DNA of 64,000 nucleotides from Microlunatus sagamiharensis (GTDB lineage: Bacteria > Actinomycetota > Actinomycetes > Propionibacteriales > Propionibacteriaceae). Each line of letters begins with the position of its first letter. Within the stretch, counting starts at the first letter, position 1. The translations under genes were made by a program, and so were the position numbers. The stretch covers positions 1,426,001-1,490,000 of the forward strand of contig NZ_LT629799.1 in NCBI RefSeq assembly GCF_900105785.1, written 5' to 3'. The notes beneath the pieces are model-generated. The model was given only the letters and a program-made list of their open reading frames with translations. It did not search any database and was not told the DNA's origin. Of the stretch, positions 1 through 64,000 are shown piece after piece.

Positions 1-842
1 TCTCCGCAGGTTCACGGTCGCAGCACACGCTGTGCGTCACCAGCGGTGGCGTTCCCGAGCTGCGCCCGCTCGCGCAGCGGTGGCGTCGCGCCGCGCCCGC
101 CGAGGATGCCGTGTGGCAGTACGAACCGGCGAGGTCGCGCTCGGCGGACGTGGCCTCGGACCGGCTCGAGCTGGGCGGGCACACCGTCGAGCTCGGTCTG
201 ACCACGGTGACGGCCTCGTTCAACGAGGACCGGCTGCTGTTCGACGTCGTGGTGCACCACCCCGGGTTCGGCGCGCTGGAGGACCGCGAGCGCGCGCAGG
301 TCGCCTTCCTGGTCCTCGACTGGGCGCTCGGCGAGGACGACGTCGAGCGCTGGGTCGGCGCCGTCACCACCGCCGTCGACCGCGACCCGGACGCGGTGGA
401 CGTGGCACGGTTCGTCGCGACCGTCGACGCGAAGGCCGCGCAGCCGCTCGAGGAGACGTGGGTCCTGCTGCAGGGCCGGCGCCCCGACGGCGCTCCCGTC
501 GTGGCGACGGCCCGCCGCCCGCTCCGGTGGATCGACCACCCGCTGCTCGACCAGCACGACGAGGTGACCCTGGCGTACGAACCCGACCCGAACGGGATGC
601 CCGCCGGCCCGGCGCTCGAGCGGCTCCGCGCGCAGGAGGAGGCCCTGGTCGCGGCCGCCGGACCGGGCGCGATGCTGCTGGCCCACGAGACCGCCGCGGG
701 GGAGCGGCGGCTCCACCTCTACAGCGACTCCGAGGACCAGAACGTCACCGAGCAGGTCGGACGGTGGGTGGCCGCCACCGCGGGGGCCTCGTTGCGGGTC
801 GAGGCCGACCCTGCCTGGCGGGCCGTGCGCCACCTGCGGTGA
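1..842 (+). CDS. DUF695-like protein, N-terminus outside window
   Basis: The frame is open from position 3 to the stop at 842, so the gene starts before the window. The visible N-terminal part reads HTLCVTSGGVPELRPLAQRW, then a W-x-Y-x-P-A stretch (WQYEPA) and a VVVHHPGF segment, a pattern I associate with DUF695-type proteins. The C-terminal half (about residues 150-270 of the visible part) resembles a second small alpha/beta domain ending in a DUF695-like region. No signal peptide or membrane segment is visible. Function is unknown. A GTG at 111 could start a shorter product, but the conserved sequence runs upstream of it. Confidence 0.6.
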   Translation, partial: SAGSRSQHTLCVTSGGVPELRPLAQRWRRAAPAEDAVWQYEPARSRSADVASDRLELGGHTVELGLTTVTASFNEDRLLFDVVVHHPGFGALEDRERAQVAFLVLDWALGEDDVERWVGAVTTAVDRDPDAVDVARFVATVDAKAAQPLEETWVLLQGRRPDGAPVVATARRPLRWIDHPLLDQHDEVTLAYEPDPNGMPAGPALERLRAQEEALVAAAGPGAMLLAHETAAGERRLHLYSDSEDQNVTEQVGRWVAATAGASLRVEADPAWRAVRHLR

Positions 843-895
843 CGGGACCGCCCGACGACCCGGTGCCACCTCGGTCGGCGGGATAAGAAGGGGCC

Positions 896-1513
896 ATGAG
901 CGCGACGGAGTTCGTACCCGAGGGTGGCGGGATCGCCGAGCTGCGAGAGGCGGCGCAGTCCTGCCACGGCTGCGAGCTCTGGGAGCCGGCCACGCAGACG
1001 GTGTTCGGGGCGGGCAGCCCCAAGGCGTCGATGCTGCTGGTCGGCGAGCAGCCGGGCGACGTGGAGGACCAGCGCGGGCTGCCCTTCGTCGGGCCGGCGG
1101 GCAAGGTGCTCCAGAGGGCCCTCGACGAGGCCGGCGCGGACCGTTCGACGCTCTACGTGACCAACGCCGTGAAGCACTTCCGGTTCGAGTGGCGCGGGAA
1201 GCGGCGCATCCACCAGACGCCAGACACGAGCAACGTCACGGCCTGCCGCCCCTGGCTCGAGGCCGAGATCGCCCGCGTCGACCCGCAGCTGGTGGTCGTG
1301 CTGGGCGCCACCGCGGGCAAGTCCCTGCTGGGCAGCGGCTTCCGGGTGACCAAGGAGCGCGGGGTGGTCTTCGAGCGGGACAGCCCGGCCGGGAGGCGGC
1401 GGTTCATCGCCACCATCCACCCCTCGGCCATCCTGCGGATGGACGCGGAGCTCCGCGACCAGGGCTACGCCGACTTCGTCGCGGACCTCAGGACGGCGGT
1501 CGCCGCGCTCTGA
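896..1513 (+). CDS. udgX: UdgX-type uracil-DNA glycosylase
   Basis: This 205-residue protein belongs to the uracil-DNA glycosylase superfamily (family 4-like). It has the GEQPGD motif (residues 50-55), PFVGPAG, and the HPSAILR segment near the C-terminus. The loop KRRIH (102-106) is the hallmark of UdgX, a glycosylase that cross-links covalently to the abasic site through that histidine (His106 here). Cys23, Cys26 and Cys117 are likely Fe-S ligands, and the position where family 4 enzymes carry another Cys reads VKHF here. Its role is recognising uracil in DNA. The gene stands alone, and a stem-loop overlaps its 3' end. Confidence 0.93.
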   Translation: MSATEFVPEGGGIAELREAAQSCHGCELWEPATQTVFGAGSPKASMLLVGEQPGDVEDQRGLPFVGPAGKVLQRALDEAGADRSTLYVTNAVKHFRFEWRGKRRIHQTPDTSNVTACRPWLEAEIARVDPQLVVVLGATAGKSLLGSGFRVTKERGVVFERDSPAGRRRFIATIHPSAILRMDAELRDQGYADFVADLRTAVAAL

Positions 1514-1523
1514 GGTCCGCGAC
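1478..1523. terminator. Stem-loop at 3' end of udgX
   Basis: Perfect 13-base arms (GTCGCGGACCTCA at 1478-1490 and its complement at 1511-1523) enclose a 20-base loop. The right arm includes the udgX stop codon. It lies between convergent genes and probably acts as a terminator in both directions. No U-tract is seen, as is usual in actinobacteria. Confidence 0.6.
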
Positions 1524-1532
1524 GAGCGAGTC

Positions 1533-1838
1533 CTAGCTGTTCTCCTCGAGCCGCAGCGCGACGCCCAGGGCGAAGAAGGTCGGCGCCCAGTGGCCCACGA
1601 AGATGCCCCAGCGGTCGGCCTGCGCCTTGGAGTCGCTGGACTTGCTGCGGCTCGCGTAGTGGGCGATCCAGCTGGCGCCGATCGAGGCGAAGCCGGCGGC
1701 GTACGCCCACTCGCTCTTGAAGCCGGCGTTGCTGAGCGCGGCGACGACGCCGCCACCCTTCTTGACGGTGCTCAGCGCGTCGTCGGCAGCGCTCTTGGCG
1801 CTGCCGGTCAGGTCGTCGGCCTTGTCGGACAGGCTCAT
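1533..1838 (-). CDS. Small protein with hydrophobic segments, unknown function
   Basis: This is a 101-residue protein preceded by a strong ribosome site (AAGGAGG about 7 bases before ATG 1838). The first 30 residues are polar and helical (SDKADDLTGSAKSAADDALS), reminiscent of small stress or CsbD-like N-termini. Two moderately hydrophobic stretches follow (about 42-60 and 76-95), and the region between them is rich in Ser and Lys. I do not recognise a family. It is monocistronic and convergent with udgX. Confidence 0.6.
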   Translation of the reverse strand: MSLSDKADDLTGSAKSAADDALSTVKKGGGVVAALSNAGFKSEWAYAAGFASIGASWIAHYASRSKSSDSKAQADRWGIFVGHWAPTFFALGVALRLEENS

Positions 1839-2058
1839 CGGTGGTCCTCCTTCGGGGTGGCCGGCGGGGCCCGGCGGCTGCGCTCATCCGACCACACGGC
1901 ACCCGGCACGGAACCGCCGCCCTGCGTGGACGGAGCGCCCCGCGCGCCGGGCCGGACCTGGCCGGGTCGGGCCCCGCGGCTCTGGCAGACTCGGTGGTCT
2001 CGGGAGCGGCACGAGCCGCCCCCGGGTTCTGCTGGTCGACGACGATCGGAAGGACGCG

Positions 2059-2238
2059 ATGGCGACCATGACGCTCCTGGTCTTCGCCCTGGGTGCCGTG
2101 CTGGCGATGATCGCCGGCGTCGCCTGGATCCTGTGGGAGGACGCCTCCTCCCACCGCCGCTCCCACGACGACCTCGAGACGTGCGAGGCGATCTGGGCCC
2201 TCAGCGCCAACCCGCGGCACGCCGCGGGCGAGAGCTGA
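2059..2238 (+). CDS. Small single-pass membrane protein
   Basis: This 59-residue frame starts at ATG 2059, with GGAAGGA five bases upstream. Residues 4-24 form one clear transmembrane helix (LLVFALGAVLAMIAGVAWIL). A short polar tail, SSHRRSHDDLETCEAIWALS, follows and would be extramembrane. The frame is open further upstream, but that part is low-complexity R/P/G without coding character. Function is unknown; it is supported only by the ribosome site and protein-like composition. Confidence 0.5.
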   Translation: MATMTLLVFALGAVLAMIAGVAWILWEDASSHRRSHDDLETCEAIWALSANPRHAAGES

Positions 2239-2254
2239 CCCGCCGCCCTCCTGC

Positions 2255-3223
2255 TCAGCCGAGCGGCGGGAGGTCGTACGCCTCGTCGTGCGCGGCGAGC
2301 CAGGCGACGGCCTCACGGGCGGCGGCCTCCGACGTCCAGCCGGGCGCGTAGCCCAGCCGCTCGGAGACCTTCGCGGTCGAGCAGACCTGGCTGCGGTGCA
2401 GGTGCTCCCAGCTCGTCGTCGCGTGCTCCTCGCCGACCCCGGCCTGGAAGTCGGCCCACGGCACCGACCGCAGCCTCGGCTCGTGGCCCCACCACCCGTA
2501 CGCCGCGGCCGCGAACCCGCGCACGGTCAGCGCCCGCGGGCTCACCGCGTGGAACGCCTCGCCGGCCGACGCCTCCGGGCGCTGCAGCGCCAGCTCGAAG
2601 ATCTGCGCCACGTCGTCGGCGTGCACGTGGTGCATGGTCGCGGACGCGTCCCCGGGCACCACCAGCTCCTCGCCCCGGGCGATCGTCGACCAGACACGCG
2701 GGTCGACGTTGCCGACCGGGTTGATCACGGGCCACCCCGCACCGCTGATGTGACCGGGGTGGATCACCGTCGAGGGGAGGCCGCCGGACGCCGACTCGGC
2801 GAGCAGCAGCTCCTCGATCGCCTGCTTGCCGATCCCGTACTCGCCGAACGGCTCCTTGGGGTCGTCCTCGCTCATCGGGAGGCTCGTGCTGAGCCCGTGC
2901 GACCAGATCGAGCCGCAGTGCGCCAGCAGCCCGACGTCCCCGCGCAGCCCCTCGACCAGCAGCGTCGCCGACTCCGGTGTGAAGCACACGAGGTCCACCA
3001 CCGCGTCGGGACGCTCGGCCAGCACCTGCGCCGCCGTCGTGCCCTCCGCGTCGCTCGCGTCCCGGTCCAGGACGACCCGCTTCGCCTCGGCCCAGGCCGG
3101 GTCGTCGAGGTACGGCCCGCGGGTGCCACGGCTCGCCGCGACCACCTCGTGGCCGGACCGCACCAGGCGGGGGACGAGGTGGGAGCCGATGTGCCCGGTC
3201 GCTCCGAGGACGTAGATGCGCAT
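2255..3223 (-). CDS. NAD(P)-dependent epimerase/reductase
   Basis: This 322-residue protein is an extended short-chain dehydrogenase. The N-terminal Rossmann motif GATGHIGSHL follows MRIYVL directly, which fixes the start at ATG 3223 rather than at an upstream in-frame codon. Later come a DLVCF beta strand, an active-site-like YGIGK (Tyr-x-x-x-Lys) near residue 138, and VIHPGHISG. This matches NAD-dependent epimerase/dehydratase family enzymes acting on nucleotide sugars or small carbonyl substrates. The substrate cannot be inferred from its neighbours, which are unrelated. Confidence 0.85.
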   Translation of the reverse strand: MRIYVLGATGHIGSHLVPRLVRSGHEVVAASRGTRGPYLDDPAWAEAKRVVLDRDASDAEGTTAAQVLAERPDAVVDLVCFTPESATLLVEGLRGDVGLLAHCGSIWSHGLSTSLPMSEDDPKEPFGEYGIGKQAIEELLLAESASGGLPSTVIHPGHISGAGWPVINPVGNVDPRVWSTIARGEELVVPGDASATMHHVHADDVAQIFELALQRPEASAGEAFHAVSPRALTVRGFAAAAYGWWGHEPRLRSVPWADFQAGVGEEHATTSWEHLHRSQVCSTAKVSERLGYAPGWTSEAAAREAVAWLAAHDEAYDLPPLG

Positions 3224-3591
3224 GGCCTTCACCGTACGGAGGTGGGCTGACGTTTCGCGGCGGGCTCTCGTACCCGCCGCGCTTCCTCCGGCTGGCGGCT
3301 GCCGAGCGCGGCGCCGGACAACCATCCGCCCGGCCGCGCAGCTCTCGTCGTGGCGAGGTCCCTGCTCGCGGCCGGGCTCCCGCCAGACCCATCCACGTCC
3401 GGCGCCGCCCTCGGCACCCGCCAGCCTCCTCCTCGGCGGGCGCGGCCCCCACCGCGATCCGTCACCCGTCCTTCCGGCGGAGGCATGCGCATCGTCCTGC
3501 TTCGCTCCACGGCTTCGGGTGCCCGGGGCGGTGCAGGGGTGCCGTCCTAGGCTCGTGGGGAAGGCAGACGAACAGGTAGAGGAGCACGCAC
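3224..3591. other. Intergenic, nothing recognised
   Basis: These 368 bases lie between the divergent epimerase and aldo/keto reductase genes. Short frames here have random R/P/G-rich composition. I see no RNA gene, repeat or clear operator. Promoters of both flanking genes should lie inside. Confidence 0.5.
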
Positions 3592-4461
3592 ATGGCAGTG
3601 GCGGACGCGGGGACGATCGAGCTCGGGGGCAAGACGGTCAACCGGCTGGGGTTCGGGGCGATGCGGATCACGGGGCCCGGGATCTGGGGGCCGCCGAAGG
3701 ACACCGACGAGGCGCTGAAGGTGCTGCGGCGGGCGGTGGAGCTGGGCGTGACGCTCATCGACACGGCCGACTCGTACGGGCCGTACGTCTCGGAGGACCT
3801 GATCCACAAGGCCCTGCACTGGCAGGTCGGCGGGGAGAACTACGGCGACGTGGTCGTCGCGACCAAGGGCGGGCTCACGCGGCACGGTCCGGACGTGTGG
3901 CCGCCGCTCGGGCGCCCGGAGTACCTGCGCCAGTGCATCCTCATGTCGCTGCGCCGGCTCGACGTCGACCAGATCGACCTCTGGCAGCTGCACCGCATCG
4001 ACGCCAAGACGCCGCGCGAGGAGCAGTTCGCCGAGATCAAGTCGTTCGTCGACGAGGGCCTGACCAAGCAGATCGGGCTGTCGGAGGTGAGCGTCGAGGA
4101 GATCAAGGCGGCGCAGGACGCCGGGCTGGACATCGCCTCGGTGCAGAACCGCTACAATCTCGTCGACCGCGCGGCCGAGGACGTCCTCGACTTCTGCGAG
4201 GCCAACGGCATCGCCTTCATCCCGTGGGCGCCGGTCGCCTCGGGCGACCTGGCCAAGCCGGGCGGCGCGCTCGACAAGGTCAAGCAGGACCACCCGGGCG
4301 TGACGACCTCGCAGCTGGCGATCGCCTGGCTGCTGCGCCGCTCGCCGGTGATGGTCCCGATCCCGGGGACGGGCTCGGTGGCGCACCTCGAGGAGAACCT
4401 CGGCGCGGCGGACGTGCAGCTGAGCGACGAGGAGTTCGAGGCCCTCTCGAACGCGGCCTGA
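3592..4461 (+). CDS. Aldo/keto reductase
   Basis: This 289-residue (beta/alpha)8 oxidoreductase carries the usual AKR active site: Asp and Tyr in [13 protein letters not shown] (residues 48-60), Lys in ATKGG, and His in LQLHRID-like WQLHRID. The C-terminal PIPGTGS loop binds the NADP phosphate. It is likely an NADPH-dependent reductase of aldehydes or ketones, of the AKR type common in actinobacteria. The start is the ATG after AGGAGCACGCAC. The next gene is convergent three bases downstream, so it is transcribed alone. Confidence 0.9.
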
Positions 4462-4464
4462 GCC

Positions 4465-5571
4465 TCAGGCCGACAGCGAGAAGACCGGCTGACCCAGGGC
4501 CTCGGCGTCGACCTCGACGCCGAGGCCCGGCCCGTCGGGCAGCGAACCCTCGCCGTCGACCGACCGGGGCTGGTGCCCGGCCACGTGGCCGTCGGTCCAG
4601 TCGTTGAAGAACGACGTCATGAACAGCGAGCCCGGCCGTGTGCTCGCGGCCAGCTGGGCGACGGCGGCGCTGACGACGTCGCCGCCCCACATGTCCTCCA
4701 CCGACACCCGGAGCCCGAGCTCCTGCATGGCGTCGCGCAGCAGGGCCGTGCGGGTGAGGCCGCCGCAGCGGCTGATCTTGAGGTTCACCGAGACGGCACC
4801 CGCCTCGTGCTTCGCGGCGACGAGGTCGGCCAGGGTGGAGACCGACTCGTCGAGCACGAGGGGCAGCGGCGAGCCACGGTGCGCCTGCGCGCAGTCGGCC
4901 GTGCTGCGGCAGGGCTGCTCGACGAACACGCCCAGGTCGGCCAGACCGGCGATCGCGATCCGGGCCGAGGCCAGGTCCCAGCCACCGTTGGCGTCGGCGA
5001 CCACGACCGAGCTCGTCCCGCCCGCCTCGACGCAGGCCCGCGTGCGCGCGACGTCGGTGCGTGGTTCGTTGCCCACCTTGAGCTGGAAGCGCTCGATGCC
5101 CGCCTTGCGCCGCCGCGTGACGAAGGCCGCCATGGCGGCCGGCTCGCCCAGCGGCACCGCCTCGTAGAGCGGCCAGCGCTCCTGCAGCACCCCGCCGAGC
5201 AGGTCGGCCACGGGACGCCCGACCGCGCGGCCGAAGAGGTCCCAGCAGGCGGTGTCGACGGGGCTCTTCGCGTACGGCTGCCCGAGCAGGGTGGCGTCCA
5301 TGACCTCGTTGACCCTGGCGGGGTTGGTCGGGTCGAGGCCGAGCAGCGCGGGGGCGAGCTCGACGAGCGCCGCCCGGATCGTGCCGGGGGAGGTCGGCAG
5401 GTAGGTCCGCCCGAGAGTGGTCACCTCGCCCCACCCGACCGGGCCCTCGTCGGTGCGCAGGCGGACGAGCGTGCCGTCCTCGTGCGTGGCCGCGCGGCCG
5501 CCGGACATCACGTACGTGCCGTGGACGTAGCCGACCGGGTAGGAGAAGACGTCGACGCCGCTGATCCTCAC
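4465..5571 (-). CDS. Mandelate racemase/muconate lactonizing family enzyme
   Basis: This 368-residue member of the enolase superfamily has an N-terminal capping domain (about 1-120) followed by a barrel. Residues that should hold the divalent metal and act as acid/base are visible: the lysine of FQLKVG, Asp in VVADANGGW, Glu in VFVEQP, Asp in LVLDES, and a second Lys in VNLKISRCGG. This suggests a racemase or dehydratase of a hydroxy acid, sugar acid or proline derivative; cis-3-hydroxyproline dehydratases look similar. Neighbours give no clear pathway. Confidence 0.85.
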   Translation of the reverse strand: MRISGVDVFSYPVGYVHGTYVMSGGRAATHEDGTLVRLRTDEGPVGWGEVTTLGRTYLPTSPGTIRAALVELAPALLGLDPTNPARVNEVMDATLLGQPYAKSPVDTACWDLFGRAVGRPVADLLGGVLQERWPLYEAVPLGEPAAMAAFVTRRRKAGIERFQLKVGNEPRTDVARTRACVEAGGTSSVVVADANGGWDLASARIAIAGLADLGVFVEQPCRSTADCAQAHRGSPLPLVLDESVSTLADLVAAKHEAGAVSVNLKISRCGGLTRTALLRDAMQELGLRVSVEDMWGGDVVSAAVAQLAASTRPGSLFMTSFFNDWTDGHVAGHQPRSVDGEGSLPDGPGLGVEVDAEALGQPVFSLSA

Positions 5572-5589
5572 GGCCTCATCCTCGCGCCC

Positions 5590-6342
5590 TCAGCCGCGGG
5601 GGTCGTCCGGGGTGCGCCCGTCGGCGGCGATGCCGTGCCGGTCCAGCAGGGCGGTGAGCCGGGCGACCTCGGCCTCCAGGTCGGTCGTCGCCGCGGCTCC
5701 GGGCGTCTCCGCCGGGCTGCCCGCCACGCGGGCGACCAGGGCCGAGGAGAGCGTCGCCGTCACCGCGCCGAGCAGCGCGACGCCGGCGACCATGAGCACC
5801 CCGGCGACGACCCGGCCCTGCGTGGTGACGGGGTAGACGTCGCCGTAGCCCACCGTCGTGATGGTGGTCAGCGCCCACCACAGCGCCGTGCCGAAGGTCG
5901 TGATCGTGCTGCCCGGGGCGTCACGCTCGGCGTCGAGGCCGGCCAGCGTCCCGGAGTAGAGGACGAGGACGGTCGCGAGCACGACGTACGCGGCCACCCG
6001 GCCCTGCAGGGTCCGGATGGCACCGCGGTCGAGGTAGCGCAGCAGGACGAGCAGCCGCAGCAGGCGGAGCGGGCGCAGCAGCGGCAGGAGCACCACGAGC
6101 AGGTCGAGGAGGTGCCGCAGCACGAAGCTCCGACGCCGCGGGGCGAGCAGCACCCGCGCGACGTAGTCGACGACGAACATCGCCCAGGTCAGCAGGTCGA
6201 CGGCGCGCAGCGCGAGCCGGACGCCGGCGGGGAGCCCGGGCACCAGGACCTCGACGGAGTAGCTGACCAGGAACGCGACCGCCGCCACGGTCAGGAGCCA
6301 CTCGGCCCGGCGCTGCCAGCCCTGCGTCGTCAGTCGCTCCAC
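5590..6342 (-). CDS. Voltage-gated-like potassium channel
   Basis: This 250-residue membrane protein has four helices plus a pore module. An S4-like helix carries spaced arginines (RPLRLLRLLVLLRYLDRG, about 88-106). The selectivity filter TTVGYGD lies near residue 167, between two membrane helices. The C-terminus is a short cytoplasmic coiled segment (LEAEVARLTALLDRHGI) that could tetramerise the channel. It conducts K+ across the plasma membrane. The start is ATG 6342. It is tightly spaced with the enolase-family gene downstream, but no functional link is evident. Confidence 0.9.
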   Translation of the reverse strand: MERLTTQGWQRRAEWLLTVAAVAFLVSYSVEVLVPGLPAGVRLALRAVDLLTWAMFVVDYVARVLLAPRRRSFVLRHLLDLLVVLLPLLRPLRLLRLLVLLRYLDRGAIRTLQGRVAAYVVLATVLVLYSGTLAGLDAERDAPGSTITTFGTALWWALTTITTVGYGDVYPVTTQGRVVAGVLMVAGVALLGAVTATLSSALVARVAGSPAETPGAAATTDLEAEVARLTALLDRHGIAADGRTPDDPRG

Positions 6343-6408
6343 GGACGCGATCCTGGCGCAGCCCGAGCCGCGCGGCGGCCGACGCGCGGGTGCCGCACCG
6401 CGGGAGCC

Positions 6409-8817
<2,409 letters not shown>

Positions 8818-8880
8818 CGGTGCTCCTTCGCGCCGCGCTGCGGGAGACGAGTGTCCCGCAACCGCGGTGGTCCTGACCTC

Positions 8881-9178
8881 CGCCGCCGCCGGTCCTCATC
8901 GGTCGGGGGATCGGCGTGGCTATGCTCCTGCACGGCTGGGGAGCAGCCGGAGGCGTTCGCGCGCTGGCGCTCGTCGAGCTCGATCGCGCGGCGGTCGCTG
9001 GAGCCCACGGTGATCACGTCGCCCTCGAGGCGGAGCGAGATCCCGCACTCGACGCCCGCGTCGGGCACGACGGCGGCCGCGAGGCGGCCAGCTCGTTGAG
9101 CGTCGAGTCCAGGTCGCGGTTGTCCAGCAGCAGCGACTCGAGCAGCTCGAGGAGGTGGGGTGCGGGGACGCCGCTCAT
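8881..9178 (-). pseudogene. Decayed GAF-domain protein
   Basis: Reading the minus strand from ATG 9178 gives HLLELLESLLLDNRDLDSTL and then NELA. Near 9080-9070 the sense sequence jumps frame to AAAVVPDAGVECGISLRLEG and continues to an IELDERQRA segment. This is the pattern of the GAF domain found in actinobacterial GAF-ANTAR regulators. A second frame change near 8950 would restore a PC-x-SIATP-like segment. The rest of the domain and any ANTAR output domain are missing. It is a remnant with at least one, probably two, frameshifts, just upstream of the UvrA-like gene. Confidence 0.6.
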
Positions 9179-9308
9179 GGCTGGCCCGTCCGACCCGTAC
9201 GGGCCCGTGGTCGCCGCGGACGGCACCACCCGTTCGGTGGTGCGCCGGACCCGCGACGCGCTCGACCGTAGGCCGGCGACGGTGCGGGCCCCGGGGCGCA
9301 CGGGAGGG

Positions 9309-10472
9309 TCAGCCGGCGCCGCCGCCGGGGAGCCGGGCCGACCAGCGCTCCTCGATGCGTCCCAGGCGCCACACCAGGAGCGCGCCCACCCAGGCCACGA
9401 GGAAGAGGCCGACGATCGCGTAGCCGGCACCGTCGAGCGGGATCGACCCGATCGCGGCCAGCGGGCCGTGCTGCACGCCGGTCTGCTCGGCGAGCACGCC
9501 GGCGAGCTCGATCGTGCCGATCACGAGGGCGACGGTCACCGAGATCGCGGTGATGATCAGGTTGTAGTAGACCTTGCGCACCGGCTTGCGGAACGCCCAC
9601 CCGTACGCGCCCGTCATCATCACGCCGTCGACCGTGTCCATCAGGCACATGCCGGCCGCGAAGAGCACGGGCAGGACGAGGATCGCGTAGAAGGGCAGGT
9701 CGAAGGCCGCCGCGCCGCCGGCCAGCACGAGCAGGCCGACCTCGGTCGCGGTGTCGAAGCCGAGGCCGAAGAGCACGCCGACGGGGTAGATGTGCCAGGG
9801 CTTCCGGACGGCCTTGGTGAGACCGCCGAGGAAGCGGTTCATGAACCCGCGCTTGTCGAGCTGCGCCTCCAGCTCGGCCTCGTCGAAGTCGCCGTGGCGC
9901 ATCCGGCGGAAGACCTTGAGGATGCCGACCAGCACCACGAGGTTGAGGATGCCCAGCACCCACAGGAACAGCCCGGACACCGACGCGCCGACGATGCCGG
10001 TCAGGTCGTGCAGCGTGGACCCGTCGTCCTCGACCTGGCCGGCGAGCGCCTTGACGCCCGCGGCGATGGCGAGCGCGAGGCCGAAGACCACGCTCGAGTG
10101 GCCGAGCGAGAACCAGAAGCCGACCGAGAGCGGGCGCCGGGAGACGCGACCGGCAACACGGTCGGCCAGCAGCTTGCGGGTGGTGTTGTCGACCGCGGCG
10201 ATGTGGTCGGCGTCGAAGGCGTGGCGGAGCCCGAAGGTGTAGGCCAGGATCCCCACGCCCGCTCCGAAGACGGGCGTGGACCCGCCGAGCTGGAAGCGCT
10301 CCGGCACCACGAGCCCGAAGAGCACGGCGACGCCGACGACGTGGAGCACGACGATGACGAGCGCCATGCCCGCCAGCGAGCGGCGGTCGGCCTCCTCGAG
10401 GCCCCGCAGCAGGGACCGGAGGCGTCCGCCACCTCCCGGCTCGGTCGCCGCGGCCGGTGCTGAGGGGCTCAT
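9309..10472 (-). CDS. NiCoT family nickel/cobalt transporter
   Basis: This 387-residue membrane permease has the family signature RHAFDADHI (residues 83-91), needed for Ni2+/Co2+ recognition. Further NiCoT signatures are FSLGHSSVV, LGFDTATEV and GMCLMDTVDG. About eight membrane helices are apparent, with a charged cytoplasmic loop after helix 4 (RRMRHGDFDEAELEAQ). It imports nickel or cobalt for metalloenzymes or cobalamin. It diverges from a MarR-type regulator across a 208-base gap holding a palindrome, so control by that regulator is possible but not shown. Confidence 0.93.
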   Translation of the reverse strand: MSPSAPAAATEPGGGGRLRSLLRGLEEADRRSLAGMALVIVVLHVVGVAVLFGLVVPERFQLGGSTPVFGAGVGILAYTFGLRHAFDADHIAAVDNTTRKLLADRVAGRVSRRPLSVGFWFSLGHSSVVFGLALAIAAGVKALAGQVEDDGSTLHDLTGIVGASVSGLFLWVLGILNLVVLVGILKVFRRMRHGDFDEAELEAQLDKRGFMNRFLGGLTKAVRKPWHIYPVGVLFGLGFDTATEVGLLVLAGGAAAFDLPFYAILVLPVLFAAGMCLMDTVDGVMMTGAYGWAFRKPVRKVYYNLIITAISVTVALVIGTIELAGVLAEQTGVQHGPLAAIGSIPLDGAGYAIVGLFLVAWVGALLVWRLGRIEERWSARLPGGGAG

Positions 10473-10576
10473 CGGTCTCCTGGGTCGTGGGGCTGGACCG
10501 GTCCGACGCTAGTCGACGTGGCCCGAGGAGCCGCAGGCCGAGGACGCGCGACCGCGCTTTGGATGCACCTCCATGA

Positions 10577-10594
10577 GAAAAAACTGGTATTTTC
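10577..10594. promoter_or_regulatory. Imperfect palindrome between NiCoT and marR
   Basis: GAAAAAACTGGTATTTTC pairs at 7 of 9 positions about its centre and lies in a conspicuously AT-rich patch within GC-rich DNA. It sits 87 bases before the MarR start and about 105 bases before the divergent transporter start. It is a plausible operator or promoter core for the regulator. Assignment is inference. Confidence 0.4.
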
Positions 10595-10680
10595 CTGAGA
10601 ACAACACCTCAGAAGGTCGAGGTCGTCTGGTGCACCCCCGCACGAGAGGCGACCGGTCGACGCTGAGGAGAGGAGGCGCC

Positions 10681-11199
10681 ATGCCGCGCTCGTTCGACGG
10701 AGCACCGGTCGACGGCGCCGCCGACCTTCCGGGCGACGAACTCGGGGCCGGGGGCCGGTCGAGGACGGACGACCCGGACCTGCGGGCCGCGGCCTCGTCG
10801 CTGCGTGCTCTCGTCCTCGCCGCCGAGCGCTACCGCTCGTCGGTGTCCTCCTCGGTCGGCCTGGGCGCCACCGAGAGCCAGGCGCTGTCACACCTCGTCG
10901 CGCACGGCGACCGCGGCCAGTCCGAGCTGGCGCGGGAGCTGGGCCTGACGAGCAGCGCGGCCACGGCGCTGGTCGACCGGCTGGAGCGTCACGACGTGGC
11001 CGAGCGCGTGCGGCACCCGAGCGACCGGCGACGCACGATCATCCGCCTCACCGCCCGGGGGACCGTGCTCGCCGAACGGACACACCAGCCCCTCCAGGCC
11101 AGCCTCGGCCAGGTGGAGGCCGCCGACCTCCCCGCCGTCGCCCGCTGGCTCGCAACCATTGCCGAGAGCCTCGGCGCCGTGCGGCCCGGGGCTGCGTAG
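10681..11199 (+). CDS. MarR family transcriptional regulator
   Basis: This 172-residue protein has a central winged helix: recognition region QSELARELGLTSSAATALVD and wing RHPSDRRRTIIRLT, typical of MarR. The ATG at 10681 is chosen because GAGGAGAGGAGG precedes it; an earlier in-frame ATG (10573) lies inside the AT-rich palindrome. The first 35 residues are a disordered acidic extension. It probably dimerises and represses itself and possibly the divergent nickel/cobalt transporter. The ligand is unknown. Confidence 0.88.
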   Translation: MPRSFDGAPVDGAADLPGDELGAGGRSRTDDPDLRAAASSLRALVLAAERYRSSVSSSVGLGATESQALSHLVAHGDRGQSELARELGLTSSAATALVDRLERHDVAERVRHPSDRRRTIIRLTARGTVLAERTHQPLQASLGQVEAADLPAVARWLATIAESLGAVRPGAA

Positions 11200-11252
11200 G
11201 TTGGGCAGCCGACCGCGGGCGAGCGCCCCGGCGCGAGAGGCGGGGGAGCGAC

Positions 11253-12893
11253 GTGGCCCAGGAGACGGCGGCGGACTGGTGGCGGACCGCGGTGGTCTAC
11301 CAGGTCTACCCGCGCAGCTTCGCCGACAGCGACGGCAACGGCATCGGTGACCTCGAGGGCGTCCGCGCCCACGTCGACCACCTGGTTGCGCTCGGGGTCG
11401 ACGCGGTCTGGCTGAGCCCCTTCTACCCGTCGGCGCTCGCCGACGGCGGCTACGACATCGACGACTACCGCGACGTCGCGCCCGAGCTGGGCACGCTCGC
11501 CGACTTCGACGCGATGACCGAGGCGCTGCACGCCCACGGCATCAAGGTGGTCGTCGACATCGTGCCCAACCACACCTCCGACCGGCACCGCTGGTTCCCC
11601 GCGGCGCTCGCCGCCGGGCGGGGCTCCGACGAGCGGGACCGCTACGTCTTCCGCGAGGGCAAGGGGCCCGACGGCACCGAGCCGCCGACGGACTGGGAGA
11701 GCGACTTCGGGGGGTCGGCGTGGACCCGGGTCGAGGACGGGCAGTGGTACCTGCACCTGTTCGCGCCCGAGCAGCCCGACCTGAACTGGGACCGTCGCGA
11801 CGTGCGGGAGGAGTTCCTGACCACGTTGCGCTTCTGGGCCGACCGCGGCGTCGACGGCTTCCGCGTCGACGTCGCCAACCTGCTGGTCAAGGACCTGACC
11901 GAGCCACTCCCGGACCGGGCCGCGCTCCGCACGCTGACCGACGGCAACCACCCGTACGAGGACCGCGACGCCGTCCAGGAGGTGTACGCGGAGTGGCGCA
12001 CCTTGTTCGACAGCTACGACCCGCCGCGGATGGCGGTCGCGGAGGCCTGGGTGCCGGCGCACCGCCGAGCTCGCTACGCGAGCCCGCAGAGCCTGGGGCA
12101 GGCGTTCAACTTCGACCTGCTCACCGCGCCGTGGGCGCCCGGCGCCTGGCGCGACGTGATCACCGAGAACCTCGACCTGGCCGCCGAGAGCGGCTCGACG
12201 TCGACCTGGGTGCTGTCCAACCACGACGTCATCCGCCACCCCACCCGCTACGGCATCACCGCCGCGGCGGGGCAGCCGAACGAGATCGGCTACATCCCCG
12301 CGTTCGGCGTGGACCCGTCGATCACCGTCGACGAGGAGCTCGGCGCCCGGCGCGCCCGCGCGGCCACGCTGCTGATGCTGGCCCTGCCCGGGTCGGCGTA
12401 CGTCTACCAGGGCGAGGAGCTCGGCCTCTTCGAGGTCGCCGACATCCCGGCGGAGCAGCGCCAGGACCCGACCTTCTTCCGCACTGGCGGGCAGCGGCTC
12501 GGGCGCGACGGCTGCCGGGTGCCGCTGCCGTGGACGAGCGAGCCGCCGTCGTTCGGGTTCAGCCCCGCCGACGCCTCCGCCCCGCCGCACCTGCCGCAAC
12601 CGGCCTGGTTCGGAGGGTTCAGCGTCGAGCGCGAGGCCGGGGACGACGCCTCGAGCCTCTCGCTCTACCGTGCGGCCCTGCGGCTGCGGCGCGCGCTGAC
12701 GCAGGGCGAGGGCCTGATCTGGGAGGCGTCCGGGCCGGAGGTCCTGCACGTCGTGCGCGTGGGCGGCTGGCACGTGCTGACGAACTTCGGCGACGAGCCG
12801 GTGGACGTCCCGTCCGGGGAGGTCGTCCTGACCAGCGGGCCGCTCGTCGACGGGCAGGTGCCGACCGACACCACCGTGTGGGTCCGCGCATGA
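11253..12893 (+). CDS. GH13 alpha-glucosidase
   Basis: This 546-residue cytoplasmic glycoside hydrolase family 13 enzyme starts at GTG 11253. The GH13 regions are clear: DIVPNHTS (102-109), GFRVDVAN with nucleophile Asp206, AEAWVP with acid/base Glu264, and LSNHDVIRH with Asp325. No signal peptide is present. Its architecture matches oligo-1,6-glucosidase/alpha-glucosidase enzymes that cleave alpha-glucosides taken up by the cell. It overlaps the threonine aldolase gene by four bases (ATGA), so the two are translationally coupled, although their reactions seem unrelated. Confidence 0.92.
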   Translation: MAQETAADWWRTAVVYQVYPRSFADSDGNGIGDLEGVRAHVDHLVALGVDAVWLSPFYPSALADGGYDIDDYRDVAPELGTLADFDAMTEALHAHGIKVVVDIVPNHTSDRHRWFPAALAAGRGSDERDRYVFREGKGPDGTEPPTDWESDFGGSAWTRVEDGQWYLHLFAPEQPDLNWDRRDVREEFLTTLRFWADRGVDGFRVDVANLLVKDLTEPLPDRAALRTLTDGNHPYEDRDAVQEVYAEWRTLFDSYDPPRMAVAEAWVPAHRRARYASPQSLGQAFNFDLLTAPWAPGAWRDVITENLDLAAESGSTSTWVLSNHDVIRHPTRYGITAAAGQPNEIGYIPAFGVDPSITVDEELGARRARAATLLMLALPGSAYVYQGEELGLFEVADIPAEQRQDPTFFRTGGQRLGRDGCRVPLPWTSEPPSFGFSPADASAPPHLPQPAWFGGFSVEREAGDDASSLSLYRAALRLRRALTQGEGLIWEASGPEVLHVVRVGGWHVLTNFGDEPVDVPSGEVVLTSGPLVDGQVPTDTTVWVRA

Positions 12894-13975
12894 GCGCCCC
12901 GCTGCACGACGCCCCGCTCCACGACCCGGGCTGGCGGGGCTTCGCCAGCGACAACTATGCCGGCGTCCACCCCGAGGTGCTCGAGGCGCTGGCCCGCGCG
13001 AACGGCGGGCACCAGGTCTCCTACGGCGAGGACGCGTACACCGCGCGGCTGCAGGAGGTCGTCCGCGAGCACCTGGGCGGGCGGGCGGAGACCTTCCCCG
13101 TGTTCAACGGCACCGGCGGCAACGTCGTCGCGCTGACCAGCGTGCTGCCCCGGTGGGGCGCGGTGGTCTGCACGGCGAACGCGCACATCCACACCGACGA
13201 GGCCGGCGCGCCGGAGCGGATGACCGGGCTCAAGCTGCTGCCCGTGGCGTCGCCGGACGGAAGGCTCACGCCGTCGCTCGTCGACCAGGAGGCGTGGGGC
13301 TGGGGCGACGAGCACCGCGCCCAGCCGCTCGCGGTGAGCATCACCCAGAGCACCGAGCTCGGGACGCTCTACACCCCCGACGAGGTCGCGGCGCTCGCCG
13401 AGCACGCCCACGCACGCGGGATGGCGCTGCACCTCGACGGCGCCCGGATCTGGAACGCCGCCGCCGCGCTCGGGGTCGACTTCCGGGCGTTCACCGCCGA
13501 CGCCGGCGTGGACGTGCTGACCTTCGGCGGCACCAAGAACGGCCTGCTCGGGGTCGAGGCCGTCGTCGTGCTCGACCCGGACCGCGCGACCGGGCTGCCC
13601 TACCTGCGCAAGCTGACGATGCAGCTGACCAGCAAGATGCGCTTCGCCTCCGCGCAGCTGCTGGCGCTCTTCGACGACGACCTCGGGATGCGCAGCGCCG
13701 CCCACGCCAACGAGATGGCGGCCCGGCTGCGCGCGGGGCTCGAGCCGGGCGTGGCGGACGGTTCGCTGCCTGGCGTGTCCTTCGCGTACCCGACGCAGGC
13801 CAATGCCGTCTTCGTCGCGCTGCCGCCCGGCGTCACCGACCGGATGCGGGAGCGCGTCCGCTTCTACGACTGGGACACCCCGCGCGGGGTCGTGCGCTGG
13901 ATGTGCTCGTGGGACACCACCGAGGCCGACGTCGACGCCTTCGTCGCCGTCGTCCACGAGGAGCTCGCGCGCTGA
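12890..13975 (+). CDS. Low-specificity L-threonine aldolase
   Basis: This 361-residue PLP-dependent fold-type I enzyme has the beta-eliminating lyase pattern: FNGTGGNV (72-79) binds the cofactor phosphate, Asp183 in HLDGAR pairs with the pyridine nitrogen, and Lys216 in FGGTKNG is the Schiff-base lysine. It should cleave L-threonine or L-allo-threonine to glycine and acetaldehyde. The start is fixed by the ATGA overlap with the upstream GH13 gene. The length fits the family. A strong stem-loop lies about 70 bases after its stop. Confidence 0.9.
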   Translation: MSAPLHDAPLHDPGWRGFASDNYAGVHPEVLEALARANGGHQVSYGEDAYTARLQEVVREHLGGRAETFPVFNGTGGNVVALTSVLPRWGAVVCTANAHIHTDEAGAPERMTGLKLLPVASPDGRLTPSLVDQEAWGWGDEHRAQPLAVSITQSTELGTLYTPDEVAALAEHAHARGMALHLDGARIWNAAAALGVDFRAFTADAGVDVLTFGGTKNGLLGVEAVVVLDPDRATGLPYLRKLTMQLTSKMRFASAQLLALFDDDLGMRSAAHANEMAARLRAGLEPGVADGSLPGVSFAYPTQANAVFVALPPGVTDRMRERVRFYDWDTPRGVVRWMCSWDTTEADVDAFVAVVHEELAR

Positions 13976-14043
13976 GTCGGAGGTCCCGGGCAAGAAGTTC
14001 TGCGGCAGCTGTAACGCCGCCCGCCTCGGAGCGATGTACCTGT

Positions 14044-14093
14044 CGAGAGGCAGCGACTACCTGAACCCCCGAGCAGGCATTCGCTGCCTCTCG
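14044..14093 (+). terminator. Long stem-loop after threonine aldolase gene
   Basis: Perfect 13-base arms (CGAGAGGCAGCGA at 14044-14056, complement at 14081-14093) enclose a 24-base loop that can itself pair CCTG with CAGG. It separates the GH13/aldolase pair from the polyketide synthase operon. It is probably a terminator. Confidence 0.6.
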
Positions 14094-14270
14094 TCATGCC
14101 CGGACCCGGTCGGCCCGGCGCTGCCGACCGGCACCGCCGCCGCGCCCCGGCGCGTGGACGCGACGCCGGGCGGCCTCGCCTGCGGGTCGTCCTCACCGCG
14201 CGGGAGCGGTGGGCGCCGGGCGCCGGCACGTCCTGCTCCCGGCCTTCGTTCCCGTGCTGGGGATAGCGTC

Positions 14271-15458
14271 GTGGGTGCCACGACCCGCAGCCAGCCGAAT
14301 CGAGGGAGGGCGTCGCTCCTGACCGCCGACCGATCCACCCGTCCGGTGTTCGTCCGGGCGCTGGGCACCGCGGTGCCCGTCACCGTGCTGCACCAGCCCG
14401 CGCTCCGCGACCTGCTCGCCGCCCAGCCGGGGCTCAGCCGGCTCGGGCTGCGCCGGCTGCACGCGGCCTTCGACGCCTCGGGCATCGACACGCGCCACAG
14501 CGTGGTCGGGGAGTTCCAGGCCGCGCCCGAGGCCGCCGAGCCGTGGCTCGTGGACCTGGCGGGGGAGCGGGTGCTGGCGCCCTCGACCGGGACCCGCAAC
14601 GCCGCGTACGTCCGCGAGGCGCCCGCGCTGTTCCTGGCCGCGGCCAAGCAGGCGCTGGCCTCGACCGACCTCGCCCCGGACGACGTGACCCACGTGGTCA
14701 CGGTCTCCTGCACCGGCTTCTTCGCCCCCGGGCCCGATCACGTGCTCGTGCGCCAGCTGGGGCTGCCGCCCACGACCCAGCGCTTCCACCTCGGATTCAT
14801 GGGCTGCTACGGCGCCTTCCCGGGCCTGCGGCTCGCCGACGCGATCTGCCGCGCCGACCCCGACGCCGTGGTGCTCGTGGTCTGCGCCGAGCTCTGCTCG
14901 CTGCACCTGCACACCGGCGACGACCTCGACACGATCCTCGCCTCGTCGCTGTTCGCCGACGGCGCCGCCGCCGTCGTGCTGAGCGGCCGCGCGCCTGCGG
15001 CCGGCGAGGACGTCGTCACCCTCGACGCGCTCGGCACCACGCTGAGCGAGGAGGGCGAGGCCGACATGGCCTGGACCATCGGCGACCTCGGCTTCGACAT
15101 GGTCCTGAGCAAGCACGTGCCGCGGATCCTCGGCTCGTCGCTGCCCGCCGCGGTCCCGTCGCTGCTCGGCGACGTCGAGCCCGCCGCGATCGACCGCTGG
15201 GCGATCCACCCGGGCGGGCGCAGCGTGCTCGACCACGTGCAGGACGCGCTCGGGCTCGACGACGACGACCTCGCCCCGTCGCGGGACGTGCTGCGCCGGT
15301 TCGGGAACATGTCGAGCGCCACCGTCCTGTTCGTGCTCGCCGAGCTGCTGCGCCGGCCCGCCACGGCCGACGAGACGCTGGCGGCGATGGCCTTCGGGCC
15401 CGGGCTGACCGTCGAGAGCGCGCTGCTGACGCGCCGGACGGGCACGAGCGCCGCGTGA
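14271..15458 (+). CDS. Type III polyketide synthase
   Basis: This chalcone/stilbene synthase-fold protein is about 395 residues from GTG 14271. The Cys-His-Asn triad is present: Cys147 in TVSCTGFFAPG, His313 in AIHPGGRS and Asn346 in RFGNMSSA. Such enzymes extend an acyl-CoA starter with malonyl-CoA and cyclise the product; resorcinols, pyrones and tetrahydroxynaphthalene are known products. The start is uncertain: a CTG at 14319 has GGGAGGG eight bases upstream. The stop overlaps the methyltransferase GTG (GTGA), marking a four-gene operon. Confidence 0.92.
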   Translation: MGATTRSQPNRGRASLLTADRSTRPVFVRALGTAVPVTVLHQPALRDLLAAQPGLSRLGLRRLHAAFDASGIDTRHSVVGEFQAAPEAAEPWLVDLAGERVLAPSTGTRNAAYVREAPALFLAAAKQALASTDLAPDDVTHVVTVSCTGFFAPGPDHVLVRQLGLPPTTQRFHLGFMGCYGAFPGLRLADAICRADPDAVVLVVCAELCSLHLHTGDDLDTILASSLFADGAAAVVLSGRAPAAGEDVVTLDALGTTLSEEGEADMAWTIGDLGFDMVLSKHVPRILGSSLPAAVPSLLGDVEPAAIDRWAIHPGGRSVLDHVQDALGLDDDDLAPSRDVLRRFGNMSSATVLFVLAELLRRPATADETLAAMAFGPGLTVESALLTRRTGTSAA

Positions 15459-16150
15459 CCGACCTCGCCCGGCGCGACACCGGGGTCGTCGAGCTGATGG
15501 ACGACCCGGCCTGCGACCTGCGCCTGCTGGAGCGCACCTACGCGCAGTTCCGCGTCGTCAACCGCCTCGTCTCCGGCTGGCGCGGCCTGTACGCGGGCAC
15601 GCTCCGGCCCCTGCTGGCGGCCCGGGAGCGACCGACGCTGCTCGACGTCGGCTTCGGCGGCGGCGACATCTCCGTCGCGCTGGCCACCTGGGCCCGACGC
15701 GACGGGATCGACCTCGCGGTCACCGCGATCGACCCCGACCCGCGGGCGGCCGCGTACGTCGCCCGGCGTCCGGCGCCCGACGGCGTGACCTTCCGGCGGG
15801 CGAGCAGCGCCGACCTCGTGGCGCAGGGCCGCCGCTTCGACGTCGTCGTGTCCAACCACGTGCTCCACCACCTCGACGACGCCGCCCTCCAGGACCTCCT
15901 GGCCGACACCGAGCGCCTCGCCACCGGTCTCGCGCTGCACAACGACCTGCGCCGCTCCCGGCTCGCGCACGCCGCGTACGGCGTCGTCACCGCGCCGCTG
16001 GCGCGGACGTCGTTCCTGCGCACCGACGGTCTGCTGTCGATCCGCCGCAGCCACGTGCCCGCCGAGCTCGCGGGCGTCCGCGACGGCTGGACCGCGGAGC
16101 CGCTCGGCCGGTTCCGGCTGCTGCTGCGCCACGAGCCGGGGACGGCGTGA
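15455..16150 (+). CDS. SAM-dependent methyltransferase of the PKS operon
   Basis: This 231-residue class I methyltransferase has motif I LLDVGFGGGDISVAL (about 61-75), an acidic end of strand 2 (AIDPDPRA), and a VVSNHVLHHLDD segment after motif IV. It resembles UbiE/small-molecule methyltransferases. The GTG start overlaps the PKS stop, and its own stop overlaps the next start in the same way. It likely O- or C-methylates the polyketide, as SrsB does in the Streptomyces alkylresorcinol pathway; that specific role is inferred. Confidence 0.85.
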   Translation: MTDLARRDTGVVELMDDPACDLRLLERTYAQFRVVNRLVSGWRGLYAGTLRPLLAARERPTLLDVGFGGGDISVALATWARRDGIDLAVTAIDPDPRAAAYVARRPAPDGVTFRRASSADLVAQGRRFDVVVSNHVLHHLDDAALQDLLADTERLATGLALHNDLRRSRLAHAAYGVVTAPLARTSFLRTDGLLSIRRSHVPAELAGVRDGWTAEPLGRFRLLLRHEPGTA

Positions 16151-16497
16151 GCGGCCCGCGCCCGGTCGTGCTCTTCGCGGCGGCGACGACCAGCTACGTC
16201 GCCAACGTCGCCCTGGGCACCTCCGCCGCCACCGGGCTCGTCCGCACCCACCGCTTCCGCTGGGTGCACCACGCGGTCTACGTCAGCACCAGCGTCCTGG
16301 CCGGGGCGGCCGCGAGCAGCCTGCTCTGGAGCCCCAGCCGCGCCGGGCTGCGGCTGCTCCCCGCCGCCGTGCCGCTGGCCGTCGTGCCGTACGTCTCCGC
16401 TCGCTCGCGGCGCCACCCGCTGCTCGCCCTGAGCGCGGCGCCGTTCTTCGTCGCGAGCCTGACCGCAGCCCTGAAGGAGCAGCATGGAGTTCCTTGA
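16147..16497 (+). CDS. Small membrane protein of the PKS operon
   Basis: This 116-residue protein has about four hydrophobic helices (roughly 8-22, 42-58, 67-85 and 94-107) separated by Arg-rich turns. Start GTG 16147 overlaps the methyltransferase stop, and the 3' end overlaps the nitroreductase gene by 14 bases, so it is clearly part of the operon. I do not recognise a family. Its place between tailoring enzymes suggests it anchors the pathway or its lipid-like product at the membrane; this is inference. Confidence 0.65.
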
Positions 16498-17290
16498 CGT
16501 CGTCCGCCGTCGCAAGACCACGAACGGGCCGTTCCGTCCCGACCCGGTCAGCGAGGAGCACCAGCGCCTGCTGATGGAGGTCGCCGGGCGCGCGCCCTCG
16601 CAGCTCAACAGCCAGCCGTGGCGCTTCTGCGTGGTCGACGACCGCGCGGTCATCGAGCAGGTCGCCGACATCAGCGGGTCGAGCATGACCACCGCCATGT
16701 CGAACGGCACCTTCTTCGAGCGCTACAAGCCGTACTTCCGCTTCTCCGCCGCAGAGATGGCCGAGAAGCGGAGCGGCATGCTCTTCGACAAGCTGCCGGT
16801 GCCGCTGCGACCGTTCACCAAGCAGGTCTTCACCGCCCGCGGGCAGAAGATCATGAACCAGCTGCGCGTCCCGCAGACCCTCGGCGCGGAGAACCGCAAG
16901 CTCGTCGCCGGCTCGCCGCTGCTGCTCGCGGTGATGCTGGACCGGGCCGAGTACCGCCCGGGCCAGCTGTCGAGCTTCTACTCGCTGTTCAGCATGGGCG
17001 CGGCCATGGAGAACGTCTGGCTGACCACCGTCGAGATCGGCATGGGCATCCAGTTCGTGTCCTTCCCGATGGAGGTCGAGGGGCAGTGGGACCGCCTCGT
17101 CGAGCTCTTCGGCGTGCCCGACGACCTCGAGCTGATGGCGGTCTACCGGCTCGGCTACCTGCCGGAGCAGTCGTCCCGCCCGGCCATCGACTGGTCGAGC
17201 CACGAGCGCCGGCTGCCGTCGCAGTACGTGTTCCGCAACTCCTGCGCGACGCCGCAGGAGGGCTGGGACGAGCCCGCCGCGCAGCCCTGA
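16484..17290 (+). CDS. Nitroreductase family oxidoreductase
   Basis: This 268-residue flavin enzyme has the N-terminal [13 protein letters not shown] contact, [10 protein letters not shown] (residues 37-46, a standard nitroreductase cofactor motif), and [20 protein letters not shown] in the dimer core. It is longer than classic 200-residue nitroreductases because of an insert around residues 75-130. It is coupled to the PKS operon by a 14-base overlap. It could perform a reduction or dehydrogenation of the aromatic polyketide, in the place where other clusters have a flavin monooxygenase. Confidence 0.88.
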
Positions 17291-17312
17291 CGAGCGCTGG
17301 TCCCGGGCGGGG

Positions 17313-17816
17313 TCAGCCCTGCGGGTCCCGTCGGCCACGCAGCGCCTGGGCCGTGGGAACGAGGGTGAGCACCACGAGCACGACGACCACGCCGACGGCC
17401 GCGACCGCGCCGCCGCGCGCACCCTCGGCGACGTCGAAGACCAGCAGCACCGTGCCCGTCATCGTCAGCCCGAGGCCGCAGAGCGCCGACATCAGCAGCC
17501 GGTGCCCGATGCGGACCACCTCGCCCTTCTGGTGGCGGCGGAAGAGCCGCCGGTGCAGCACGACCGACGACATGGCCAGCGCCGTGGTCAGGGTCGAGAG
17601 CAGGACCAGGACGAGGTAGAGGGCGTGCTGGAAGGAGGTGAGCGTGTCGAAGCGCGGCTGGAAGACGATCGTCAGCAGGAAGCCGCTGAGGATCTGCGTG
17701 CCCGTCTGCACGATGCGCGTCTCCTGGAGCAGCTCGTTCCAGTTGCGGTCGCTGCGCTGGTCGGCGGACTCGCGGCGCCCGTCGAGCGCGTCGACGTCCT
17801 CCTCGTTCGCCACCAC
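17313..17816 (-). CDS. DUF6328-like membrane protein
   Basis: This 167-residue protein has an N-terminal cytoplasmic segment (NWNELLQETRIVQTGTQILS) followed by four membrane helices (about 43-55, 65-85, 104-128 and 134-155). The Q-T-G-x-Q-I-L-x-G-F pattern leading into helix 1 is what I recognise as DUF6328. Function is unknown. It is convergent with the nitroreductase gene and transcribed alone. Confidence 0.75.
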   Translation of the reverse strand: MVANEEDVDALDGRRESADQRSDRNWNELLQETRIVQTGTQILSGFLLTIVFQPRFDTLTSFQHALYLVLVLLSTLTTALAMSSVVLHRRLFRRHQKGEVVRIGHRLLMSALCGLGLTMTGTVLLVFDVAEGARGGAVAAVGVVVVLVVLTLVPTAQALRGRRDPQG

Positions 17817-17992
17817 ACGTCCTCCTCGGGCCCGGTCCGCGGCGTGATCGTAGCGGCGCGCCCAGGAGGAGCGCCGTGCGCCGCCGTACGGTGGCCGCCG
17901 GTCGGCAGGCGGCGTAGGAGCAGCACGGAGGTGCGCGGACGAGCGGGACCGGACGGGTCGGGCGGCTGGCCACGGCCTGGGCGCAGGGCGCC

Positions 17993-18436
17993 GTGTCGGG
18001 GCTCGCGGGTGTGGCGGTCATGACCGCCGGGGAGAAGCTCGAGCAGGCGCTGACGGGCCGGCCGGGCTCCTTCGTCCCGGCACGGGCGCTGCTGACCCTG
18101 CTGGGGCGCGCGCCGGGCGACGGCGAGCAGCCGCCGGTGTGGAACCACCTGATGCACTGGGGGACCGGGGCGATGGTCGGCGGCCTGCGCGGGGTCTGGG
18201 CCGTCACCGGGATCCGCGGCCCGGTGGCGAACACCTGGCACACCGTGGTCCGCCTGGCCGTCGACCAGACCATCGAGAACGCGACCGGGGTCGGGGCGCC
18301 GCCGACGTCATGGCCGGTGCTCGAGCAGGCCGTCGACGTCGTGCACAAGGCCGTCCACGCCACGGTCACCGGGACGGTCGCCGACCGCTGGATCTCGCCG
18401 GCGCTCCGCTCGTCCCGCGGCCGGACGAGCCTCTGA
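17993..18436 (+). CDS. Conserved-looking protein, unknown function
   Basis: This 147-residue frame begins at GTG 17993, but protein-like sequence in the same frame (RLATAWAQGAVSGLAG) runs upstream to about 17960, so the real start may be non-canonical or missed. Visible features are EQPPVWNHLMHWGTGAMVGG and RLAVDQTIENATGVG, weakly hydrophobic with conserved-looking Trp and His. One or two membrane helices are possible. I do not recognise a family. Confidence 0.55.
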   Translation: MSGLAGVAVMTAGEKLEQALTGRPGSFVPARALLTLLGRAPGDGEQPPVWNHLMHWGTGAMVGGLRGVWAVTGIRGPVANTWHTVVRLAVDQTIENATGVGAPPTSWPVLEQAVDVVHKAVHATVTGTVADRWISPALRSSRGRTSL

Positions 18437-18940
18437 GGCGCACGGGCGAGCGTTCGCCTGTCCGCGGGTCTGGTGATGTCACCGGGCTCGACGCCGGCGG
18501 GGGCGCCGCGGAACCCGGGGATGCAGAAGCGGGACGAGGGGATGCTCGGGGGTTCATCTCCTCGTCCCGCCACGCACAAAACTAGAGCACCGCGGACCCC
18601 CTGTGCCGCCGATCCGGCGTCAGGAACCGGCCACGTCCGGAACATGACATCCCCGCGTCGAGGTCTGGCCCCGGACGCCCGCCGGCCCTAGCGTCGCCGG
18701 GGACCGGCTGCGCTCGGAACCCGAAGCTCGAGGGATCGGTGGGCGGGCCCGGTCGGAGCCGGCCGACGTCCGCGTCGGTCGGCTCCTGCACCTTGACCCT
18801 CGCGCCGAGACCGCTCCCACCACCGCGGCCGGGGAGCACCGGGGGCGCACGCGTCCTGTCAGAGGGGTCACGTACGTTGCCGTCATATGGGTAAGGCCGT
18901 CCTGCCCGTCCGGCAGGCACAACTCCGAGGAGCGGCAACG
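18437..18940. other. Long intergenic leader with hairpins
   Basis: These 504 bases precede the secreted beta-helix gene. They hold a 16-base-pair stem-loop (18529-18570, listed separately) and another 14-base stem with a TCCG tetraloop (arms 18755-18768 and 18773-18786, one mismatch). The second could be a leader structure. I could not match it to a known riboswitch class. No coding frame looks real. Confidence 0.5.
18529..18570. terminator. 16-bp stem-loop downstream of 17993-18436
   Basis: Arms at 18529-18544 and 18555-18570 match at 15 of 16 positions (core GCGGGACGAGG/CCTCGTCCCGC), with a 10-base loop. It lies 93 bases after the upstream stop codon and probably terminates that transcript. 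Confidence 0.6.
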
Positions 18941-20887
18941 ATGCCCACCACTGACCCCCTGCGGCACCACCCCGCCGCACCCCCCACCCCACGCGTCACC
19001 GCCTGGCGACGACGCGTCGCCGCGCTGGCCGGCGTGGTCGCCCTCGGCGGCCTCGTCACCTCGGGGCTCGTCGCCCCGGCGCAGGCGGCTCCGGCCCAGC
19101 CCGTCGCCCCGTCCCGGCCGGCGGCACCCGCCGCGCCCGCGGGCCCGGCGCCGAAGGGTCCCGACCTGGGCCGCCACGTCACGCTGATCACGCCCGACCA
19201 ACCGCAGGCGCAGGTCCAGGCCGCCCTCGACGCCATCGCCGCGCGCCAGGTCGGCAACCAGTTCGGTCCCGAGCGGGACGCGATCCTCTTCGCCCCGGGC
19301 ACGTACGGCTCCACGGCGAGCCCGCTGATCTTCCAGGTCGGCTACTACACCGAGGTCGCCGGGCTGGGCCGCAACCCCGGTGACGTCGTGATCAACGGCG
19401 CCGTGAACGTCTACAACCAGTGCGAGAAGGACGCGGCCGGCAACGACACCAACTGCATCGCGCTGAACAACTTCTGGCGCTCGATGTCCAACCTGACGAT
19501 CAACCCGACCGGTGGGGAGGGGTGCCGCGCGAACACCGAGTTCTGGGCCGTGTCCCAGGCCTCGCCGCTGCGCCGGGTCGACGTCACCGGCCAGACCTCG
19601 CTCATGGACTACTGCACGGCCGGCCCGCAGCACGCCAGCGGCGGCTTCGTCGCCGACGCCCGCCTGCGCGCGGTGACGAACGGGTCGCAGCAGCAGTGGT
19701 TCACCCGCGACAGCACCATCGACAGCTGGTCGAACGCGGTCTGGAACCAGACCTTCGCCGGGGTGCAGGGTGCGCCCGCGCAGTCCTTCCCGGACCCGCA
19801 GTACACGACGCTGGCCACCACCCCGGTCAGCAAGGAGAAGCCCTACCTCTACCTCGACGCGAAGGGCCGCTACCGGGTCTTCGTGCCCGCGGTGCAGCGC
19901 GACAGCGCCGGCTACACCTGGGCCGACGGCCCGACGCCGGGCAGCTCGCTGCCGATCTCGAGCTTCTACGTGGCCCGGCCCTCGGACTCGGCGAAGAAGA
20001 TCGACGCCCAGCTGCGCCGGGGCAAGAACCTCCTCTTCACCCCCGGCGTCTACGGCATCGACCGCACCCTGCACGTCCGCCGGGCCGGCACCGTGGTGCT
20101 CGGCCTCGGTCTCGCGACGCTGACCGCCGAGAAGGGCGTGACGCCGGTCGAGGTCGCCGACGTGGCCGGGGTCGACGTCGCCGGCCTCACCATCGACGCC
20201 GGGACGAAGAACTCCGACGCGCTGCTGGTGCTCGGCAAGGGCGCCAAGCAGGGCCCGCGCGGCTGGACCAAGAAGGACCCGACGACCGTGCAGGACGTGT
20301 TCTTCCGCATCGGCGGCCCGCACGTCGGCAAGGCCTCCACCAGCCTCGTCGTCAACAGCGACCACGCCGTGCTCGACAACATCTGGGCCTGGCGCGCCGA
20401 CCACGGCGAGGGCGTCGGCTGGAAGGTCAACACCGCGGCGCAGGGCGTCGTCGTCAAGGGTGACGACGTGACCGCCACCGGGCTCTTCGTCGAGCACTAC
20501 CAGCGCTACAACGTCGTCTGGACGGGCGAGCGCGGCCGGACGGTGTTCTTCCAGAACGAGCTGCCCTACGACGCGCCGAACCAGGCGGCGTGGCGCCACG
20601 GCAGCACGCTCGGGTGGGCGGCGTACAAGGTCGGCGACAAGGTGAAGCACCACGACCTGTGGGCGGGCGGCTCGTACATCTACACCAACGTCGACCCGAC
20701 GCTGCACCTCTCGCACTCCTTCGAGGTGCCCGAGAACGGCGGCGTCCGGCTGCGCGACCTCGTGGTCGTCAGCCTGAACGGCGCCGGCACGATCGACCAC
20801 GTGGTCAACGACGTCGGCCCCTCGGTCGCGCCGAACCCCGCGGGCGGCAGCAGCATCGATTACCTGAGGTGCTTCCCGGTCTGCTGA
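18941..20887 (+). CDS. Secreted right-handed beta-helix protein, GH55-like
   Basis: This is a 648-residue exported protein. ATG 18941 has GAGGAG eight bases upstream; an earlier in-frame ATG (18887) lacks one. A signal peptide (RRRVAALAGVVALGGLVTSG, cleavage after AQA near residue 50) is followed by an Ala/Pro-rich linker. The body has repeating short strands (VVINGAVNVYNQ, VAGVDVAGLTIDAGT, ATGLFVEHYQRYNVVWTGE), as in GH55-type double beta-helix proteins, which include exo-beta-1,3-glucanases. Catalytic residues cannot be assigned by eye. With the GH81 gene at 34-36 kb it suggests extracellular beta-1,3-glucan processing. A perfect hairpin terminator follows. Confidence 0.75.
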   Translation: MPTTDPLRHHPAAPPTPRVTAWRRRVAALAGVVALGGLVTSGLVAPAQAAPAQPVAPSRPAAPAAPAGPAPKGPDLGRHVTLITPDQPQAQVQAALDAIAARQVGNQFGPERDAILFAPGTYGSTASPLIFQVGYYTEVAGLGRNPGDVVINGAVNVYNQCEKDAAGNDTNCIALNNFWRSMSNLTINPTGGEGCRANTEFWAVSQASPLRRVDVTGQTSLMDYCTAGPQHASGGFVADARLRAVTNGSQQQWFTRDSTIDSWSNAVWNQTFAGVQGAPAQSFPDPQYTTLATTPVSKEKPYLYLDAKGRYRVFVPAVQRDSAGYTWADGPTPGSSLPISSFYVARPSDSAKKIDAQLRRGKNLLFTPGVYGIDRTLHVRRAGTVVLGLGLATLTAEKGVTPVEVADVAGVDVAGLTIDAGTKNSDALLVLGKGAKQGPRGWTKKDPTTVQDVFFRIGGPHVGKASTSLVVNSDHAVLDNIWAWRADHGEGVGWKVNTAAQGVVVKGDDVTATGLFVEHYQRYNVVWTGERGRTVFFQNELPYDAPNQAAWRHGSTLGWAAYKVGDKVKHHDLWAGGSYIYTNVDPTLHLSHSFEVPENGGVRLRDLVVVSLNGAGTIDHVVNDVGPSVAPNPAGGSSIDYLRCFPVC

Positions 20888-20895
20888 CCCGGGAC

Positions 20896-20935
20896 GGGCG
20901 GCCCGGCGCGGGTGTCACCCGCGCCGGGCCCGCCC
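20896..20935 (+). terminator. Strong hairpin after beta-helix gene
   Basis: A near-perfect inverted repeat of about 19 bases per arm (GGGCGGCCCGGCGCGGGTG and complement) begins nine bases after the stop codon. A rho-independent-like terminator without U-tract is the best reading. Confidence 0.75.
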
Positions 20936-20960
20936 GCAGCCGCGTGGTTGGGTGGAGGTC

Positions 20961-21971
20961 ATGGACTTCCGCTACCTGGGCAACTCCGGCCTCAAGATCT
21001 CCGACGTCACGTACGGCAACTGGCTCACCCACGGCTCGCAGGTCGAGAACGAGCAGGCGCAGGCGTGCGTGCGCGCCTCGCTCGACAACGGCATCACCAC
21101 CTTCGACACCGCCGACGTCTACGCCAACACCAAGGCCGAGACCGTCCTCGGCGAGGCGCTGAAGGGCGAGCGGCGCGAGTCGCTGGAGATCTTCACCAAG
21201 GTCTTCGGCCCGATCGGGCCCAAGGGGCACAACGACCTCGGGCTGTCGCGCAAGCACATCATGGAGGCCGCGCACGGCTCGCTGTCACGGCTGCAGACCG
21301 ACTACATCGACCTCTACCAGGCCCACCGCTTCGACGTGGAGACGCCGCTGGAGGAGACGATGCAGGCCTTCGCCGACCTCGTGCGGCAGGGCAAGGTCCT
21401 CTACGTCGGCGTCAGCGAGTGGACCGCCGAGCAGCTCCGCGCCGGGGCCGCGCTGGCGAAGGACCTCGGCTTCCAGCTGATCTCCAACCAGCCGCAGTAC
21501 TCGATGCTCTGGCGCGTCATCGAGGGCGAGGTCGTGCCGACCTCGAAGGAGCTCGGCATCTCCCAGGTCGTCTGGTCGCCGATCGCCCAGGGCGTGCTGA
21601 CCGGCAAGTACAAGCCGGGCCAGCCGCTGCCCGAGGGCTCGCGTGCCACCGACGACAAGGGCGGCGCCAGCATGATCAAGCGCTGGATGCGCGACGACGT
21701 GCTCGAGCGCGTCCAGCAGCTGCAGCCCCTGGCCCAGGAGGCCGGGCTGTCGATGGCCGCCCTGGCCGTCGCCTGGACGCTGCAGAACGACAACGTCGCC
21801 ACGGCCATCATCGGTGCCTCCCGGCCCGAGCAGGTCGTGGACAACGTCGCGGCGGCGGGCGTGAAGCTGGACGCCGACCTGCTGACCAAGATCGACGAGA
21901 TCCTCGACCCGGTGATCGAGCGCGACCCGGCCCGCACCGCGGAGAGCTCGCCGAAGACCCGCGAGGCCTGA
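20961..21971 (+). CDS. Aldo/keto reductase, Kv-beta-like
   Basis: This 336-residue AKR has Asp and Tyr in DTADVYANTKAE, Lys in IFTKVFGP and His in YQAHRFD as catalytic tetrad, and a C-terminal GASRPEQV NADPH-binding loop. MDFRYLGNSGLKIS at the N-terminus is typical of the AKR6/YghZ-like branch. I chose ATG 20961 with GGAGG just upstream, although spacing is short; GTG 20952 would add three residues. It likely reduces aldehydes or ketones. A DUF1028 gene follows in the same direction after 30 bases and may be co-transcribed. Confidence 0.9.
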   Translation: MDFRYLGNSGLKISDVTYGNWLTHGSQVENEQAQACVRASLDNGITTFDTADVYANTKAETVLGEALKGERRESLEIFTKVFGPIGPKGHNDLGLSRKHIMEAAHGSLSRLQTDYIDLYQAHRFDVETPLEETMQAFADLVRQGKVLYVGVSEWTAEQLRAGAALAKDLGFQLISNQPQYSMLWRVIEGEVVPTSKELGISQVVWSPIAQGVLTGKYKPGQPLPEGSRATDDKGGASMIKRWMRDDVLERVQQLQPLAQEAGLSMAALAVAWTLQNDNVATAIIGASRPEQVVDNVAAAGVKLDADLLTKIDEILDPVIERDPARTAESSPKTREA

Positions 21972-22001
21972 GCGCGGCCGGCCGAGCGGGAGGGGCGACC
22001 G

Positions 22002-22715
22002 GTGACCTACACGATCGTGGCGGCCGACCCGGCGAGCGGCACCGTCGGGCTGTGCCAGGGCACGAGCGCGATGGGGGTGGCGAGCCGCTGCACCCACGTC
22101 CGCTCGCGGGTCGCGGCCGTGGCGTCGCAGAGCCACAGCGACTGGCGCCACGGGCGGCGGGCCCTCGACCTGGTCGGGAGCGGGCTGGAGCCGGACGCGG
22201 TGCTGCGGGCGTTGGAGACGACGGACGCGCACTTCGGCCATCGTCAGATCGGGATCGTGACGCCCGACGGCGCGGTGGCGGCGCACACCGGCCCGAGCTG
22301 CGGCTCGTACGCCGCCCACCGGGTCGGTGACGGCTTCGCCGTCCTGGGCAACCTGCTCGTCGGCCACGGCGTGCTGGACGCCATGGCGGAGCGGTTCGAG
22401 GCGGGTGCGGGTGCGGGTTCCGGTGACGCCTTCGCCGAGCGGTTGCTGGCCGCGGTCGAGGCCGGCTTCGCCGCCGGCGGCGAGGGCGTGACGCACCTGT
22501 CCTCGACGATCGTCGTGGCGGGCCCGAACTCTCCGCGCCCGCTGCTGGACCTGCGGGTCGACGTGGCTCCGGTGGGCGGCGACGCCGTGCCGGAGCTGCG
22601 GCGGGTGTTCGACGCCTTCTCGCCCTTCGTCGACTACTACGCCGACTACTGGCTCGACCATCCGGACGTCACGCCCGAGCAGTGGCTCGAGCAGGGGAGC
22701 CCGACGACCCGCTGA
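22002..22715 (+). CDS. DUF1028 protein
   Basis: This 237-residue protein opens with TYTIVAADPASGTVGLCQGT, the start of DUF1028 proteins, which are predicted to have an Ntn-hydrolase fold. GTG 22002 has GGGAGGGG upstream. Conserved features include ASRCTHVRSRVAAVASQS, a GHRQIGIVTPDG strand, and NLLVGHGVLDAM. Biochemical function is unknown; some members sit with peptidases or amidohydrolases, not here. It ends just before a convergent phosphatase gene. Confidence 0.88.
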   Translation: MTYTIVAADPASGTVGLCQGTSAMGVASRCTHVRSRVAAVASQSHSDWRHGRRALDLVGSGLEPDAVLRALETTDAHFGHRQIGIVTPDGAVAAHTGPSCGSYAAHRVGDGFAVLGNLLVGHGVLDAMAERFEAGAGAGSGDAFAERLLAAVEAGFAAGGEGVTHLSSTIVVAGPNSPRPLLDLRVDVAPVGGDAVPELRRVFDAFSPFVDYYADYWLDHPDVTPEQWLEQGSPTTR

Positions 22716-22737
22716 CCGCCGCGCCGCTCGCTGTCGA

Positions 22738-22774
22738 CCCGCTGGGGAGCCGTCGGGAGACGGACCTCAGCGGG
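22738..22774. terminator. Hairpin between convergent genes
   Basis: CCCGCTG and CAGCGGG enclose an inner CCGTC/GACGG pair. The right arm covers the stop codon of the minus-strand phosphatase gene. It probably terminates transcription from both sides. Confidence 0.45.
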
Positions 22775-23462
22775 CGGTCGGCGCGCCGGAGGTCTCGTCC
22801 TCGACGTCGTCGACCGCGTCCCCGGTGACGTCGCGCGCGGCGGTGTCCAGGAGGTGGGCGCCGCCGACCGGGTCGGACGACCAGCGCTCCAGCTTCCAGC
22901 GCCCGGCCCGGCGCTCGAGCACCGCCAGCCCGGTGTTGGAGATCTGCGCGGCCTCCGCCTCGTCGCGCGACATCCGCGTGGAGATCGCGGTCCAGACCCT
23001 GATCGCCGCGCCGTGGCTGACCACGGCCACCGTCTCGTCGGGGTGCCGGGTGGCGATGTCGTCGAGCGCGCCGTCGTAGCGCGCCCAGAAGTGGTGGCCG
23101 TCCTCCCCGCCCGGCATCGCCCGGTCGAGGTCACCGCTCATCCAGGCGACGAGGCACTCGACGTAGCCGCGGACGGCCGCCTCGTCGTCGCGCATCTCGA
23201 GGTCGCCCGCGCGCACCTCGGCCAGCCCCGGACGGACGCCGACAGAGAGCCCCCGCTCGGCCCGCAGAGGCTCGGCCGTACGCCGGGTGCGCGTCAGGTT
23301 GGAGCAGTAGACGGCGGCGACGTCCTCGTCGGCGAGCGCCGCGGGCACGGCCGCGGCCTGCGCCCGGCCGAGGTCGGTGAGCGGGTGGCCGGGGAAGGCG
23401 GTGTCGAGCGCGCCGCGCACGTTCGCGGTCGTCTGGCCGTGGCGGAGCAGGAGCAGGCGCAC
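22767..23462 (-). CDS. Histidine phosphatase family protein
   Basis: This 231-residue phosphoglycerate-mutase-like phosphatase has the LLRHGQT motif at residues 5-11 giving the phospho-histidine. Other catalytic residues are the Arg of SNLTRTRRTAEPL, the Glu of GLAEVRAGD and the second His of AVVSHGAAI. It is the last gene of the long minus-strand sugar unit, 54 bases after the SorC-type regulator, so it may remove phosphate from a sugar-phosphate intermediate. The substrate is not evident from sequence. Confidence 0.9.
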   Translation of the reverse strand: MRLLLLRHGQTTANVRGALDTAFPGHPLTDLGRAQAAAVPAALADEDVAAVYCSNLTRTRRTAEPLRAERGLSVGVRPGLAEVRAGDLEMRDDEAAVRGYVECLVAWMSGDLDRAMPGGEDGHHFWARYDGALDDIATRHPDETVAVVSHGAAIRVWTAISTRMSRDEAEAAQISNTGLAVLERRAGRWKLERWSSDPVGGAHLLDTAARDVTGDAVDDVEDETSGAPTAR

Positions 23463-23516
23463 AGGGGTTCCTCGTCGTCGGGCGGTGCCGGGGTGATGCC
23501 GGGCAGGGTGCAGGAG

Positions 23517-24536
23517 TCAGGAGCGGCGGGCGCGCCGTCGGACGGGCGGCAGCAGCTCCGCGTCGCCGGTCAGCAGCTCGCGCGCCACGTCGGCGTCGGT
23601 CACGACGGAGGTGACCGCCCGGCCGCGCAGGACGCTGCGCAGCGCCGTGGCCTTCGCGGGGCCGCCGGCGACCGCGACGACCTCCGGCACCCGCATCAGC
23701 TCGTGGTGGGAGATGCCGATGCGGCGCTGGTCGAGGGCGGTGGCGAGCGGTCGCCCCTCGGGGTCGTAGAGCATCGCGCACATCTCCGCGGCCACGGTCT
23801 GGCGGCGCAGCGCGGTGTGGTCGCGCGGCTCGAGGACCGGGTAGAGCTGCGAGCCGTCGGCGTCCCAGCTGCCCACCGCGACGACGGCGACGCTGACGCG
23901 CTTCCACTGCGCCATCGTCGCCTTGATCGAGGGCTGCCGGGCGAGGCCGGCGGCGGTCTGGGCGTCCGGGACGACGAGCGGGGCGTAGAGCGGGTAGTGC
24001 GCGCCGTGCGAGGCGGACAGCAGCTGGCGCACCAGGTCGGCGTTGTTCGTGGCGACCGACCCGGCGATCCCGGTGAGCTGGACGATCTCGCAGGCGGGCA
24101 GATCACGCACCTGGTCGGCCATGGCGGACAGGGTGCGGCCCCAGGCCACCCCCAGGACGTCGTCGGCGGTGACGAGCTCGGCGAGCAGGTCGGCGGCGGC
24201 CCGCCCGAGCGCCGGCCGCAGGGCGTCGGGGTCGCGGAAGGGTCCGTTCACCACGACGGCCCGGTGCAGGTGGTAGCGCTGCCGCAGCTGCTCGGCCAGC
24301 TCGGCGTCGCTGGAGCCGACGTCGGCGATCTCGATGCGGACCAGGCCGCTGGCCAGCGAGTCCTCGAGGATCCGCGCCACCTTGAAGCGCGACAGGTCGT
24401 GCAGCTTGGCGATCTCGACCTTGCTGAGCCCCTCGAGGTAGTAGGCGCGGGCGATGGCCACGGCGAGCTGCGTGGCCGACCGGGTGGGCTGCGTGGCCAG
24501 CGGGGCGGTCGGCGGGGTGGTCGGGTCAGCCGACAT
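23517..24536 (-). CDS. SorC/DeoR-type sugar-responsive regulator
   Basis: This 339-residue protein has an N-terminal helix-turn-helix (GLSKVEIAKLHDLSRFKVAR, about 38-57) and a long SorC-type effector domain with GVAWGRTL, QLTGIAGS and VGSWD segments, which binds sugar phosphates in this family. ATG 24536 is chosen because AGGA lies six bases upstream. It follows the catabolic genes on the same strand and likely controls them; repeated CTCANNTGAG motifs before the ABC genes are candidate binding sites. Confidence 0.88.
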   Translation of the reverse strand: MSADPTTPPTAPLATQPTRSATQLAVAIARAYYLEGLSKVEIAKLHDLSRFKVARILEDSLASGLVRIEIADVGSSDAELAEQLRQRYHLHRAVVVNGPFRDPDALRPALGRAAADLLAELVTADDVLGVAWGRTLSAMADQVRDLPACEIVQLTGIAGSVATNNADLVRQLLSASHGAHYPLYAPLVVPDAQTAAGLARQPSIKATMAQWKRVSVAVVAVGSWDADGSQLYPVLEPRDHTALRRQTVAAEMCAMLYDPEGRPLATALDQRRIGISHHELMRVPEVVAVAGGPAKATALRSVLRGRAVTSVVTDADVARELLTGDAELLPPVRRRARRS

Positions 24537-24627
24537 CGCGGGTCCTGTCTCCTCGGGCCGGGGACGGCCGCGAGCATATCCGGGGGTCGACGGGGTCACG
24601 GCGGGCCGGCGTCACTGCACGTCGGCG

Positions 24628-25194
24628 TCACTGCAGGTTGGCGTGACGGGCCTGCATCGCGGCGTGCACCTCCGGGTCGGCGCCCGAGAGCCGCAGCGCG
24701 ACGGCGTCGAGGACGAGGAGCGCGCACTGCTCGAACAGCGACCCCCCGAACTGCGTGCTCGCGGCGGTGGGCAGGAGCAGGCGTCGGTGCGCGAGAGCGG
24801 CGAGCGGGCTGGTGGCGTCGGCGGTCACGACCAGCAGGTCGGCACCCTGCTCGACCGCGACCCCGGCGAGGTGCAGGGTGAGCGGCGTACGGCCCGAGGC
24901 CGACAGCGCCACGAGGTGGTCGCCGGGACCGACCGCCGGCGCGGTCGCCTCGCCGACGGCGTGCACGGCCCGGCCCAGGTGCCCGACCCGCATGGCGGCC
25001 ATGCGGGCCACCAGGCCCGAGCGGCCCTGGCCGGTGAAGAACCAGCGGCCGCCGCGCTCGCCGAGGAACGCGGCCGCCTCGTCCAGGTCCGGCGGTCGCA
25101 CCTGCTCGAGGACCTGGGCGACCTCGGCCGCGACCACCGCCAGCGGGGTGCCGCCCCGGGGACCCGCGGACGGGCTCTCCGGGGCGGCGGTCAC
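24628..25194 (-). CDS. hxlB: 6-phospho-3-hexuloisomerase (SIS domain)
   Basis: This protein has one SIS domain, about 188 residues from GTG 25194 (GGTGG eight bases before); GTG 25206, overlapping the upstream stop, is an alternative. Family marks are GQGRSGLVARMAAMR, VGEATAPAVGPGD, ALSASGRTPLT and the terminal AMQARHANL, matching PHI (HxlB/RmpB). PHI interconverts arabino-3-hexulose-6-phosphate and fructose-6-phosphate. No hexulose-phosphate synthase is adjacent; the TIM-barrel gene in this operon looks RPE-like instead, so its substrate here may be a related ketose phosphate. Confidence 0.85.
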   Translation of the reverse strand: MTAAPESPSAGPRGGTPLAVVAAEVAQVLEQVRPPDLDEAAAFLGERGGRWFFTGQGRSGLVARMAAMRVGHLGRAVHAVGEATAPAVGPGDHLVALSASGRTPLTLHLAGVAVEQGADLLVVTADATSPLAALAHRRLLLPTAASTQFGGSLFEQCALLVLDAVALRLSGADPEVHAAMQARHANLQ

Positions 25195-25195
25195 G

Positions 25196-26242
25196 CTACT
25201 TGCCACCCGCGCGCGGGTAGACGATCGACTTCAGGCTCTCCGGGTTGAGGTCGGACTCGAGCGCCTCGCCGGCGTGGTCGAGGTCGAACTTGCCCGTGAC
25301 CAGCGAGTCGAGCTCGATCTGGCCGGTGGAGACGAGGTGGATCGCGGCCGGCCACGTGTCGGTGTAGCGGAAGATGCCGGTGACGCTCACCTCCCGGTTC
25401 TGGATGTGCTCGACCGGCAGCACCATCTCCGACGAGCCGAGCCCGACGAGGACGGCGGTGCCGGCGGGGCGGACGGCCTGGATGCCGGAGTAGACGGCCC
25501 GGGCCGCGCCGCTGGCGTCGACGAACGCGTTGACGTCGAGGCCGGCGGTCGCGACGTCGGTCTCGACGGGGTCGATGACCCGCGTCGCGCCGTAGCGCAG
25601 GGCCCGCTCCCGACGCTCGGGAACGAGGTCGGTGACGATGATCTCCGCCGCGCCGAAGGCCTTCGCCGTCTGCGCGCAGATGATGCCGATCGGGCCCGCG
25701 CCGGCGATGAGGATGCTCGAGCCGGGCACGATGCCGGCCTTGCGCATGGTGGTGATGGCCACCGACAGCGGCTCGAGGAGCGCCGCCGCCTCGTCCGACA
25801 TCGAGTCGGGGACCTTGTGGGCGAACTCGGTGCGGATGACGGCGTACTCGGCGAAGGAGCCGTCGATCGGCGGGGTGGCGTAGAACTCCATGTACGGGCA
25901 GAGGTTGTAGCGCCCGGCCATGCACTCGCGGCAGCGGCGGCAGTTGCGCTGCGGCTCGATGGCCACGCGCTCGCCGATGCGGGACTCCGGCACGTCGGAG
26001 CCGACGGCGACGATGACGCCGGAGCACTCGTGGCCCAGGATCATCGGCTCCTTGACGACGAAGCCGCCGGCCTCGCCGTGGCGGTAGTAGTGCGTGTCGG
26101 ACCCGCAGACGCCCACGGCGCTGATCTTGATGAGGACCTCGTCGGACGCGTACGCCGGGACGGGGACCTGCTCGACCTTGAGGGCCTTGGCGCCGGTGAG
26201 GACGCTGGCGGTCATCTGGAGCGGGATGTCGGTGACGGTCAT
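25196..26242 (-). CDS. Zinc-dependent polyol dehydrogenase
   Basis: This 348-residue medium-chain dehydrogenase is of the sorbitol/xylitol type. Catalytic zinc ligands are the Cys in GVCGSDTHYYRHG, and His and Glu in GHECSG; the structural zinc loop has four Cys (CRRCRECMAGRYNLC). The Rossmann motif GAGPIG lies near residue 185, and the Asp after strand 2 (VTDLVPER) suggests NAD+. It should oxidise a polyol such as xylitol, arabinitol or sorbitol to a ketose, the substrate of the adjacent xylulokinase. The 5' end overlaps the epimerase gene by four bases. Confidence 0.92.
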   Translation of the reverse strand: MTVTDIPLQMTASVLTGAKALKVEQVPVPAYASDEVLIKISAVGVCGSDTHYYRHGEAGGFVVKEPMILGHECSGVIVAVGSDVPESRIGERVAIEPQRNCRRCRECMAGRYNLCPYMEFYATPPIDGSFAEYAVIRTEFAHKVPDSMSDEAAALLEPLSVAITTMRKAGIVPGSSILIAGAGPIGIICAQTAKAFGAAEIIVTDLVPERRERALRYGATRVIDPVETDVATAGLDVNAFVDASGAARAVYSGIQAVRPAGTAVLVGLGSSEMVLPVEHIQNREVSVTGIFRYTDTWPAAIHLVSTGQIELDSLVTGKFDLDHAGEALESDLNPESLKSIVYPRAGGK

Positions 26243-26979
26243 GCGGTTCGCCTTTCGGTGGTGCTGACTGTGGAGCGGTCGGAAGTGGTGCGGTCGGGGG
26301 TGGTGCCGGTCGTGCGGGGCGGTGCGGTGGGCGCGGCGGTCGAGGGCGCGTGGGAGAGCAGGCTCCGCCCCGAGACCACGAACTCGGCGCCGCCGCGGCG
26401 GCACCGGTGCGCGAGCTCCGGGGTGACCCCTCCGTCGACCGCGACCGGCAGCGTCCGGGCGAGAGTCTCCACCTTGCCCACCAGCGACGCGTCGGCGGCC
26501 TGCCGCGTCCCGGGCGGCACGAGCATCAGAAGAGCGCCGTCCAGCCCGGCGAGGGGCTCCCGGGGTCCGGCGAGGGTGGGTGCGACCTCCTCGAGCAGGC
26601 GGACGCCGGTCCGGCGCAGGGCGTCGAGGGCGGGACGCTGCGCGGCGATCTGCGGCGCGGCGGTGGCGAGCGTCGCGAGCGCGAGGTCGTGCCCGGCCCG
26701 CACCGCGAGCGGTGCGTCGGGGTCCGGGCCGTCGTGGAGCACGATCAGGTGCAGGTCGAGGCGAGCCTCCGGCAGGAGCGCGCGGACCGCGTACAGCTCG
26801 GCCCAGGTCACGCCCTGGTGGCCCCCGGGGCCGACGATGACGTCGACGTGCACCCGGCAGCCGGCCTCGTGGAGCAGCCGCGCCGCCTCCAGCCGCTCGC
26901 CAGGGTCGACGGCGTACAAGCTGCCGCTGACGGCGTGCGATCCGAGGTCGCGGTGCCAGGGCTGCAGGACGACGCTCAC
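26239..26979 (-). CDS. Ribulose-phosphate 3-epimerase-like TIM barrel
   Basis: This 246-residue protein is a divergent RPE-family barrel. Residues matching the RPE active site are kept: His44 and Asp46 in RVHVDV, His77 in LDLHLIV and Asp182 in VAVDGGV, with a PPGTRQ phosphate-site region. The usual MDGHFVPN loop is replaced by VGPGGHQGV, so the substrate may not be ribulose-5-phosphate; allulose-6-phosphate or another ketose phosphate is possible. The last 40 residues are Thr/Pro/Arg-rich and look like extension over the gene junction. Both ends overlap neighbours by four bases. Confidence 0.75.
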   Translation of the reverse strand: MSVVLQPWHRDLGSHAVSGSLYAVDPGERLEAARLLHEAGCRVHVDVIVGPGGHQGVTWAELYAVRALLPEARLDLHLIVLHDGPDPDAPLAVRAGHDLALATLATAAPQIAAQRPALDALRRTGVRLLEEVAPTLAGPREPLAGLDGALLMLVPPGTRQAADASLVGKVETLARTLPVAVDGGVTPELAHRCRRGGAEFVVSGRSLLSHAPSTAAPTAPPRTTGTTPDRTTSDRSTVSTTERRTA

Positions 26980-28493
26980 CGGTGCCCGGGCCCGTCGGTG
27001 CCGTCGAGCCCGTCGAGCCCGTCGAGTGCCGTGACGGCGGCGGTGGCCTCGTAGCGGCGCCAGGCCCCGTCGCGGGCGGCCCTCGGCTCGGCGGCCGGGC
27101 GCGTGGCCGGCGCCCAGCGGTCGCGGAGCACGGTGACGGGCTCGCCGAGGGCGACGGCCGCGGCCTGGACCGCGGCGCCGCGCGCGGTGGACTCGGGAGC
27201 GTCGGGGTGCAGCACGGGACGCTGGGTGACGTCGGCCAGCAGCTGGGTGTAGGCGCGGGAGCGCGCACCGCCGCCCACGGCCAGGACCCGGCCGCCGGTG
27301 GGCACGCCGACCCGCTCAAGGTGGCGCTGGCCGGCGTGCAGCCCGAAGACCACGCCCTCGTACGCCGCCCGCGCCAGCTCCTCGCGGGTGGTGGCGGTCG
27401 TGAGCCCGGAGAGCAGGCCGGAGGCGTCCGGGCGGTTCGGGGTGCGCTCGCCGTCGAGGTACGCGGCCAGCACGGGGCCGGGGCTCGCGGGGTCGGCGGC
27501 GAGGGCGAGGTCGGACAGCCCGTCGTGGGTCGTGCCCAGCAGCCGCGCGAAGGTGTCGGTCGTCCGGGCGGCGTTGAGCGTGCTGACGAGCGGCAGGTAG
27601 CCGCCGGTCAGGTCGGCGACCCCGTCGACGTGGCCCTCGGGGTCGCGCACGGGCGTCGGGCTCAGCGCCATGACCACGCCGGAGGTGCCGAAGGAGTAGA
27701 CGACGTCGCCCTCGACGATGCCGAGGCCGAGCGCCGTGGCGTGCTGGTCGCCGCCGCCGGGACCGACCCGCACCGGACCGACGGTCCCGGGCAGCCCGAG
27801 CTCGGCGAGCACGGCGGGCAGGACCTCGCCGGCGACGTCGTCGGGGCCGAGCACCTCGGGCAGCATCGGCGCCCAGTCGCGGTCGGCGACCAGACGCAGG
27901 TGGTCGAGGAGGTAGGTGCCCTGCGCCGCGTCGTAGTAGGCGGTGCCGGAGGCCTCGGAGCGGTCGGTGACGGCCCGCCCCGTCAGCCGGAAGGTCAGGT
28001 AGTCGTGGGGGAGGAGCATCCGCCGCACGCGGGCGAAGGCCTCGGGCTCGTGGCGGGCGAGCCAGGCCACCTTGCTCAGCGTGAAGGCCGCCGTGGGCAG
28101 CGAACCCGTCCGCTCGACGAGCGCCGCGTCGCCGATCTGCGCCCGCAGCGCGAGGAGCTCAGGCGTGGAGGTCGTGTCGTTCCAGAGCTTGGCCGGCCGC
28201 ACGACCGTGTCGTGCGCGTCGAGGACGACGAGCCCGTGGCACTGCGCCGCGACGCTGACCGCGCGCAGGTGGCGGGCCTGGTCGCCGGCGGCGCGGACGG
28301 CCTGGGAGAAGGCGGCGACGAGGGCCGTCCACCAGTCCTCCGGGTGCTGCTCGCTGCGCGGCGGCGAGGCGGGCGGGTGCGGGGCGGAGCCCGACGCGAC
28401 GACGACACCGTCGGAGAGCCGGCGCAGCTCGACCTTGCACGACTGCGTCGAGGAGTCGACGCCCGCGACCAGGCCCTGCTCGGTGCTGCTCAT
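26976..28493 (-). CDS. xylB: Xylulokinase
   Basis: This 505-residue FGGY-family kinase starts GVDSSTQSCKVELR (phosphate loop 1). It shows the xylulokinase features AAQCHGLVVLD, KLWNDTTS, GGGDQHATALG, FGTSGVV and the adenosine-motif AVGGGARSRAY. It phosphorylates D-xylulose to xylulose-5-phosphate. In the operon it would act on the product of the polyol dehydrogenase. The C-terminus carries a short LDG repeat (TALDGLDGLDGTDG). It overlaps the epimerase gene by ATGA. Confidence 0.92.
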   Translation of the reverse strand: MSSTEQGLVAGVDSSTQSCKVELRRLSDGVVVASGSAPHPPASPPRSEQHPEDWWTALVAAFSQAVRAAGDQARHLRAVSVAAQCHGLVVLDAHDTVVRPAKLWNDTTSTPELLALRAQIGDAALVERTGSLPTAAFTLSKVAWLARHEPEAFARVRRMLLPHDYLTFRLTGRAVTDRSEASGTAYYDAAQGTYLLDHLRLVADRDWAPMLPEVLGPDDVAGEVLPAVLAELGLPGTVGPVRVGPGGGDQHATALGLGIVEGDVVYSFGTSGVVMALSPTPVRDPEGHVDGVADLTGGYLPLVSTLNAARTTDTFARLLGTTHDGLSDLALAADPASPGPVLAAYLDGERTPNRPDASGLLSGLTTATTREELARAAYEGVVFGLHAGQRHLERVGVPTGGRVLAVGGGARSRAYTQLLADVTQRPVLHPDAPESTARGAAVQAAAVALGEPVTVLRDRWAPATRPAAEPRAARDGAWRRYEATAAVTALDGLDGLDGTDGPGHR

Positions 28494-28537
28494 CGGTGCT
28501 CCTCCCGCTCGCCGTCGACCCGACCCACCCGTGGCAC

Positions 28538-28567
28538 GTCCCGGGCCGTCCTCGACGGACCCGGGAC
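28538..28567 (-). terminator. Stem-loop between binding-protein and kinase genes
   Basis: GTCCCGGG at 28538-28545 pairs with 28560-28567, with an inner CGTC/GACG pair. It sits just after the solute-binding-protein gene inside the operon, where such stems commonly protect the upstream mRNA and reduce read-through, giving excess binding protein. Confidence 0.5.
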
Positions 28568-28578
28568 GCCGCCTGCGG

Positions 28579-29586
28579 CTACTTGATCAGGCCGGCCTTC
28601 TTGTAGAGGTCGACGTACTCGTCGGCGTTGTCCTTGCTGATCAGCGGGTTGCCGATGTTGGTGTCGATGGTCGTCTGGTTGCCCTCGAGCAGGTCGTTGA
28701 CCGCCTTCAGGTTGAGCTGGGCCAGCTCCTGCGCGTTCTGCAGCGAGGTCGCGGTCATCGTGCCCTCCTGGACCAGCAGGGTGGCCTCGGGGGTGCCGTC
28801 GACGCCGTAGGCCTGGATGTCGCCGAAGCCGGACTTGCCCTTGACCGCCTCGAGCGCGCCGGAGGCCATGTTGTCGTTCATCGAGACGATGGCGTCGACG
28901 TCGGGGTTGGCCAGCGACCAGTCCTCCATCAGCGAGAGGGCCTCGTCCTTGTTCCAGTTCGCGGTGTCCTCGGCGACGATCGTGACGTCGGACCGCTTCT
29001 CGAAGAACTCCTTCTGCCACGCCTCGCGCCGCTGGGTGCTGTGGAAGTTCCCGGGCGGGCCGTTGAGCACGACGACGTTGGCCCCCTGGTCGATGCCCTC
29101 GAGGGCGTCCTTGGCCACGACCGCGCCCTGGTCGTACGGGTTGGCGTCGACCGAGCTGGCGCCGTTGATGCCCTCGACCCGCGGGTTCGTCGTGATCGTC
29201 ACGATGCCCGCGTCGGCGCTCTGCTGGATGTACGGCTTCTGGGCCTCGCCGTTGTTGGCCTGGACGATGATCGCGTCGAACTTGTTCGCGACGGCGTTCT
29301 CGATCAGCCGGTTCTCGACCTCGTCGTCGGCCTGGCCGTCGAAGACCTCGAGGGTGATCTTCGGGTACTTGGTGGCCTCGGCCTTCATCTCGTTGGCCAG
29401 CCACGCGGCGAAGGAGTCGGCCTGCGCGCGGGCGACGTACGCCACGCGGTAGGAGTCCTTCGGCTCACGGGGCTCGGTGCTGCCGCCTGAGCCGGGGTTG
29501 CCGGTCGTGACGCTGCAGGCGGCGAGGCCGAGCGAGGCGACGGCGGCGACGCCGGCGGTGAACATCCTGCGGGAGAGGGTCTTCAT
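28579..29586 (-). CDS. Sugar ABC transporter substrate-binding lipoprotein
   Basis: This 335-residue ribose-type binding protein starts with a lipoprotein signal (VASLGLAACS, acylated Cys24). The body has the type I periplasmic fold: YRVAYVARAQADSFAAWLAN, then DAIIVQANNGEAQKPYIQQS, and VDAIVSMNDNMASGALEAVK. It captures the operon's sugar or polyol outside the membrane and hands it to the permease. Genes order from the ATPase: ATPase, permease, binding protein. Confidence 0.92.
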   Translation of the reverse strand: MKTLSRRMFTAGVAAVASLGLAACSVTTGNPGSGGSTEPREPKDSYRVAYVARAQADSFAAWLANEMKAEATKYPKITLEVFDGQADDEVENRLIENAVANKFDAIIVQANNGEAQKPYIQQSADAGIVTITTNPRVEGINGASSVDANPYDQGAVVAKDALEGIDQGANVVVLNGPPGNFHSTQRREAWQKEFFEKRSDVTIVAEDTANWNKDEALSLMEDWSLANPDVDAIVSMNDNMASGALEAVKGKSGFGDIQAYGVDGTPEATLLVQEGTMTATSLQNAQELAQLNLKAVNDLLEGNQTTIDTNIGNPLISKDNADEYVDLYKKAGLIK

Positions 29587-29671
29587 CGGTCCTTCTTCGG
29601 TGTGGGTGCGGTTCGGGCGGACGGAGCGGCTACGGGGAGGGGGAGACGGTGCGGGACGGACGGGCCGCGGC

Positions 29672-30715
29672 TCAGGAGGAGCGCTGCCCCGCGGCGGCGC
29701 GAGGCTGCTCGGACGCCCCGCTCGGCGGCGGGCCCGCCTCGCCCCTGGGCTCGGAGCGGAGGATCGTCGTCCGCGCCTTGCCGCGCTTGCTGAAGACGTC
29801 GTACGCCACGGCGACGACGATGATCAGGCCCATGACGATCTGCTGGACGTAGGAGCCGATGCCGATCAGGTTCATGATGTTGCCGAGCACGCCGACGATC
29901 AGCGCGCCGGCGAGGGTGCCGAAGACGCCGCCGACGCCGCCGGAGAAGCTCGTGCCGCCGATGATCGGGGCGGTGATGGCCTGCAGCTCGTAGCCGATGC
30001 CGGCGTTGGGCAGCCCGGCGTTGACGCGGGACATGAAGATCACGCCGGCCAGCCCGACGAGGACGCCGTTGACCAGGAAGGCCTGGTACTTGGTCCGTTC
30101 CACGGCGATGCCGGCCGCCCGGGCCGCCTCCTCGTTGCCGCCCACGGCGTAGACCGCGCGGCCGTAGCGGGTCTGGTTCATCAGGTACCAGACGACCGCG
30201 GTGACGACGAGGAGCACGAGCACCGGGATCGGCAGCAGCCCGCCGAGGTTGCCCTGGCCGATGAGGATGAAGTCGCCGAGCTGGAGCACGTTCTGGCCCT
30301 GGGTCAGCTGCAGGACCGCACCGCGGGCCATCAGCATCATGCCGAGCGTGACGATGAAGGCGGGGGTGCGCAGCGTCGCGACCAGGAAGGCGTTGACCAA
30401 GTTGCAGGCGACGCCGATCGCCACGCCCACCAGGACCGCGAGCAGCAGGTTGCCGCTGCTCTTGTACGCGATCACCGACGCGACGCCCGCGAAGGCCATC
30501 ACCGCACCGGCCGACAGGTCGATCATGCCGCCGATGATCAGCGTCATCGCGCCGTAGGCGAGGATCGTGATCACGGCCGTCTGGCGCAGCACGTTGAAGA
30601 GGTTGTCCGAGCTGAGGAAGTTCTCGCTCAGCAGGCTGGAGGCGATCAGCACGACCAGCAGGATGATGAAGATGGAGTAGCGGCTCAGGTCGAACGACCT
30701 CCGCGCTGACGTCAT
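29672..30715 (-). CDS. Sugar ABC transporter permease (RbsC-like)
   Basis: This 347-residue permease has about nine to ten helices. RbsC-type signatures are LIIGGMIDLSAGAVMAFAGV, PAFIVTLGMMLMARGA and IIGGTSFSGGVGGVFGTLAG. ATG 30715 overlaps the ATPase stop (ATGA). The C-terminal 35 residues are a polar Pro/Ser-rich cytoplasmic tail. It forms the pore of the importer, presumably as a homodimer. Confidence 0.92.
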   Translation of the reverse strand: MTSARRSFDLSRYSIFIILLVVLIASSLLSENFLSSDNLFNVLRQTAVITILAYGAMTLIIGGMIDLSAGAVMAFAGVASVIAYKSSGNLLLAVLVGVAIGVACNLVNAFLVATLRTPAFIVTLGMMLMARGAVLQLTQGQNVLQLGDFILIGQGNLGGLLPIPVLVLLVVTAVVWYLMNQTRYGRAVYAVGGNEEAARAAGIAVERTKYQAFLVNGVLVGLAGVIFMSRVNAGLPNAGIGYELQAITAPIIGGTSFSGGVGGVFGTLAGALIVGVLGNIMNLIGIGSYVQQIVMGLIIVVAVAYDVFSKRGKARTTILRSEPRGEAGPPPSGASEQPRAAAGQRSS

Positions 30716-32256
30716 GGTCGTGGCCCCTCGATCTCGTTCATGGCGTGCTTGAGGATGGTTTCCTGGGAGTACTCGTCGGGCGTGAGCTCGGCGGTGAGCC
30801 GGCCGGCCGACATCACGTAGATGCGGTCGCACATCCCGATGAGCTCGGGCAGCTCGGAGCTGATCATCAAGATCGCCCGTCCCTGCTTCGCGAGGTCGGT
30901 CATGATCTTGTAGATCTCGTACTTGGCGCCGACGTCGATGCCGCGGGTCGGCTCGTCGAGCAGCAGCACCTTCGGGTCGGCGATGAGCCAGCGGGCGAGC
31001 AGCACCTTCTGCTGGTTGCCGCCGCTGAGCGCGGCGATCTTGGTCTCGGTGCTCGGCGCCTTCACGTTCATCTTGGTGAAGTACTCGTCGACGAGCGCCT
31101 GCTCCTCGCGGGCGTGGGCGTAGCCGCCGTGCACGACCTTGTCGAGGCTGGCGAGCACCGCGTTCTTCTTGATGCTCAGCTCGGGGACGATGCCGACCAG
31201 GCGGCGGTCCTCCGACAGCATGGCGATGCCGGCGGCGATCGCCTTGCGCGGGTCGCCGAGCTCGACGGGCCGGCCGTCGACCTCGACCCGGCCGGCGTCG
31301 AGCGGGTCGAGCCCGAAGACGGCGCGGACGACCTCGCTGCGGCCGGCGCCGATGAGACCGGCCAGCCCGACGATCTCGCCGGCGCGGACCTCGAGGTCGA
31401 TGTCGGCGAACATCCGCTCGGTCGACAGCCCGCTCGCGCGGAAGACCGTCTCGCCGATCTCGACCTGCTCCTTGGGGTACGACTGGTGGTCGAGGTCGCG
31501 CCCGACCATCTCGGCGATCACCTGGGCGGGGCTGGTGGCGCTCGCCGCCCGGGAGCTGACCACGGCGCCGTCGCGCAGCACGCTGATGTCGTCGGCGAGC
31601 GCGAAGACCTCGTCCATCTTGTGCGAGATGTAGACGACCGAGCGGCCCTCGGCGACGAGCGCGCGGATCTTGGCGAACAGCGCCTCGACCTCGCGGTGGG
31701 CGATCGCGGAGGTCGGCTCGTCCATCACCAGCACGTCGGCGCTGTGGTAGACGGCGCGGGCGATCTCGAGGGTCTGGATCTCGGAGACGGTCAGCGTGCC
31801 GAGGCGGCGGTTGACGTCGAGGCCGAGGCCCTCGGCCGCCAGGATCCGGCGGGCCTCGCGACGGATGTGGCCCCAGTCGACGCGTCCGAGGCGGGTGGGC
31901 AGGCGCCCGATGAAGAAGCTCTCCGCGATGGTCATCGCGGGGACGTAGTTGAGCTCCTGGGCGATCATCGCGATGCCGTTCGCCCGGGCCTCGATGGGGT
32001 TTCGGACGCGCACCTCCTCGCCGCGGACGGTGATCGTGCCGGCGTCGGGGGAGTAGATGCCGTTGACGATCTTCATCAGCGTCGACTTCCCGGCACCGTT
32101 CTCGCCGCACAGGGCGTGCACGGTGCCGGGTCGCACGTCGAACGTGACGTCGTCGAGGGCCTTCACCCCGGGGAAGGACTTCGAGACACCCCGGACCGAG
32201 AGGAGGGTTTCGGCCGGCCGGGCGTCGCGCGGACTCTCCACCGTCTCGGCGGTCAC
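30712..32256 (-). CDS. Sugar ABC transporter ATPase (RbsA-like)
   Basis: This 514-residue protein has two nucleotide-binding domains. The first has Walker A GENGAGKST, signature LTVSEIQ and Walker B VLVMDEPTSA. The second has a degenerate Walker A (GLIGAGRSE) and intact LSGGNQQK and LLLDEPTRGID, the usual state of RbsA/XylG-type proteins. It starts at GTG 32256, with GGAG about ten bases upstream. It is the first gene of the long minus-strand unit. Confidence 0.93.
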   Translation of the reverse strand: MTAETVESPRDARPAETLLSVRGVSKSFPGVKALDDVTFDVRPGTVHALCGENGAGKSTLMKIVNGIYSPDAGTITVRGEEVRVRNPIEARANGIAMIAQELNYVPAMTIAESFFIGRLPTRLGRVDWGHIRREARRILAAEGLGLDVNRRLGTLTVSEIQTLEIARAVYHSADVLVMDEPTSAIAHREVEALFAKIRALVAEGRSVVYISHKMDEVFALADDISVLRDGAVVSSRAASATSPAQVIAEMVGRDLDHQSYPKEQVEIGETVFRASGLSTERMFADIDLEVRAGEIVGLAGLIGAGRSEVVRAVFGLDPLDAGRVEVDGRPVELGDPRKAIAAGIAMLSEDRRLVGIVPELSIKKNAVLASLDKVVHGGYAHAREEQALVDEYFTKMNVKAPSTETKIAALSGGNQQKVLLARWLIADPKVLLLDEPTRGIDVGAKYEIYKIMTDLAKQGRAILMISSELPELIGMCDRIYVMSAGRLTAELTPDEYSQETILKHAMNEIEGPRP

Positions 32257-32313
32257 TGCCGCGGCTCCAGGACCGTCATCGGGCTGCCTCTCGTCGACGA
32301 GCGTGCTCTCTTC

Positions 32314-32345
32314 CTCACATGAGACGTACGAGCGTCTCAGGTGAG
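32314..32345 (-). promoter_or_regulatory. Candidate operator 1 of the sugar operon
   Basis: A 32-base imperfect palindrome about 60 bases before the ATPase start. Its outer parts are CTCACATGAG and CTCAGGTGAG, both fitting CTCANNTGAG, and the inner part pairs GAGACG with CGTCTC. It is a candidate site for the operon's SorC-type regulator. Confidence 0.55.
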
Positions 32346-32374
32346 CAGGACGTGCACGTTAGCCCGACGACCGC

Positions 32375-32406
32375 CTCATGTGTCAAACGCGTGACGCTCA
32401 GGTGAG
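32375..32406 (-). promoter_or_regulatory. Candidate operator 2 of the sugar operon
   Basis: A second 32-base copy begins CTCATGTGTCA and ends CTCAGGTGAG; the last ten bases match site 1 exactly. The two sites start 61 bases apart, about six helical turns, compatible with looping by a tetrameric regulator. Confidence 0.5.
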
Positions 32407-32455
32407 CACAAGGGGTTTCGAGGCGAGGGCCGTGGCGAGGAGCCCGCCGGGGGCC

Positions 32456-33337
32456 TCAGGGCTGGACGAGCTCCAGGTCCTCGAGCTGCCCGGGGTGCGT
32501 CGGCCGCCAGCCCAGCGCCTGCTGCGTGTGCGCGCTCGAGGAGGGCTGGTCCATGGCGAAGATCGGGCCGAACGGTCCGAAGTGCTCCACGGGCCGGGCC
32601 TCGACCGGCAGCCCCAGGCGACGCCCGATCACCGCGGCGATGTCGCGCACCGCGTCGCCCTCGTCGCCGACGGCGTGCCACGCCGTGCCCGCCGGGGCCG
32701 ACTCGAGCGCGATCCGGAACAGCGACGCGGCGTCGGCCGCGTGGACGGCGGGCCAGCGCTGGGTGCCGTCGCCGGGGTAGGCCGAGACGCCGGTGCGCCG
32801 GGCCAGGTCGGTCAGCAGCCCCGCGAACCCGCCCTGCCCGTCGGCGTGGACCGTGCGCGGCATGCGGACGGCGCTGCTGCGGACGCCGCGGTCGGCCAGG
32901 GCCAGCGCCGCCTCGACGGTGGCCCCGCGCTCGCCCAGGCCCTCGCCCGTGGGGAGGGGGTCGGCCTCGGTGGACAGCCGACCCGGGATCCACGGCGTGC
33001 CGGAGACCACGACCAGAGGGCGGTCAGACTCGACGAGCTGCTCGCCCAGAGCGCGGACGGCGAGGCCCTCCTCGGCGATCGAGCGCGCGATCGCCGCCGG
33101 GTCGCCGTAGTCGCGCCCGAAGGCGAGGCTCACCACGCCATCGGCGGAGCCGGCGCCCCGTCGGAGCAGGTCGACGTCGGACAGGTCGCCGCGCAGGACC
33201 TCGGCCCCGGCGGCCCCGAGCGTGGCCGCGGAGGCGTCCGAGCGGGCGAGCGCGAGAACGGTGTGGTCGTGGGCGAGGAGCTCGGCGACGACCGCCGAGC
33301 CGATGGTGCCGGTGCCTCCGGTGACGAAGACGTGCAT
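32456..33337 (-). CDS. SDR family NAD(P)-binding protein
   Basis: This 293-residue protein starts MHVFVTGGTGTIGSAVV, the Rossmann motif of atypical/extended SDRs. ATG 33337 has AGGAGGAACC just upstream. The LVVVSGTPWIPG segment replaces the usual Ser/Tyr region, and RMPRTVH follows the substrate-side loop, a pattern seen in NAD(P)H-binding reductases that TetR-family regulators control. It diverges from a TetR gene across 79 bases containing two palindromes. It is probably an inducible detoxification reductase. Confidence 0.85.
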   Translation of the reverse strand: MHVFVTGGTGTIGSAVVAELLAHDHTVLALARSDASAATLGAAGAEVLRGDLSDVDLLRRGAGSADGVVSLAFGRDYGDPAAIARSIAEEGLAVRALGEQLVESDRPLVVVSGTPWIPGRLSTEADPLPTGEGLGERGATVEAALALADRGVRSSAVRMPRTVHADGQGGFAGLLTDLARRTGVSAYPGDGTQRWPAVHAADAASLFRIALESAPAGTAWHAVGDEGDAVRDIAAVIGRRLGLPVEARPVEHFGPFGPIFAMDQPSSSAHTQQALGWRPTHPGQLEDLELVQP

Positions 33338-33349
33338 GGTTCCTCCTGG

Positions 33350-33371
33350 TGATGAGACGGATGTCCCATCA
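33350..33371. promoter_or_regulatory. TetR operator 1
   Basis: A 22-base palindrome: TGATGAGAC, four-base centre, GTCCCATCA (8 of 9 pairs match). It lies between the divergent SDR and TetR genes, 13 bases before the SDR start. Confidence 0.65.
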
Positions 33372-33380
33372 CCGTACACC

Positions 33381-33404
33381 GCGATGCGACACCTGTCCCG
33401 TCGC
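33381..33404. promoter_or_regulatory. TetR operator 2
   Basis: A second palindrome sharing the GAC-N4-GTC core: GCGATGCGAC, four bases, GTCCCGTCGC. It ends 12 bases before the TetR start codon, so it fits autorepression. Confidence 0.6.
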
Positions 33405-33416
33405 TAGGCTGGGGCC

Positions 33417-33995
33417 ATGGGTCGTTGGGAGCCGGGCGCACGGGAGCGCCTCGTGGTAGCCGCGGTCGACCTCTTCACCGAGCAGGGCTACGACGACACG
33501 ACGGTCGCGCAGATCGCCGAGCGCGCCGGCCTCACCCGCAGCACCTTCTTCCGGCACTTCTCCGACAAGCGCGAGCTGCTGGTCGCAGGGCAGCAGACGC
33601 TCAGCAGCCTGCTGGCCGAGGGCGTCGCCGAGGCACCGGAGGGCACGAGCCCGCTGGCGGCGGTCGCGGCCGGGCTGGAGCGGGCCTCGGGAGCCATGGG
33701 TCCCGCGAACCGCGACCTCGGGCCCCGCATCCGGGCCGCGGTGGCGGCCAGCAGCGAGCTGCAGGAGCGCGACGCCCTCAAGAACGTCGGCATGGCCGCG
33801 GCGATGACCGAGGCGCTGCTCGCGCGCGGCGTCGCCGCCCCGACGGCCCGGGTGGCCGCCGAGCTCGGCGTGCTCGCCTTCAAGCAGGGCTTCGCCGACT
33901 GGTCCGAGGGCGGGGCCGACGACGGCCGCGACCTCGCAGCCTGCGCGCTCGCCGCCCTGGAGGACCTGCAGGCCGCGACGGCCACGCTGCGCTGA
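33417..33995 (+). CDS. TetR family transcriptional regulator
   Basis: This 192-residue protein has the N-terminal TetR DNA-binding domain: AAVDLFTEQGYDDTTVAQIA and GLTRSTFFRHFSDKRELL (about 16-56). The C-terminal all-helical ligand domain is Ala-rich. No clear Shine-Dalgarno precedes ATG 33417. It should repress itself and the divergent SDR gene through the two operators between them and release on binding a small molecule. Confidence 0.92.
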   Translation: MGRWEPGARERLVVAAVDLFTEQGYDDTTVAQIAERAGLTRSTFFRHFSDKRELLVAGQQTLSSLLAEGVAEAPEGTSPLAAVAAGLERASGAMGPANRDLGPRIRAAVAASSELQERDALKNVGMAAAMTEALLARGVAAPTARVAAELGVLAFKQGFADWSEGGADDGRDLAACALAALEDLQAATATLR

Positions 33996-34010
33996 CCGGC
34001 CGGTCAGCGC
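33991..34010. terminator. Perfect 20-base palindrome holding both stop codons
   Basis: CGCTGACCGGCCGGTCAGCG is its own reverse complement. It contains the TGA of the TetR gene on one strand and the TGA of the GH81 gene on the other, so both convergent mRNAs end in the same hairpin. It likely acts as a compact bidirectional terminator. Confidence 0.5.
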
Positions 34011-36004
34011 CTCAGGGTCATCAGCCAGGCGAGCAGGTACGCCCGGCTGTCGCCGTCGTCCACCCACTGCTGGTCGAGGGTGGTCGCCGTGGCCAGCGCG
34101 GCCCGGCGCTGCTCCTCGCCCTCGAGCGCGGAGTACATCAGCAGGTAGTCGCCGAACTTCTGCGCGTACGACCCGCCGGTCGCCTCCTCGACCGCCGGCC
34201 CGATGCGGCTCGGGTCGCTGCCCAGGTAGGTCGAGGCCGGGTTCATCGGGATGAGCAGGATGCCGAGCATCGCCGCCGGCTCCGCGGAGAACCAGGTGCC
34301 GTAGTCCCGCTTGCCGCCCCAGTTGAGCGAGACGACGCGGTGGCCGTAGCCCTCGTACGCCTGCGCCGAGGTGTCGACGTCGTTCCAGTAGGCCAGCGAC
34401 GACTGCGCCTCCAGCGAGGTCAGCCAGACCGCCTCGCTGCGCAGCGCCTCGTCCCCGCTCGCCTGGGCCCAGGTGGCCAGCCCCACCCAGGCGTTGACCG
34501 CCTCCGAGCTCGACTCCTGGTTGTTGCCGTCGGCGAAGGGGGCCGTGCCCGACGCCCAGGAGTGGCCCGCGTACACGTCGAAGACGCGGAGGTCGGGGAA
34601 GGCGCCCCCGGAGCCGGAGGACGCGATGTCCGCCGCGAGCAGGTCCATCACCGGGGCCCAGCGTTGGGCGAGCGCAGGGTCGTCCTGGGCCACCACGCCG
34701 GCGGCGAAGAGCAGGTAGCCGTAGTGGAAGTGGTGGTCGTTGAACTCGTCGGAGCCGAAGGACGCGGTGAGCCCGACCATGCCCCGCGCCTGCTCGTCGT
34801 AGACGAAGCACACGGCGGCGCGGGAGGCGCAGCCCTGGGGCTCGGTCCACTGGTCGAGCGCCGTGACCAGCCGGGCCTTGATCGTCGCCGCCGCGTCGTC
34901 GGCCCCGACCTGCGTGGCCAGCCGGTAGAGCATCGACGCGCGGTAGAGGGCCTTGCCGCCGAAGTAGGTGTCGGACGGGAAGGCCGGGGTCTCCGCGACG
35001 TCGGTGCGCACCTGCGCGGCGAGCGTGGCGCGCTCCGCGTCGGTGAGCCGGCTGGTGTCGAGCGCGCTGGTCGGCGTCGTCACGGGTGCGGTCCAGGACA
35101 GCTCGTGACCGGCGCAGACGCTCAGCGTGCCGTAGATGCTCGGGTAGGTGCCGAGGTCGCACCGCGGGTCCCCGGCCGGGTTGGCCGCCTGGTGGGGCAG
35201 CCGGGCGAAGGCGGTGTCGCCCTCGGCGGCGTACGTCAGCGTCGTGGTGGCCACGTCGCCGTCGAGGCGGTAGGTGTGCGAGCCGCCCGTCAGCGGGTGC
35301 TTGGCGAGCCCCGCCAGTGCGGCGGCCGAGCCGTCGGCCGGGACGGGGAACCAGGTGGCGACCCCGGAGTCCTCGAGGTCGACGGTGCTGCCGTCGAGCG
35401 TGCCGTCGGTGAGGACCAGCGCGTAGGTGACCGGTCCGACGACCGCCGTGGCGTAGCCGTCGTGCGCGACCCAGGGCAGCGTGGTGCGGACCTGCTGCGC
35501 CCGCTCGGCGTGGTAGCTGACGAAGGGCGAGCCCTCCGCGACCACCGTCCGCCCGAGCGCGGCACCCTGGGCGTCGCGGCTCTCGACCGTGACGCTCAGG
35601 GTGTCGTACGCGGTGACGACCGCGGAGGCCGCGCCGACGTCGACGCCGACGTCGGGCACGTGCCCGCCGGCGATCGTCTTCGCGGTGGTGGTGACGCGCG
35701 GCTCGCCGAGGGCGAAGCCCGACCCGGTGAGCGCGAAGGACAGCGGCAGCGGGAACACCGGCTGCGGCTGCTCGCCGAAGACCAGGCCGGAGAACCAGCG
35801 GTTCGTCGGCGGGACGAGCCCGTCGGCCAGCCGGCTCGCCGGGAGCGGCTTCACCGTGCGGTGCACCACCCCGGCGACCAGCGGGTCGACCTGCTCGGCG
35901 CCGAGGACGGTCGTGGTCGTCGACGGCGGGGGAGCGGCGCTCGACGGTCCCGAGCCGCCGGTGGGCTGCTCGGGCGAGCACCCCACCAGCCCGAGGGCGA
36001 GCAC
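34004..36004 (-). CDS. GH81 endo-beta-1,3-glucanase lipoprotein
   Basis: This protein of about 666 residues has the GH81 layout: N-terminal beta-sandwich, then an (alpha/alpha)6 core with DEFNDHHFHYGY (catalytic Asp) and DGNNQESSSEAVNAW (catalytic Glu). It hydrolyses beta-1,3-glucan. A lipobox (LGLVGC) is followed by a Pro/Ser/Thr linker, so it is membrane-anchored outside. From GTG 36004 the signal is too short; in-frame sequence upstream (LRSRALLAAGVVL) completes it, so the start may be a CTG at 36037 overlapping the HlyD-like stop. It is the third gene of the GT2 operon. Confidence 0.88.
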   Translation of the reverse strand: MLALGLVGCSPEQPTGGSGPSSAAPPPSTTTTVLGAEQVDPLVAGVVHRTVKPLPASRLADGLVPPTNRWFSGLVFGEQPQPVFPLPLSFALTGSGFALGEPRVTTTAKTIAGGHVPDVGVDVGAASAVVTAYDTLSVTVESRDAQGAALGRTVVAEGSPFVSYHAERAQQVRTTLPWVAHDGYATAVVGPVTYALVLTDGTLDGSTVDLEDSGVATWFPVPADGSAAALAGLAKHPLTGGSHTYRLDGDVATTTLTYAAEGDTAFARLPHQAANPAGDPRCDLGTYPSIYGTLSVCAGHELSWTAPVTTPTSALDTSRLTDAERATLAAQVRTDVAETPAFPSDTYFGGKALYRASMLYRLATQVGADDAAATIKARLVTALDQWTEPQGCASRAAVCFVYDEQARGMVGLTASFGSDEFNDHHFHYGYLLFAAGVVAQDDPALAQRWAPVMDLLAADIASSGSGGAFPDLRVFDVYAGHSWASGTAPFADGNNQESSSEAVNAWVGLATWAQASGDEALRSEAVWLTSLEAQSSLAYWNDVDTSAQAYEGYGHRVVSLNWGGKRDYGTWFSAEPAAMLGILLIPMNPASTYLGSDPSRIGPAVEEATGGSYAQKFGDYLLMYSALEGEEQRRAALATATTLDQQWVDDGDSRAYLLAWLMTLRR

Positions 36005-36033
36005 GACGCCGGCGGCCAGGAGCGCCCGGGACC

Positions 36034-36771
36034 TCAGCTCAGGCCGATCTGGCGCAGGAAGGCGAACGCGGAGTCGCTGACGCCCGCGAGGGGGCCGTCG
36101 TCGCGGAGCCGCACGGTGGCGACGACGGGCGTGCCCGTCCGGGTCAGCGTGCTGAGCGTGGGGTCTGTGAGCGCCGGGCTGTCCACCCGGATCTCGGCGG
36201 CCGCGTTGCCCTGCTCGGTGGCGACCTTGACCGTGCTGACCGTGCCGTCGACCTTCTGGTTGTTCGGCAGCAGGATCGACACCTCGGCGCCCTTCTGCAC
36301 CCGCTCGTAGTCGCGCGGCGTCAGCAGGTACTGCGCGCGGACGAACTGCGAGCCGGTGACGACGATGCGGGCGAAGGACTGCCCGCCGGTCAGGGTGGTG
36401 CCGAGCTTGGCCCGCACCTCGTCGACCTGGCCCGGGACGGTGGCCAGGTAGGTGATGGTGCCCTTCTTGGTGTCGACGGTGTAGGCCTCGGTGCTCTTGA
36501 CCTTGACCTTGTTCGCGACGTCGGCCGCCATGGCCGGGCTCTGCATGGTGAAGAGCGGGTCGCCGACGGCGACCACGTCGTTCTCGCGGACGTCCTGCTC
36601 GATCACGGTGCCGCCGTAGCCGGCGCCGACGTCGTACGCGTCGGTGCCGATCGTGGCGGTCAGGCTCTGCGCCTGGGTCTGGCGCTGGTTGAAGATGATC
36701 GTCAGCACGGCGACGAGCGCGAGCACGCCGAGCAGGCCGCCGACCAGGCGGAGACGGTTGGTCCAGGTCAT
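36034..36771 (-). CDS. HlyD-like membrane fusion/adaptor protein
   Basis: This 245-residue protein has one N-terminal membrane helix (LVGGLLGVLALVAVLTIIF) and an extracellular part with two half-barrel lipoyl-like segments (YGGTVIEQDVRENDVVAVGD and GTITYLATVPGQVDEVRAKL) and a short beta-barrel region. It resembles HlyD or Alg44-type partners of polysaccharide synthases. ATG 36771 overlaps the GT2 gene (ATGA). It probably assists export of the polymer made by the synthase. Confidence 0.82.
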   Translation of the reverse strand: MTWTNRLRLVGGLLGVLALVAVLTIIFNQRQTQAQSLTATIGTDAYDVGAGYGGTVIEQDVRENDVVAVGDPLFTMQSPAMAADVANKVKVKSTEAYTVDTKKGTITYLATVPGQVDEVRAKLGTTLTGGQSFARIVVTGSQFVRAQYLLTPRDYERVQKGAEVSILLPNNQKVDGTVSTVKVATEQGNAAAEIRVDSPALTDPTLSTLTRTGTPVVATVRLRDDGPLAGVSDSAFAFLRQIGLS

Positions 36772-38552
36772 GCGAGGTTCCTCGTCTGGGAGCCGGCGCC
36801 GACGAGGACGCCAGGGGTGGCCGGGGTGGCCGGGGCAGGGAAGAGCGGGCCGTCGGCCTGCAGGGCCGGCTCCGCGGGGGCGTCCGGCAGGGTCCAGCCC
36901 GGGGCCGGGGTCGTGTCGCGGAGCGCGCGGGTCGGAGCCGGGTGGTTGTTGCGCCAGGACTCGCGCAGCGCGACGACCATGAAGACGCCGAGGATGAGCG
37001 TGTTGGTCACGTTCCAGCCGGTCGCGAGGGTGAGCTGGCTGTTGTCGACGTCGCGCCAGATCGCCACGACCGACGTCAGCGCCAGGAAGACGAACACGCA
37101 CACCTGCGGGATGATGAAGCTGAACGGCGACTCCGGCCGACCGCCCCGGCCCCCGGTCACGTGCCACTTCTGCTCCTTGCCGACGAAGGCGTTGACCAGC
37201 GCGGCGAGGTAGATCGGGAACGACACCGCGGCGAGCATCAGCACCTCCCAGCGGAACGAGCCGAGGGTGTAGAAGGCGAGCAGGACCTGCATCAGGTAGA
37301 AGCCGGCGTAGTAGATCACCCAGGTCGTGATCGAGATGTCGAGGTTGACCGGCCGCAGGTCGAAGAAGATCTCCAGCGGCGGCACGAGCAGCAGCAGCCC
37401 GGGGGCGATCCCGGTCAGGTAGTGCGTCGCCGTGACCAGGTACATCAGCCGCTGGTCCATGGTCAGCCGGCGACGCGGGCTCAGCGGGTTGTGCGTGAAC
37501 ATGATCTCGAAGCCGCCGGTCGCCCAGCGCAGCTGCTGCTTGGTGTAGGCCTCGATCGTCTCGGGCGCGTCGCCGACCGCGAGGGTCTGCGGGATGTAGA
37601 TCGTGCGCCAGCCGCGCTCGTGCATCATCAGCGAGGTCCACACGTCCTCGGACTTGGAGTCGGTGTAGATGCCGCCCACGTCATCGACGGCCGCGCGGCG
37701 GTAGATGACGTTGGTGCCGACGCAGAAGGCCGCGTTGAAGTGGTTCCGGCCGCTCTGCACGAACTTGTAGAACACGGTCTGCATGTAGCCGGCGCCGCGC
37801 GAGATCAGGTTGTGGAGGTTCCCGTACGCCTGCGGGGTCTGCACGAAGGCGACCGTCCGGTCGACGAAGAAGGGCACCGTCTCCACGAGGAACTCGGGGC
37901 GGGGCACGAAGTCGGCGTCGAAGACCGCGAAGTACTCCGACGACACCAGGGACAGCGCGTGATTGATGTTGCCCGCCTTGGCCCCGCCGCCGCTGAGCCG
38001 GCGGATGTAGCCGCAGCCGATCTCGGCCGCCATCGCGCGGACCTCGTCGGAGCGACCGTCGTCGAGGACGTAGGTGCCGTGACGTCCGCGGATCGCCATC
38101 GCGGCCACGGCGGTCCGGCGGATCACCGCGACGTCCTCGCCGTAGACGGGGATGAAGACGTCGATCCTGAGCTCGCGGCCGTCGAGCACGACCGGCCACC
38201 GCTCCGGGTAGTCCTCGAGGCCCTCGGCGACGATGCGGTCGCGGTCGAAGAGCAGCGTCTTCGCTTCGTGGTAGGGGAAGTCGCGTGGTCCGCGGGTCCC
38301 GGCCAGGATCGTCCAGCCCGACAGCAGGGCGTGCAGGATCAGGACCAGCTCGGCGACGAGCACGAGCAGGTAGGGCAGCAGGCTGCCGCGGTTGCCCGGC
38401 GCGAGCAGGAAGGCGGCGTAGCGCAGGATCCCGAGCGTCGCGATGATCGTGATGACGATCAGCACGGGCGGGTAGGGGTTGGCGGTCTCGGCGCGGCGCG
38501 TCGACGAGTCGAGCTCGTCGACGCGGGCGTAGTCGTGCACAGGTCGTGCCAT
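36768..38552 (-). CDS. GT2 processive polysaccharide synthase
   Basis: This 594-residue membrane glycosyltransferase has two N-terminal helices, the GT2 catalytic domain (about 128-345) and four or five C-terminal helices. Processive-synthase motifs are complete: VLDD (162-165), FDADF (211-215), SED (301-303) in place of TED, and QQLRW (339-343). These are shared by cellulose, hyaluronan and curdlan synthases. A cytoplasmic PilZ domain is absent. ATG 38552 opens the conserved part; an upstream in-frame ATG gives only low-complexity sequence. The neighbouring GH81 gene suggests a beta-1,3-linked product. Confidence 0.88.
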   Translation of the reverse strand: MARPVHDYARVDELDSSTRRAETANPYPPVLIVITIIATLGILRYAAFLLAPGNRGSLLPYLLVLVAELVLILHALLSGWTILAGTRGPRDFPYHEAKTLLFDRDRIVAEGLEDYPERWPVVLDGRELRIDVFIPVYGEDVAVIRRTAVAAMAIRGRHGTYVLDDGRSDEVRAMAAEIGCGYIRRLSGGGAKAGNINHALSLVSSEYFAVFDADFVPRPEFLVETVPFFVDRTVAFVQTPQAYGNLHNLISRGAGYMQTVFYKFVQSGRNHFNAAFCVGTNVIYRRAAVDDVGGIYTDSKSEDVWTSLMMHERGWRTIYIPQTLAVGDAPETIEAYTKQQLRWATGGFEIMFTHNPLSPRRRLTMDQRLMYLVTATHYLTGIAPGLLLLVPPLEIFFDLRPVNLDISITTWVIYYAGFYLMQVLLAFYTLGSFRWEVLMLAAVSFPIYLAALVNAFVGKEQKWHVTGGRGGRPESPFSFIIPQVCVFVFLALTSVVAIWRDVDNSQLTLATGWNVTNTLILGVFMVVALRESWRNNHPAPTRALRDTTPAPGWTLPDAPAEPALQADGPLFPAPATPATPGVLVGAGSQTRNLA

Positions 38553-39031
38553 GCGGCAGCGCTCCCTCGGTCTTTCGGCGTTGTCGCGGGTGAGCTCGCA
38601 CGGCACGGCGGTACGCGACCTGGCTGGGGTCGACGGGTGCACGGCGTAGCAGAGCTCGAACGCGACGGTGGACGCGGCAGCAGTGCCGCCGAGACGCGTC
38701 GCCGGGGGTCGCCGCGTGCCGGGGAGCACAGACCCTCGGGGACGGGACCGGTGCTCGGGTGGGCCGCCCTGGTGGCGACCGCGCGCCGGGGGACCGGCGC
38801 GGAACGTCCACGGTAGGCGGCTGCCGACAACGATGTCAAAATGCGAGGGGGCGGAGGCGCAGACCGCGGACGCGCTCGGCCTGGCGGGATGCGCCGCACG
38901 AGGGCGCGGCCGTCCGAGGTCCTGGCGGCGCTGAGACCAGGAGCCCCATCAGCCCTGACGGATTCTTTCGATCACTAGCGTAACTCCGACCGCCTCCCCC
39001 CGAAGGCGGACGACCCCCGAAGGACTGCCCC
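38553..39031. other. Divergent intergenic region
   Basis: These 479 bases lie between the divergent GT2 operon and the Tat-exported helical protein. They contain the candidate GT2 promoter and an apparently long (about 250-base) leader before the GT2 start. AT-rich ATTCTTTCGATCACTAGCGT near 38960-38980 may hold the other promoter. No coding frame looks real. Confidence 0.45.
38810..38839 (-). promoter_or_regulatory. Sigma-70-like promoter of the GT2 operon
   Basis: On the minus strand TTGACA (38839-38834), an 18-base spacer and TACCGT (38815-38810) match an actinobacterial housekeeping promoter (TTGACA, TANNNT). It would give a leader of about 250 bases before ATG 38552. Confidence 0.55.
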
Positions 39032-40393
39032 ATGACCGATCGAACCGGCCCACCCACCACCACCCGACGGGCCCTGCTCGGCACCGGCGCCGCGCTCGGC
39101 GCCGCCCTCCCGCTGCTGGCCGGGAACGCCCTCCCCGCCGCCGCCGACCAGACGTCGGCCGGCCTCGCGCGGGGCACCTCGCCCGGGAGCCGCTCGGCCT
39201 CGGCGGCCTTCGCGTTCCTGCGGGGCGTGACCGACGCGTCCGCCACGTGGGGCCCGCGCCTGGCCCAGAGCTACGACGACTCCCGGCTGTCCGACATCGG
39301 CTTCGTCTACGACAACGCGCTCACCTGCATCGCGCTGCTCGCCGCCGGCGACTGGACCCGCGCCCGCGCGATCGGTGACGCCCTGCTGCAGGTCCAGGAC
39401 CGCGACCCGGCGAAGGACGGCCGGCTGCGGCAGGCGTACCACGTCGGTGCGCTCCTGAACGCCGACCAGACGCCGAACGCCGGGTGGGAGTACGGCTTCA
39501 CCGGCACCGCGGTCGGCGACATGGCCTGGGCCGGCCTGGCCCTCGCCCAGCTGGCCCGGCGCACGAAGCGGCCGACCTACCTCGCCGGGTCGCGACGCAT
39601 CGCGCGCTGGGTCGTCGAGCGCACCCGGTCGAGCACCGGGCTGGGCGGCTTCACGTTCGGCGAGACCGCCGGGCTGGAGGACCACAAGTCGACCGAGCAC
39701 AACATCGACCTCTACGCCCTGTTCCGGCTGGTCGCGACCCTGACCGGGGACCGCTCCTGGGACGGGCACGCCGAGCACGCGCGGGCCTTCGTCCGCGCCC
39801 TCTGGAACGCCGAGGACGGTCACTTCTGGACGGGTTCCGACGACGGCGCGAGCATCAACAAGACGCCCACGCAGCTGCCGCTCGACGCGCAGACGTGGGC
39901 CTCGCTGTCGCTCGGGGAGCCGCGCCACCGCGCCTGCCTCGACTGGGCCCGGACGAGTGTCGCGACCACCGACACCCCGTTGCGCCCGAACTCCTCGCTG
40001 CGAGGCGCGTACGCGGTGTCCGGCGTCGGGTTCGGCAGCGGGACCTTCCGCACCGACGTCACCCGGCCCGTCGACGGCAAGGAGTGGAACCCGAAGCCGG
40101 ACGACGCCGCCGTCTGGTTCGAGGGCACCGCCCAGCTGGCGCTCGCGCTCCAGCAGCGCGGCTCGTCCGACGACCGCGACCGCTCCCGCGCCCTGATGGA
40201 CCAGCTCCGCTCGGCGCAGGACCGGCTCGGCGCCGGGCAGACCTACCACGGTCGTCGGATCGCCGGCGGGATCGTCGCGGCCTCGTCGCCGATGGACACC
40301 GGCTTCGGCTTCGACTACTCCCAGAACCTGCACACCGGGGCGACGGCCTGGTACCTGTTCGCGGCCATGCGGTTCAACCCGTTCCGCTTCTGA
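39032..40393 (+). CDS. Tat-exported (alpha/alpha)6-barrel protein
   Basis: This 453-residue protein has a twin-arginine signal (TTTRRALLGTGAALG, cleaved near AAADQ at residue 39). The mature part is built of paired helices with Trp/Asp-rich turns, such as YDNALTCIALLAAGD, STEHNIDLYALFRLVATLTG, DGHFWTG and LDAQTWASLSLG, as in helical-toroid glycosidases. The exact GH family is not recognised. It faces away from the GT2/HlyD/GH81 operon and may trim or process the polymer outside the membrane; that link is positional. GAAGGA precedes the ATG. Confidence 0.7.
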   Translation: MTDRTGPPTTTRRALLGTGAALGAALPLLAGNALPAAADQTSAGLARGTSPGSRSASAAFAFLRGVTDASATWGPRLAQSYDDSRLSDIGFVYDNALTCIALLAAGDWTRARAIGDALLQVQDRDPAKDGRLRQAYHVGALLNADQTPNAGWEYGFTGTAVGDMAWAGLALAQLARRTKRPTYLAGSRRIARWVVERTRSSTGLGGFTFGETAGLEDHKSTEHNIDLYALFRLVATLTGDRSWDGHAEHARAFVRALWNAEDGHFWTGSDDGASINKTPTQLPLDAQTWASLSLGEPRHRACLDWARTSVATTDTPLRPNSSLRGAYAVSGVGFGSGTFRTDVTRPVDGKEWNPKPDDAAVWFEGTAQLALALQQRGSSDDRDRSRALMDQLRSAQDRLGAGQTYHGRRIAGGIVAASSPMDTGFGFDYSQNLHTGATAWYLFAAMRFNPFRF

Positions 40394-40400
40394 GGCGCCC

Positions 40401-40432
40401 GTGCGGGACCGGTGCCGGCGCCGGTCCCGCAC
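40401..40432. terminator. Bidirectional hairpin terminator
   Basis: Perfect 12-base arms (GTGCGGGACCGG and complement) with an eight-base loop lie between two convergent genes, starting eight bases after the plus-strand stop. Confidence 0.75.
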
Positions 40433-40436
40433 GATC

Positions 40437-41576
40437 TCAGGCGGCGCGTAGCAACCGGCCGCGGTAGGTGCCGTGGACCGTCCGGGCGGCGACGACGAGC
40501 CACGCGGCGACCAGCGCGACGTAGAACGCGATCGCAAGCCCGGCGAACAAGGTCAGCCCGGTGGCAGCGGCCAGCCCTGAGGTGCCGGTGACGACCGTGC
40601 CGACCGGGAAGGTGAACGACCACCAGGTGAGGCTGAAGGGCAGCCCGGCGCGGGCCGTGCGCACCGTGATCGCCAGGGCGAGGGCGGCCCAGAGCATCGC
40701 GAAGCCCCAGACCGGCAGCCCGTAGACGAGGCCGAAGCCCTGGAACGCAGCCCCGTACGGCGCGGGCAGCAACTCCGAGGCCGCCGCGCCGAGGTTGTGG
40801 CTCGCGGTCACGGACTGACCCAGCGGGCCGAGGACGATCCAGAGCGTCGGCACGGCGGCCGCGGCGCCCACGTGGTGCTGCACGAGCCGGTCCCAGACCA
40901 GGGTGATGACGACCAGGCTGGCGATCGCGGTCAGCCCGAACATCGCGTAGCAGAGCACGAGCAGGGTCGTCCGGGCCTCGCCGACCGGCAGGTGGGGGAG
41001 CAGCAGCGGACCGGTGGCGGCGCTGACCATCGGCGGCACCACCGGCATCAGCCAGCCGCCGAAGGCCGATGCGGGACCGACCTCGTGCTGGGTGAAGGCG
41101 CGCAGCGTGACCGCGACGGCCGACCACAGCCCGAGCAGGGTGCCCGCCGTCCAGAGCACCCCGGCGAGGACGGCGGCCACGTGCGCGCCGACGACCGGCT
41201 GCCCGACGAGCAGCGCCCCGGCCCCGACCGTCAGCAGCGCCATCGCCGGCGCACCGTAGAAGTGCGCCATGACCGGGTCGGCCAGGTGGGCCCGCGCCGC
41301 CGCGGGGTGCCGCACCCGGTGAGCCGCGGTCGCCGCCCCGACGACGACCAGCAGCAGCGCGTCCAGCACCCACACGACGCGGGCTGCGTCCAGCAGCCCG
41401 GGGACGCGGACGGGGAGCGTGGCCGCGGCGTTGGCCACGATCCCGGTGCCCATGACCGAGGCGAACCAGTTGGGCGTGACGTGGCCGAAGACCGGACGCC
41501 CCTCGAGGTCGGCGAGGAACCGGCGACGCCGCAGCGGCGGTTTGGCGGGCGCGGTGCGGGTCAGGGTCAGGGCCAT
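40437..41576 (-). CDS. TDT family transporter, copy 1
   Basis: This 379-residue membrane protein has ten helices and belongs to the tellurite-resistance/dicarboxylate (TDT) family, which includes TehA, SLAC1-type anion channels, malate permease Mae1 and sulfite exporter Ssu1. Motifs include FGHVTPNWFASVMGTGIVAN, HFYGAPAMALLTVG, SAFGGWLMPVVPPMVSAATG and WWSFTFPVGTV. It diverges from a LysR gene. A closely similar pair lies at 54.4-56.6 kb, where the neighbour is a sulfite-oxidase-like enzyme, so sulfite or another small anion is the favoured substrate. Confidence 0.88.
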   Translation of the reverse strand: MALTLTRTAPAKPPLRRRRFLADLEGRPVFGHVTPNWFASVMGTGIVANAAATLPVRVPGLLDAARVVWVLDALLLVVVGAATAAHRVRHPAAARAHLADPVMAHFYGAPAMALLTVGAGALLVGQPVVGAHVAAVLAGVLWTAGTLLGLWSAVAVTLRAFTQHEVGPASAFGGWLMPVVPPMVSAATGPLLLPHLPVGEARTTLLVLCYAMFGLTAIASLVVITLVWDRLVQHHVGAAAAVPTLWIVLGPLGQSVTASHNLGAAASELLPAPYGAAFQGFGLVYGLPVWGFAMLWAALALAITVRTARAGLPFSLTWWSFTFPVGTVVTGTSGLAAATGLTLFAGLAIAFYVALVAAWLVVAARTVHGTYRGRLLRAA

Positions 41577-41631
41577 GCCTCCAGCCCGGGCCCGCGGGCG
41601 AGGTCCCGGTAGGTGCTCCTCTCCTGTCCAT

Positions 41632-41650
41632 CCACAGGCCGCTCCTGTGG
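41632..41650. promoter_or_regulatory. LysR-type operator, copy 1
   Basis: CCACAGG, five bases, CCTGTGG forms a perfect palindrome between the divergent TDT and LysR genes. The CACAGG-N5-CCTGTG core recurs at the same place in the second pair, which supports function. Confidence 0.7.
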
Positions 41651-41657
41651 GCAGGGG

Positions 41658-41663
41658 TAGGGT
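41658..41663 (+). promoter_or_regulatory. -10 box of a leaderless lysR gene, copy 1
   Basis: TAGGGT fits TANNNT and ends six bases before GTG 41670, the spacing of leaderless actinobacterial mRNAs. The same box and spacing occur in copy 2. Confidence 0.6.
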
Positions 41664-41669
41664 CGCCCT

Positions 41670-42596
41670 GTGGCTCCGAGCGGACACCTGCCCGACCTCG
41701 AGTCGCTCGCCCTGCTCGTGGAGGTCTCGCACTGCGGCAGCATCGGGGCCGCGGCCCGAGCGGTGGGGGTGAGCCAGCAGGCCGCGTCCGAGCGTCTGGC
41801 CGGCGTCGAGCGGCAGGTGGGCGTGGCGCTGCTGCAGCGCGGCGCCTGCGGGACGCGGCTCACCGCGGCCGGCACGGTCGTCGTCGAGTGGGCCTCGCGG
41901 CTGCTCCAGGTGGCCGAGGAGGTCGACGCGTCCCTGACGGCGCTGCGCGCCGAGCGCGACCGCGAGCTGCACCTGCTGGCCAGCATGACCGTCGCCGAGC
42001 ACCTCCTGCCGCGCTGGCTCGTGGCGTTCCGGCGCTCCGAGGAGGCCGCCCGGCGGACGGCGCCCTCGGTGAGCCTGCAGGCGACGAACTCGACCGGCGT
42101 GCTGCGGGGCGTGGCGGCGGGGGAGGCCGACCTTGGCTTCGTCGAGGGGGCGGAGCGGCCCGCGCAGCTGGCCTCGGCCGAGGTCGGCCAGGACGAGCTG
42201 GTCCTCGTGGTGGCCCCGGGCGACCCGCTGGCCCGGCGTCGTACGCCGCTCGCCCCGGCCCAGGTCGCCGCGCTCGCCCTGACCTCGCGCGAGCGGGGGT
42301 CGGGGACGCGGGAGGTGGTCGAGCAGGCGCTCGCGGCGCACGGGCTGACGGCGGCGCCGGCGGCAGTCGAGGTGTCGACGTCCGCCGGTGTACGCGAGAC
42401 CGTCCGGGCCGGGGGAGCGCCGGCCTTCCTGAGCCGGCGCGCGGTCGAGGCCGACCTGCGGACGGGTGCGCTGGTGCAGGTGCGAACGAGCGGCCTGGCG
42501 CTCACCCGCACGCTACGCGCGGTCTGGGTGGGTTCGGCGCAACCGCCGGCCGGTCCGGTCCGTGACCTCCTGGCCGTGGTCGCACGCACGCCCTGA
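41670..42596 (+). CDS. LysR family regulator, copy 1
   Basis: This 308-residue regulator has an N-terminal winged HTH (SGSIG-like CGSIGAAARAVGVSQQAASE, about 22-41) and a LysR effector domain (LLASMTVAEHLLPRWLVAF, GVAAGEADLGFVEG, TSRERGSGTREVVEQAL). GTG 41670 has no Shine-Dalgarno but a -10 box directly upstream, so translation is probably leaderless. It should regulate the divergent TDT gene via the palindrome between them. It is strongly similar to the regulator at 55622. Confidence 0.92.
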   Translation: MAPSGHLPDLESLALLVEVSHCGSIGAAARAVGVSQQAASERLAGVERQVGVALLQRGACGTRLTAAGTVVVEWASRLLQVAEEVDASLTALRAERDRELHLLASMTVAEHLLPRWLVAFRRSEEAARRTAPSVSLQATNSTGVLRGVAAGEADLGFVEGAERPAQLASAEVGQDELVLVVAPGDPLARRRTPLAPAQVAALALTSRERGSGTREVVEQALAAHGLTAAPAAVEVSTSAGVRETVRAGGAPAFLSRRAVEADLRTGALVQVRTSGLALTRTLRAVWVGSAQPPAGPVRDLLAVVARTP

Positions 42597-42647
42597 GCGG
42601 TGGGCGCTCGGCCGGTGCGTCCGCGGCCGCGTGAGAGGCTGGCGTCC

Positions 42648-43676
42648 ATGCGGATCGGTGTCGACAGCTTCGTCTCGGAGGTCACGGACCCGAAGACCGA
42701 CCACGTCGTCGGTCCGGCCGAGCGGATGGCCCACCTGCTCGAGGAGATCGAGCTGGCCGACCGCGTCGGCCTCCACTCCTTCGGCATCGGCGAGCACCAC
42801 CGCCGCGAGTACTACGACTCCGCGCCGCCGGTCATCCTGGCCGCCGCGGCCGCCCGGACCCAGCAGATCCGCCTCGGCAGCGCGGTCAAGGTGCTGAGCG
42901 CGGACGACCCCGTCCGCGTCTTCCAGCAGTTCGCGACGCTCGACCTGATCTCCGGCGGCCGGATCGACCTCGTCGTCGGTCGCGGGTCGTTCACCGAGGC
43001 GTTCCCGCTCTTCGGGCTGAACCTCGGCGACTACGACGCGCTGTTCGAGGAGAAGCTCGAGCTCCTCCTCCAGCTGCGCGACCAGGAGACCGTGACGTGG
43101 TCGGGCCAGTTCCGGCCGCCGCTGGTCGATCAGGGCGTCTTCCCGCGCCCGGTGCAGGACCCGCTGCCGATCTGGGTCGGCGTCGGCGGGACTCCGCAGT
43201 CGTTCGTCCGCGCCGGTCTGCTCGGGCTGCCGCTGATGGTCGCGATCATCGGCGGCGAGCCGCGCCAGTTCGCCCCGCTCATCGACCTCTACCGCCGGGC
43301 GGGCGCGCACGCGGGCCACCCGCCCGAGCAGCTGCAGGTCGGGCTGCACGTCTTCGGCTACGTCGGCGAGAGCACCCAGGCGGCGGCCGACACGATCTAC
43401 CCCGGCTGGCACAAGATGTTCACCGCGGTGTCCCGCGAGCGCGGCTTCGCCCCGCCCAGCCGGCCGCAGTTCGACGCGACCGCCGGGCCCGACGGCGCCT
43501 TCTTCATGGGCGACCCGCAGACCGTCGCGGACAAGATCCGCCGCATCGCCGAGCAGGTCGGCGGCGTCGACCGGCTCTCGCTGCAGATGACGAACCCGCT
43601 GCTGGCCCACGACGACCTGCTGCGCGGCATCGAGCTGCTGGGCACCGCGGTCGCCCCGCTGGTCGCCGACGTCTGA
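42648..43676 (+). CDS. LLM class flavin-dependent oxidoreductase
   Basis: This 342-residue luciferase-like monooxygenase has a TIM-barrel start MRIGVDSFVS, GLHSFGIGEHHRREYYDSAP (flavin-side loop), GSAVKVLSADDPVRVFQQFA and LDLISGGRIDLVVGRGSF, all typical of the family. The cofactor could be FMN or F420; sequence does not decide. ATG 42648 is used, since the upstream in-frame codon adds only Arg/Pro-rich residues. It follows the LysR gene by 51 bases but a regulatory link is not clear. Confidence 0.9.
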   Translation: MRIGVDSFVSEVTDPKTDHVVGPAERMAHLLEEIELADRVGLHSFGIGEHHRREYYDSAPPVILAAAAARTQQIRLGSAVKVLSADDPVRVFQQFATLDLISGGRIDLVVGRGSFTEAFPLFGLNLGDYDALFEEKLELLLQLRDQETVTWSGQFRPPLVDQGVFPRPVQDPLPIWVGVGGTPQSFVRAGLLGLPLMVAIIGGEPRQFAPLIDLYRRAGAHAGHPPEQLQVGLHVFGYVGESTQAAADTIYPGWHKMFTAVSRERGFAPPSRPQFDATAGPDGAFFMGDPQTVADKIRRIAEQVGGVDRLSLQMTNPLLAHDDLLRGIELLGTAVAPLVADV

Positions 43677-43814
43677 GGCCGACCCGGCCGCCCTGCCCGA
43701 CGGCCGCCAGGAGGACGGTCCGGTCGCCGTCCAGCCCGCGGCCGAAACATCGGTGGAGCCACTGACCTTCGGCAGAAGCCGTCCGCCACGCCGGGACCGC
43801 GTGCTCGACCGCCT

Positions 43815-44165
43815 CTAGGACGCCCGCCGCCTCTGACCGGGGATCACGTGCGGGACCAGCTGCGCCGGAACCGGGTCGCGCCCGGGCCCACCGGCCTCGA
43901 CCCAGCGGCCGAGCGCCTCGAGCTGGTCGTCCCCGACCCGTCCCAGCCACACCGGCCGCGCGCCCAGGACGCGGGCGGCGGGGGAGGGCTGCACGACGAC
44001 GACGTTCGCCTCCTCGCACGGCCCCAGGCACTCCGAGCGGCGGAGCGACGCCCCGTGCTGCCGGGCCAGCGCGGCCACCCGCTCGAGCTGAGCGAGGTGG
44101 TCGTCGTGCGGGCGGGCCTTCGTCGTGCCGCAGCAGCAGCCGCGGCAGAGGGTCAGCCTCACCAT
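43815..44165 (-). CDS. (2Fe-2S) ferredoxin-like protein
   Basis: This 116-residue protein has an N-terminal CRGCCCGTTK motif (residues 8-17) and CLGPCEEANVVVVQPS around residue 46, the cysteine layout of thioredoxin-like [2Fe-2S] ferredoxins. The C-terminus is Pro/Arg-rich. It is probably a small electron carrier or metal-cofactor protein in the cytoplasm; the partner is unknown. It is transcribed alone, and the 107 bases upstream hold its promoter. Confidence 0.75.
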   Translation of the reverse strand: MVRLTLCRGCCCGTTKARPHDDHLAQLERVAALARQHGASLRRSECLGPCEEANVVVVQPSPAARVLGARPVWLGRVGDDQLEALGRWVEAGGPGRDPVPAQLVPHVIPGQRRRAS

Positions 44166-44272
44166 CGCGCGGACCGCACGGGACGTTCGTGAGCGATGGT
44201 GTTCCTCCTGGTGACGAGACCGAGCCGGGTCGGTGACTCTACGTGACCGCCGACCCGCCCGGCCCGAGCACC

Positions 44273-44294
44273 GTCAGTGGAGACGGCTCCGCAG
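44273..44294. repeat. 22-base direct repeat, copy A
   Basis: GTCAGTGGAGACGGCTCCGC and the next two bases match 46502-46523 at 21 of 22 positions. Each copy covers the stop and last codons (LRSRLH) of a minus-strand gene. Confidence 0.6.
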
Positions 44295-46261
44295 CCTGCG
44301 CGCCGCACCGCGGGAGCGGAGCACGCCGGCGCCGCCGAGCAGCGCGAGCAGACCGACCACGCTGACGACGATCGACGGCCCTCCGGTGCTGGCCAGGTGC
44401 GTCGAGCTCGGCGGCACCGAGCTGGACGGCGCGGGCGCGACCGTGGTCGACGTCGGGTCGCTCGTCGCCGACGCGCCGGTCGTCGCGCCGGTCGTCGTGC
44501 CGGACGTGGGCTCCGGCTTGCCGGCCGGGTCGGTCGTGGGCTCGGACGTCGGGTCGGAGCTCGGCTCGCTGGTGGGCTCGGACGTCGGGTCGGAGCTCGG
44601 CTCGGTGGTGGGCTCGGACGTCGGGTCGGAGCTCGGCTCGCTGGTGGGCTCGGAGCTCGGCTCGCTGGTGGGCTCCGAGGTCGGCTCGCTGGTGGGTTCG
44701 GACGTCGGGTCGGAGCTTGGCTCGGTGGTGGGCTCGGACGTGGGCTCGGTGGTGGGTTCGGACGTGGGCTCGGACGTGGGCTCGGTGGTCGGCTCGGTGG
44801 TCGGCTCTGACGTCGAGTCACCGGTCGGGTTGCTGGTCGGGCTGCTGGTCGGGTCGCCCGTCGGGTCGGTGGTGGCCCCCGGGCCGTAGACCCGGAAGGA
44901 CGTCTGGCCGTAGGCCGGGGCGTATGTGTCGTCGCCGGTGTAGCTGGCGTACACGAAGTAGGCGTACGGGCTCTGCCCCAGCCCGGAGTCGGTCTCGCAG
45001 CTGGTGTCGGGCAGGGTGACGCGGCAGTAGGTGTAGTCGTCGCCCTCGAAGCTGACCGTCCCCGTGGCGGCCGGGGGCAGGCCGGTGACCGTGAGCCGGG
45101 TCGACGTCCCGACCGGGATGCGGTCGGGGTCGGCGCTGGCGACGAGGGTGGTCGGGAGCTTCTCGACGGTGAAGTTCGTCGTGGCGGACCCGCCCTCGGA
45201 CAGGGTGGCCGTCACGGGGTAGTTGCCCGGCGGCAGCGTCGGCGCGGCGCACCGGCTGACCTCATCGGTCACGTCCGCGGTGCAGAGCGTCCGCCCGTCC
45301 CAGGTGAAGGTCACGGTGCCGCCGGTCCCGGCGGGGTAGCCGTACGCCAGCAGGTCGGGCGGATTGCCGTACGGGGTGGACTCGTCGCTCACGCTGGCCT
45401 CGAACGCGGTGTTGCAGGGCTTCGACTCGTTGATCGAGGTGGCCCCGTAGGCGGCCACGCCGGAGTCGAAGCGCTTGGTGACCTTCAGCGGGCCGTCGCC
45501 CTCGGTGGTCGGGACCTCGTCGAGGCTGTAGATCCCGCCGTCGTTCGCGGTGACGTAGACCAGGTCGCCGGAGGCGGAGATGCCGTAGGAGGACGGGACC
45601 GAGCCGAGACGGACGGAGGTGCCGTCGGGGTGCAGGCGGATCAGGCTGTTGTCCGGGTGGCCGTTGCCGTAGGTCAGCACCAGGACGTCGCCGTCCGGTA
45701 GCACGAGCAGGTCACCGCTGGAGGACTCGCCGGGCGGCAGGCTCGCTCGCGGCCGGGTCACGCCCGTCGCGGGGTCGATGTCGATCACCTGACCGCCGCC
45801 GGACCCGAGCAGGTGCCCGTCGGCGAGCTGGGCGAGGCCGTTGATGAAGGCCCCGTTGTCGAGCGGGACGGTGCGCACGTTCTTGCCGGTCTGCGGGTCG
45901 ATCTCGACCAGGACGCCGAAGTCCACGCCGTAGAGCGTCGTCCCGTCGGCCGTGAAGGTGATGTCGAGGAACGAGCTCTCGAGCGGCACCTTCGTCACCC
46001 CGCCGTAGGGGTGTAGCGGTAGAGGTAGCCGTTCGGGGTGTTGTAGTAGATGTCGACCGGCGCGCAGCTGGGCGCAGCCGTCGCGGTCGACGGCGCGACG
46101 AGCACTCCCAGCACCGCCAGCACCGGCACCACGACGGCGGCCGTCAGGGCCCGGAGCAGACGCCGGGGAGCAGCGCCGGGGACGGCAGAGCCCGCCCTGA
46201 GGAGCCTGCGTGACGGACGCACGCGGCTCTCGACGACGGGTTCGGGGCAGGCGGCAGACAT
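44274..46261 (-). pseudogene. LAxTG-anchored surface protein with frameshift
   Basis: From ATG 46261 the frame gives a signal peptide ([20 protein letters not shown], cleaved near TAA) and then [18 protein letters not shown] before a stop at 45995. Coding continues in the next frame ([19 protein letters not shown]). One extra C in the C-run at 46008-46011 would join them as TPYGGVTKV. The rest holds beta-propeller-like repeats, an Ig-like segment, a long TSEP/TTEP linker and a sortase signal LASTG followed by a membrane helix and Arg-rich tail (LAxTG, class E sortase type). It may be a sequencing error rather than true loss. Confidence 0.8.
44539..44646 (-). repeat. 36-bp tandem repeats in the Thr/Glu/Pro linker
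   Basis: Three near-identical 36-base units (44539-44574, 44575-44610, 44611-44646) encode 12-residue blocks of [12 protein letters not shown] type. Degenerate 12-base units continue on both sides (about 44518-44830). This is a wall-spanning linker prone to length change. Confidence 0.8.
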
Positions 46262-46285
46262 CGGGGGCTCCTGGCGAGGTGGGGT

Positions 46286-46338
46286 GGCTCCAGAGCCAGC
46301 CCCCGCTCGCTCCCCGGCCGCTTCGGGCTGGTGGGGAG
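46286..46338 (-). promoter_or_regulatory. Structured 5' leader with pseudoknot potential
   Basis: In the minus-strand leader of the LAxTG gene, CTCCCC (46338-46333) can pair with GGGGAG (46315-46310), and CCAGCCC (46331-46325) with GGGCTGG (46302-46296). The order 1-2-1'-2' is a pseudoknot. A GGCTC/GAGCC hairpin (46297-46286) abuts it, and CAGGAG precedes the ATG. I cannot match it to a named RNA class. Confidence 0.4.
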
Positions 46339-46501
46339 AACCTGTCGTCGCTACCTTCGCGAACCCTCAGCGTGCGGGGTAGGAGAAGATCAAGACTTCC
46401 TCAGGATTGAAGGTTGAACCATCAGGTCCGCCGGAGCTCTCGGCCACCTTCGCCGCCTACCCAAGGTCGGCGCGGACGCCGACCCGCACGAACGTGCACG
46501 G

Positions 46502-46523
46502 GTCAGTGGAGGCGGCTCCGCAG
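46502..46523. repeat. 22-base direct repeat, copy B
   Basis: Second copy of the repeat at 44273-44294 (21 of 22 identical), again covering the 3' end of a minus-strand gene. Confidence 0.6.
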
Positions 46524-47645
46524 GCGGCGTACGCGCAGGAGCGAGCCGAGGAAGGCCCCGGCCTCCAGCCGACGGTGCAGCAGGGCGTCCTCGAGCGCCG
46601 CGGCCACGGCCTCGCCCTGGCTGACGTCGCGCGACGAGCAGAGCAGGACGTCCATGCCGGCCCGGGCGGCGAGGACCCCGACCTCCGCATCCGTGCCGTA
46701 CGCGTCGAGCGACCCGGCCTCGAGCGCGTCGGTGATCGTCACGCCGCGGAAGCGGAGCCGGCCGCGGAGCTCGTCCTGGATGACCCGGCGCGACAGCCCG
46801 GCGGGGCGCTTGGCGTCGAGCGCGGGGTAGATCGCCCACGACGCCATCACGAGGTCGATGCCGGCGCGGATCGACGGGACGAACGCGGCCTCGTCGACGC
46901 GCCGGAGCTCGCGCAGGCCCTGCGACAGCGTGACCGCGGTGAGGTCGGTGTTCGCCCCGGCGGGTGCCGCGCCCAGGCCCGGGAAGTGCTTCGCCGTCGC
47001 CGCCACGCCCGCGGCCTGCTGGGCCGTGGCGAAGCGCATGCCGAGGTCGCCGGCGACCTCCGGGTCCGAGGAGAACGACCGGCCGAACTGGTCGTCGAAG
47101 TTGCCCTCCTCGCGGTAGACGTCGACCACGGGGGCGAGGTTCAGGTTCATGCCGGCGGCCTTGAGCCCCGCGGCCGCGCCGCGTCCGGCCTCGGTGGCCG
47201 CGGCCTGCGGATCCGGCTGCTGGCCGATCTGCTTCGCCGAGAGGTACGGCTCCTGGTCCTTGAGGCGGCGGACGATCCCGCCCTCCTGGTCGGTCATCAG
47301 CAGCAGCGGCTCACGGATCCGGCTCTCGGCGTGCGCCTCCCGCAGCTGCGCGACCACGCCCGCGATCTGAGCGGTGGAGGTGATGTTCTCGCCGAAGAAG
47401 ATGAGGCCGCCGACGCGGCCGGCGCGGATCAGCCGGAGCAGCTCGGCCGGCGGCGTGAGGCCCGGGTAGGAGTAGACGACCAGCTGCCCGACGAGCTGGT
47501 CGAGCGCCATGTCGCCGAACGCGGACGACGCGAACCTCGACGTCGCCGAAGCGGACGAGGTGGGTACGCCCGCGAGGACAGCGCCGGCCGCCACCGCTCC
47601 TGCGCCCGCGAGGGCGGTTCGTCGGCTGAACTGGTGCTCGGTCAT
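46503..47645 (-). CDS. Exported GH3 beta-N-acetylhexosaminidase-like enzyme
   Basis: This 380-residue protein has a Tat signal (SRRTALAGAGAVAAG, residues 7-21) and a single GH3 domain. NagZ-like marks are LLLMTDQEGGIVRRL, LAPVVDVYRE, TAKHFPGLGAAP, and the nucleophile Asp in TITDALEAGSL. It likely releases terminal GlcNAc or a similar sugar from wall fragments outside the membrane. ATG 47645 begins the signal. The C-terminus ends LRSRLH, identical to that of the preceding surface protein. Confidence 0.88.
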   Translation of the reverse strand: MTEHQFSRRTALAGAGAVAAGAVLAGVPTSSASATSRFASSAFGDMALDQLVGQLVVYSYPGLTPPAELLRLIRAGRVGGLIFFGENITSTAQIAGVVAQLREAHAESRIREPLLLMTDQEGGIVRRLKDQEPYLSAKQIGQQPDPQAAATEAGRGAAAGLKAAGMNLNLAPVVDVYREEGNFDDQFGRSFSSDPEVAGDLGMRFATAQQAAGVAATAKHFPGLGAAPAGANTDLTAVTLSQGLRELRRVDEAAFVPSIRAGIDLVMASWAIYPALDAKRPAGLSRRVIQDELRGRLRFRGVTITDALEAGSLDAYGTDAEVGVLAARAGMDVLLCSSRDVSQGEAVAAALEDALLHRRLEAGAFLGSLLRVRRLRSRLH

Positions 47646-47766
47646 GGTCGCCTCCGGGTCCTGGCGCCCCGTCGACGCCAGGTCCGACGTTCCATCGCTC
47701 GGCAATGCATGTCAAGCACCGCGGGCCGAGGATGGGTTGCGGCGCCCCTGGCGGGGGCGCCTCAGC

Positions 47767-48495
47767 TCACCAGGGGACAGGGCCCTCGTTCCCGACGAAG
47801 GTTCCGCTCGGGCCGTCCGAGCCGCTCGTCGCCAGTCGCACGATGATCTCCGCACCCTCCTGCACGGTATTCACCTTGACGCCGGCCGCGCGGAGCTGCT
47901 CCGCCGTCGGCAACCCCTCTCGAGGGGCGACGAAATCGGTCGCGGTGGGACCGGGTGACGCGGAGTTGATGCGCCAGCGCGGGAAGGCCCGCGCGTACTG
48001 GATCGTCAGCATGTTGAGCGCCGCCTTCGACATGGGATAGGCGAGCATCGACCACCGGGTGTGAGGGCCCGCGTTCAGCGCCAGCGAGCCGACGCCGCTG
48101 GAGACGTTCACGACGACCGGGGCCGAGCTCACCTCGAGCAACGGGGTGAAGGCGGTCAGCACGGCGGCGGCGCCGAACACGTTCGTGTCGAAGACCAGGC
48201 GCAGATCGTCGATCGTCGACTCAGCGGGTGGACGTTGGTCCCCGGCGATGCCGGCGTTGTTCACCAGCACGTCCAGCGCGCCGACCTCGTCCCGCAGCCG
48301 GTCCACCGCTGCGGCGATCGAGTCGCCGTCGGTGGTGTCGAGGAGGATCGGCGTCGCGCCGATCTCGGCGGCTGCGTCGGCCCCTCGCCGCAGGTCCCGG
48401 GCACCCAGGTAGACGGTGTGACCGGCTCCCACGAGGCGGCGGGTGACCTCGAAGCCGAGTCCGCGGGTAGCACCGGTGACGAGCGTGGTGGTCAC
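47767..48495 (-). CDS. Short-chain dehydrogenase/reductase
   Basis: This 242-residue classical SDR has cofactor motif TGATRGLGFEV, NNAG (VLVNNAGIAG), catalytic Ser in VNVSSGVGS and YPMSK (Tyr-x-x-x-Lys). NADP(H) use is suggested by Arg after strand 2 (GARDLRRG). GTG 48495 overlaps the stop of the small upstream gene (GTGA), making it the third gene of the FrnE operon. The substrate is unknown. Confidence 0.88.
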   Translation of the reverse strand: MTTTLVTGATRGLGFEVTRRLVGAGHTVYLGARDLRRGADAAAEIGATPILLDTTDGDSIAAAVDRLRDEVGALDVLVNNAGIAGDQRPPAESTIDDLRLVFDTNVFGAAAVLTAFTPLLEVSSAPVVVNVSSGVGSLALNAGPHTRWSMLAYPMSKAALNMLTIQYARAFPRWRINSASPGPTATDFVAPREGLPTAEQLRAAGVKVNTVQEGAEIIVRLATSGSDGPSGTFVGNEGPVPW

Positions 48496-48677
48496 GCGCC
48501 GCGGCTCTCGACCTCGACCTGAGCTGACGCCGGCGCGACAGGGGAGAGCGCCCGCTGCTGATCCTCGGGGATCCTGTCCTGCTCGCAAGCCTCGGGCACG
48601 GCGCAGACGTCGCCCTCGCACGCGGTGGCCATCGGGTCGCCTACGAGCACGAAGGGGCTCACCGCAGGGGTGCTCAC
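48492..48677 (-). CDS. Small Cys-containing protein between frnE and SDR
   Basis: This 61-residue frame starts at GTG 48677, overlapping the FrnE stop by GTGA, and its own stop overlaps the SDR GTG in the same way. Both junctions argue for real translation. The sequence has a hydrophobic start (PAVSPFVLVGDP) and a three-cysteine stretch (ACEGDVCAVPEAC). A thiol or metal-linked partner of the DsbA-like enzyme is possible. No family is recognised. Confidence 0.6.
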   Translation of the reverse strand: MSTPAVSPFVLVGDPMATACEGDVCAVPEACEQDRIPEDQQRALSPVAPASAQVEVESRGA

Positions 48678-49345
48678 CGTGCCACGCCCTCGGCGGACAC
48701 CTGGTCGCGCTCGGCCCGGACCTGCCGCAGCACGTCGGTGAAGGTCTGGGGGTCCTGCGCCCCGGAGACGCCGTACTTGCCGTCGATCACGAAGAACGGG
48801 ACACCCTGGATGCCGTACGCGGCCGCCTGGGCGACGTCGGCCTTTACGTCGGCGAGGAACGTCTCCGCCTCGAGGGCCGCGACGACCTCGTCCCGGTCGA
48901 GCCCGATCTCCACCGCGAGGTCGGCGAGCTCGGCGACGTGCCCGACGTGGCGCCCCTCGACGAAGTACGCCTTGAGCAGGCGCTCCTTCATGTCGAGCTG
49001 GCGGCCCTTGCTCTTCGCGAGGTGGATCAGCTCGTGCGCCTTGACCGTGTTGGTCTGGTGAACGTGCTCGTAGTCGAAGTCCAGACCGACGCTCGACGCG
49101 ATGCCGGTGACCCGCTCCAGCATCTCCTCGACCTGGGTCAGCGGCATGCCCTTGCGCTCGCTGAGGTACTGGGTCGGTGTGCCCTCGTAATCCACCGGGG
49201 TGTCGGGGGAGAGCTCGAAGGAGTGGTACTCCACCTCGACGTCGCCGCCGAACTCCGCAGCACCGGACTCGAACTTGCGCTTGCCGATGTAGCACCAGGG
49301 GCACTGCACGTCGGACCAGATGTCGACCTTGACGGGTTCGCTCAC
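48674..49345 (-). CDS. DsbA-family oxidoreductase, FrnE-like
   Basis: This 223-residue thioredoxin-fold protein has CPWC in DIWSDVQCPWCYIGKRKFE (residues 15-18 region), a helical insert, and the cis-Pro segment GIQGVPFFVIDGKYGVSGAQ, matching FrnE. It lacks a signal peptide, so it works in the cytoplasm as a disulfide oxidoreductase/isomerase. GTG 49345 is chosen at the start of homology. It heads a three-gene operon. Confidence 0.9.
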   Translation of the reverse strand: MSEPVKVDIWSDVQCPWCYIGKRKFESGAAEFGGDVEVEYHSFELSPDTPVDYEGTPTQYLSERKGMPLTQVEEMLERVTGIASSVGLDFDYEHVHQTNTVKAHELIHLAKSKGRQLDMKERLLKAYFVEGRHVGHVAELADLAVEIGLDRDEVVAALEAETFLADVKADVAQAAAYGIQGVPFFVIDGKYGVSGAQDPQTFTDVLRQVRAERDQVSAEGVAR

Positions 49346-49612
49346 GCTGCCCCAACCAAGGTCGGTGGAACGTGTATTCCCGTCGACCCACGGTCCGCAG
49401 GACGCAGCAGGGCGGTACGTAGAGTTTAGTGGTGTCGTTGAGCGCTGAGGACCTCGTTGGTTGGTCGCTCGTCTGAGCTCCGAGCTGCCGGAGGTGCGCG
49501 AGGAGGCGGCGGAGACGGTCACCGACTGGGAGCCGGCGATGACGGCTTTCCAGAAGCGCCTGGTCGTGAGGCTGCTGTCCCGCCGTCGACACGCTCGATC
49601 GCGAGGACACGA

Positions 49613-49753
49613 ATGACAACGACCGGTTTCTGGATGCTCTCGCTGTCCGATGCCATCGAACTTGTCAGCGACCTGCTGCTCACGCTGACAAGTTCAGAGG
49701 TGGCGTCGATCTGGTTCCGTGACAGGCCTCGTGTCAGCGCACGGATTCTCTGA
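49613..49753 (+). CDS. Possible small ORF at island border
   Basis: This 46-residue frame (TTTGFWMLSLSDAIELVSDL at its start) overlaps an upstream small frame by ATGA. It contains the 49658-49695 inverted repeat and the first palindrome of the border array, so its protein-like look may be accidental. It has no recognisable domain. Confidence 0.25.
   Translation: MTTTGFWMLSLSDAIELVSDLLLTLTSSEVASIWFRDRPRVSARIL
49658..49695. repeat. Perfect 13-base inverted repeat
   Basis: GAACTTGTCAGCG (49658-49670) and its exact complement (49683-49695) flank a 12-base loop. The arms contain TGTCA/TGACA, the half-site of the nearby palindromes but in outward-facing order. Confidence 0.75.
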
Positions 49754-49767
49754 CAGGCAAGTTGTCA
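49720..49767. repeat. Left border array of TGACA-N7-TGTCA palindromes
   Basis: Two 17-base palindromes, TGACA GGCCTCG TGTCA (49720-49736) and TGACA GGCAAGT TGTCA (49751-49767), start 31 bases apart. The second is preceded by CGGATT. Near-copies occur at 61419-61495. They are probable protein-binding sites (recombinase, partition or replication type). Confidence 0.65.
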
Positions 49768-49965
49768 CTAGCCGGACGATCATGGTCTTAGGAGGGTCAA
49801 TTGGTGAGTGCCGCAGGATCGGCCCAACCGAAAGGCGCTCCCGGCCCGGTCTCTACGGACAGTCGGCGACGGTCACACGGCGGCTGCCCAGGCGTAGCCC
49901 GGGGGAGTGCCTCCGACCGATCGCCGGTCGGGACCATCTTCAGGATGCAGGTAGCGACAGGGTCG

Positions 49966-51132
49966 TCAGCTCACGATGTAGGTCGTGCCCTCGGCACGGA
50001 TCGCCTTCGGCACCAGCAGGCGGATTGTCCGCATCGCGATCCTGAGCTGCTCCATGGCGTCGACGACGATCGCGTGCACCGCGTCGGCATCCGCCTCTGG
50101 TTCGAGGGCCGCTCCGAAGACCGCGATCGACATGCTGCCGCTACTTACCTCGACAGCCTTCCTCCGGGGGGAACTGTGCGCGACGCTCTGCGGTCTGCGG
50201 CGGTGGTAGTCCATGCCCCGGCGCTCGTCGAGGTCTTGGAAGGCGCCACTGCGATACAGGACGCGGAGGGCCTCGACAGATCGGCTCATGAAGACGTTGG
50301 ACGACGCCCGCTCAGCCTTGCCGAGGTCTCGGACCGAGTAGCGGTTCAGCGTGACCCATGCCTTCCGATCGTCCGACAGGGGCGGGAGACCACCGCTGTC
50401 GGGCCAGGCCTTGTTGATAATCACTGCAGCCGGGCGGTTGAGCAGCAGGAGTCGCAGCACGAGGTTGGTCACGCTGTGGACGGCGCCCAAGGTGAAGTAG
50501 GCAGCCGACTCCGCCATCGCCCGCTGGACCACACGCTGCTCTACCGCATCCCGGAGGCGCTTGGTGGCAACGAGGCGCTGCACGTCGAGCTCGAAGGTCC
50601 GAGCTAGGCCGGCCTGCTCGCCGATCGCGCCCATCAGCCCGTGCAGCTCGAGGATCCGGTTCGGCTCCCGCGGTGCCTTCCCGGCCCGGGGCTTGATGGT
50701 CCTGGTCTTCCCGTTCCGCGTAGCCGACCTGCGGAACGGGATCGGGTCGAACCAGTCCTGTAGCTCCACTTCGAAGCGGGACCCGAACTCGGTGTTGCAC
50801 CTCTTGCAGGTGGTCGTCATTTCGATCCCTCCGAGCGCCTTCTGCGGCACGTGCTCTCTGGTGAGGAGGCGGGGGTCGAGGCAGATTGGGCAGACGGAGG
50901 TCCAGAATGGCCCGACGTGGGCGAAGGACATCGGAAAGATCGGCGCAACCAGGTCGAGTTGGCCCTCTCGACCGGAGGCGGGAGACGTGAAGTCGAGGGC
51001 TGTCCCGTCTGGGAGTTCAAGGTGCAGCTCCTGTAGAGCCGGGAGTCCGCGTGTGGCCGGTGCGGCTCGGCGCCCGCTCACCGCCGTGATCTCACTCGAG
51101 GTCGGAGGCCCGTCGCTGCTGACTGTCGTCAC
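49966..51132 (-). CDS. HNH-type zinc/nuclease-like protein
   Basis: This protein of about 388 residues runs from GTG 51132 (start uncertain; no good ribosome site; ATG at the MSFAHVG segment would drop about 60 residues). Near residue 70 it has CPICLDPRLLTREHVPQKAL followed by CKRCNTEFG: two CxxC pairs around a His, as in HNH endonucleases that recognise EHVPxxxLGG. The remaining helical part is unfamiliar. Codon use and GC are lower than in the surroundings, which suits an acquired gene. A role in defence or DNA mobility is possible but unproven. Confidence 0.6.
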   Translation of the reverse strand: MTTVSSDGPPTSSEITAVSGRRAAPATRGLPALQELHLELPDGTALDFTSPASGREGQLDLVAPIFPMSFAHVGPFWTSVCPICLDPRLLTREHVPQKALGGIEMTTTCKRCNTEFGSRFEVELQDWFDPIPFRRSATRNGKTRTIKPRAGKAPREPNRILELHGLMGAIGEQAGLARTFELDVQRLVATKRLRDAVEQRVVQRAMAESAAYFTLGAVHSVTNLVLRLLLLNRPAAVIINKAWPDSGGLPPLSDDRKAWVTLNRYSVRDLGKAERASSNVFMSRSVEALRVLYRSGAFQDLDERRGMDYHRRRPQSVAHSSPRRKAVEVSSGSMSIAVFGAALEPEADADAVHAIVVDAMEQLRIAMRTIRLLVPKAIRAEGTTYIVS

Positions 51133-51593
51133 CCCAGGAGTTTGGGCCGAGACACCTGATCGGTCGCCACGGCGAGCCGGTGGGCGGAGCGAGGATCTTG
51201 TGAGATTTTCCGCCCGGGGGCAGCGTAGGCGCCCTGCTTTCGATGAGAAGGGTGTTGCGCCAGCGGCCCCGGTGTTGAGCGATCCGTTCGCGAGTTCCGA
51301 TGGTGCGGAAGCCACACGGCGGTGTGCAGGGCGTCGCTCAGGCGCGACACCCTGGTGCGCGGTGACCGGTTCCACCTGCTCAGCACCTTCTCGCCCGGCT
51401 CGGGCTACACGCTGCACCTCGGCCCCAACGCCACGACCCGGGTGAACCCTCGCGCCCCCGCATCGGGCGGGCCGGTGTCCGGCCCGGTGGCTGCCTTGAG
51501 CAGTCGTAGGAGTCGCCCGTACCAAGTCCCACTCATCGGTCCCCGGCCGTCTCTCAACGGCGGGGTCCGAGGTCTCGCGTGCGGGGTGGGGTC
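51133..51593. other. Intergenic with coding-like fragment
   Basis: These 461 bases separate the HNH-type gene from the broken antiporter. A plus-strand segment around 51330-51470 reads RDTLVRGDRFHLLSTFSPGS and on to HLGPNATTRVNP, which looks like a piece of a real protein without a start or known domain. Nothing else was recognised. Confidence 0.35.
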
Positions 51594-52648
51594 TCAGGCG
51601 ATGGCGACGAGACCGGCGACGCCGAGGGCGTAGAGGACCAGCACGACCAGGGAGTCGACGCCCATGGCGAGGATGCGGCGCCGAGGCCGGAAGAGCAGAC
51701 CGAGAAGGTAGACGAGGGTGAGCAGAATGGCGAGCGCGGTCAGGTAGGTGTCGGCAGCGCTGGCCCGGGGCAGTACGGCTTGTCCGGAGATGACCGTGGC
51801 GACGAGGAAGAGCACGGGGAGGAAGGCGTTGCCGCCGAAGATGTCGCTGATGGCGAGGTTGTCGTCGCCCTGCTTGATGGACTGCAGCCCGGTGGCGATC
51901 TCGGGCAGCGACGTGGCGAGGGCGAGGACGGTGGCGCCGAACAGCACGCCGCCGAGCCCGACCTTGGTGGCGGCGGCGTCACCGGCCAGCTCGAGGACCG
52001 CGCCGGCGACCAGCGTCGCGAGGGCGGAGACGACGAACACGACGAGGGCCTTCTTGGTGCTCGCGCGGTGCTGGGGCGGGTTGCGGTGGCGGCCCTTGCT
52101 CGGCGGCGGTGAGCTGTCCGGGGCGCGCCCGTCCTCGTGCCAGGGCAGGCCGCGTCCGGCGCGGCGGACGAGCAGCAGCCCGAGCATCCAGATCACCACG
52201 ATGAGGACGCTGCCGGGGGTGAGCCGGGCGATCAGGAGTCCTTTGGGAAGCTGGGTGCCGGCGACGACGACGGTCAGGACCGCGACCACGACGGCGGCTT
52301 CGACGACGAGGGTCAACGACGCGGCCCGGTGGGTGGGGGTCGTACGCCTTGGCCGCGTCGGCCGAAGACGTCGAGGACGACGAGGACGACGGTCTGCAGG
52401 GCGATCCCGCCGAGGATGTTGCCGACCGCGACCGAGACGTCGCCGGACGCGGCGGCGCTGACGGTGATGGCGATCTCGGGCAGGTTCGTGGCGACGGCGA
52501 GGATGATCAGCCCGCCCAGGGCGCTGCCGAGGTGGAAGTGGGCATCGATGACGTCGGTGCTCTTCGACAGCCGGACGCCGGCGACCCAGACGACTACCCC
52601 GGCGGCGACGAAGATCGCGACGAGGAGCCACAGTGGTCACGAGTCCAT
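51594..52648 (-). pseudogene. Broken CaCA-type cation exchanger
   Basis: ATG 52648 gives MDS and an in-frame TGA (52639-52637), then WLLVAIFVAAGVVVWVAG, LGGLIILAVATNLPEIAITV and GNILGGIALQTVVLVVLDVF. Near 52335-52339 a five-C run must gain one base to continue into SLTLVVEAAVVVAVLTVVVA and the second half (LFGATVLALATSLPEIATGL, DIFGGNAFLPVLFLV). The two NLPEI/SLPEI alpha-repeats identify the Ca2+:cation antiporter family. It lies 125 bases after crcB on the same strand. The stop may be bypassed if the true start is the later CTG. Confidence 0.75.
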
Positions 52649-52772
52649 GGGTGCTTCACCTGTCGTAGGGGTTGTCTCGCGCCGCCGGTGCGAAGTCGGA
52701 GGTCGAAGACGCAGGTCGCTGCTGGCGGTCGCCTGCGCTGTCGGGGTGGACGAGCACGGGAAGAGTGCGCAG

Positions 52773-53159
52773 TCACCGGCCGAGCACCAGTCCGAGCGCG
52801 AGGCCGCCCGCGGCGAGACCGCCGGACACGACGACCGTGCCGAGCGCGTGCGTCGTGCCCGCGACCCAGCGTCGTTCCTCCACCAGCCGCGCCACTTCGA
52901 AACTCGCGGTGCTGAAGGTCGTGTAGCCGCCGAGCAGTCCGGTGCCGAGGACCAGCTGCCAGTGCGGGTCGACCAGGTGTCCCAGGGTGAGACCGGTGAG
53001 CAGTCCGAGCAGCAGCGACCCGGACAGGTTGATCAGGGTCGTCGGCAAGGGGTAGGCCAGGCTCAGCCGTTGCCGGAGCACGCCGTCAAGGACGAACCGG
53101 GCGGCAGCGCCGCCACCTCCGGCCACACACACAAACGCGGCGGCCAGGAGCCCGCTCAC
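52773..53159 (-). CDS. crcB: CrcB/Fluc fluoride channel, second subunit
   Basis: This 128-residue, four-helix protein has the Fluc marks: INLSGSLLLG with the pore Asn, GTGLLGGYTTFSTASFE with the phenylalanine/threonine fluoride track, and the break before helix 3b. Start GTG 53159 overlaps the stop of the other crcB gene (GTGA). Paired crcB genes usually make an antiparallel heterodimer that lets F- leave the cell. It is under the fluoride riboswitch at 54.3 kb through the upstream genes. Confidence 0.93.
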   Translation of the reverse strand: MSGLLAAAFVCVAGGGGAAARFVLDGVLRQRLSLAYPLPTTLINLSGSLLLGLLTGLTLGHLVDPHWQLVLGTGLLGGYTTFSTASFEVARLVEERRWVAGTTHALGTVVVSGGLAAGGLALGLVLGR

Positions 53160-53710
53160 GCGGCGGCCGCCTGACCGTCGTCAACTGCGGTGCGCCGCGC
53201 CCGACGGGCCAGGGTGATCCCGCCGATCGAGGCGAGCAGCCCGACGACGACCGTGACTCCGGCGTACGCGGCCGCCAGACCGAGACGCTCGTGGCCGAGC
53301 AGGGCGGTGTCGGTGGCCAGCGCGCTGTAGGTCGTGAAGCCGCCCAGACCGCCGGTACCCAACCCGAGCCTCGCGCGGCGGCTCCAGCGTTCGTCGAGCG
53401 CCGGGTCGGCGACCTTCTCGAGCAGCAGGCCGAGCAGGAACGCACCGACGACGTTGATCGCGAGCGTCACCACCGGGACCCCGCCCCAACGCGGCACCAG
53501 GTCCTCGAGCAGCAGCCGCAGGCCGGTGCCTACGGCTCCGCCCGTGGCGACGAGGGCGATGTTGCTCGGTGTGAGGTGGACCGGGCGGGCACCGCTCGCG
53601 CCGGTCTCGGTCGTGGTCTCGGCTGCTTCGGCGTCGGGGTCGAGGGGCAGCTCGGGGAACGGGTCGTCGACGGTCTTCTTCGCCGGGTCCAGCTCAGGGG
53701 TCTCGTTCAT
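53156..53710 (-). CDS. crcB: CrcB/Fluc fluoride channel with N-terminal extension
   Basis: This 184-residue protein has a Fluc domain (about 50-170) with LAINVVGAFLLG and GTGGLGGFTTYSALATD. The first 45 residues are acidic and disordered (ELPLDPDAEAAETTTE), which normal 120-130-residue Flucs lack. It overlaps both neighbours by four bases, so UspA and both channel subunits are translated as one coupled set. Function: fluoride export across the plasma membrane. Confidence 0.93.
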   Translation of the reverse strand: MNETPELDPAKKTVDDPFPELPLDPDAEAAETTTETGASGARPVHLTPSNIALVATGGAVGTGLRLLLEDLVPRWGGVPVVTLAINVVGAFLLGLLLEKVADPALDERWSRRARLGLGTGGLGGFTTYSALATDTALLGHERLGLAAAYAGVTVVVGLLASIGGITLARRARRTAVDDGQAAAA

Positions 53711-54228
53711 CGACCGCGGTCCTTCCGCGGTGCCGCGCCACCGGTCGCGGTCGGACCAATCGGCACCACGACGACCGGGCGGGACTGGTGGTGGCTCAGG
53801 TGTGCGGCCAGCGAACCGCTGAAGAAGTCGTGCATGCTCGCCCGGACCCCGCCCTCGCGGCTACCCACCACGATCATCTCGGCGCCGACGACCTCCGCCA
53901 GCCTTCCCAGCGCGGCCCCGACGTCACCGGCGAGGCTGCGGAAGGTGACCTCGACGCCGGCCTCCCGCGCTGCGGCCTGGATCCGGACGGCCAGGTCGGG
54001 GTCGAAGGTTGCGCTGTCCCAGTCGGCTCGGTCGGGGTCGATGGGCCGTGACTCCACGGAGCCGTCCGGGTGCTCCTCGACCACGGAAGCCATCGGGTCG
54101 ACCTGGGCGCACACCAGGACGGTGCCGGCACGTCGGGCGAGGGACAGGGCGACCTCGAGCACCTCAGGCGGCTGCTGCGACGTTGTCCCCAGCAGGATCG
54201 GGGATACGGGTGGGGTTTCGGTGGTCAT
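53707..54228 (-). CDS. Universal stress protein of the fluoride operon
   Basis: This 173-residue UspA-fold protein ends with the nucleotide-site motif IVVGSREGG, a nine-residue gap-like MHDFFSGSLA, then SRPVVVVPIG, close to the G-2x-G-9x-G-S/T pattern of ATP-binding Usp proteins. It is the first gene after the fluoride riboswitch and is coupled by ATGA to crcB. UspA genes are known among fluoride-riboswitch targets. It may protect or signal during fluoride stress. Confidence 0.88.
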   Translation of the reverse strand: MTTETPPVSPILLGTTSQQPPEVLEVALSLARRAGTVLVCAQVDPMASVVEEHPDGSVESRPIDPDRADWDSATFDPDLAVRIQAAAREAGVEVTFRSLAGDVGAALGRLAEVVGAEMIVVGSREGGVRASMHDFFSGSLAAHLSHHQSRPVVVVPIGPTATGGAAPRKDRGR

Positions 54229-54255
54229 CGCGCGTGCCTCCAGACGGGTGAGCGT

Positions 54256-54320
54256 CCAGGAGTCATCAGCCGTGCGGCGGTTCGAGGTCGCGACCTCCGG
54301 CGGAATCCATCGCCAGGGGA
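54256..54320 (-). ncRNA. Fluoride (crcB) riboswitch
   Basis: On the minus strand the sequence reads CTGGCGATGGATTCCGCC, a GGAGGTCGCGACCTC hairpin region, GAACCGCC, and GGCTGATGACTCCTGG. This follows the crcB-motif consensus: GGCGATGG start, GCC/AACCGCC pairing with a pseudoknot, and the invariant CTGATGACTCCT 3' end. It ends about 28 bases before ATG 54228 of the UspA-CrcB-CrcB operon, which it should switch on when F- is bound. Confidence 0.92.
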
Positions 54321-54373
54321 CAACGTACGCCTGTCGCGCCGATCACTCCGGTCGGGCCACGAGGTCCGGACGC

Positions 54374-55528
54374 TCATGCGGCCCGCAGCAGGCGTCCGCG
54401 ATAGACCCCCCGGGCCGTGCGCAGGGCGACGACGAGCCAGGCGGCGACGAGGGCGGTGTAGAAGGCGACCGCCAGCACGATGAACAGGTGGAGCCCGGTG
54501 GCTGCGGCGAGTCCGGAGGTCCCGGTGACGACGGTGCCGACGGGGAAGGTGAAGGACCACCAGGTCAGGCTGAAGGGCAGTCCCGTACGGGCGGTGCGGA
54601 TCGTGACGGCGAGGGCGAGCGCTGCCCACAGCATCGCGAAGCCCCAGACGGGGATGCCGTAGACGAGGCCGAGGGCGTGGAACGCGGTCCCGTACGGCGC
54701 AGGCAGCAGGGCGGGTGCGGTCTCGCCGAGGTTGTGGCTGGCAGTGATCGACTGGCCCAGGGGGCCGAGGACGATCCACAGGGTCGGGACCGCGGCGGCG
54801 GCGCCGACCTTGTGCTGGACGAGCCGGTTCCAGATCAGGGTGATCATGACGAGGCTGGCGATCAGGGTGAGGCCGAACATTGCGTAGCAGGCGACCAGCA
54901 GGGTGGTACGGGCCTCGCCGGCGGGCAGGTGCGGGATCAGCAGGGTGCCGGTGGCTGCGCTGACCATCGGGGGGACGACGGGCATCAGCCAGCCGCCGAA
55001 GGCGGAGTCGGGCTTGACGTCGTGGTCGGTGAAGGCCCGGTAGGGCACCGCGACCGCGGTCCACAGCCCGAGCAGCGTCCCGGCCGTCCACAGCACGGCG
55101 TCCAGGGCGAGCGCGGGGCCGTCGCCGATCACCGAGCGCCCGACGAGCATCGCGCCCGCGCCGACCGTCATCAGGGCCATGGCCGGGGCGCCGTAGAAGT
55201 GGGACATGACCGGGTTGGCCAGGTGGGCGCGGGCGCTGTCGGGGTGGCGGACCCAGTGCACCGCGGTGGCCGCGGTGACGACGACGAGGAGCACCAGGTC
55301 GAGCGCCCACACGACCCGGGCGGCCTCGAGCAGGCCCGGCACGTGGACCGGCAGGGTGGCGGCGGCGTTGGCGACGATCCCGGTCCCCATCACCGAGGCG
55401 AACCAGTTCGGGGTGATGTGGCCGAACGCGGGCTGGCCCTCGAGCTCGGCGAGGAACCCCGAGCGGTGACCGAGGCGGGTCGGGCCCGTCGGGATCGGGG
55501 AGGTGGTGCGGGTCAGCGTCAGGGCCAT
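54374..55528 (-). CDS. TDT family transporter, copy 2
   Basis: This 384-residue ten-helix TDT protein is clearly a paralogue of the one at 40437-41576, with long identical stretches (TPNWFASVMGTGIVANAAAT, AAAVPTLWIVLGPLGQS). It diverges from a LysR gene. Downstream of that LysR lie a DUF202 gene and a sulfite-oxidase-like enzyme. The TDT family contains sulfite exporter Ssu1, so an anion/sulfite efflux role is reasonable. The 3' end is 54 bases before the fluoride riboswitch. Confidence 0.88.
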   Translation of the reverse strand: MALTLTRTTSPIPTGPTRLGHRSGFLAELEGQPAFGHITPNWFASVMGTGIVANAAATLPVHVPGLLEAARVVWALDLVLLVVVTAATAVHWVRHPDSARAHLANPVMSHFYGAPAMALMTVGAGAMLVGRSVIGDGPALALDAVLWTAGTLLGLWTAVAVPYRAFTDHDVKPDSAFGGWLMPVVPPMVSAATGTLLIPHLPAGEARTTLLVACYAMFGLTLIASLVMITLIWNRLVQHKVGAAAAVPTLWIVLGPLGQSITASHNLGETAPALLPAPYGTAFHALGLVYGIPVWGFAMLWAALALAVTIRTARTGLPFSLTWWSFTFPVGTVVTGTSGLAAATGLHLFIVLAVAFYTALVAAWLVVALRTARGVYRGRLLRAA

Positions 55529-55584
55529 GACGTCAGCCTGCTCGGTCCCGGCCGGCGGCAGTAGGGTCCCGTGCCCTGCCGATG

Positions 55585-55601
55585 CACAGGTGCCGCCTGT
55601 G
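55585..55601. promoter_or_regulatory. LysR-type operator, copy 2
   Basis: CACAGG TGCCG CCTGTG: same arms and five-base spacing as the site at 41632-41650, while most other intergenic bases differ between the pairs. This conservation marks it as the regulator's binding site. Confidence 0.7.
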
Positions 55602-55609
55602 ACCGGGGG

Positions 55610-55615
55610 TAGGGT
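55610..55615 (+). promoter_or_regulatory. -10 box of a leaderless lysR gene, copy 2
   Basis: TAGGGT ends six bases before GTG 55622, exactly as in copy 1, within the conserved stretch GGGGTAGGGTCGCCCTGTGG. Confidence 0.6.
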
Positions 55616-55621
55616 CGCCCT

Positions 55622-56554
55622 GTGGCACTGAGCGGACACCTGCCCGATCTGGACTCGTTCGCCCTCCTGGTCGAGGTCGCGAGGTCGGGCAGCATCGGCG
55701 CGGCCGCCCGGGCGCACGGGGTGAGCCAGCAGTCCGCGTCGGAGCGGCTGACGACCATGGAACGTCAGGTCGGGGTGCCGCTGCTGAGCCGAGGTGCCCG
55801 CGGGACGCGCTTGACCGCGTCCGGGGCGCTGATGGTGGAGTGGGCCGCGCGGATGCTGCAGGTCGCCGAGGAGGTCGACGCCTCGATCGCCGCGCTGCGC
55901 GGCGAGCGTGACCGCGAGCTGAGGATCGTGGCGAGCATGACCGTCGCGGAGCACCTGCTGCCGCGCTGGCTGGTGGCCCTGCGCCAGCAGCAGACGCAGC
56001 CGGGGACGGACCGCGGCACGACGTCGGTGAGCCTGCGGGCCGCCAACTCCGCGGAGGTGCTGCGTGCGGTGGCGGCGGGGGAGGCCGATCTCGGTTTCGT
56101 CGAGGGCGCCGACCGCCCGCCCGGTGTGAGCTCGACCGAGATCGGGCGCGACGACCTCGTGCTGGTCGCCGCACCGTCGGACCGGCTCGCCCGGCGCCGC
56201 ACCCCGTTGACCGCGGCCCAGGTCTCCGGGCTGGCGTTGACGTCGCGGGAGCGCGGGTCCGGCACCCGCGAGGTCGTCGAGCAGGCCCTGGCCGTGCACG
56301 GGCTGACGACCGCGCCGCCGGCGGTGGAGGTCACGACCTCCACCGCGGTGCGGGAGACCGTGCGCGCCGGCGGCGCGCCCGCCTTCCTGAGTCGTCACGC
56401 GGTCGAGGCTGACCTGCGCGCCAGGACGCTCGTGCTGGTCAGGACCCGCGACCTCACCGTCAGCCGCCTGCTCCGCGCGGTGTGGGTCGGTGGCGCCGAG
56501 GCACCCGCCGGCCCCGTCCGTGACCTGCTCGCCGTCGTGGCGCGCACCCCGTGA
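55622..56554 (+). CDS. LysR family regulator, copy 2
   Basis: This 310-residue LysR protein has HTH SGSIGAAARAHGVSQQSASE and an effector domain like copy 1 (SMTVAEHLLPRWLVAL, AAGEADLGFVEGADRP, LTSRERGSGTREVVEQALAV). GTG 55622 is probably leaderless. It should control the divergent TDT gene and perhaps the downstream DUF202/sulfite-oxidase pair. Near identity of the DNA-binding helix suggests both LysR copies could bind both operators. Confidence 0.92.
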   Translation: MALSGHLPDLDSFALLVEVARSGSIGAAARAHGVSQQSASERLTTMERQVGVPLLSRGARGTRLTASGALMVEWAARMLQVAEEVDASIAALRGERDRELRIVASMTVAEHLLPRWLVALRQQQTQPGTDRGTTSVSLRAANSAEVLRAVAAGEADLGFVEGADRPPGVSSTEIGRDDLVLVAAPSDRLARRRTPLTAAQVSGLALTSRERGSGTREVVEQALAVHGLTTAPPAVEVTTSTAVRETVRAGGAPAFLSRHAVEADLRARTLVLVRTRDLTVSRLLRAVWVGGAEAPAGPVRDLLAVVARTP

Positions 56555-56627
56555 TCCCGCCCCAGGCTCGAGCCGCACGCGGTGCCACAGTGGGAGCCCC
56601 GACAGCCAGAAGGGACGGAGTGGTCCG

Positions 56628-56966
56628 GTGAGCGACGAGCACCTGGGCACGCTGACGCGTGACCTGCTGGCCAACGAGCGGACCTATCTGGCGTGGCTGC
56701 GGACGGCGGTCAGCCTGATGGTCGTCGGTCTGGCCGTGGCCCGGCTGCTCGACCCCGGGCACCTCGGGCCGCTAGTCGCCGGGGTGCTGCTCGTGCTCGT
56801 GGGTGCGGTCGGGGTGTTCTACGGGACGTGGCGGTTCCGGACGGCCGCGGCGCTGATCGAGCAGGGCGACATCGCCGGTCGTGACAGCAGCCGGGCGATG
56901 ATGATCGTGTCGACGGTCCTGGTGGTCTCCGTGGCTGCGGCGATGGTGCTGCTGATCGTCCTGTGA
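56628..56966 (+). CDS. DUF202/YidH-like membrane protein
   Basis: This 112-residue protein has the DUF202 opening RDLLANERTYLAWLRTAVSL followed by three membrane helices (about 22-38, 45-62 and 92-110). GTG 56628 has GGAG seven bases upstream. Its stop overlaps the GTG of the sulfite-oxidase-like gene (GTGA), so the two form an operon. Function is unknown. Confidence 0.88.
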   Translation: MSDEHLGTLTRDLLANERTYLAWLRTAVSLMVVGLAVARLLDPGHLGPLVAGVLLVLVGAVGVFYGTWRFRTAAALIEQGDIAGRDSSRAMMIVSTVLVVSVAAAMVLLIVL

Positions 56967-58123
56967 CCGAGGACCGCAAGAGCCGGACCACGCAGCATGA
57001 CCACGACGAGAAGAGGGATGAGCCGGTGACGAGCTGGGGCAAGCGCGACGAGATGATCGTGCACGAGCAGGACCCGTTCAACGCCGAGGCGCCACCGGGG
57101 GTGCTGGTCGAGGCGTTCGTGACGCCGGTGAGCACCTTCTACAGCCGCAACCACGGCCCGATCCCCGAGCTCGACCCGGACGCCTGGTCTTTGCGGGTCG
57201 ACGGTGCGGTGTCGCGGCCGCTGACGCTGACCCTGGCTCAGCTGCGGGCCTTCGAGGCCGTGACCGTGACGGCGACCCTGCAGTGCGCCGGCAACCGCCG
57301 GGCGGACCTGATCAAGGTGAGCGACATCCCGGGTGAGGACCCCTGGGGCCGAGGGGCGACGTCGACCGCCGAGTGGACCGGAGCTCGCCTCAGCGACGTC
57401 CTCGCCGCGGCCGGTCTCGACCCGGCGGCGCGTGCCGGTCACGTGGCGTTCGACGCACCGGACGTGTCCCAGCTCGCGGACCCACCGCAGCCGTACGGCG
57501 GGTCGGTACCGCTGGGCAAGGCCCAGAGTCCGGAAGTGCTCCTCGCGTGGGCGATGAACAGCGAACCGCTCACGCAGGCCCACGGCGCCCCGGTCCGGGT
57601 CGTCGTCCCCGGCTACATCGGCGCGCGCAGCGTGAAGTGGGTCCGACGCGTCACCGTCCAGTCCGAGCCGTCCGACAACTACTTCCAGGCCACGGCCTAC
57701 CGCATCGTGCCGCCCGACGCCGACCCGAAGCAGGCCGGTCCCGGCAACGGCATCTCCCTCGGCCCGGTCGTCGTGAACGCCGCGATCCTCGCTCCCTCCG
57801 ACGGCAGCCGGCGACCGGCCGGCCGCACCGAGGTCTCGGGCTACGCCTACGCGGGCGGAGACCGGACGGTCGCGCGGGTCGACGTGTCAACCGACGGCGG
57901 CAGCACCTGGGTGCAGGCCGACCTCGGCCGCCGCACCGACCGCTGGGCCTGGACGATGTGGAGCATCAGCGTCGACCTGGCCAGCGGCCCGCACACCCTC
58001 GTCGTCCGGGCCTGGGACGACGCCGGCGCCCAGCAGCCCGAGTCAGCCACCTCGCTGTGGAACCCGAAGGGGTACGCCAACACCTCGTGGGACCGCGTCG
58101 AGATCGTCGTCGACGCGGCGTGA
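56963..58123 (+). CDS. Sulfite-oxidase-family molybdopterin enzyme
   Basis: This 386-residue protein has the molybdopterin domain with catalytic Cys108 in LQCAGNRR, and GAPVRVVVPGYIGARSVKW; the C-terminal Ig-like dimer domain (about 275-385) contains RVDVSTDGGSTWVQADL. This is sulfite oxidase/YedY-related, without heme or Tat signal, so it is cytoplasmic as predicted here. It may oxidise sulfite to sulfate. Close position to a TDT transporter and LysR suggests a sulfite detoxification module. Confidence 0.88.
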   Translation: MTEDRKSRTTQHDHDEKRDEPVTSWGKRDEMIVHEQDPFNAEAPPGVLVEAFVTPVSTFYSRNHGPIPELDPDAWSLRVDGAVSRPLTLTLAQLRAFEAVTVTATLQCAGNRRADLIKVSDIPGEDPWGRGATSTAEWTGARLSDVLAAAGLDPAARAGHVAFDAPDVSQLADPPQPYGGSVPLGKAQSPEVLLAWAMNSEPLTQAHGAPVRVVVPGYIGARSVKWVRRVTVQSEPSDNYFQATAYRIVPPDADPKQAGPGNGISLGPVVVNAAILAPSDGSRRPAGRTEVSGYAYAGGDRTVARVDVSTDGGSTWVQADLGRRTDRWAWTMWSISVDLASGPHTLVVRAWDDAGAQQPESATSLWNPKGYANTSWDRVEIVVDAA

Positions 58124-58129
58124 CACGTC

Positions 58130-58759
58130 TCAGCCGCCGAGGAGCCCGTTCATCTCGGTGATCTCGGCCTTCTGGGTCGTGACGATGCTCTGGGCGAGCT
58201 TCTTCGCGTCCGGGTTCTCGCCCTGGGCGAGCTCGGTCTGAGCCATGGTCACGGCACCCTGGTGGTGCTTGATCATGCCCGTCAGGTAGAGCCGGGCCGC
58301 GTCGTCGCCGCTGGCGTGGTCGAGGGCGTCCATGTCGGCCTGGCTCATCAGGCCGTCACCGGCGCCCATCCCGCCCATGCCCCCCATCGAGGACGGGCTG
58401 GGGTCCTGCCCCCAGCCGGCGAGCCAGCCGCTCATCTGGACGATCTGGGGTGCCTGCTCGGCCTTGATCCGGGTGGCCAGTGCGGTGACCTTCGCGTCCA
58501 CGCCCTGCTTGCTCAACAGCATGTCGCTCATCGCGACGGCCTGCGTGTGGTGCGGGATCATCATCGTCGCGAACTGGACGTCCGCGTCGACGTGTTGGCC
58601 GACGGCGGGCGTACCCGCACCGGCGGGGGAAGCGGGCGCGCTCGTCGACGCGGTGGGAGCGGTGCTGGTGCCGCCCGGCGGGGTGGCGCCGCTCGAGCAG
58701 CCCGCGAGGACCAGGGCGGCCAGGACACCTGCGAGGGCTAGCTGCGTGCGAGACGTCAT
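58130..58759 (-). CDS. DUF305 lipoprotein
   Basis: This 209-residue protein has a lipoprotein signal (LAALVLAGCSSG) and Ser/Thr/Pro linker, then a four-helix DUF305 domain with MMIPHHTQAVAMSDM and MIKHHQGAVTMAQTEL. The paired His are likely metal ligands. DUF305 proteins commonly accompany copper-handling genes. It is coupled by ATGA to the upstream permease. Confidence 0.9.
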   Translation of the reverse strand: MTSRTQLALAGVLAALVLAGCSSGATPPGGTSTAPTASTSAPASPAGAGTPAVGQHVDADVQFATMMIPHHTQAVAMSDMLLSKQGVDAKVTALATRIKAEQAPQIVQMSGWLAGWGQDPSPSSMGGMGGMGAGDGLMSQADMDALDHASGDDAARLYLTGMIKHHQGAVTMAQTELAQGENPDAKKLAQSIVTTQKAEITEMNGLLGG

Positions 58760-60000
58760 GAGGAGCCTTCTCTTGCGGTCGGAGTCGAGTGGGAGCCGCG
58801 ATCGTGGGCACTGTGGTCGTGGGAGCCGTGGTCGTGGTCGCCCATGTCGTCAGGGTCGCCGCCCATCGCGCGCAGCATGGCGGGCCCGCCCGTCCGGACG
58901 AACCGGACGACCAGGAGGGCGGCGAGCAGCAGGAAGGCGATGTTGAGGTAGGTCGTGTAGTTCCACGACAGGTGCGTCGTCTCGACCCGCGCTGTCCGTT
59001 GGACGGGGACGAGTCCGGCGGAGCCGAAGAGGATCTCGACGACGTACCCGGCCACGACGCTGGCCATGTAGAGGACGCCCGCGAGCAGGGCAGCCGTCTT
59101 CAGGCCGTAGTACTTCCGGTAGATGACCAGCACGGGCAGGATCAGCAGGTCGGCGAAGATGAAGCTGACGACGCCGCCGAAGCTGATGCCGCCGTTCCAC
59201 AGCACCGCCGCGAGCGGGACGTTGCCGATCGAGCAGACGAAGCTCAGCACGGCGACGACCGGCCCGACGATCGGACCCCAGACCTTCGCGAGGAACGGGT
59301 GGTCGACGAGGAAGAACGCCTGCCAGAAGCTGTCCGGCACCCACGCAGCGACCGCGCCAGCGATCAGCAGACCGATGACGATGTCGCGCAGGACGGCCGC
59401 CCACTCCATCACGAAGATGTGGCTGATCGAGGTGATGCCCTGGGCGGAGGTGAGTCGGCGGACCAGCGACCCGTCGCCCTGGACGCTCATGTCCATCGCC
59501 GCGTGACCCTCCATCGAACCGGCCAGCCCGCGGTCGGCCTGCCGATGCGCGGCCTCGAGCAGGCGCGGTCGGAGGAAGAACCGGAGCAGCAGCGCGACCA
59601 CGATGATCATGACCGGTCCGCCGACGAACTCGGCCGCGGCGAACTCCCAGCCCATAAGCAGGATCAAGATGATGCCGAGCTCGACGACCAGGTTGGTCGA
59701 CGCGATCTGGAACGCGATCGCCGCGGCGAAGCTCGCACCCTTACGGAACAGTGAACGGGCCAATGCCACGGCTGCATACGAGCAGGACGACGACGCCGCG
59801 CCCAGCCCGGTGGCGACGGCCAGCGACCGAGGGCCGTTCCCGCCCAGTAGCCGGGTGACCGACTCCCGCCGGACGACGGCTTGGACGGCGGCGGACAAGG
59901 TGAAGCCGAGGATCAGTGCCCAGGTGATCTCCCAGGTCATCGAGCCGGTCCGCTCGAGCGCGCGCAGGATCTGGTGCCCGGCGGCTGCGAGCAGGGTCAT
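58756..60000 (-). CDS. DUF318-type permease with His-rich tail
   Basis: This 414-residue permease (COG0701 type, related to ArsP and similar efflux proteins) has two bundles of four to five helices, with GLGAASSSCSYAAVALARSL and SFVCSIGNVPLAAVLWNGG as the paired motifs; the cysteines may bind metal or metalloid. A cytoplasmic loop holds Met/His residues (MEGHAAMDMSVQG), and the C-terminus is GDHDHGSHDHSAHDRGSH. ATGA overlaps occur on both sides. It likely exports a metal, arsenical or related compound. Confidence 0.85.
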   Translation of the reverse strand: MTLLAAAGHQILRALERTGSMTWEITWALILGFTLSAAVQAVVRRESVTRLLGGNGPRSLAVATGLGAASSSCSYAAVALARSLFRKGASFAAAIAFQIASTNLVVELGIILILLMGWEFAAAEFVGGPVMIIVVALLLRFFLRPRLLEAAHRQADRGLAGSMEGHAAMDMSVQGDGSLVRRLTSAQGITSISHIFVMEWAAVLRDIVIGLLIAGAVAAWVPDSFWQAFFLVDHPFLAKVWGPIVGPVVAVLSFVCSIGNVPLAAVLWNGGISFGGVVSFIFADLLILPVLVIYRKYYGLKTAALLAGVLYMASVVAGYVVEILFGSAGLVPVQRTARVETTHLSWNYTTYLNIAFLLLAALLVVRFVRTGGPAMLRAMGGDPDDMGDHDHGSHDHSAHDRGSHSTPTAREGSS

Positions 60001-60413
60001 CGCTCGTCCTCCTCAGCCGCGCGGGTCATCGCGACCAGCTCGCGGAAGCAGTGGTGGCGCAACGGCTCCGGGAACCCTGGCGCGAGCCGGTAGAACACGA
60101 CCCGCCCCTGCTTGCGGGTGGCGACCAGGCCCGCCGTCCGCAGGATCTTGAGGGCGTAGCCGACGGAGTCCTCCGTCGACTCCAGGGCGAGGGCGAGGTC
60201 GCCGACGCACAGCTCCTCGACCTCGTCGAGCGCGTACAGGATCCGGGACCGGACGGGATCGGCCAGCAGGGACAGCAGCGCAGCAAGCCGCCCGGCGTCG
60301 TCAGCGGACAACCCGCGTGCCCGTGCGTGGGCGACCCGTTCCGGGTCGACCGGATGGTCATGGGGCTCCGCCAAGCCGGTAGGGCCGGTCTCTGCACCTC
60401 GGGGCTGCGTCAT
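59997..60413 (-). CDS. ArsR/SmtB family regulator
   Basis: This 138-residue winged-helix protein has DPVRSRILYALDEVEELCVGDLALAL, with helix-turn-helix TEDSVGYALKILRTAGLVAT and wing KQGRVVFYRL. The usual CVCDL metal motif is CVGDL here, leaving one Cys, and His residues near the C-terminus (RHHCF) may contribute. ATG 60413 has GAGGTGG nine bases upstream. It heads the permease/DUF305 operon and should repress it until metal binds. Confidence 0.88.
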   Translation of the reverse strand: MTQPRGAETGPTGLAEPHDHPVDPERVAHARARGLSADDAGRLAALLSLLADPVRSRILYALDEVEELCVGDLALALESTEDSVGYALKILRTAGLVATRKQGRVVFYRLAPGFPEPLRHHCFRELVAMTRAAEEDER

Positions 60414-60706
60414 ATCGCACCACCTCTCGTCTCGCTCACTCAGAAGATACCCGCTTACCCGTGCGACCACACGGATTTGCGGGAGCCAAGGGTCTCGTCG
60501 CGGCGCTACCTTCTGGCCGCTACCAGAAGGGGGTCTTTGCCCCACCCGTTCCCCTACCGCTACTGAGAATGGGTGGGTCGGCTGCTGCCGATCACTCCTC
60601 GCGGTCCGGTCAACACGTACTGGGCCGACCGTTCAGTATTCGTACGAGCGTGATGCTGCGGTCGCCGAAGGTCGTTCAGCTGAGGTCTTGCAGTCGGAGG
60701 ATGACG
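60414..60706. other. Divergent intergenic with inverted repeats
   Basis: These 293 bases hold CCTTCTGG-N6-CCAGAAGG (60509-60530) and CCCACCC/GGGTGGG arms around 60540-60580. Either could be an operator or terminator. Promoters for the ArsR operon and the DUF2314-like gene must lie here. Confidence 0.4.
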
Positions 60707-61321
60707 ATGTGCGAGGAACTGCTCGGAGTCAAGGGTGCGCTCGGCAGCCTCGGCCTAGCACTGTTGATCTTCGGACTCGCCCCCGGGATGGTCCTGTCGC
60801 TGATCCTCTGCCTGCTGCCTCGCGACGACCCTCGACGGCAAGAGCTCCACGCCGAACTGTACGCGGTGCCGCGCTGGGAGCGACCCTTCTGGGTCTTCGA
60901 CCAGCTCGAGGTCGCTCTTCGTCAGGGCGTGTTCCCGGAGGTCTCCTGGTTCTTCGAGTTCTGGGGTGGCCGGCTGATCTGGTCCCGGTCGAAGATCCAA
61001 TCCGGGCTAGCCATCCACAAGGAGCACCCGGACACGTTCTGGGTACCTGACGCGCAGACGAAGGCCAATCTCGGACCGGGCGACCTGGTGAAGTTGTCGT
61101 GGGCGATCACCAGGCCGCGTAAAGGTGGGCCTGGAGGAGAGCGGATGTGGGTCAAGATCACGTACCGCGAAGGCGAGAACTTCGTTGGCGCCCTCGACAA
61201 CTGGCCGATCTACGTCTACCTCCGCCCCGACGAGACGGTCCGGTTTCACGCCGACGACATCATCGACTACGTCCTCTTCGACGAGTATGGGGAGCAGGAC
61301 GATGGGGTAGAGGCGGCCTGA
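60707..61321 (+). CDS. Membrane-anchored DUF2314-like protein
   Basis: This 204-residue protein has one N-terminal helix (LGSLGLALLIFGLAPGMVLS) and a C-terminal domain with DLVKLSWAI, ERMWVKITYREGENFVGALD, NWPIYVYL and FHADDIIDYVLFD, the layout of DUF2314 domains. ATG 60707 sits six bases after GGAGG; ATG 60701 overlaps that site. GC content is lower than average, as in the HNH-type gene at the other edge of the island. Function is unknown; DUF2314 proteins are often linked to toxin immunity-like or accessory loci. Confidence 0.65.
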   Translation: MCEELLGVKGALGSLGLALLIFGLAPGMVLSLILCLLPRDDPRRQELHAELYAVPRWERPFWVFDQLEVALRQGVFPEVSWFFEFWGGRLIWSRSKIQSGLAIHKEHPDTFWVPDAQTKANLGPGDLVKLSWAITRPRKGGPGGERMWVKITYREGENFVGALDNWPIYVYLRPDETVRFHADDIIDYVLFDEYGEQDDGVEAA

Positions 61322-61418
61322 GCCTGGTGCGGGCCGCACCATCGCAGCCCGCACCCACGAGGGTCTTCAGGGGCATCAGAGGTACCGCCTCGATCAGATG
61401 GGTGTGCCCATCCGCGAC

Positions 61419-61495
61419 TGACAGGTTGAGTGGCAAAAATCGGCTGGTTGCGGATTACTGACACGTACCTGGCAAAACTGACAGGTTGCTTGTCA
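61419..61495. repeat. Right border array of TGACA palindromes
   Basis: Three sites: TGACA GGTTGAG TGGCA (61419-61435), TGACA CGTACC TGGCA (61459-61474, preceded by CGGATT) and TGACA GGTTGCT TGTCA (61479-61495). They match the left array at 49720-49767 in half-sites, spacing and the CGGATT prefix. Confidence 0.65.
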
Positions 61496-61730
61496 ACGGA
61501 CACTCGCAGGAGCGCTCGCGCCTTCATCCTCGGATCAGATGTCATAATGCTGCTTATCGGACAGGCCTCGAAGTTCCAGAACAAGCATCGGCTGGACGCT
61601 GTGCACTCTTGCACACCTCCAACTCGATGACGCCGGCGAAGCCCCTCGGGCTGTACGTGAAGGCGCCCAGCTTCGGCGACACCGCTGACTGAGGCGACGT
61701 GTTCGCCGAGGGCGCGTACTGCGGGCTCAG

Positions 61731-61786
61731 CTGACTCGCTGACCGACTGACGCGCTGAGGCGCTTACGCGCTGACGCGCTGACGCG
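61731..61786. repeat. Seven tandem 8-base units CTGACGCG
   Basis: Units are CTGACTCG, CTGACCGA, CTGACGCG, CTGAGGCG, CTTACGCG, CTGACGCG, CTGACGCG. Intergenic, too short for CRISPR; possibly iteron-like or a slippage-prone microsatellite. Confidence 0.7.
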
Positions 61787-62035
61787 CCACTCAGTCGACA
61801 TCACTTCCCGCCTGCCGCTGCTCGTCCTCGAGGTCCCGCCGGAAGCTCGGCCAGGCTGATGGTGAAGATTGTCAGGGATCGAGCTCGGGTCGAGACGGCC
61901 AAGCACGACGGGCGTTCATGCGCGATGGGCAAGGTCCGACTTGTCATAACGTCAGGCAAGCCGCGGTCTCGACACGATGGCGAGGGTCGCGTTGGGGTCG
62001 GCCGAGCCTGACAGCCGCGGTGAACGGGAGCCAGG

Positions 62036-62620
62036 TCAGGCCGGCTCACCGGACCGGTGAGGGGTCCCGTCGCGGAACGCTCCCGGCCGGGTCGCGAGGT
62101 GCTGCTGCCCCAGCTGCCACGCGCGCGCCCACTCCGGCTCGGCGATGGCCGCCTTGCGACGCTCGACGCGGAGCCGGTCGGCCGCCACGAAGTCGGCGAT
62201 CACCGGGTGGAAGTTCGCGTACGCGTGCGAGCTGTACGGGCCCTGCGCGATGTCACGGGCGACCGATGCGCCGCGCCGGTAGGTGTTGACCGTCAGCAGC
62301 CGGTCACCCTGCTCGACGTGGGCGTCGACCAGCCGCTGGTCGAAACGCAGGACCACCACCGCGTCGAACTCGTCGCTGTAGGCGGCCACGAGCAGCGGCG
62401 ACCGGCCGAGGACGACGTCGGCCCGGCTGTCGCCGTTCCACAGGTGCGCCTCGAGCACCTTCTTCGACAGCACCCGTCCCGGCAGCAGCCCGCCCAGACC
62501 GAACAGGTCAGGGGCGATGCGGCGGAGCCGCACCGGGTCGAGCTGGATCCCGCCGGGGTCGCTCGCGAGCGCCTCGTTGCTCATGTACGGCGTATCGCGC
62601 GGCTGCACCGGCTCGTCCAC
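62036..62620 (-). CDS. Hypothetical protein
   Basis: This 194-residue frame from GTG 62620 (ATG 62584 is an alternative; neither has a good ribosome site). It is protein-like: VRLRRIAPDLFGLGGLLPGR, DAVVVLRFDQRLVDAHVEQG, and YSSHAYANFHPVIADFVAAD. No signal, membrane helix or known domain is visible. It reads as a cytoplasmic alpha/beta protein of about 20 kDa. Confidence 0.6.
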   Translation of the reverse strand: MDEPVQPRDTPYMSNEALASDPGGIQLDPVRLRRIAPDLFGLGGLLPGRVLSKKVLEAHLWNGDSRADVVLGRSPLLVAAYSDEFDAVVVLRFDQRLVDAHVEQGDRLLTVNTYRRGASVARDIAQGPYSSHAYANFHPVIADFVAADRLRVERRKAAIAEPEWARAWQLGQQHLATRPGAFRDGTPHRSGEPA

Positions 62621-62682
62621 GTGACCATGATCGCCCGGACGAGACCTCGCCGCGGCCGCTCGCGGCGATGCTCAGCGAACCA

Positions 62683-64000
62683 TCAGACGGCAGGTCCGTC
62701 CGCCGCGCGGGCCGGTGCGCCTGCGAGCTCCTGCCGTGCCTTCTTGCCCGCGACCCGGGCGACGAGCCCGTACAGGACCGGTACCAGGAGCAGCGTGAGG
62801 AGAGTCGAGGACACGAGGCCGCCGATCACGACGACCGCCAGCGGCTTGCCGATGAACCCGCCGCCCTGGCCCGTGATCCCGAGCCCCATCGGCAGCAGCG
62901 CGAAGACGGTCGCGGCCGCGGTCATGATGATCGGGCGCAACCTCAGCCGCGCGCCGTCGATGATCGCCTGCAGCGGGGTGTCGCCTCGCTCGCGGTAGGT
63001 GTTGATCAGGTCGATCAGCACGATCGCGTTGGTGACCACGATGCCGATCAGCATCAGCAACCCGATCATGGCCGGCACGCCGAGCGGCGTCCCCGTGACG
63101 AGCAGGCCGGCGAGAGCGCCGGTCGCGGCGAACGGGATCGCGACCAGCAGGATCAGCGGCTGCACGAGGCTCCGGAACGTCGCCACCATGATGATGAAGA
63201 CCAGCACGATCGCCAGGCCCATCGCCAGCCCGAGCTGGGAGAAGGCCTTCGCCTGGTCCTCGGTCGCCCCGCCCTGGACTACCTCGACGCCGGGCGGCGG
63301 CGAGAACTCGGCGACCTTCGCCTGCAGCGCCGTGTTCACCGCGCCGAGGTCGGTGCCGCTGGGCGAACCGGTGATGGTCACCGCCTGCTTGCCGTCCTCG
63401 CGCCGGACGGTGGCCGGCGCGTCCTCGGTCCTGACCGTGGCGACGTCGCCGACGGTGATCGCCCGCGCCTTGAGGTCCTGGAGGTCCTTCTGGTCCTCGG
63501 CCAGGTCCTTCTGCTCGTCGGTGAGCTTCTTCTGCTCCTCCTGGAGAGCGTCGCCCTCGGTGCTCAGCTGGTCGCCCTCGTTGCTGAACTCGTCCGACTG
63601 CGCCTGCTGCTCGGCCGAGCTCTGGAGCTGCTCGTTCGTGCTCTTGACCTGCTCGTCGAGCTGGTCGACGCCGGACTCGGCCTGCTTGACACCGGCCGTC
63701 GCCTGCGCGATCGCGCTCTGCTTCGCCGCGACCTTGCCCTGGTAGGCCTGGAGAGCACCGAGGTACGCCGCGCTGACCGCCGGGTTGGTCGGGTCTGGCG
63801 GGACGTACGCCGGTGGCTGGCCCACGTCGATCTTCTTCGCGTCCGCCAGGGCCTTCTTCGCCTTGCTCACCGCCGAGCGCGCGTCGTCGCGGGAGTCGAG
63901 CAGGTCACGCTTGCCGTCCTGCGCCTTCTCGTTGGCCTCGGCCTGCTGCTCCTCCCCCGCCGCCTTCTGCCGGTCGGCGAGGTCCTTCTGCCGGTCCTGC
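62683..64000 (-). CDS. RND-type efflux transporter with coiled-coil insert, partial
   Basis: The frame stays open past position 64000, so the N-terminal part is missing. The C-terminal half is an HAE/AcrB-like RND domain: LGLAMGLAIVLVFIIMVATF, GVPAMIGLLMLIGIVVTNAI, RLRPIIMTAAATVFALLPMG and a final helix pair. Before it lies a pore-domain strand region (ATVRREDGKQAVTITG) and, upstream, more than 150 residues of Gln/Glu/Lys/Asp heptads (for example KLTDEQKDLAEDQKDLQDLK) predicted as a long coiled coil. Such an insert is not part of AcrB; it resembles the periplasmic coils of some MmpL/YhgE-type proteins. It probably exports lipid or drugs. Confidence 0.85.
   Translation of the reverse strand, partial: QDRQKDLADRQKAAGEEQQAEANEKAQDGKRDLLDSRDDARSAVSKAKKALADAKKIDVGQPPAYVPPDPTNPAVSAAYLGALQAYQGKVAAKQSAIAQATAGVKQAESGVDQLDEQVKSTNEQLQSSAEQQAQSDEFSNEGDQLSTEGDALQEEQKKLTDEQKDLAEDQKDLQDLKARAITVGDVATVRTEDAPATVRREDGKQAVTITGSPSGTDLGAVNTALQAKVAEFSPPPGVEVVQGGATEDQAKAFSQLGLAMGLAIVLVFIIMVATFRSLVQPLILLVAIPFAATGALAGLLVTGTPLGVPAMIGLLMLIGIVVTNAIVLIDLINTYRERGDTPLQAIIDGARLRLRPIIMTAAATVFALLPMGLGITGQGGGFIGKPLAVVVIGGLVSSTLLTLLLVPVLYGLVARVAGKKARQELAGAPARAADGPAV

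Follow-up and report, generated by a model that had tools for sequence, protein, structure and literature searches.

Tn7 and Tn7-like transposons (TnsABC with TnsD/TniQ) have several TnsB-type sites at their ends, 5'-TGT..ACA termini and a 5-bp target duplication, and insert near an attachment site which is left intact. The locus described here shares this end structure and duplication, its relatives encode TnsABC and a TniQ-like gene, and its right end lies tens of bp from dif. dif, the target of XerC/XerD, is located at the replication terminus; it is there that the two copies of the chromosome are separated. It occurs on most circular chromosomes of bacteria and has to remain intact, which makes it a landing site both safe and broadly conserved. 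IMEX sit at dif as well; they integrate by Xer recombination and have neither a 5-bp duplication nor TGTCC ends. Attachment sites given for Tn7-like elements in the accessible text of PMC11406308 include glmS, tRNA genes, comM, yhiN and parE, as against dif here. Among the closest known systems is actinobacterial clade 2 of Benler et al. 2021 (PMC8649781, accessible text), named here as a comparison and not as a clade assignment. For targeting of recombination sites, Tn5053 (res) and the IS1202 family (dif) are precedents. According to the accessible text of PMC11406308, the Tn5053/Tn402 family targets the site-specific recombination site res and has one TniQ. These elements resolve cointegrates with their own recombinase and lack TnsA, whereas the elements described here target dif and their relatives encode TnsA. 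The IS1202 family (ISAjo2 type) has a TnsB-like transposase, TGT/ACA ends and a 5-bp duplication and inserts beside dif/pdif on the XerC side; its members are 1.5-kb single-gene insertion sequences located 5 bp from the XerC site (PMC10132070, accessible text). In contrast, the elements treated below are multi-gene and of TnsABC type; the cargo of some is large, and their usual distance from dif is 37–54 bp. No report of a TnsABC element at dif was found in the titles, abstract openings and text passages covered by a search of open-access literature, and the terms dif site, XerC and XerD are absent from PMC10293859.

The locus was analyzed within a 64,000-nucleotide stretch of the Microlunatus sagamiharensis chromosome (the window, whose positions are used throughout). 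A first-pass annotation had described an accessory island that lies between arrays of probable protein-binding sites and has no enzyme of its own. This description held, and the arrays were present as two left and three right sites with variants; the true boundaries, 49644 and 61502, lie slightly outside those given there. The element spans 11,859 bp (49644–61502) with termini TGTCCGAT...AACGGACA and is flanked by a 5-bp target duplication, CTCGC (49639–49643 and 61503–61507, plus strand). Its inverted TGTCC/GGACA termini are of the 5'-TGT...ACA-3' type, with several internal repeats, putatively transposase-binding, at each end. The left end (LE, 49644–49799, plus strand) starts with the TGTCCGAT terminus and contains repeats; an 11-bp inverted repeat AACTTGTCAGC-N14-GCTGACAAGTT (49659–49694, plus strand) was read from the sequence within it. 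The right end (RE, 61419–61502, plus strand) has TGACA-N7-TGGCA, TGACA-N6-TGGCA and TGACA-N7-TGTCA, then the AACGGACA terminus.

By pattern search of the window, exact TGACA-N7-TGTCA palindromes, putative TnsB-type sites, were located at 49720–49736, 49751–49767 and 61479–61495, and variants at 49651, at 61419 and, with an N6 spacer, at 61459. The two adjacent left-end palindromes are 31 bp apart. Allowing ≤1 mismatch, 5 matches were found in the window compared with 0.57 expected from shuffles, and none of 100 shuffles reached 5. Across the whole 4.4-Mb genome, each strand has 3 exact matches, which amount to 3 places since the pattern is a palindrome, and every one lies within the arrays; the reversed control pattern had 0 occurrences in the whole genome. 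As also described earlier, one site at each end is directly preceded by CGGATT, and the ends are less GC-rich than the core (0.63–0.64 in three 750-base stretches with the two ends, 0.68–0.76 in the stretches between).

Between the ends lie 13 cargo ORFs, which were searched in Pfam. On the minus strand these encode an HNH_5 protein (49966–51525; Pfam 2e-7; longest ORF, true start probably downstream), an Na/Ca exchanger-like protein (51594–52640; longest ORF, domain in the C-terminal half), two CrcB fluoride channels (52773–53159 and 53156–53710) and a universal stress protein (53707–54228), with a fluoride riboswitch (RF01734; 54250–54323, minus strand) upstream of the usp-crcB-crcB genes, followed by a SLAC1/TDT transporter (54374–55540). 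A LysR regulator (55622–56554), a DUF202 protein (56643–56966) and a sulfite-oxidase-like molybdopterin oxidoreductase (56963–58123) are encoded on the plus strand, a DUF305 protein (58130–58759), an ArsP_1 permease (58756–60000) and an ArsR-type regulator (59997–60416) on the minus strand, and an ORF with only a weak DUF2314 match (60461–61321; longest ORF) on the plus strand. The window copy contains no transposase, no other tns gene and no TniQ gene. No integrase was found within the island and no tRNA at 44–64 kb, in agreement with the first reading. Whole-genome profile searches of the host gave 0 matches to Mu-transpos_C and to TnsA_like_Actin, and the element is therefore non-autonomous; its mobility is historical, since the copy has no transposase. 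Three Phage_integrase matches (2 over cut-off) all lie far from the island. Tyrosine-integrase islands have a linked integrase and direct-repeat att sites; here no integrase is linked.

The chromosomal dif site, AGATGTCATAA-TGCTGC-TTATCGGACAG (28 bp, 61537–61564, plus strand; 24-bp core 61540–61563), lies 34 bp from RE, or 37 bp when measured to the core. It is the sole match in the host genome at ≤3 mismatches, and the position diametrically opposite dnaA lies ~11 kb away. With its 11.9 kb and these distances, the element differs from IS1202 family members. dif was likewise single-copy elsewhere: one match each was found in 37/57 relatives (none in the other 20) and in 104/147 family genomes (none in the other 43). 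That dif adjoins the right end had gone unnoticed in the earlier annotation.

Homologous ends were found in a genome of the same genus (G014), where they surround a 119,286-bp element with a CCTCC duplication and an RE 38 bp from dif. Homology of the window LE to two G014 ends (83%) sets in at its terminus, and the window RE is homologous to the G014 RE. The 11-bp inverted repeat recurs in the two closest G014 ends, with one base changed in one of them, and the 31-bp spacing is also seen in G014 ends. The G014 element encodes TnsA (NF033179, 2.9e-64), TnsB (Mu-transpos_C, 1.7e-8; seven-member profile against solved TnsB, 1.4e-25), TnsC (TniB, 7.1e-16) and a TniQ-like protein (weak Pfam TniQ match, E 0.055); no resolvase was found among the five G014 proteins scanned. 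Tn7-like elements encode TnsB and TnsC themselves, as the G014 element does; the window copy encodes neither and is therefore described as a non-autonomous derivative. Among 19 other genus genomes, the island core (51594–60492, 8.9 kb) is present at full length only in G014 (91%), the other matches listed being partial, so the block is not shared by every relative. In G017, the same dsbA flank and dif are present, and no such transposon end lies beside dif.

A Tn7-like transposon is indicated by the TGTCC/GGACA inverted ends, the 5-bp duplication and the homologous ends that enclose TnsABC-TniQ in G014. In the light of these features, the enzyme lacking from the island is most plausibly a transposase rather than a site-specific recombinase, a partition protein or a replication initiator, in place of the first-pass suggestion that the sites may serve an unlinked recombinase, a partition protein or iteron replication. 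The island is thus, with high confidence, a non-autonomous member of an actinobacterial Tn7-like group (TnsA-TnsB-TnsC-TniQ) using dif as attachment site.

To survey such loci, sequences around TnsA_like_Actin matches and upstream of TnsB relatives were searched for dif. dif was beside tnsA in 6/30 TnsA_like_Actin loci, in one relative orientation. In 24 of 70 named TnsB-relative loci with ≥1,250 bp of upstream sequence, dif lay just outside the tnsA-side end, 700–1900 bp upstream of TnsB; exact ATAA-N6-TTAT had 0 occurrences in 495,845 control bases. A strict dif match was absent from the upstream window in the remaining 46/70, of which 33 belong to Streptomyces, Micromonosporaceae or Nocardiaceae. 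Many Streptomyces and Micromonosporaceae relatives are without dif. Left ends with matching duplications were also found in 4 of the 24 loci, giving elements of 6,799, 7,015, 5,612 and 4,967 bp with RE 53, 54, 51 and 52 bp from dif, respectively; the other 20 had no convincing left end within the stretch examined, which was possibly too short. Hosts of complete compact elements include Nocardioides lacusdianchii (L236) and Arthrobacter hankyongi (L260). Where both ends were found, in six elements altogether, RE and dif are 37, 38, 51, 52, 53 and 54 bp apart. This distance is not strictly fixed: the end was read by script at 30–60 bp in 18/24 loci (some readings being doubtful) and not read in 6, and by eye it was 49 bp in L217 and 72 bp in L272. 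A plain count of GGACA against distance from dif in 104 dif flanks was too sparse to serve alone. One conjugative plasmid has the same layout, with the element 39 bp from a dif-like site; the window LE (49644–50000) had no match in the plasmid collection. Since G014, the 24 TnsB loci and the plasmid share the dif-adjacent layout, some actinobacterial TnsABC-TniQ transposons appear to use dif as attachment site.

The layout might instead reflect descent, an ancestral element having inserted once near dif and been inherited there, and the window and G014 elements do have ends and part of their cargo in common. We consider this very unlikely, as the six both-ended elements have six different duplications, elements occur on either side of dif (in 19 and in 5 of 24 loci), the hosts belong to several actinobacterial families, the plasmid has the same layout and the RE-to-dif sequence is not alignable across hosts. 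Even less likely is that insertion favours the terminus, or DNA undergoing replication, with proximity to dif as a by-product: dif is located at the terminus, and TnsE of Tn7 directs integration into replicating DNA (PMC8649781, accessible text), but the distance between RE and dif is tens of bp and not kilobases, and the plasmid site is used as well. Xer-mediated integration was the first idea given the dif-adjacent right end. Here, a circle with a dif-like site would have been recombined into dif by XerC/XerD as in IMEX, the palindromes being accessory sites; the two over-cutoff tyrosine recombinases are about the number expected for XerC and XerD, and no integrase is linked. This idea was dropped and is hardly credible, because a site would be expected at both ends after Xer integration whereas the genome has a single dif match, the inverted ends and 5-bp duplications are marks of transposition, and relatives such as G014 have TnsABC beside the same end type. 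That the palindromes serve an integrated plasmid as partition, iteron or regulator operator sites, as their 31-bp spacing might suggest, can practically be dismissed: the arrays coincide with the very ends of a unit flanked by a duplication, and Pfam searches of the 13 cargo ORFs detected neither Rep nor Par nor any recombinase family.

For the Tn7-like group at dif, the following course is proposed. TnsB would bind the TGACA-N7-TGNCA repeats and pair the ends, and TnsA and TnsB would cut the element out. The small TniQ may read dif itself, or Xer proteins bound to dif, and load TnsC, which would direct insertion usually ~37–54 bp outside dif, leaving dif intact. The window copy has lost its tns genes, retains both ends and carries fluoride, sulfite and metal genes, and would be movable only with a related TnsABCQ supplied in trans. 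It is possible, though we would not call it probable, that a widespread actinobacterial TnsABC-TniQ group uses Xer/dif as a near-universal attachment site, residing stably at chromosomal dif and transferring by way of plasmid dif-like sites, with a small TniQ sensing XerC/XerD-occupied dif, tying transposition to chromosome-dimer resolution. A multi-gene Tn7-like group using dif would extend the known Tn7 attachment sites by a new one, connect heteromeric transposition with the machinery of chromosome segregation and make accessory islands adjoining dif in actinobacteria easier to explain. It also raises a testable question, namely whether TniQ reads DNA or a recombinase bound to DNA.

The TniQ assignment is weak: relatives have a gene in the expected place, and 6/14 members match Pfam TniQ at E ≤0.1 (best 2.1e-4). 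Fold searches with the TniQ-like protein gave no significant match (relevant match 7n6i_A, E 2.4; none by Foldseek at E ≤0.001), and the sequence search of solved structures gave one match at E 0.75. On the TnsB tree, the dif label needs 12 changes, 9 of them forced by starred branches (shuffled mean 22.6), and the dif-adjacent elements are therefore not one clean clade; the place of G014 on this tree is weakly supported. The repeated G014 ends also raised the idea of an integron- or shufflon-like cassette array, which was rejected. Their appearance is that of nested or orphan transposon ends, and by eye one nested end pair has GCCGC on both sides.

The palindrome arrays that the first-pass annotation had placed around an accessory island exist: a pattern search of the window located exact TGACA-N7-TGTCA sites at 49720, 49751 and 61479 and variants at 49651, 61419 and 61459. 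In the whole genome (4,405,185 bases), the exact pattern was found at three places, every one inside the two arrays, and the reversed control pattern gave 0 occurrences; these counts speak against a chance origin of the arrays. The exact pattern was present in 82 of 147 family genomes and was mostly scattered among the matches listed, so that the motif by itself is not a family marker. Paired copies at 31-bp spacing inside a conserved end are more telling than the motif.

In a comparison within the genus, sequence of genome G014 resembles the left array only from approximately position 49643 rightwards. The outer edge of the left end starts at 49644 (TGTCCGAT) and that of the right end stops at 61502 (AACGGACA), giving an element of 11,859 bp flanked by CTCGC at both edges. 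Three further CTCGC-TGTC places, detected by script far left in the window, were rejected as lacking a TGTCCG terminus and homology; among the CTCGC-TGTC candidates, a TGTCCG terminus with homology to G014 was present only at 49644. Both window ends can be aligned with G014 ends. In the left end, two palindromes at 31 bp spacing accompany an 11-bp inverted repeat, and the right end has three TGACA-N6/7-TGNCA sites; this arrangement matches the Tn7-like end layout.

Cargo of the window element comprises two CrcB genes, a universal stress protein, a fluoride riboswitch, a SLAC1/TDT transporter, LysR, DUF202, a sulfite-oxidase-like enzyme, DUF305, an ArsP permease, ArsR, an exchanger-like protein and an HNH protein. 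One place within a 119-kb element of G014 matches its 8.9-kb core at 91% identity; in the other 18 genus genomes searched, the core was not found at full length. Left of the island, window positions 40436-42596 (G000:C1:1466436-1468596 in genome coordinates) hold a 77% copy of the island TDT/LysR stretch.

The G014 element (119,286 bp, G014:C1:2083555-2202840, extracted as L025-L037) adjoins dif; its outer edges are TGTCCGTT...AGGACA, flanked on each side by CCTCC. Additional transposon ends, some nested or orphan, lie inside it, among them probably those of a nested ~18.7-kb element flanked on each side by GCCGC (by eye); one more G014 left end is located far off, at 1,463,427. Directly inside its right end are genes for TnsA (NF033179 TnsA_like_Actin, 2.9e-64), TnsB (Mu-transpos_C, 1.7e-8), TnsC/TniB (7.1e-16) and a TniQ-like protein (Pfam E 0.055). 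The TniQ assignment is weak (mean pLDDT of a structure model 87.8). A seven-protein TnsB profile matched, among solved structures, Tn6677 TnsB (1.4e-25), TnsB-named chains such as 7svw (4.8e-22) and Tn7 TnsB (7.7e-9). The genome of the window gave 0 matches to PF09299, which was matched in 4 of 35 genomes searched, and 0 to NF033179, matched in 28 of 391 genomes and above the cut-off in 15; the window copy is thus non-autonomous. A passage of PMC8649781 describes an actinobacterial clade as having no experimentally characterised member.

To the right of the element, positions 61540-61563 (TGTCATAATGCTGCTTATCGGACA) are built like a dif site (an arm ending in CATAA, six bases, a TTAT-arm), with the XerC arm assigned by likeness to the C-spacer-D notation used in a section of PMC10132070. 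At ≤3 mismatches it was present in one copy each in 37 of 57 relatives and gave no match in the other 20; at ≤2 mismatches, one copy each was found in 104 of 147 family genomes. With dif at 1,487,540 and dnaA at 3,679,092, dif lies ~11 kb from the dnaA antipode. G017, from the same genus, shares the dsbA-like left neighbour with the window; there it is followed by dif, and an array is absent. ISAjo2-type elements are termed dif site hunters and contrasted with Tn7 in part of PMC10132070, and dif is absent from the targets shown in a table of Tn7-like targets in PMC11406308.

The flanks of the 104 family dif sites (99 fetched, L111-L209, and five others) carried tnsA-like sequence within 2.5 kb in five cases: on the XerC side in G014 and G097, on the XerD side in G117 and (partial) G062, while G019 has a fragment of 35 residues. 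None was found within 2.5 kb of the window dif. In the same flanks, GGGGA peaked 20-60 bp from dif on the XerC side, where 43 of the 89 matches in 300 bp fell; the 300 bp across dif held 12 matches. GGGGA may be an FtsK-orienting sequence. Left of dif and near the XerC arm, a GATTCATCTGATG-like motif is present in L161, L163, L172, L181, G213, G258, L214, L216, L218 and L227, and in L280 it lies left of a dif-like site. At ≤2 mismatches it accompanied 4 of 104 family dif sites and occurred 0 times in 229,789 bases further upstream and once in 253,185 bases downstream; it may be an accessory element for Xer or FtsK.

Among 30 loci (L070-L099) taken from the 34 TnsA_like_Actin matches listed, dif adjoined tnsA in six (G213, G258, G097, G014, G295, G093), with identical relative orientation in all. 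Gaps between right end and dif, read from sequence, were 54, 53, 39, 38, 38 and 37 bp, and 37 bp in the window. For TnsB, the best 80 of 137 relatives in a profile scan of named genomes were kept; ten loci end within 1,250 bp and counts refer to the remaining 70. Four genomes are shared with the TnsA survey (L236 = G258, L245 = G213, L225 = G097, L228 = G093). dif was located 700-1900 bp upstream of TnsB in 24 of the 70, with the XerC side used in 19 and the XerD side in five; L211 and L287 are loose cases (1.6-1.8 kb) of doubtful direct adjacency. The strict dif-like pattern gave 27 sites in 933,126 bases of TnsB loci, the three outside this range (L235, L248, L280) lying likewise upstream, and in L248 adjoined by an array with a GGACA end. 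In 495,845 bases of downstream sequence, exact ATAA-N6-TTAT had 0 occurrences. Four of the 24 loci yielded a left end whose duplication matches: L236 (6,799 bp, GTGGA), L245 (7,015 bp, GCAGT), L253 (5,612 bp, ATCAT) and L260 (4,967 bp, GCCGT); L222 gave a single doubtful left-end candidate. The distance between end and dif varies, at 30-60 bp by script in 18 of 24 loci, some readings being doubtful, and 72 by eye in L272.

Strict dif was absent upstream in 46 of the 70 TnsB loci, five of which have a looser ATAA-N6-TTAT-like site left out of the counts. Mapped onto the TnsB tree, the dif label has to change 12 times, and 9 of these changes are forced. In the first large group, which comprises 24 rows at a support of only 55, dif is present in 17 rows, six rows are truncated and one, a broken plasmid copy, has no dif. 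Many no-dif rows are from Streptomyces, whose chromosomes are linear. On this tree, dif-sited elements are spread over several branches and form no single clean clade.

TnsABC is also encoded on the conjugative Arthrobacter plasmid pJ349-116 (L290, NC_019339.1 72811-86628), where, at ~5044-5110 of the locus, an element end lies 39 bp (by eye) from a dif-like site, a possible transfer route. Among the plasmid records listed, the TnsB relative was within 7 kb of one record end in 14 of 25, nine of these 14 being from Streptomyces. On the linear NBC_01005 (L291), tnsABC adjoins a helicase gene near the record end, which hints at a telomere association.
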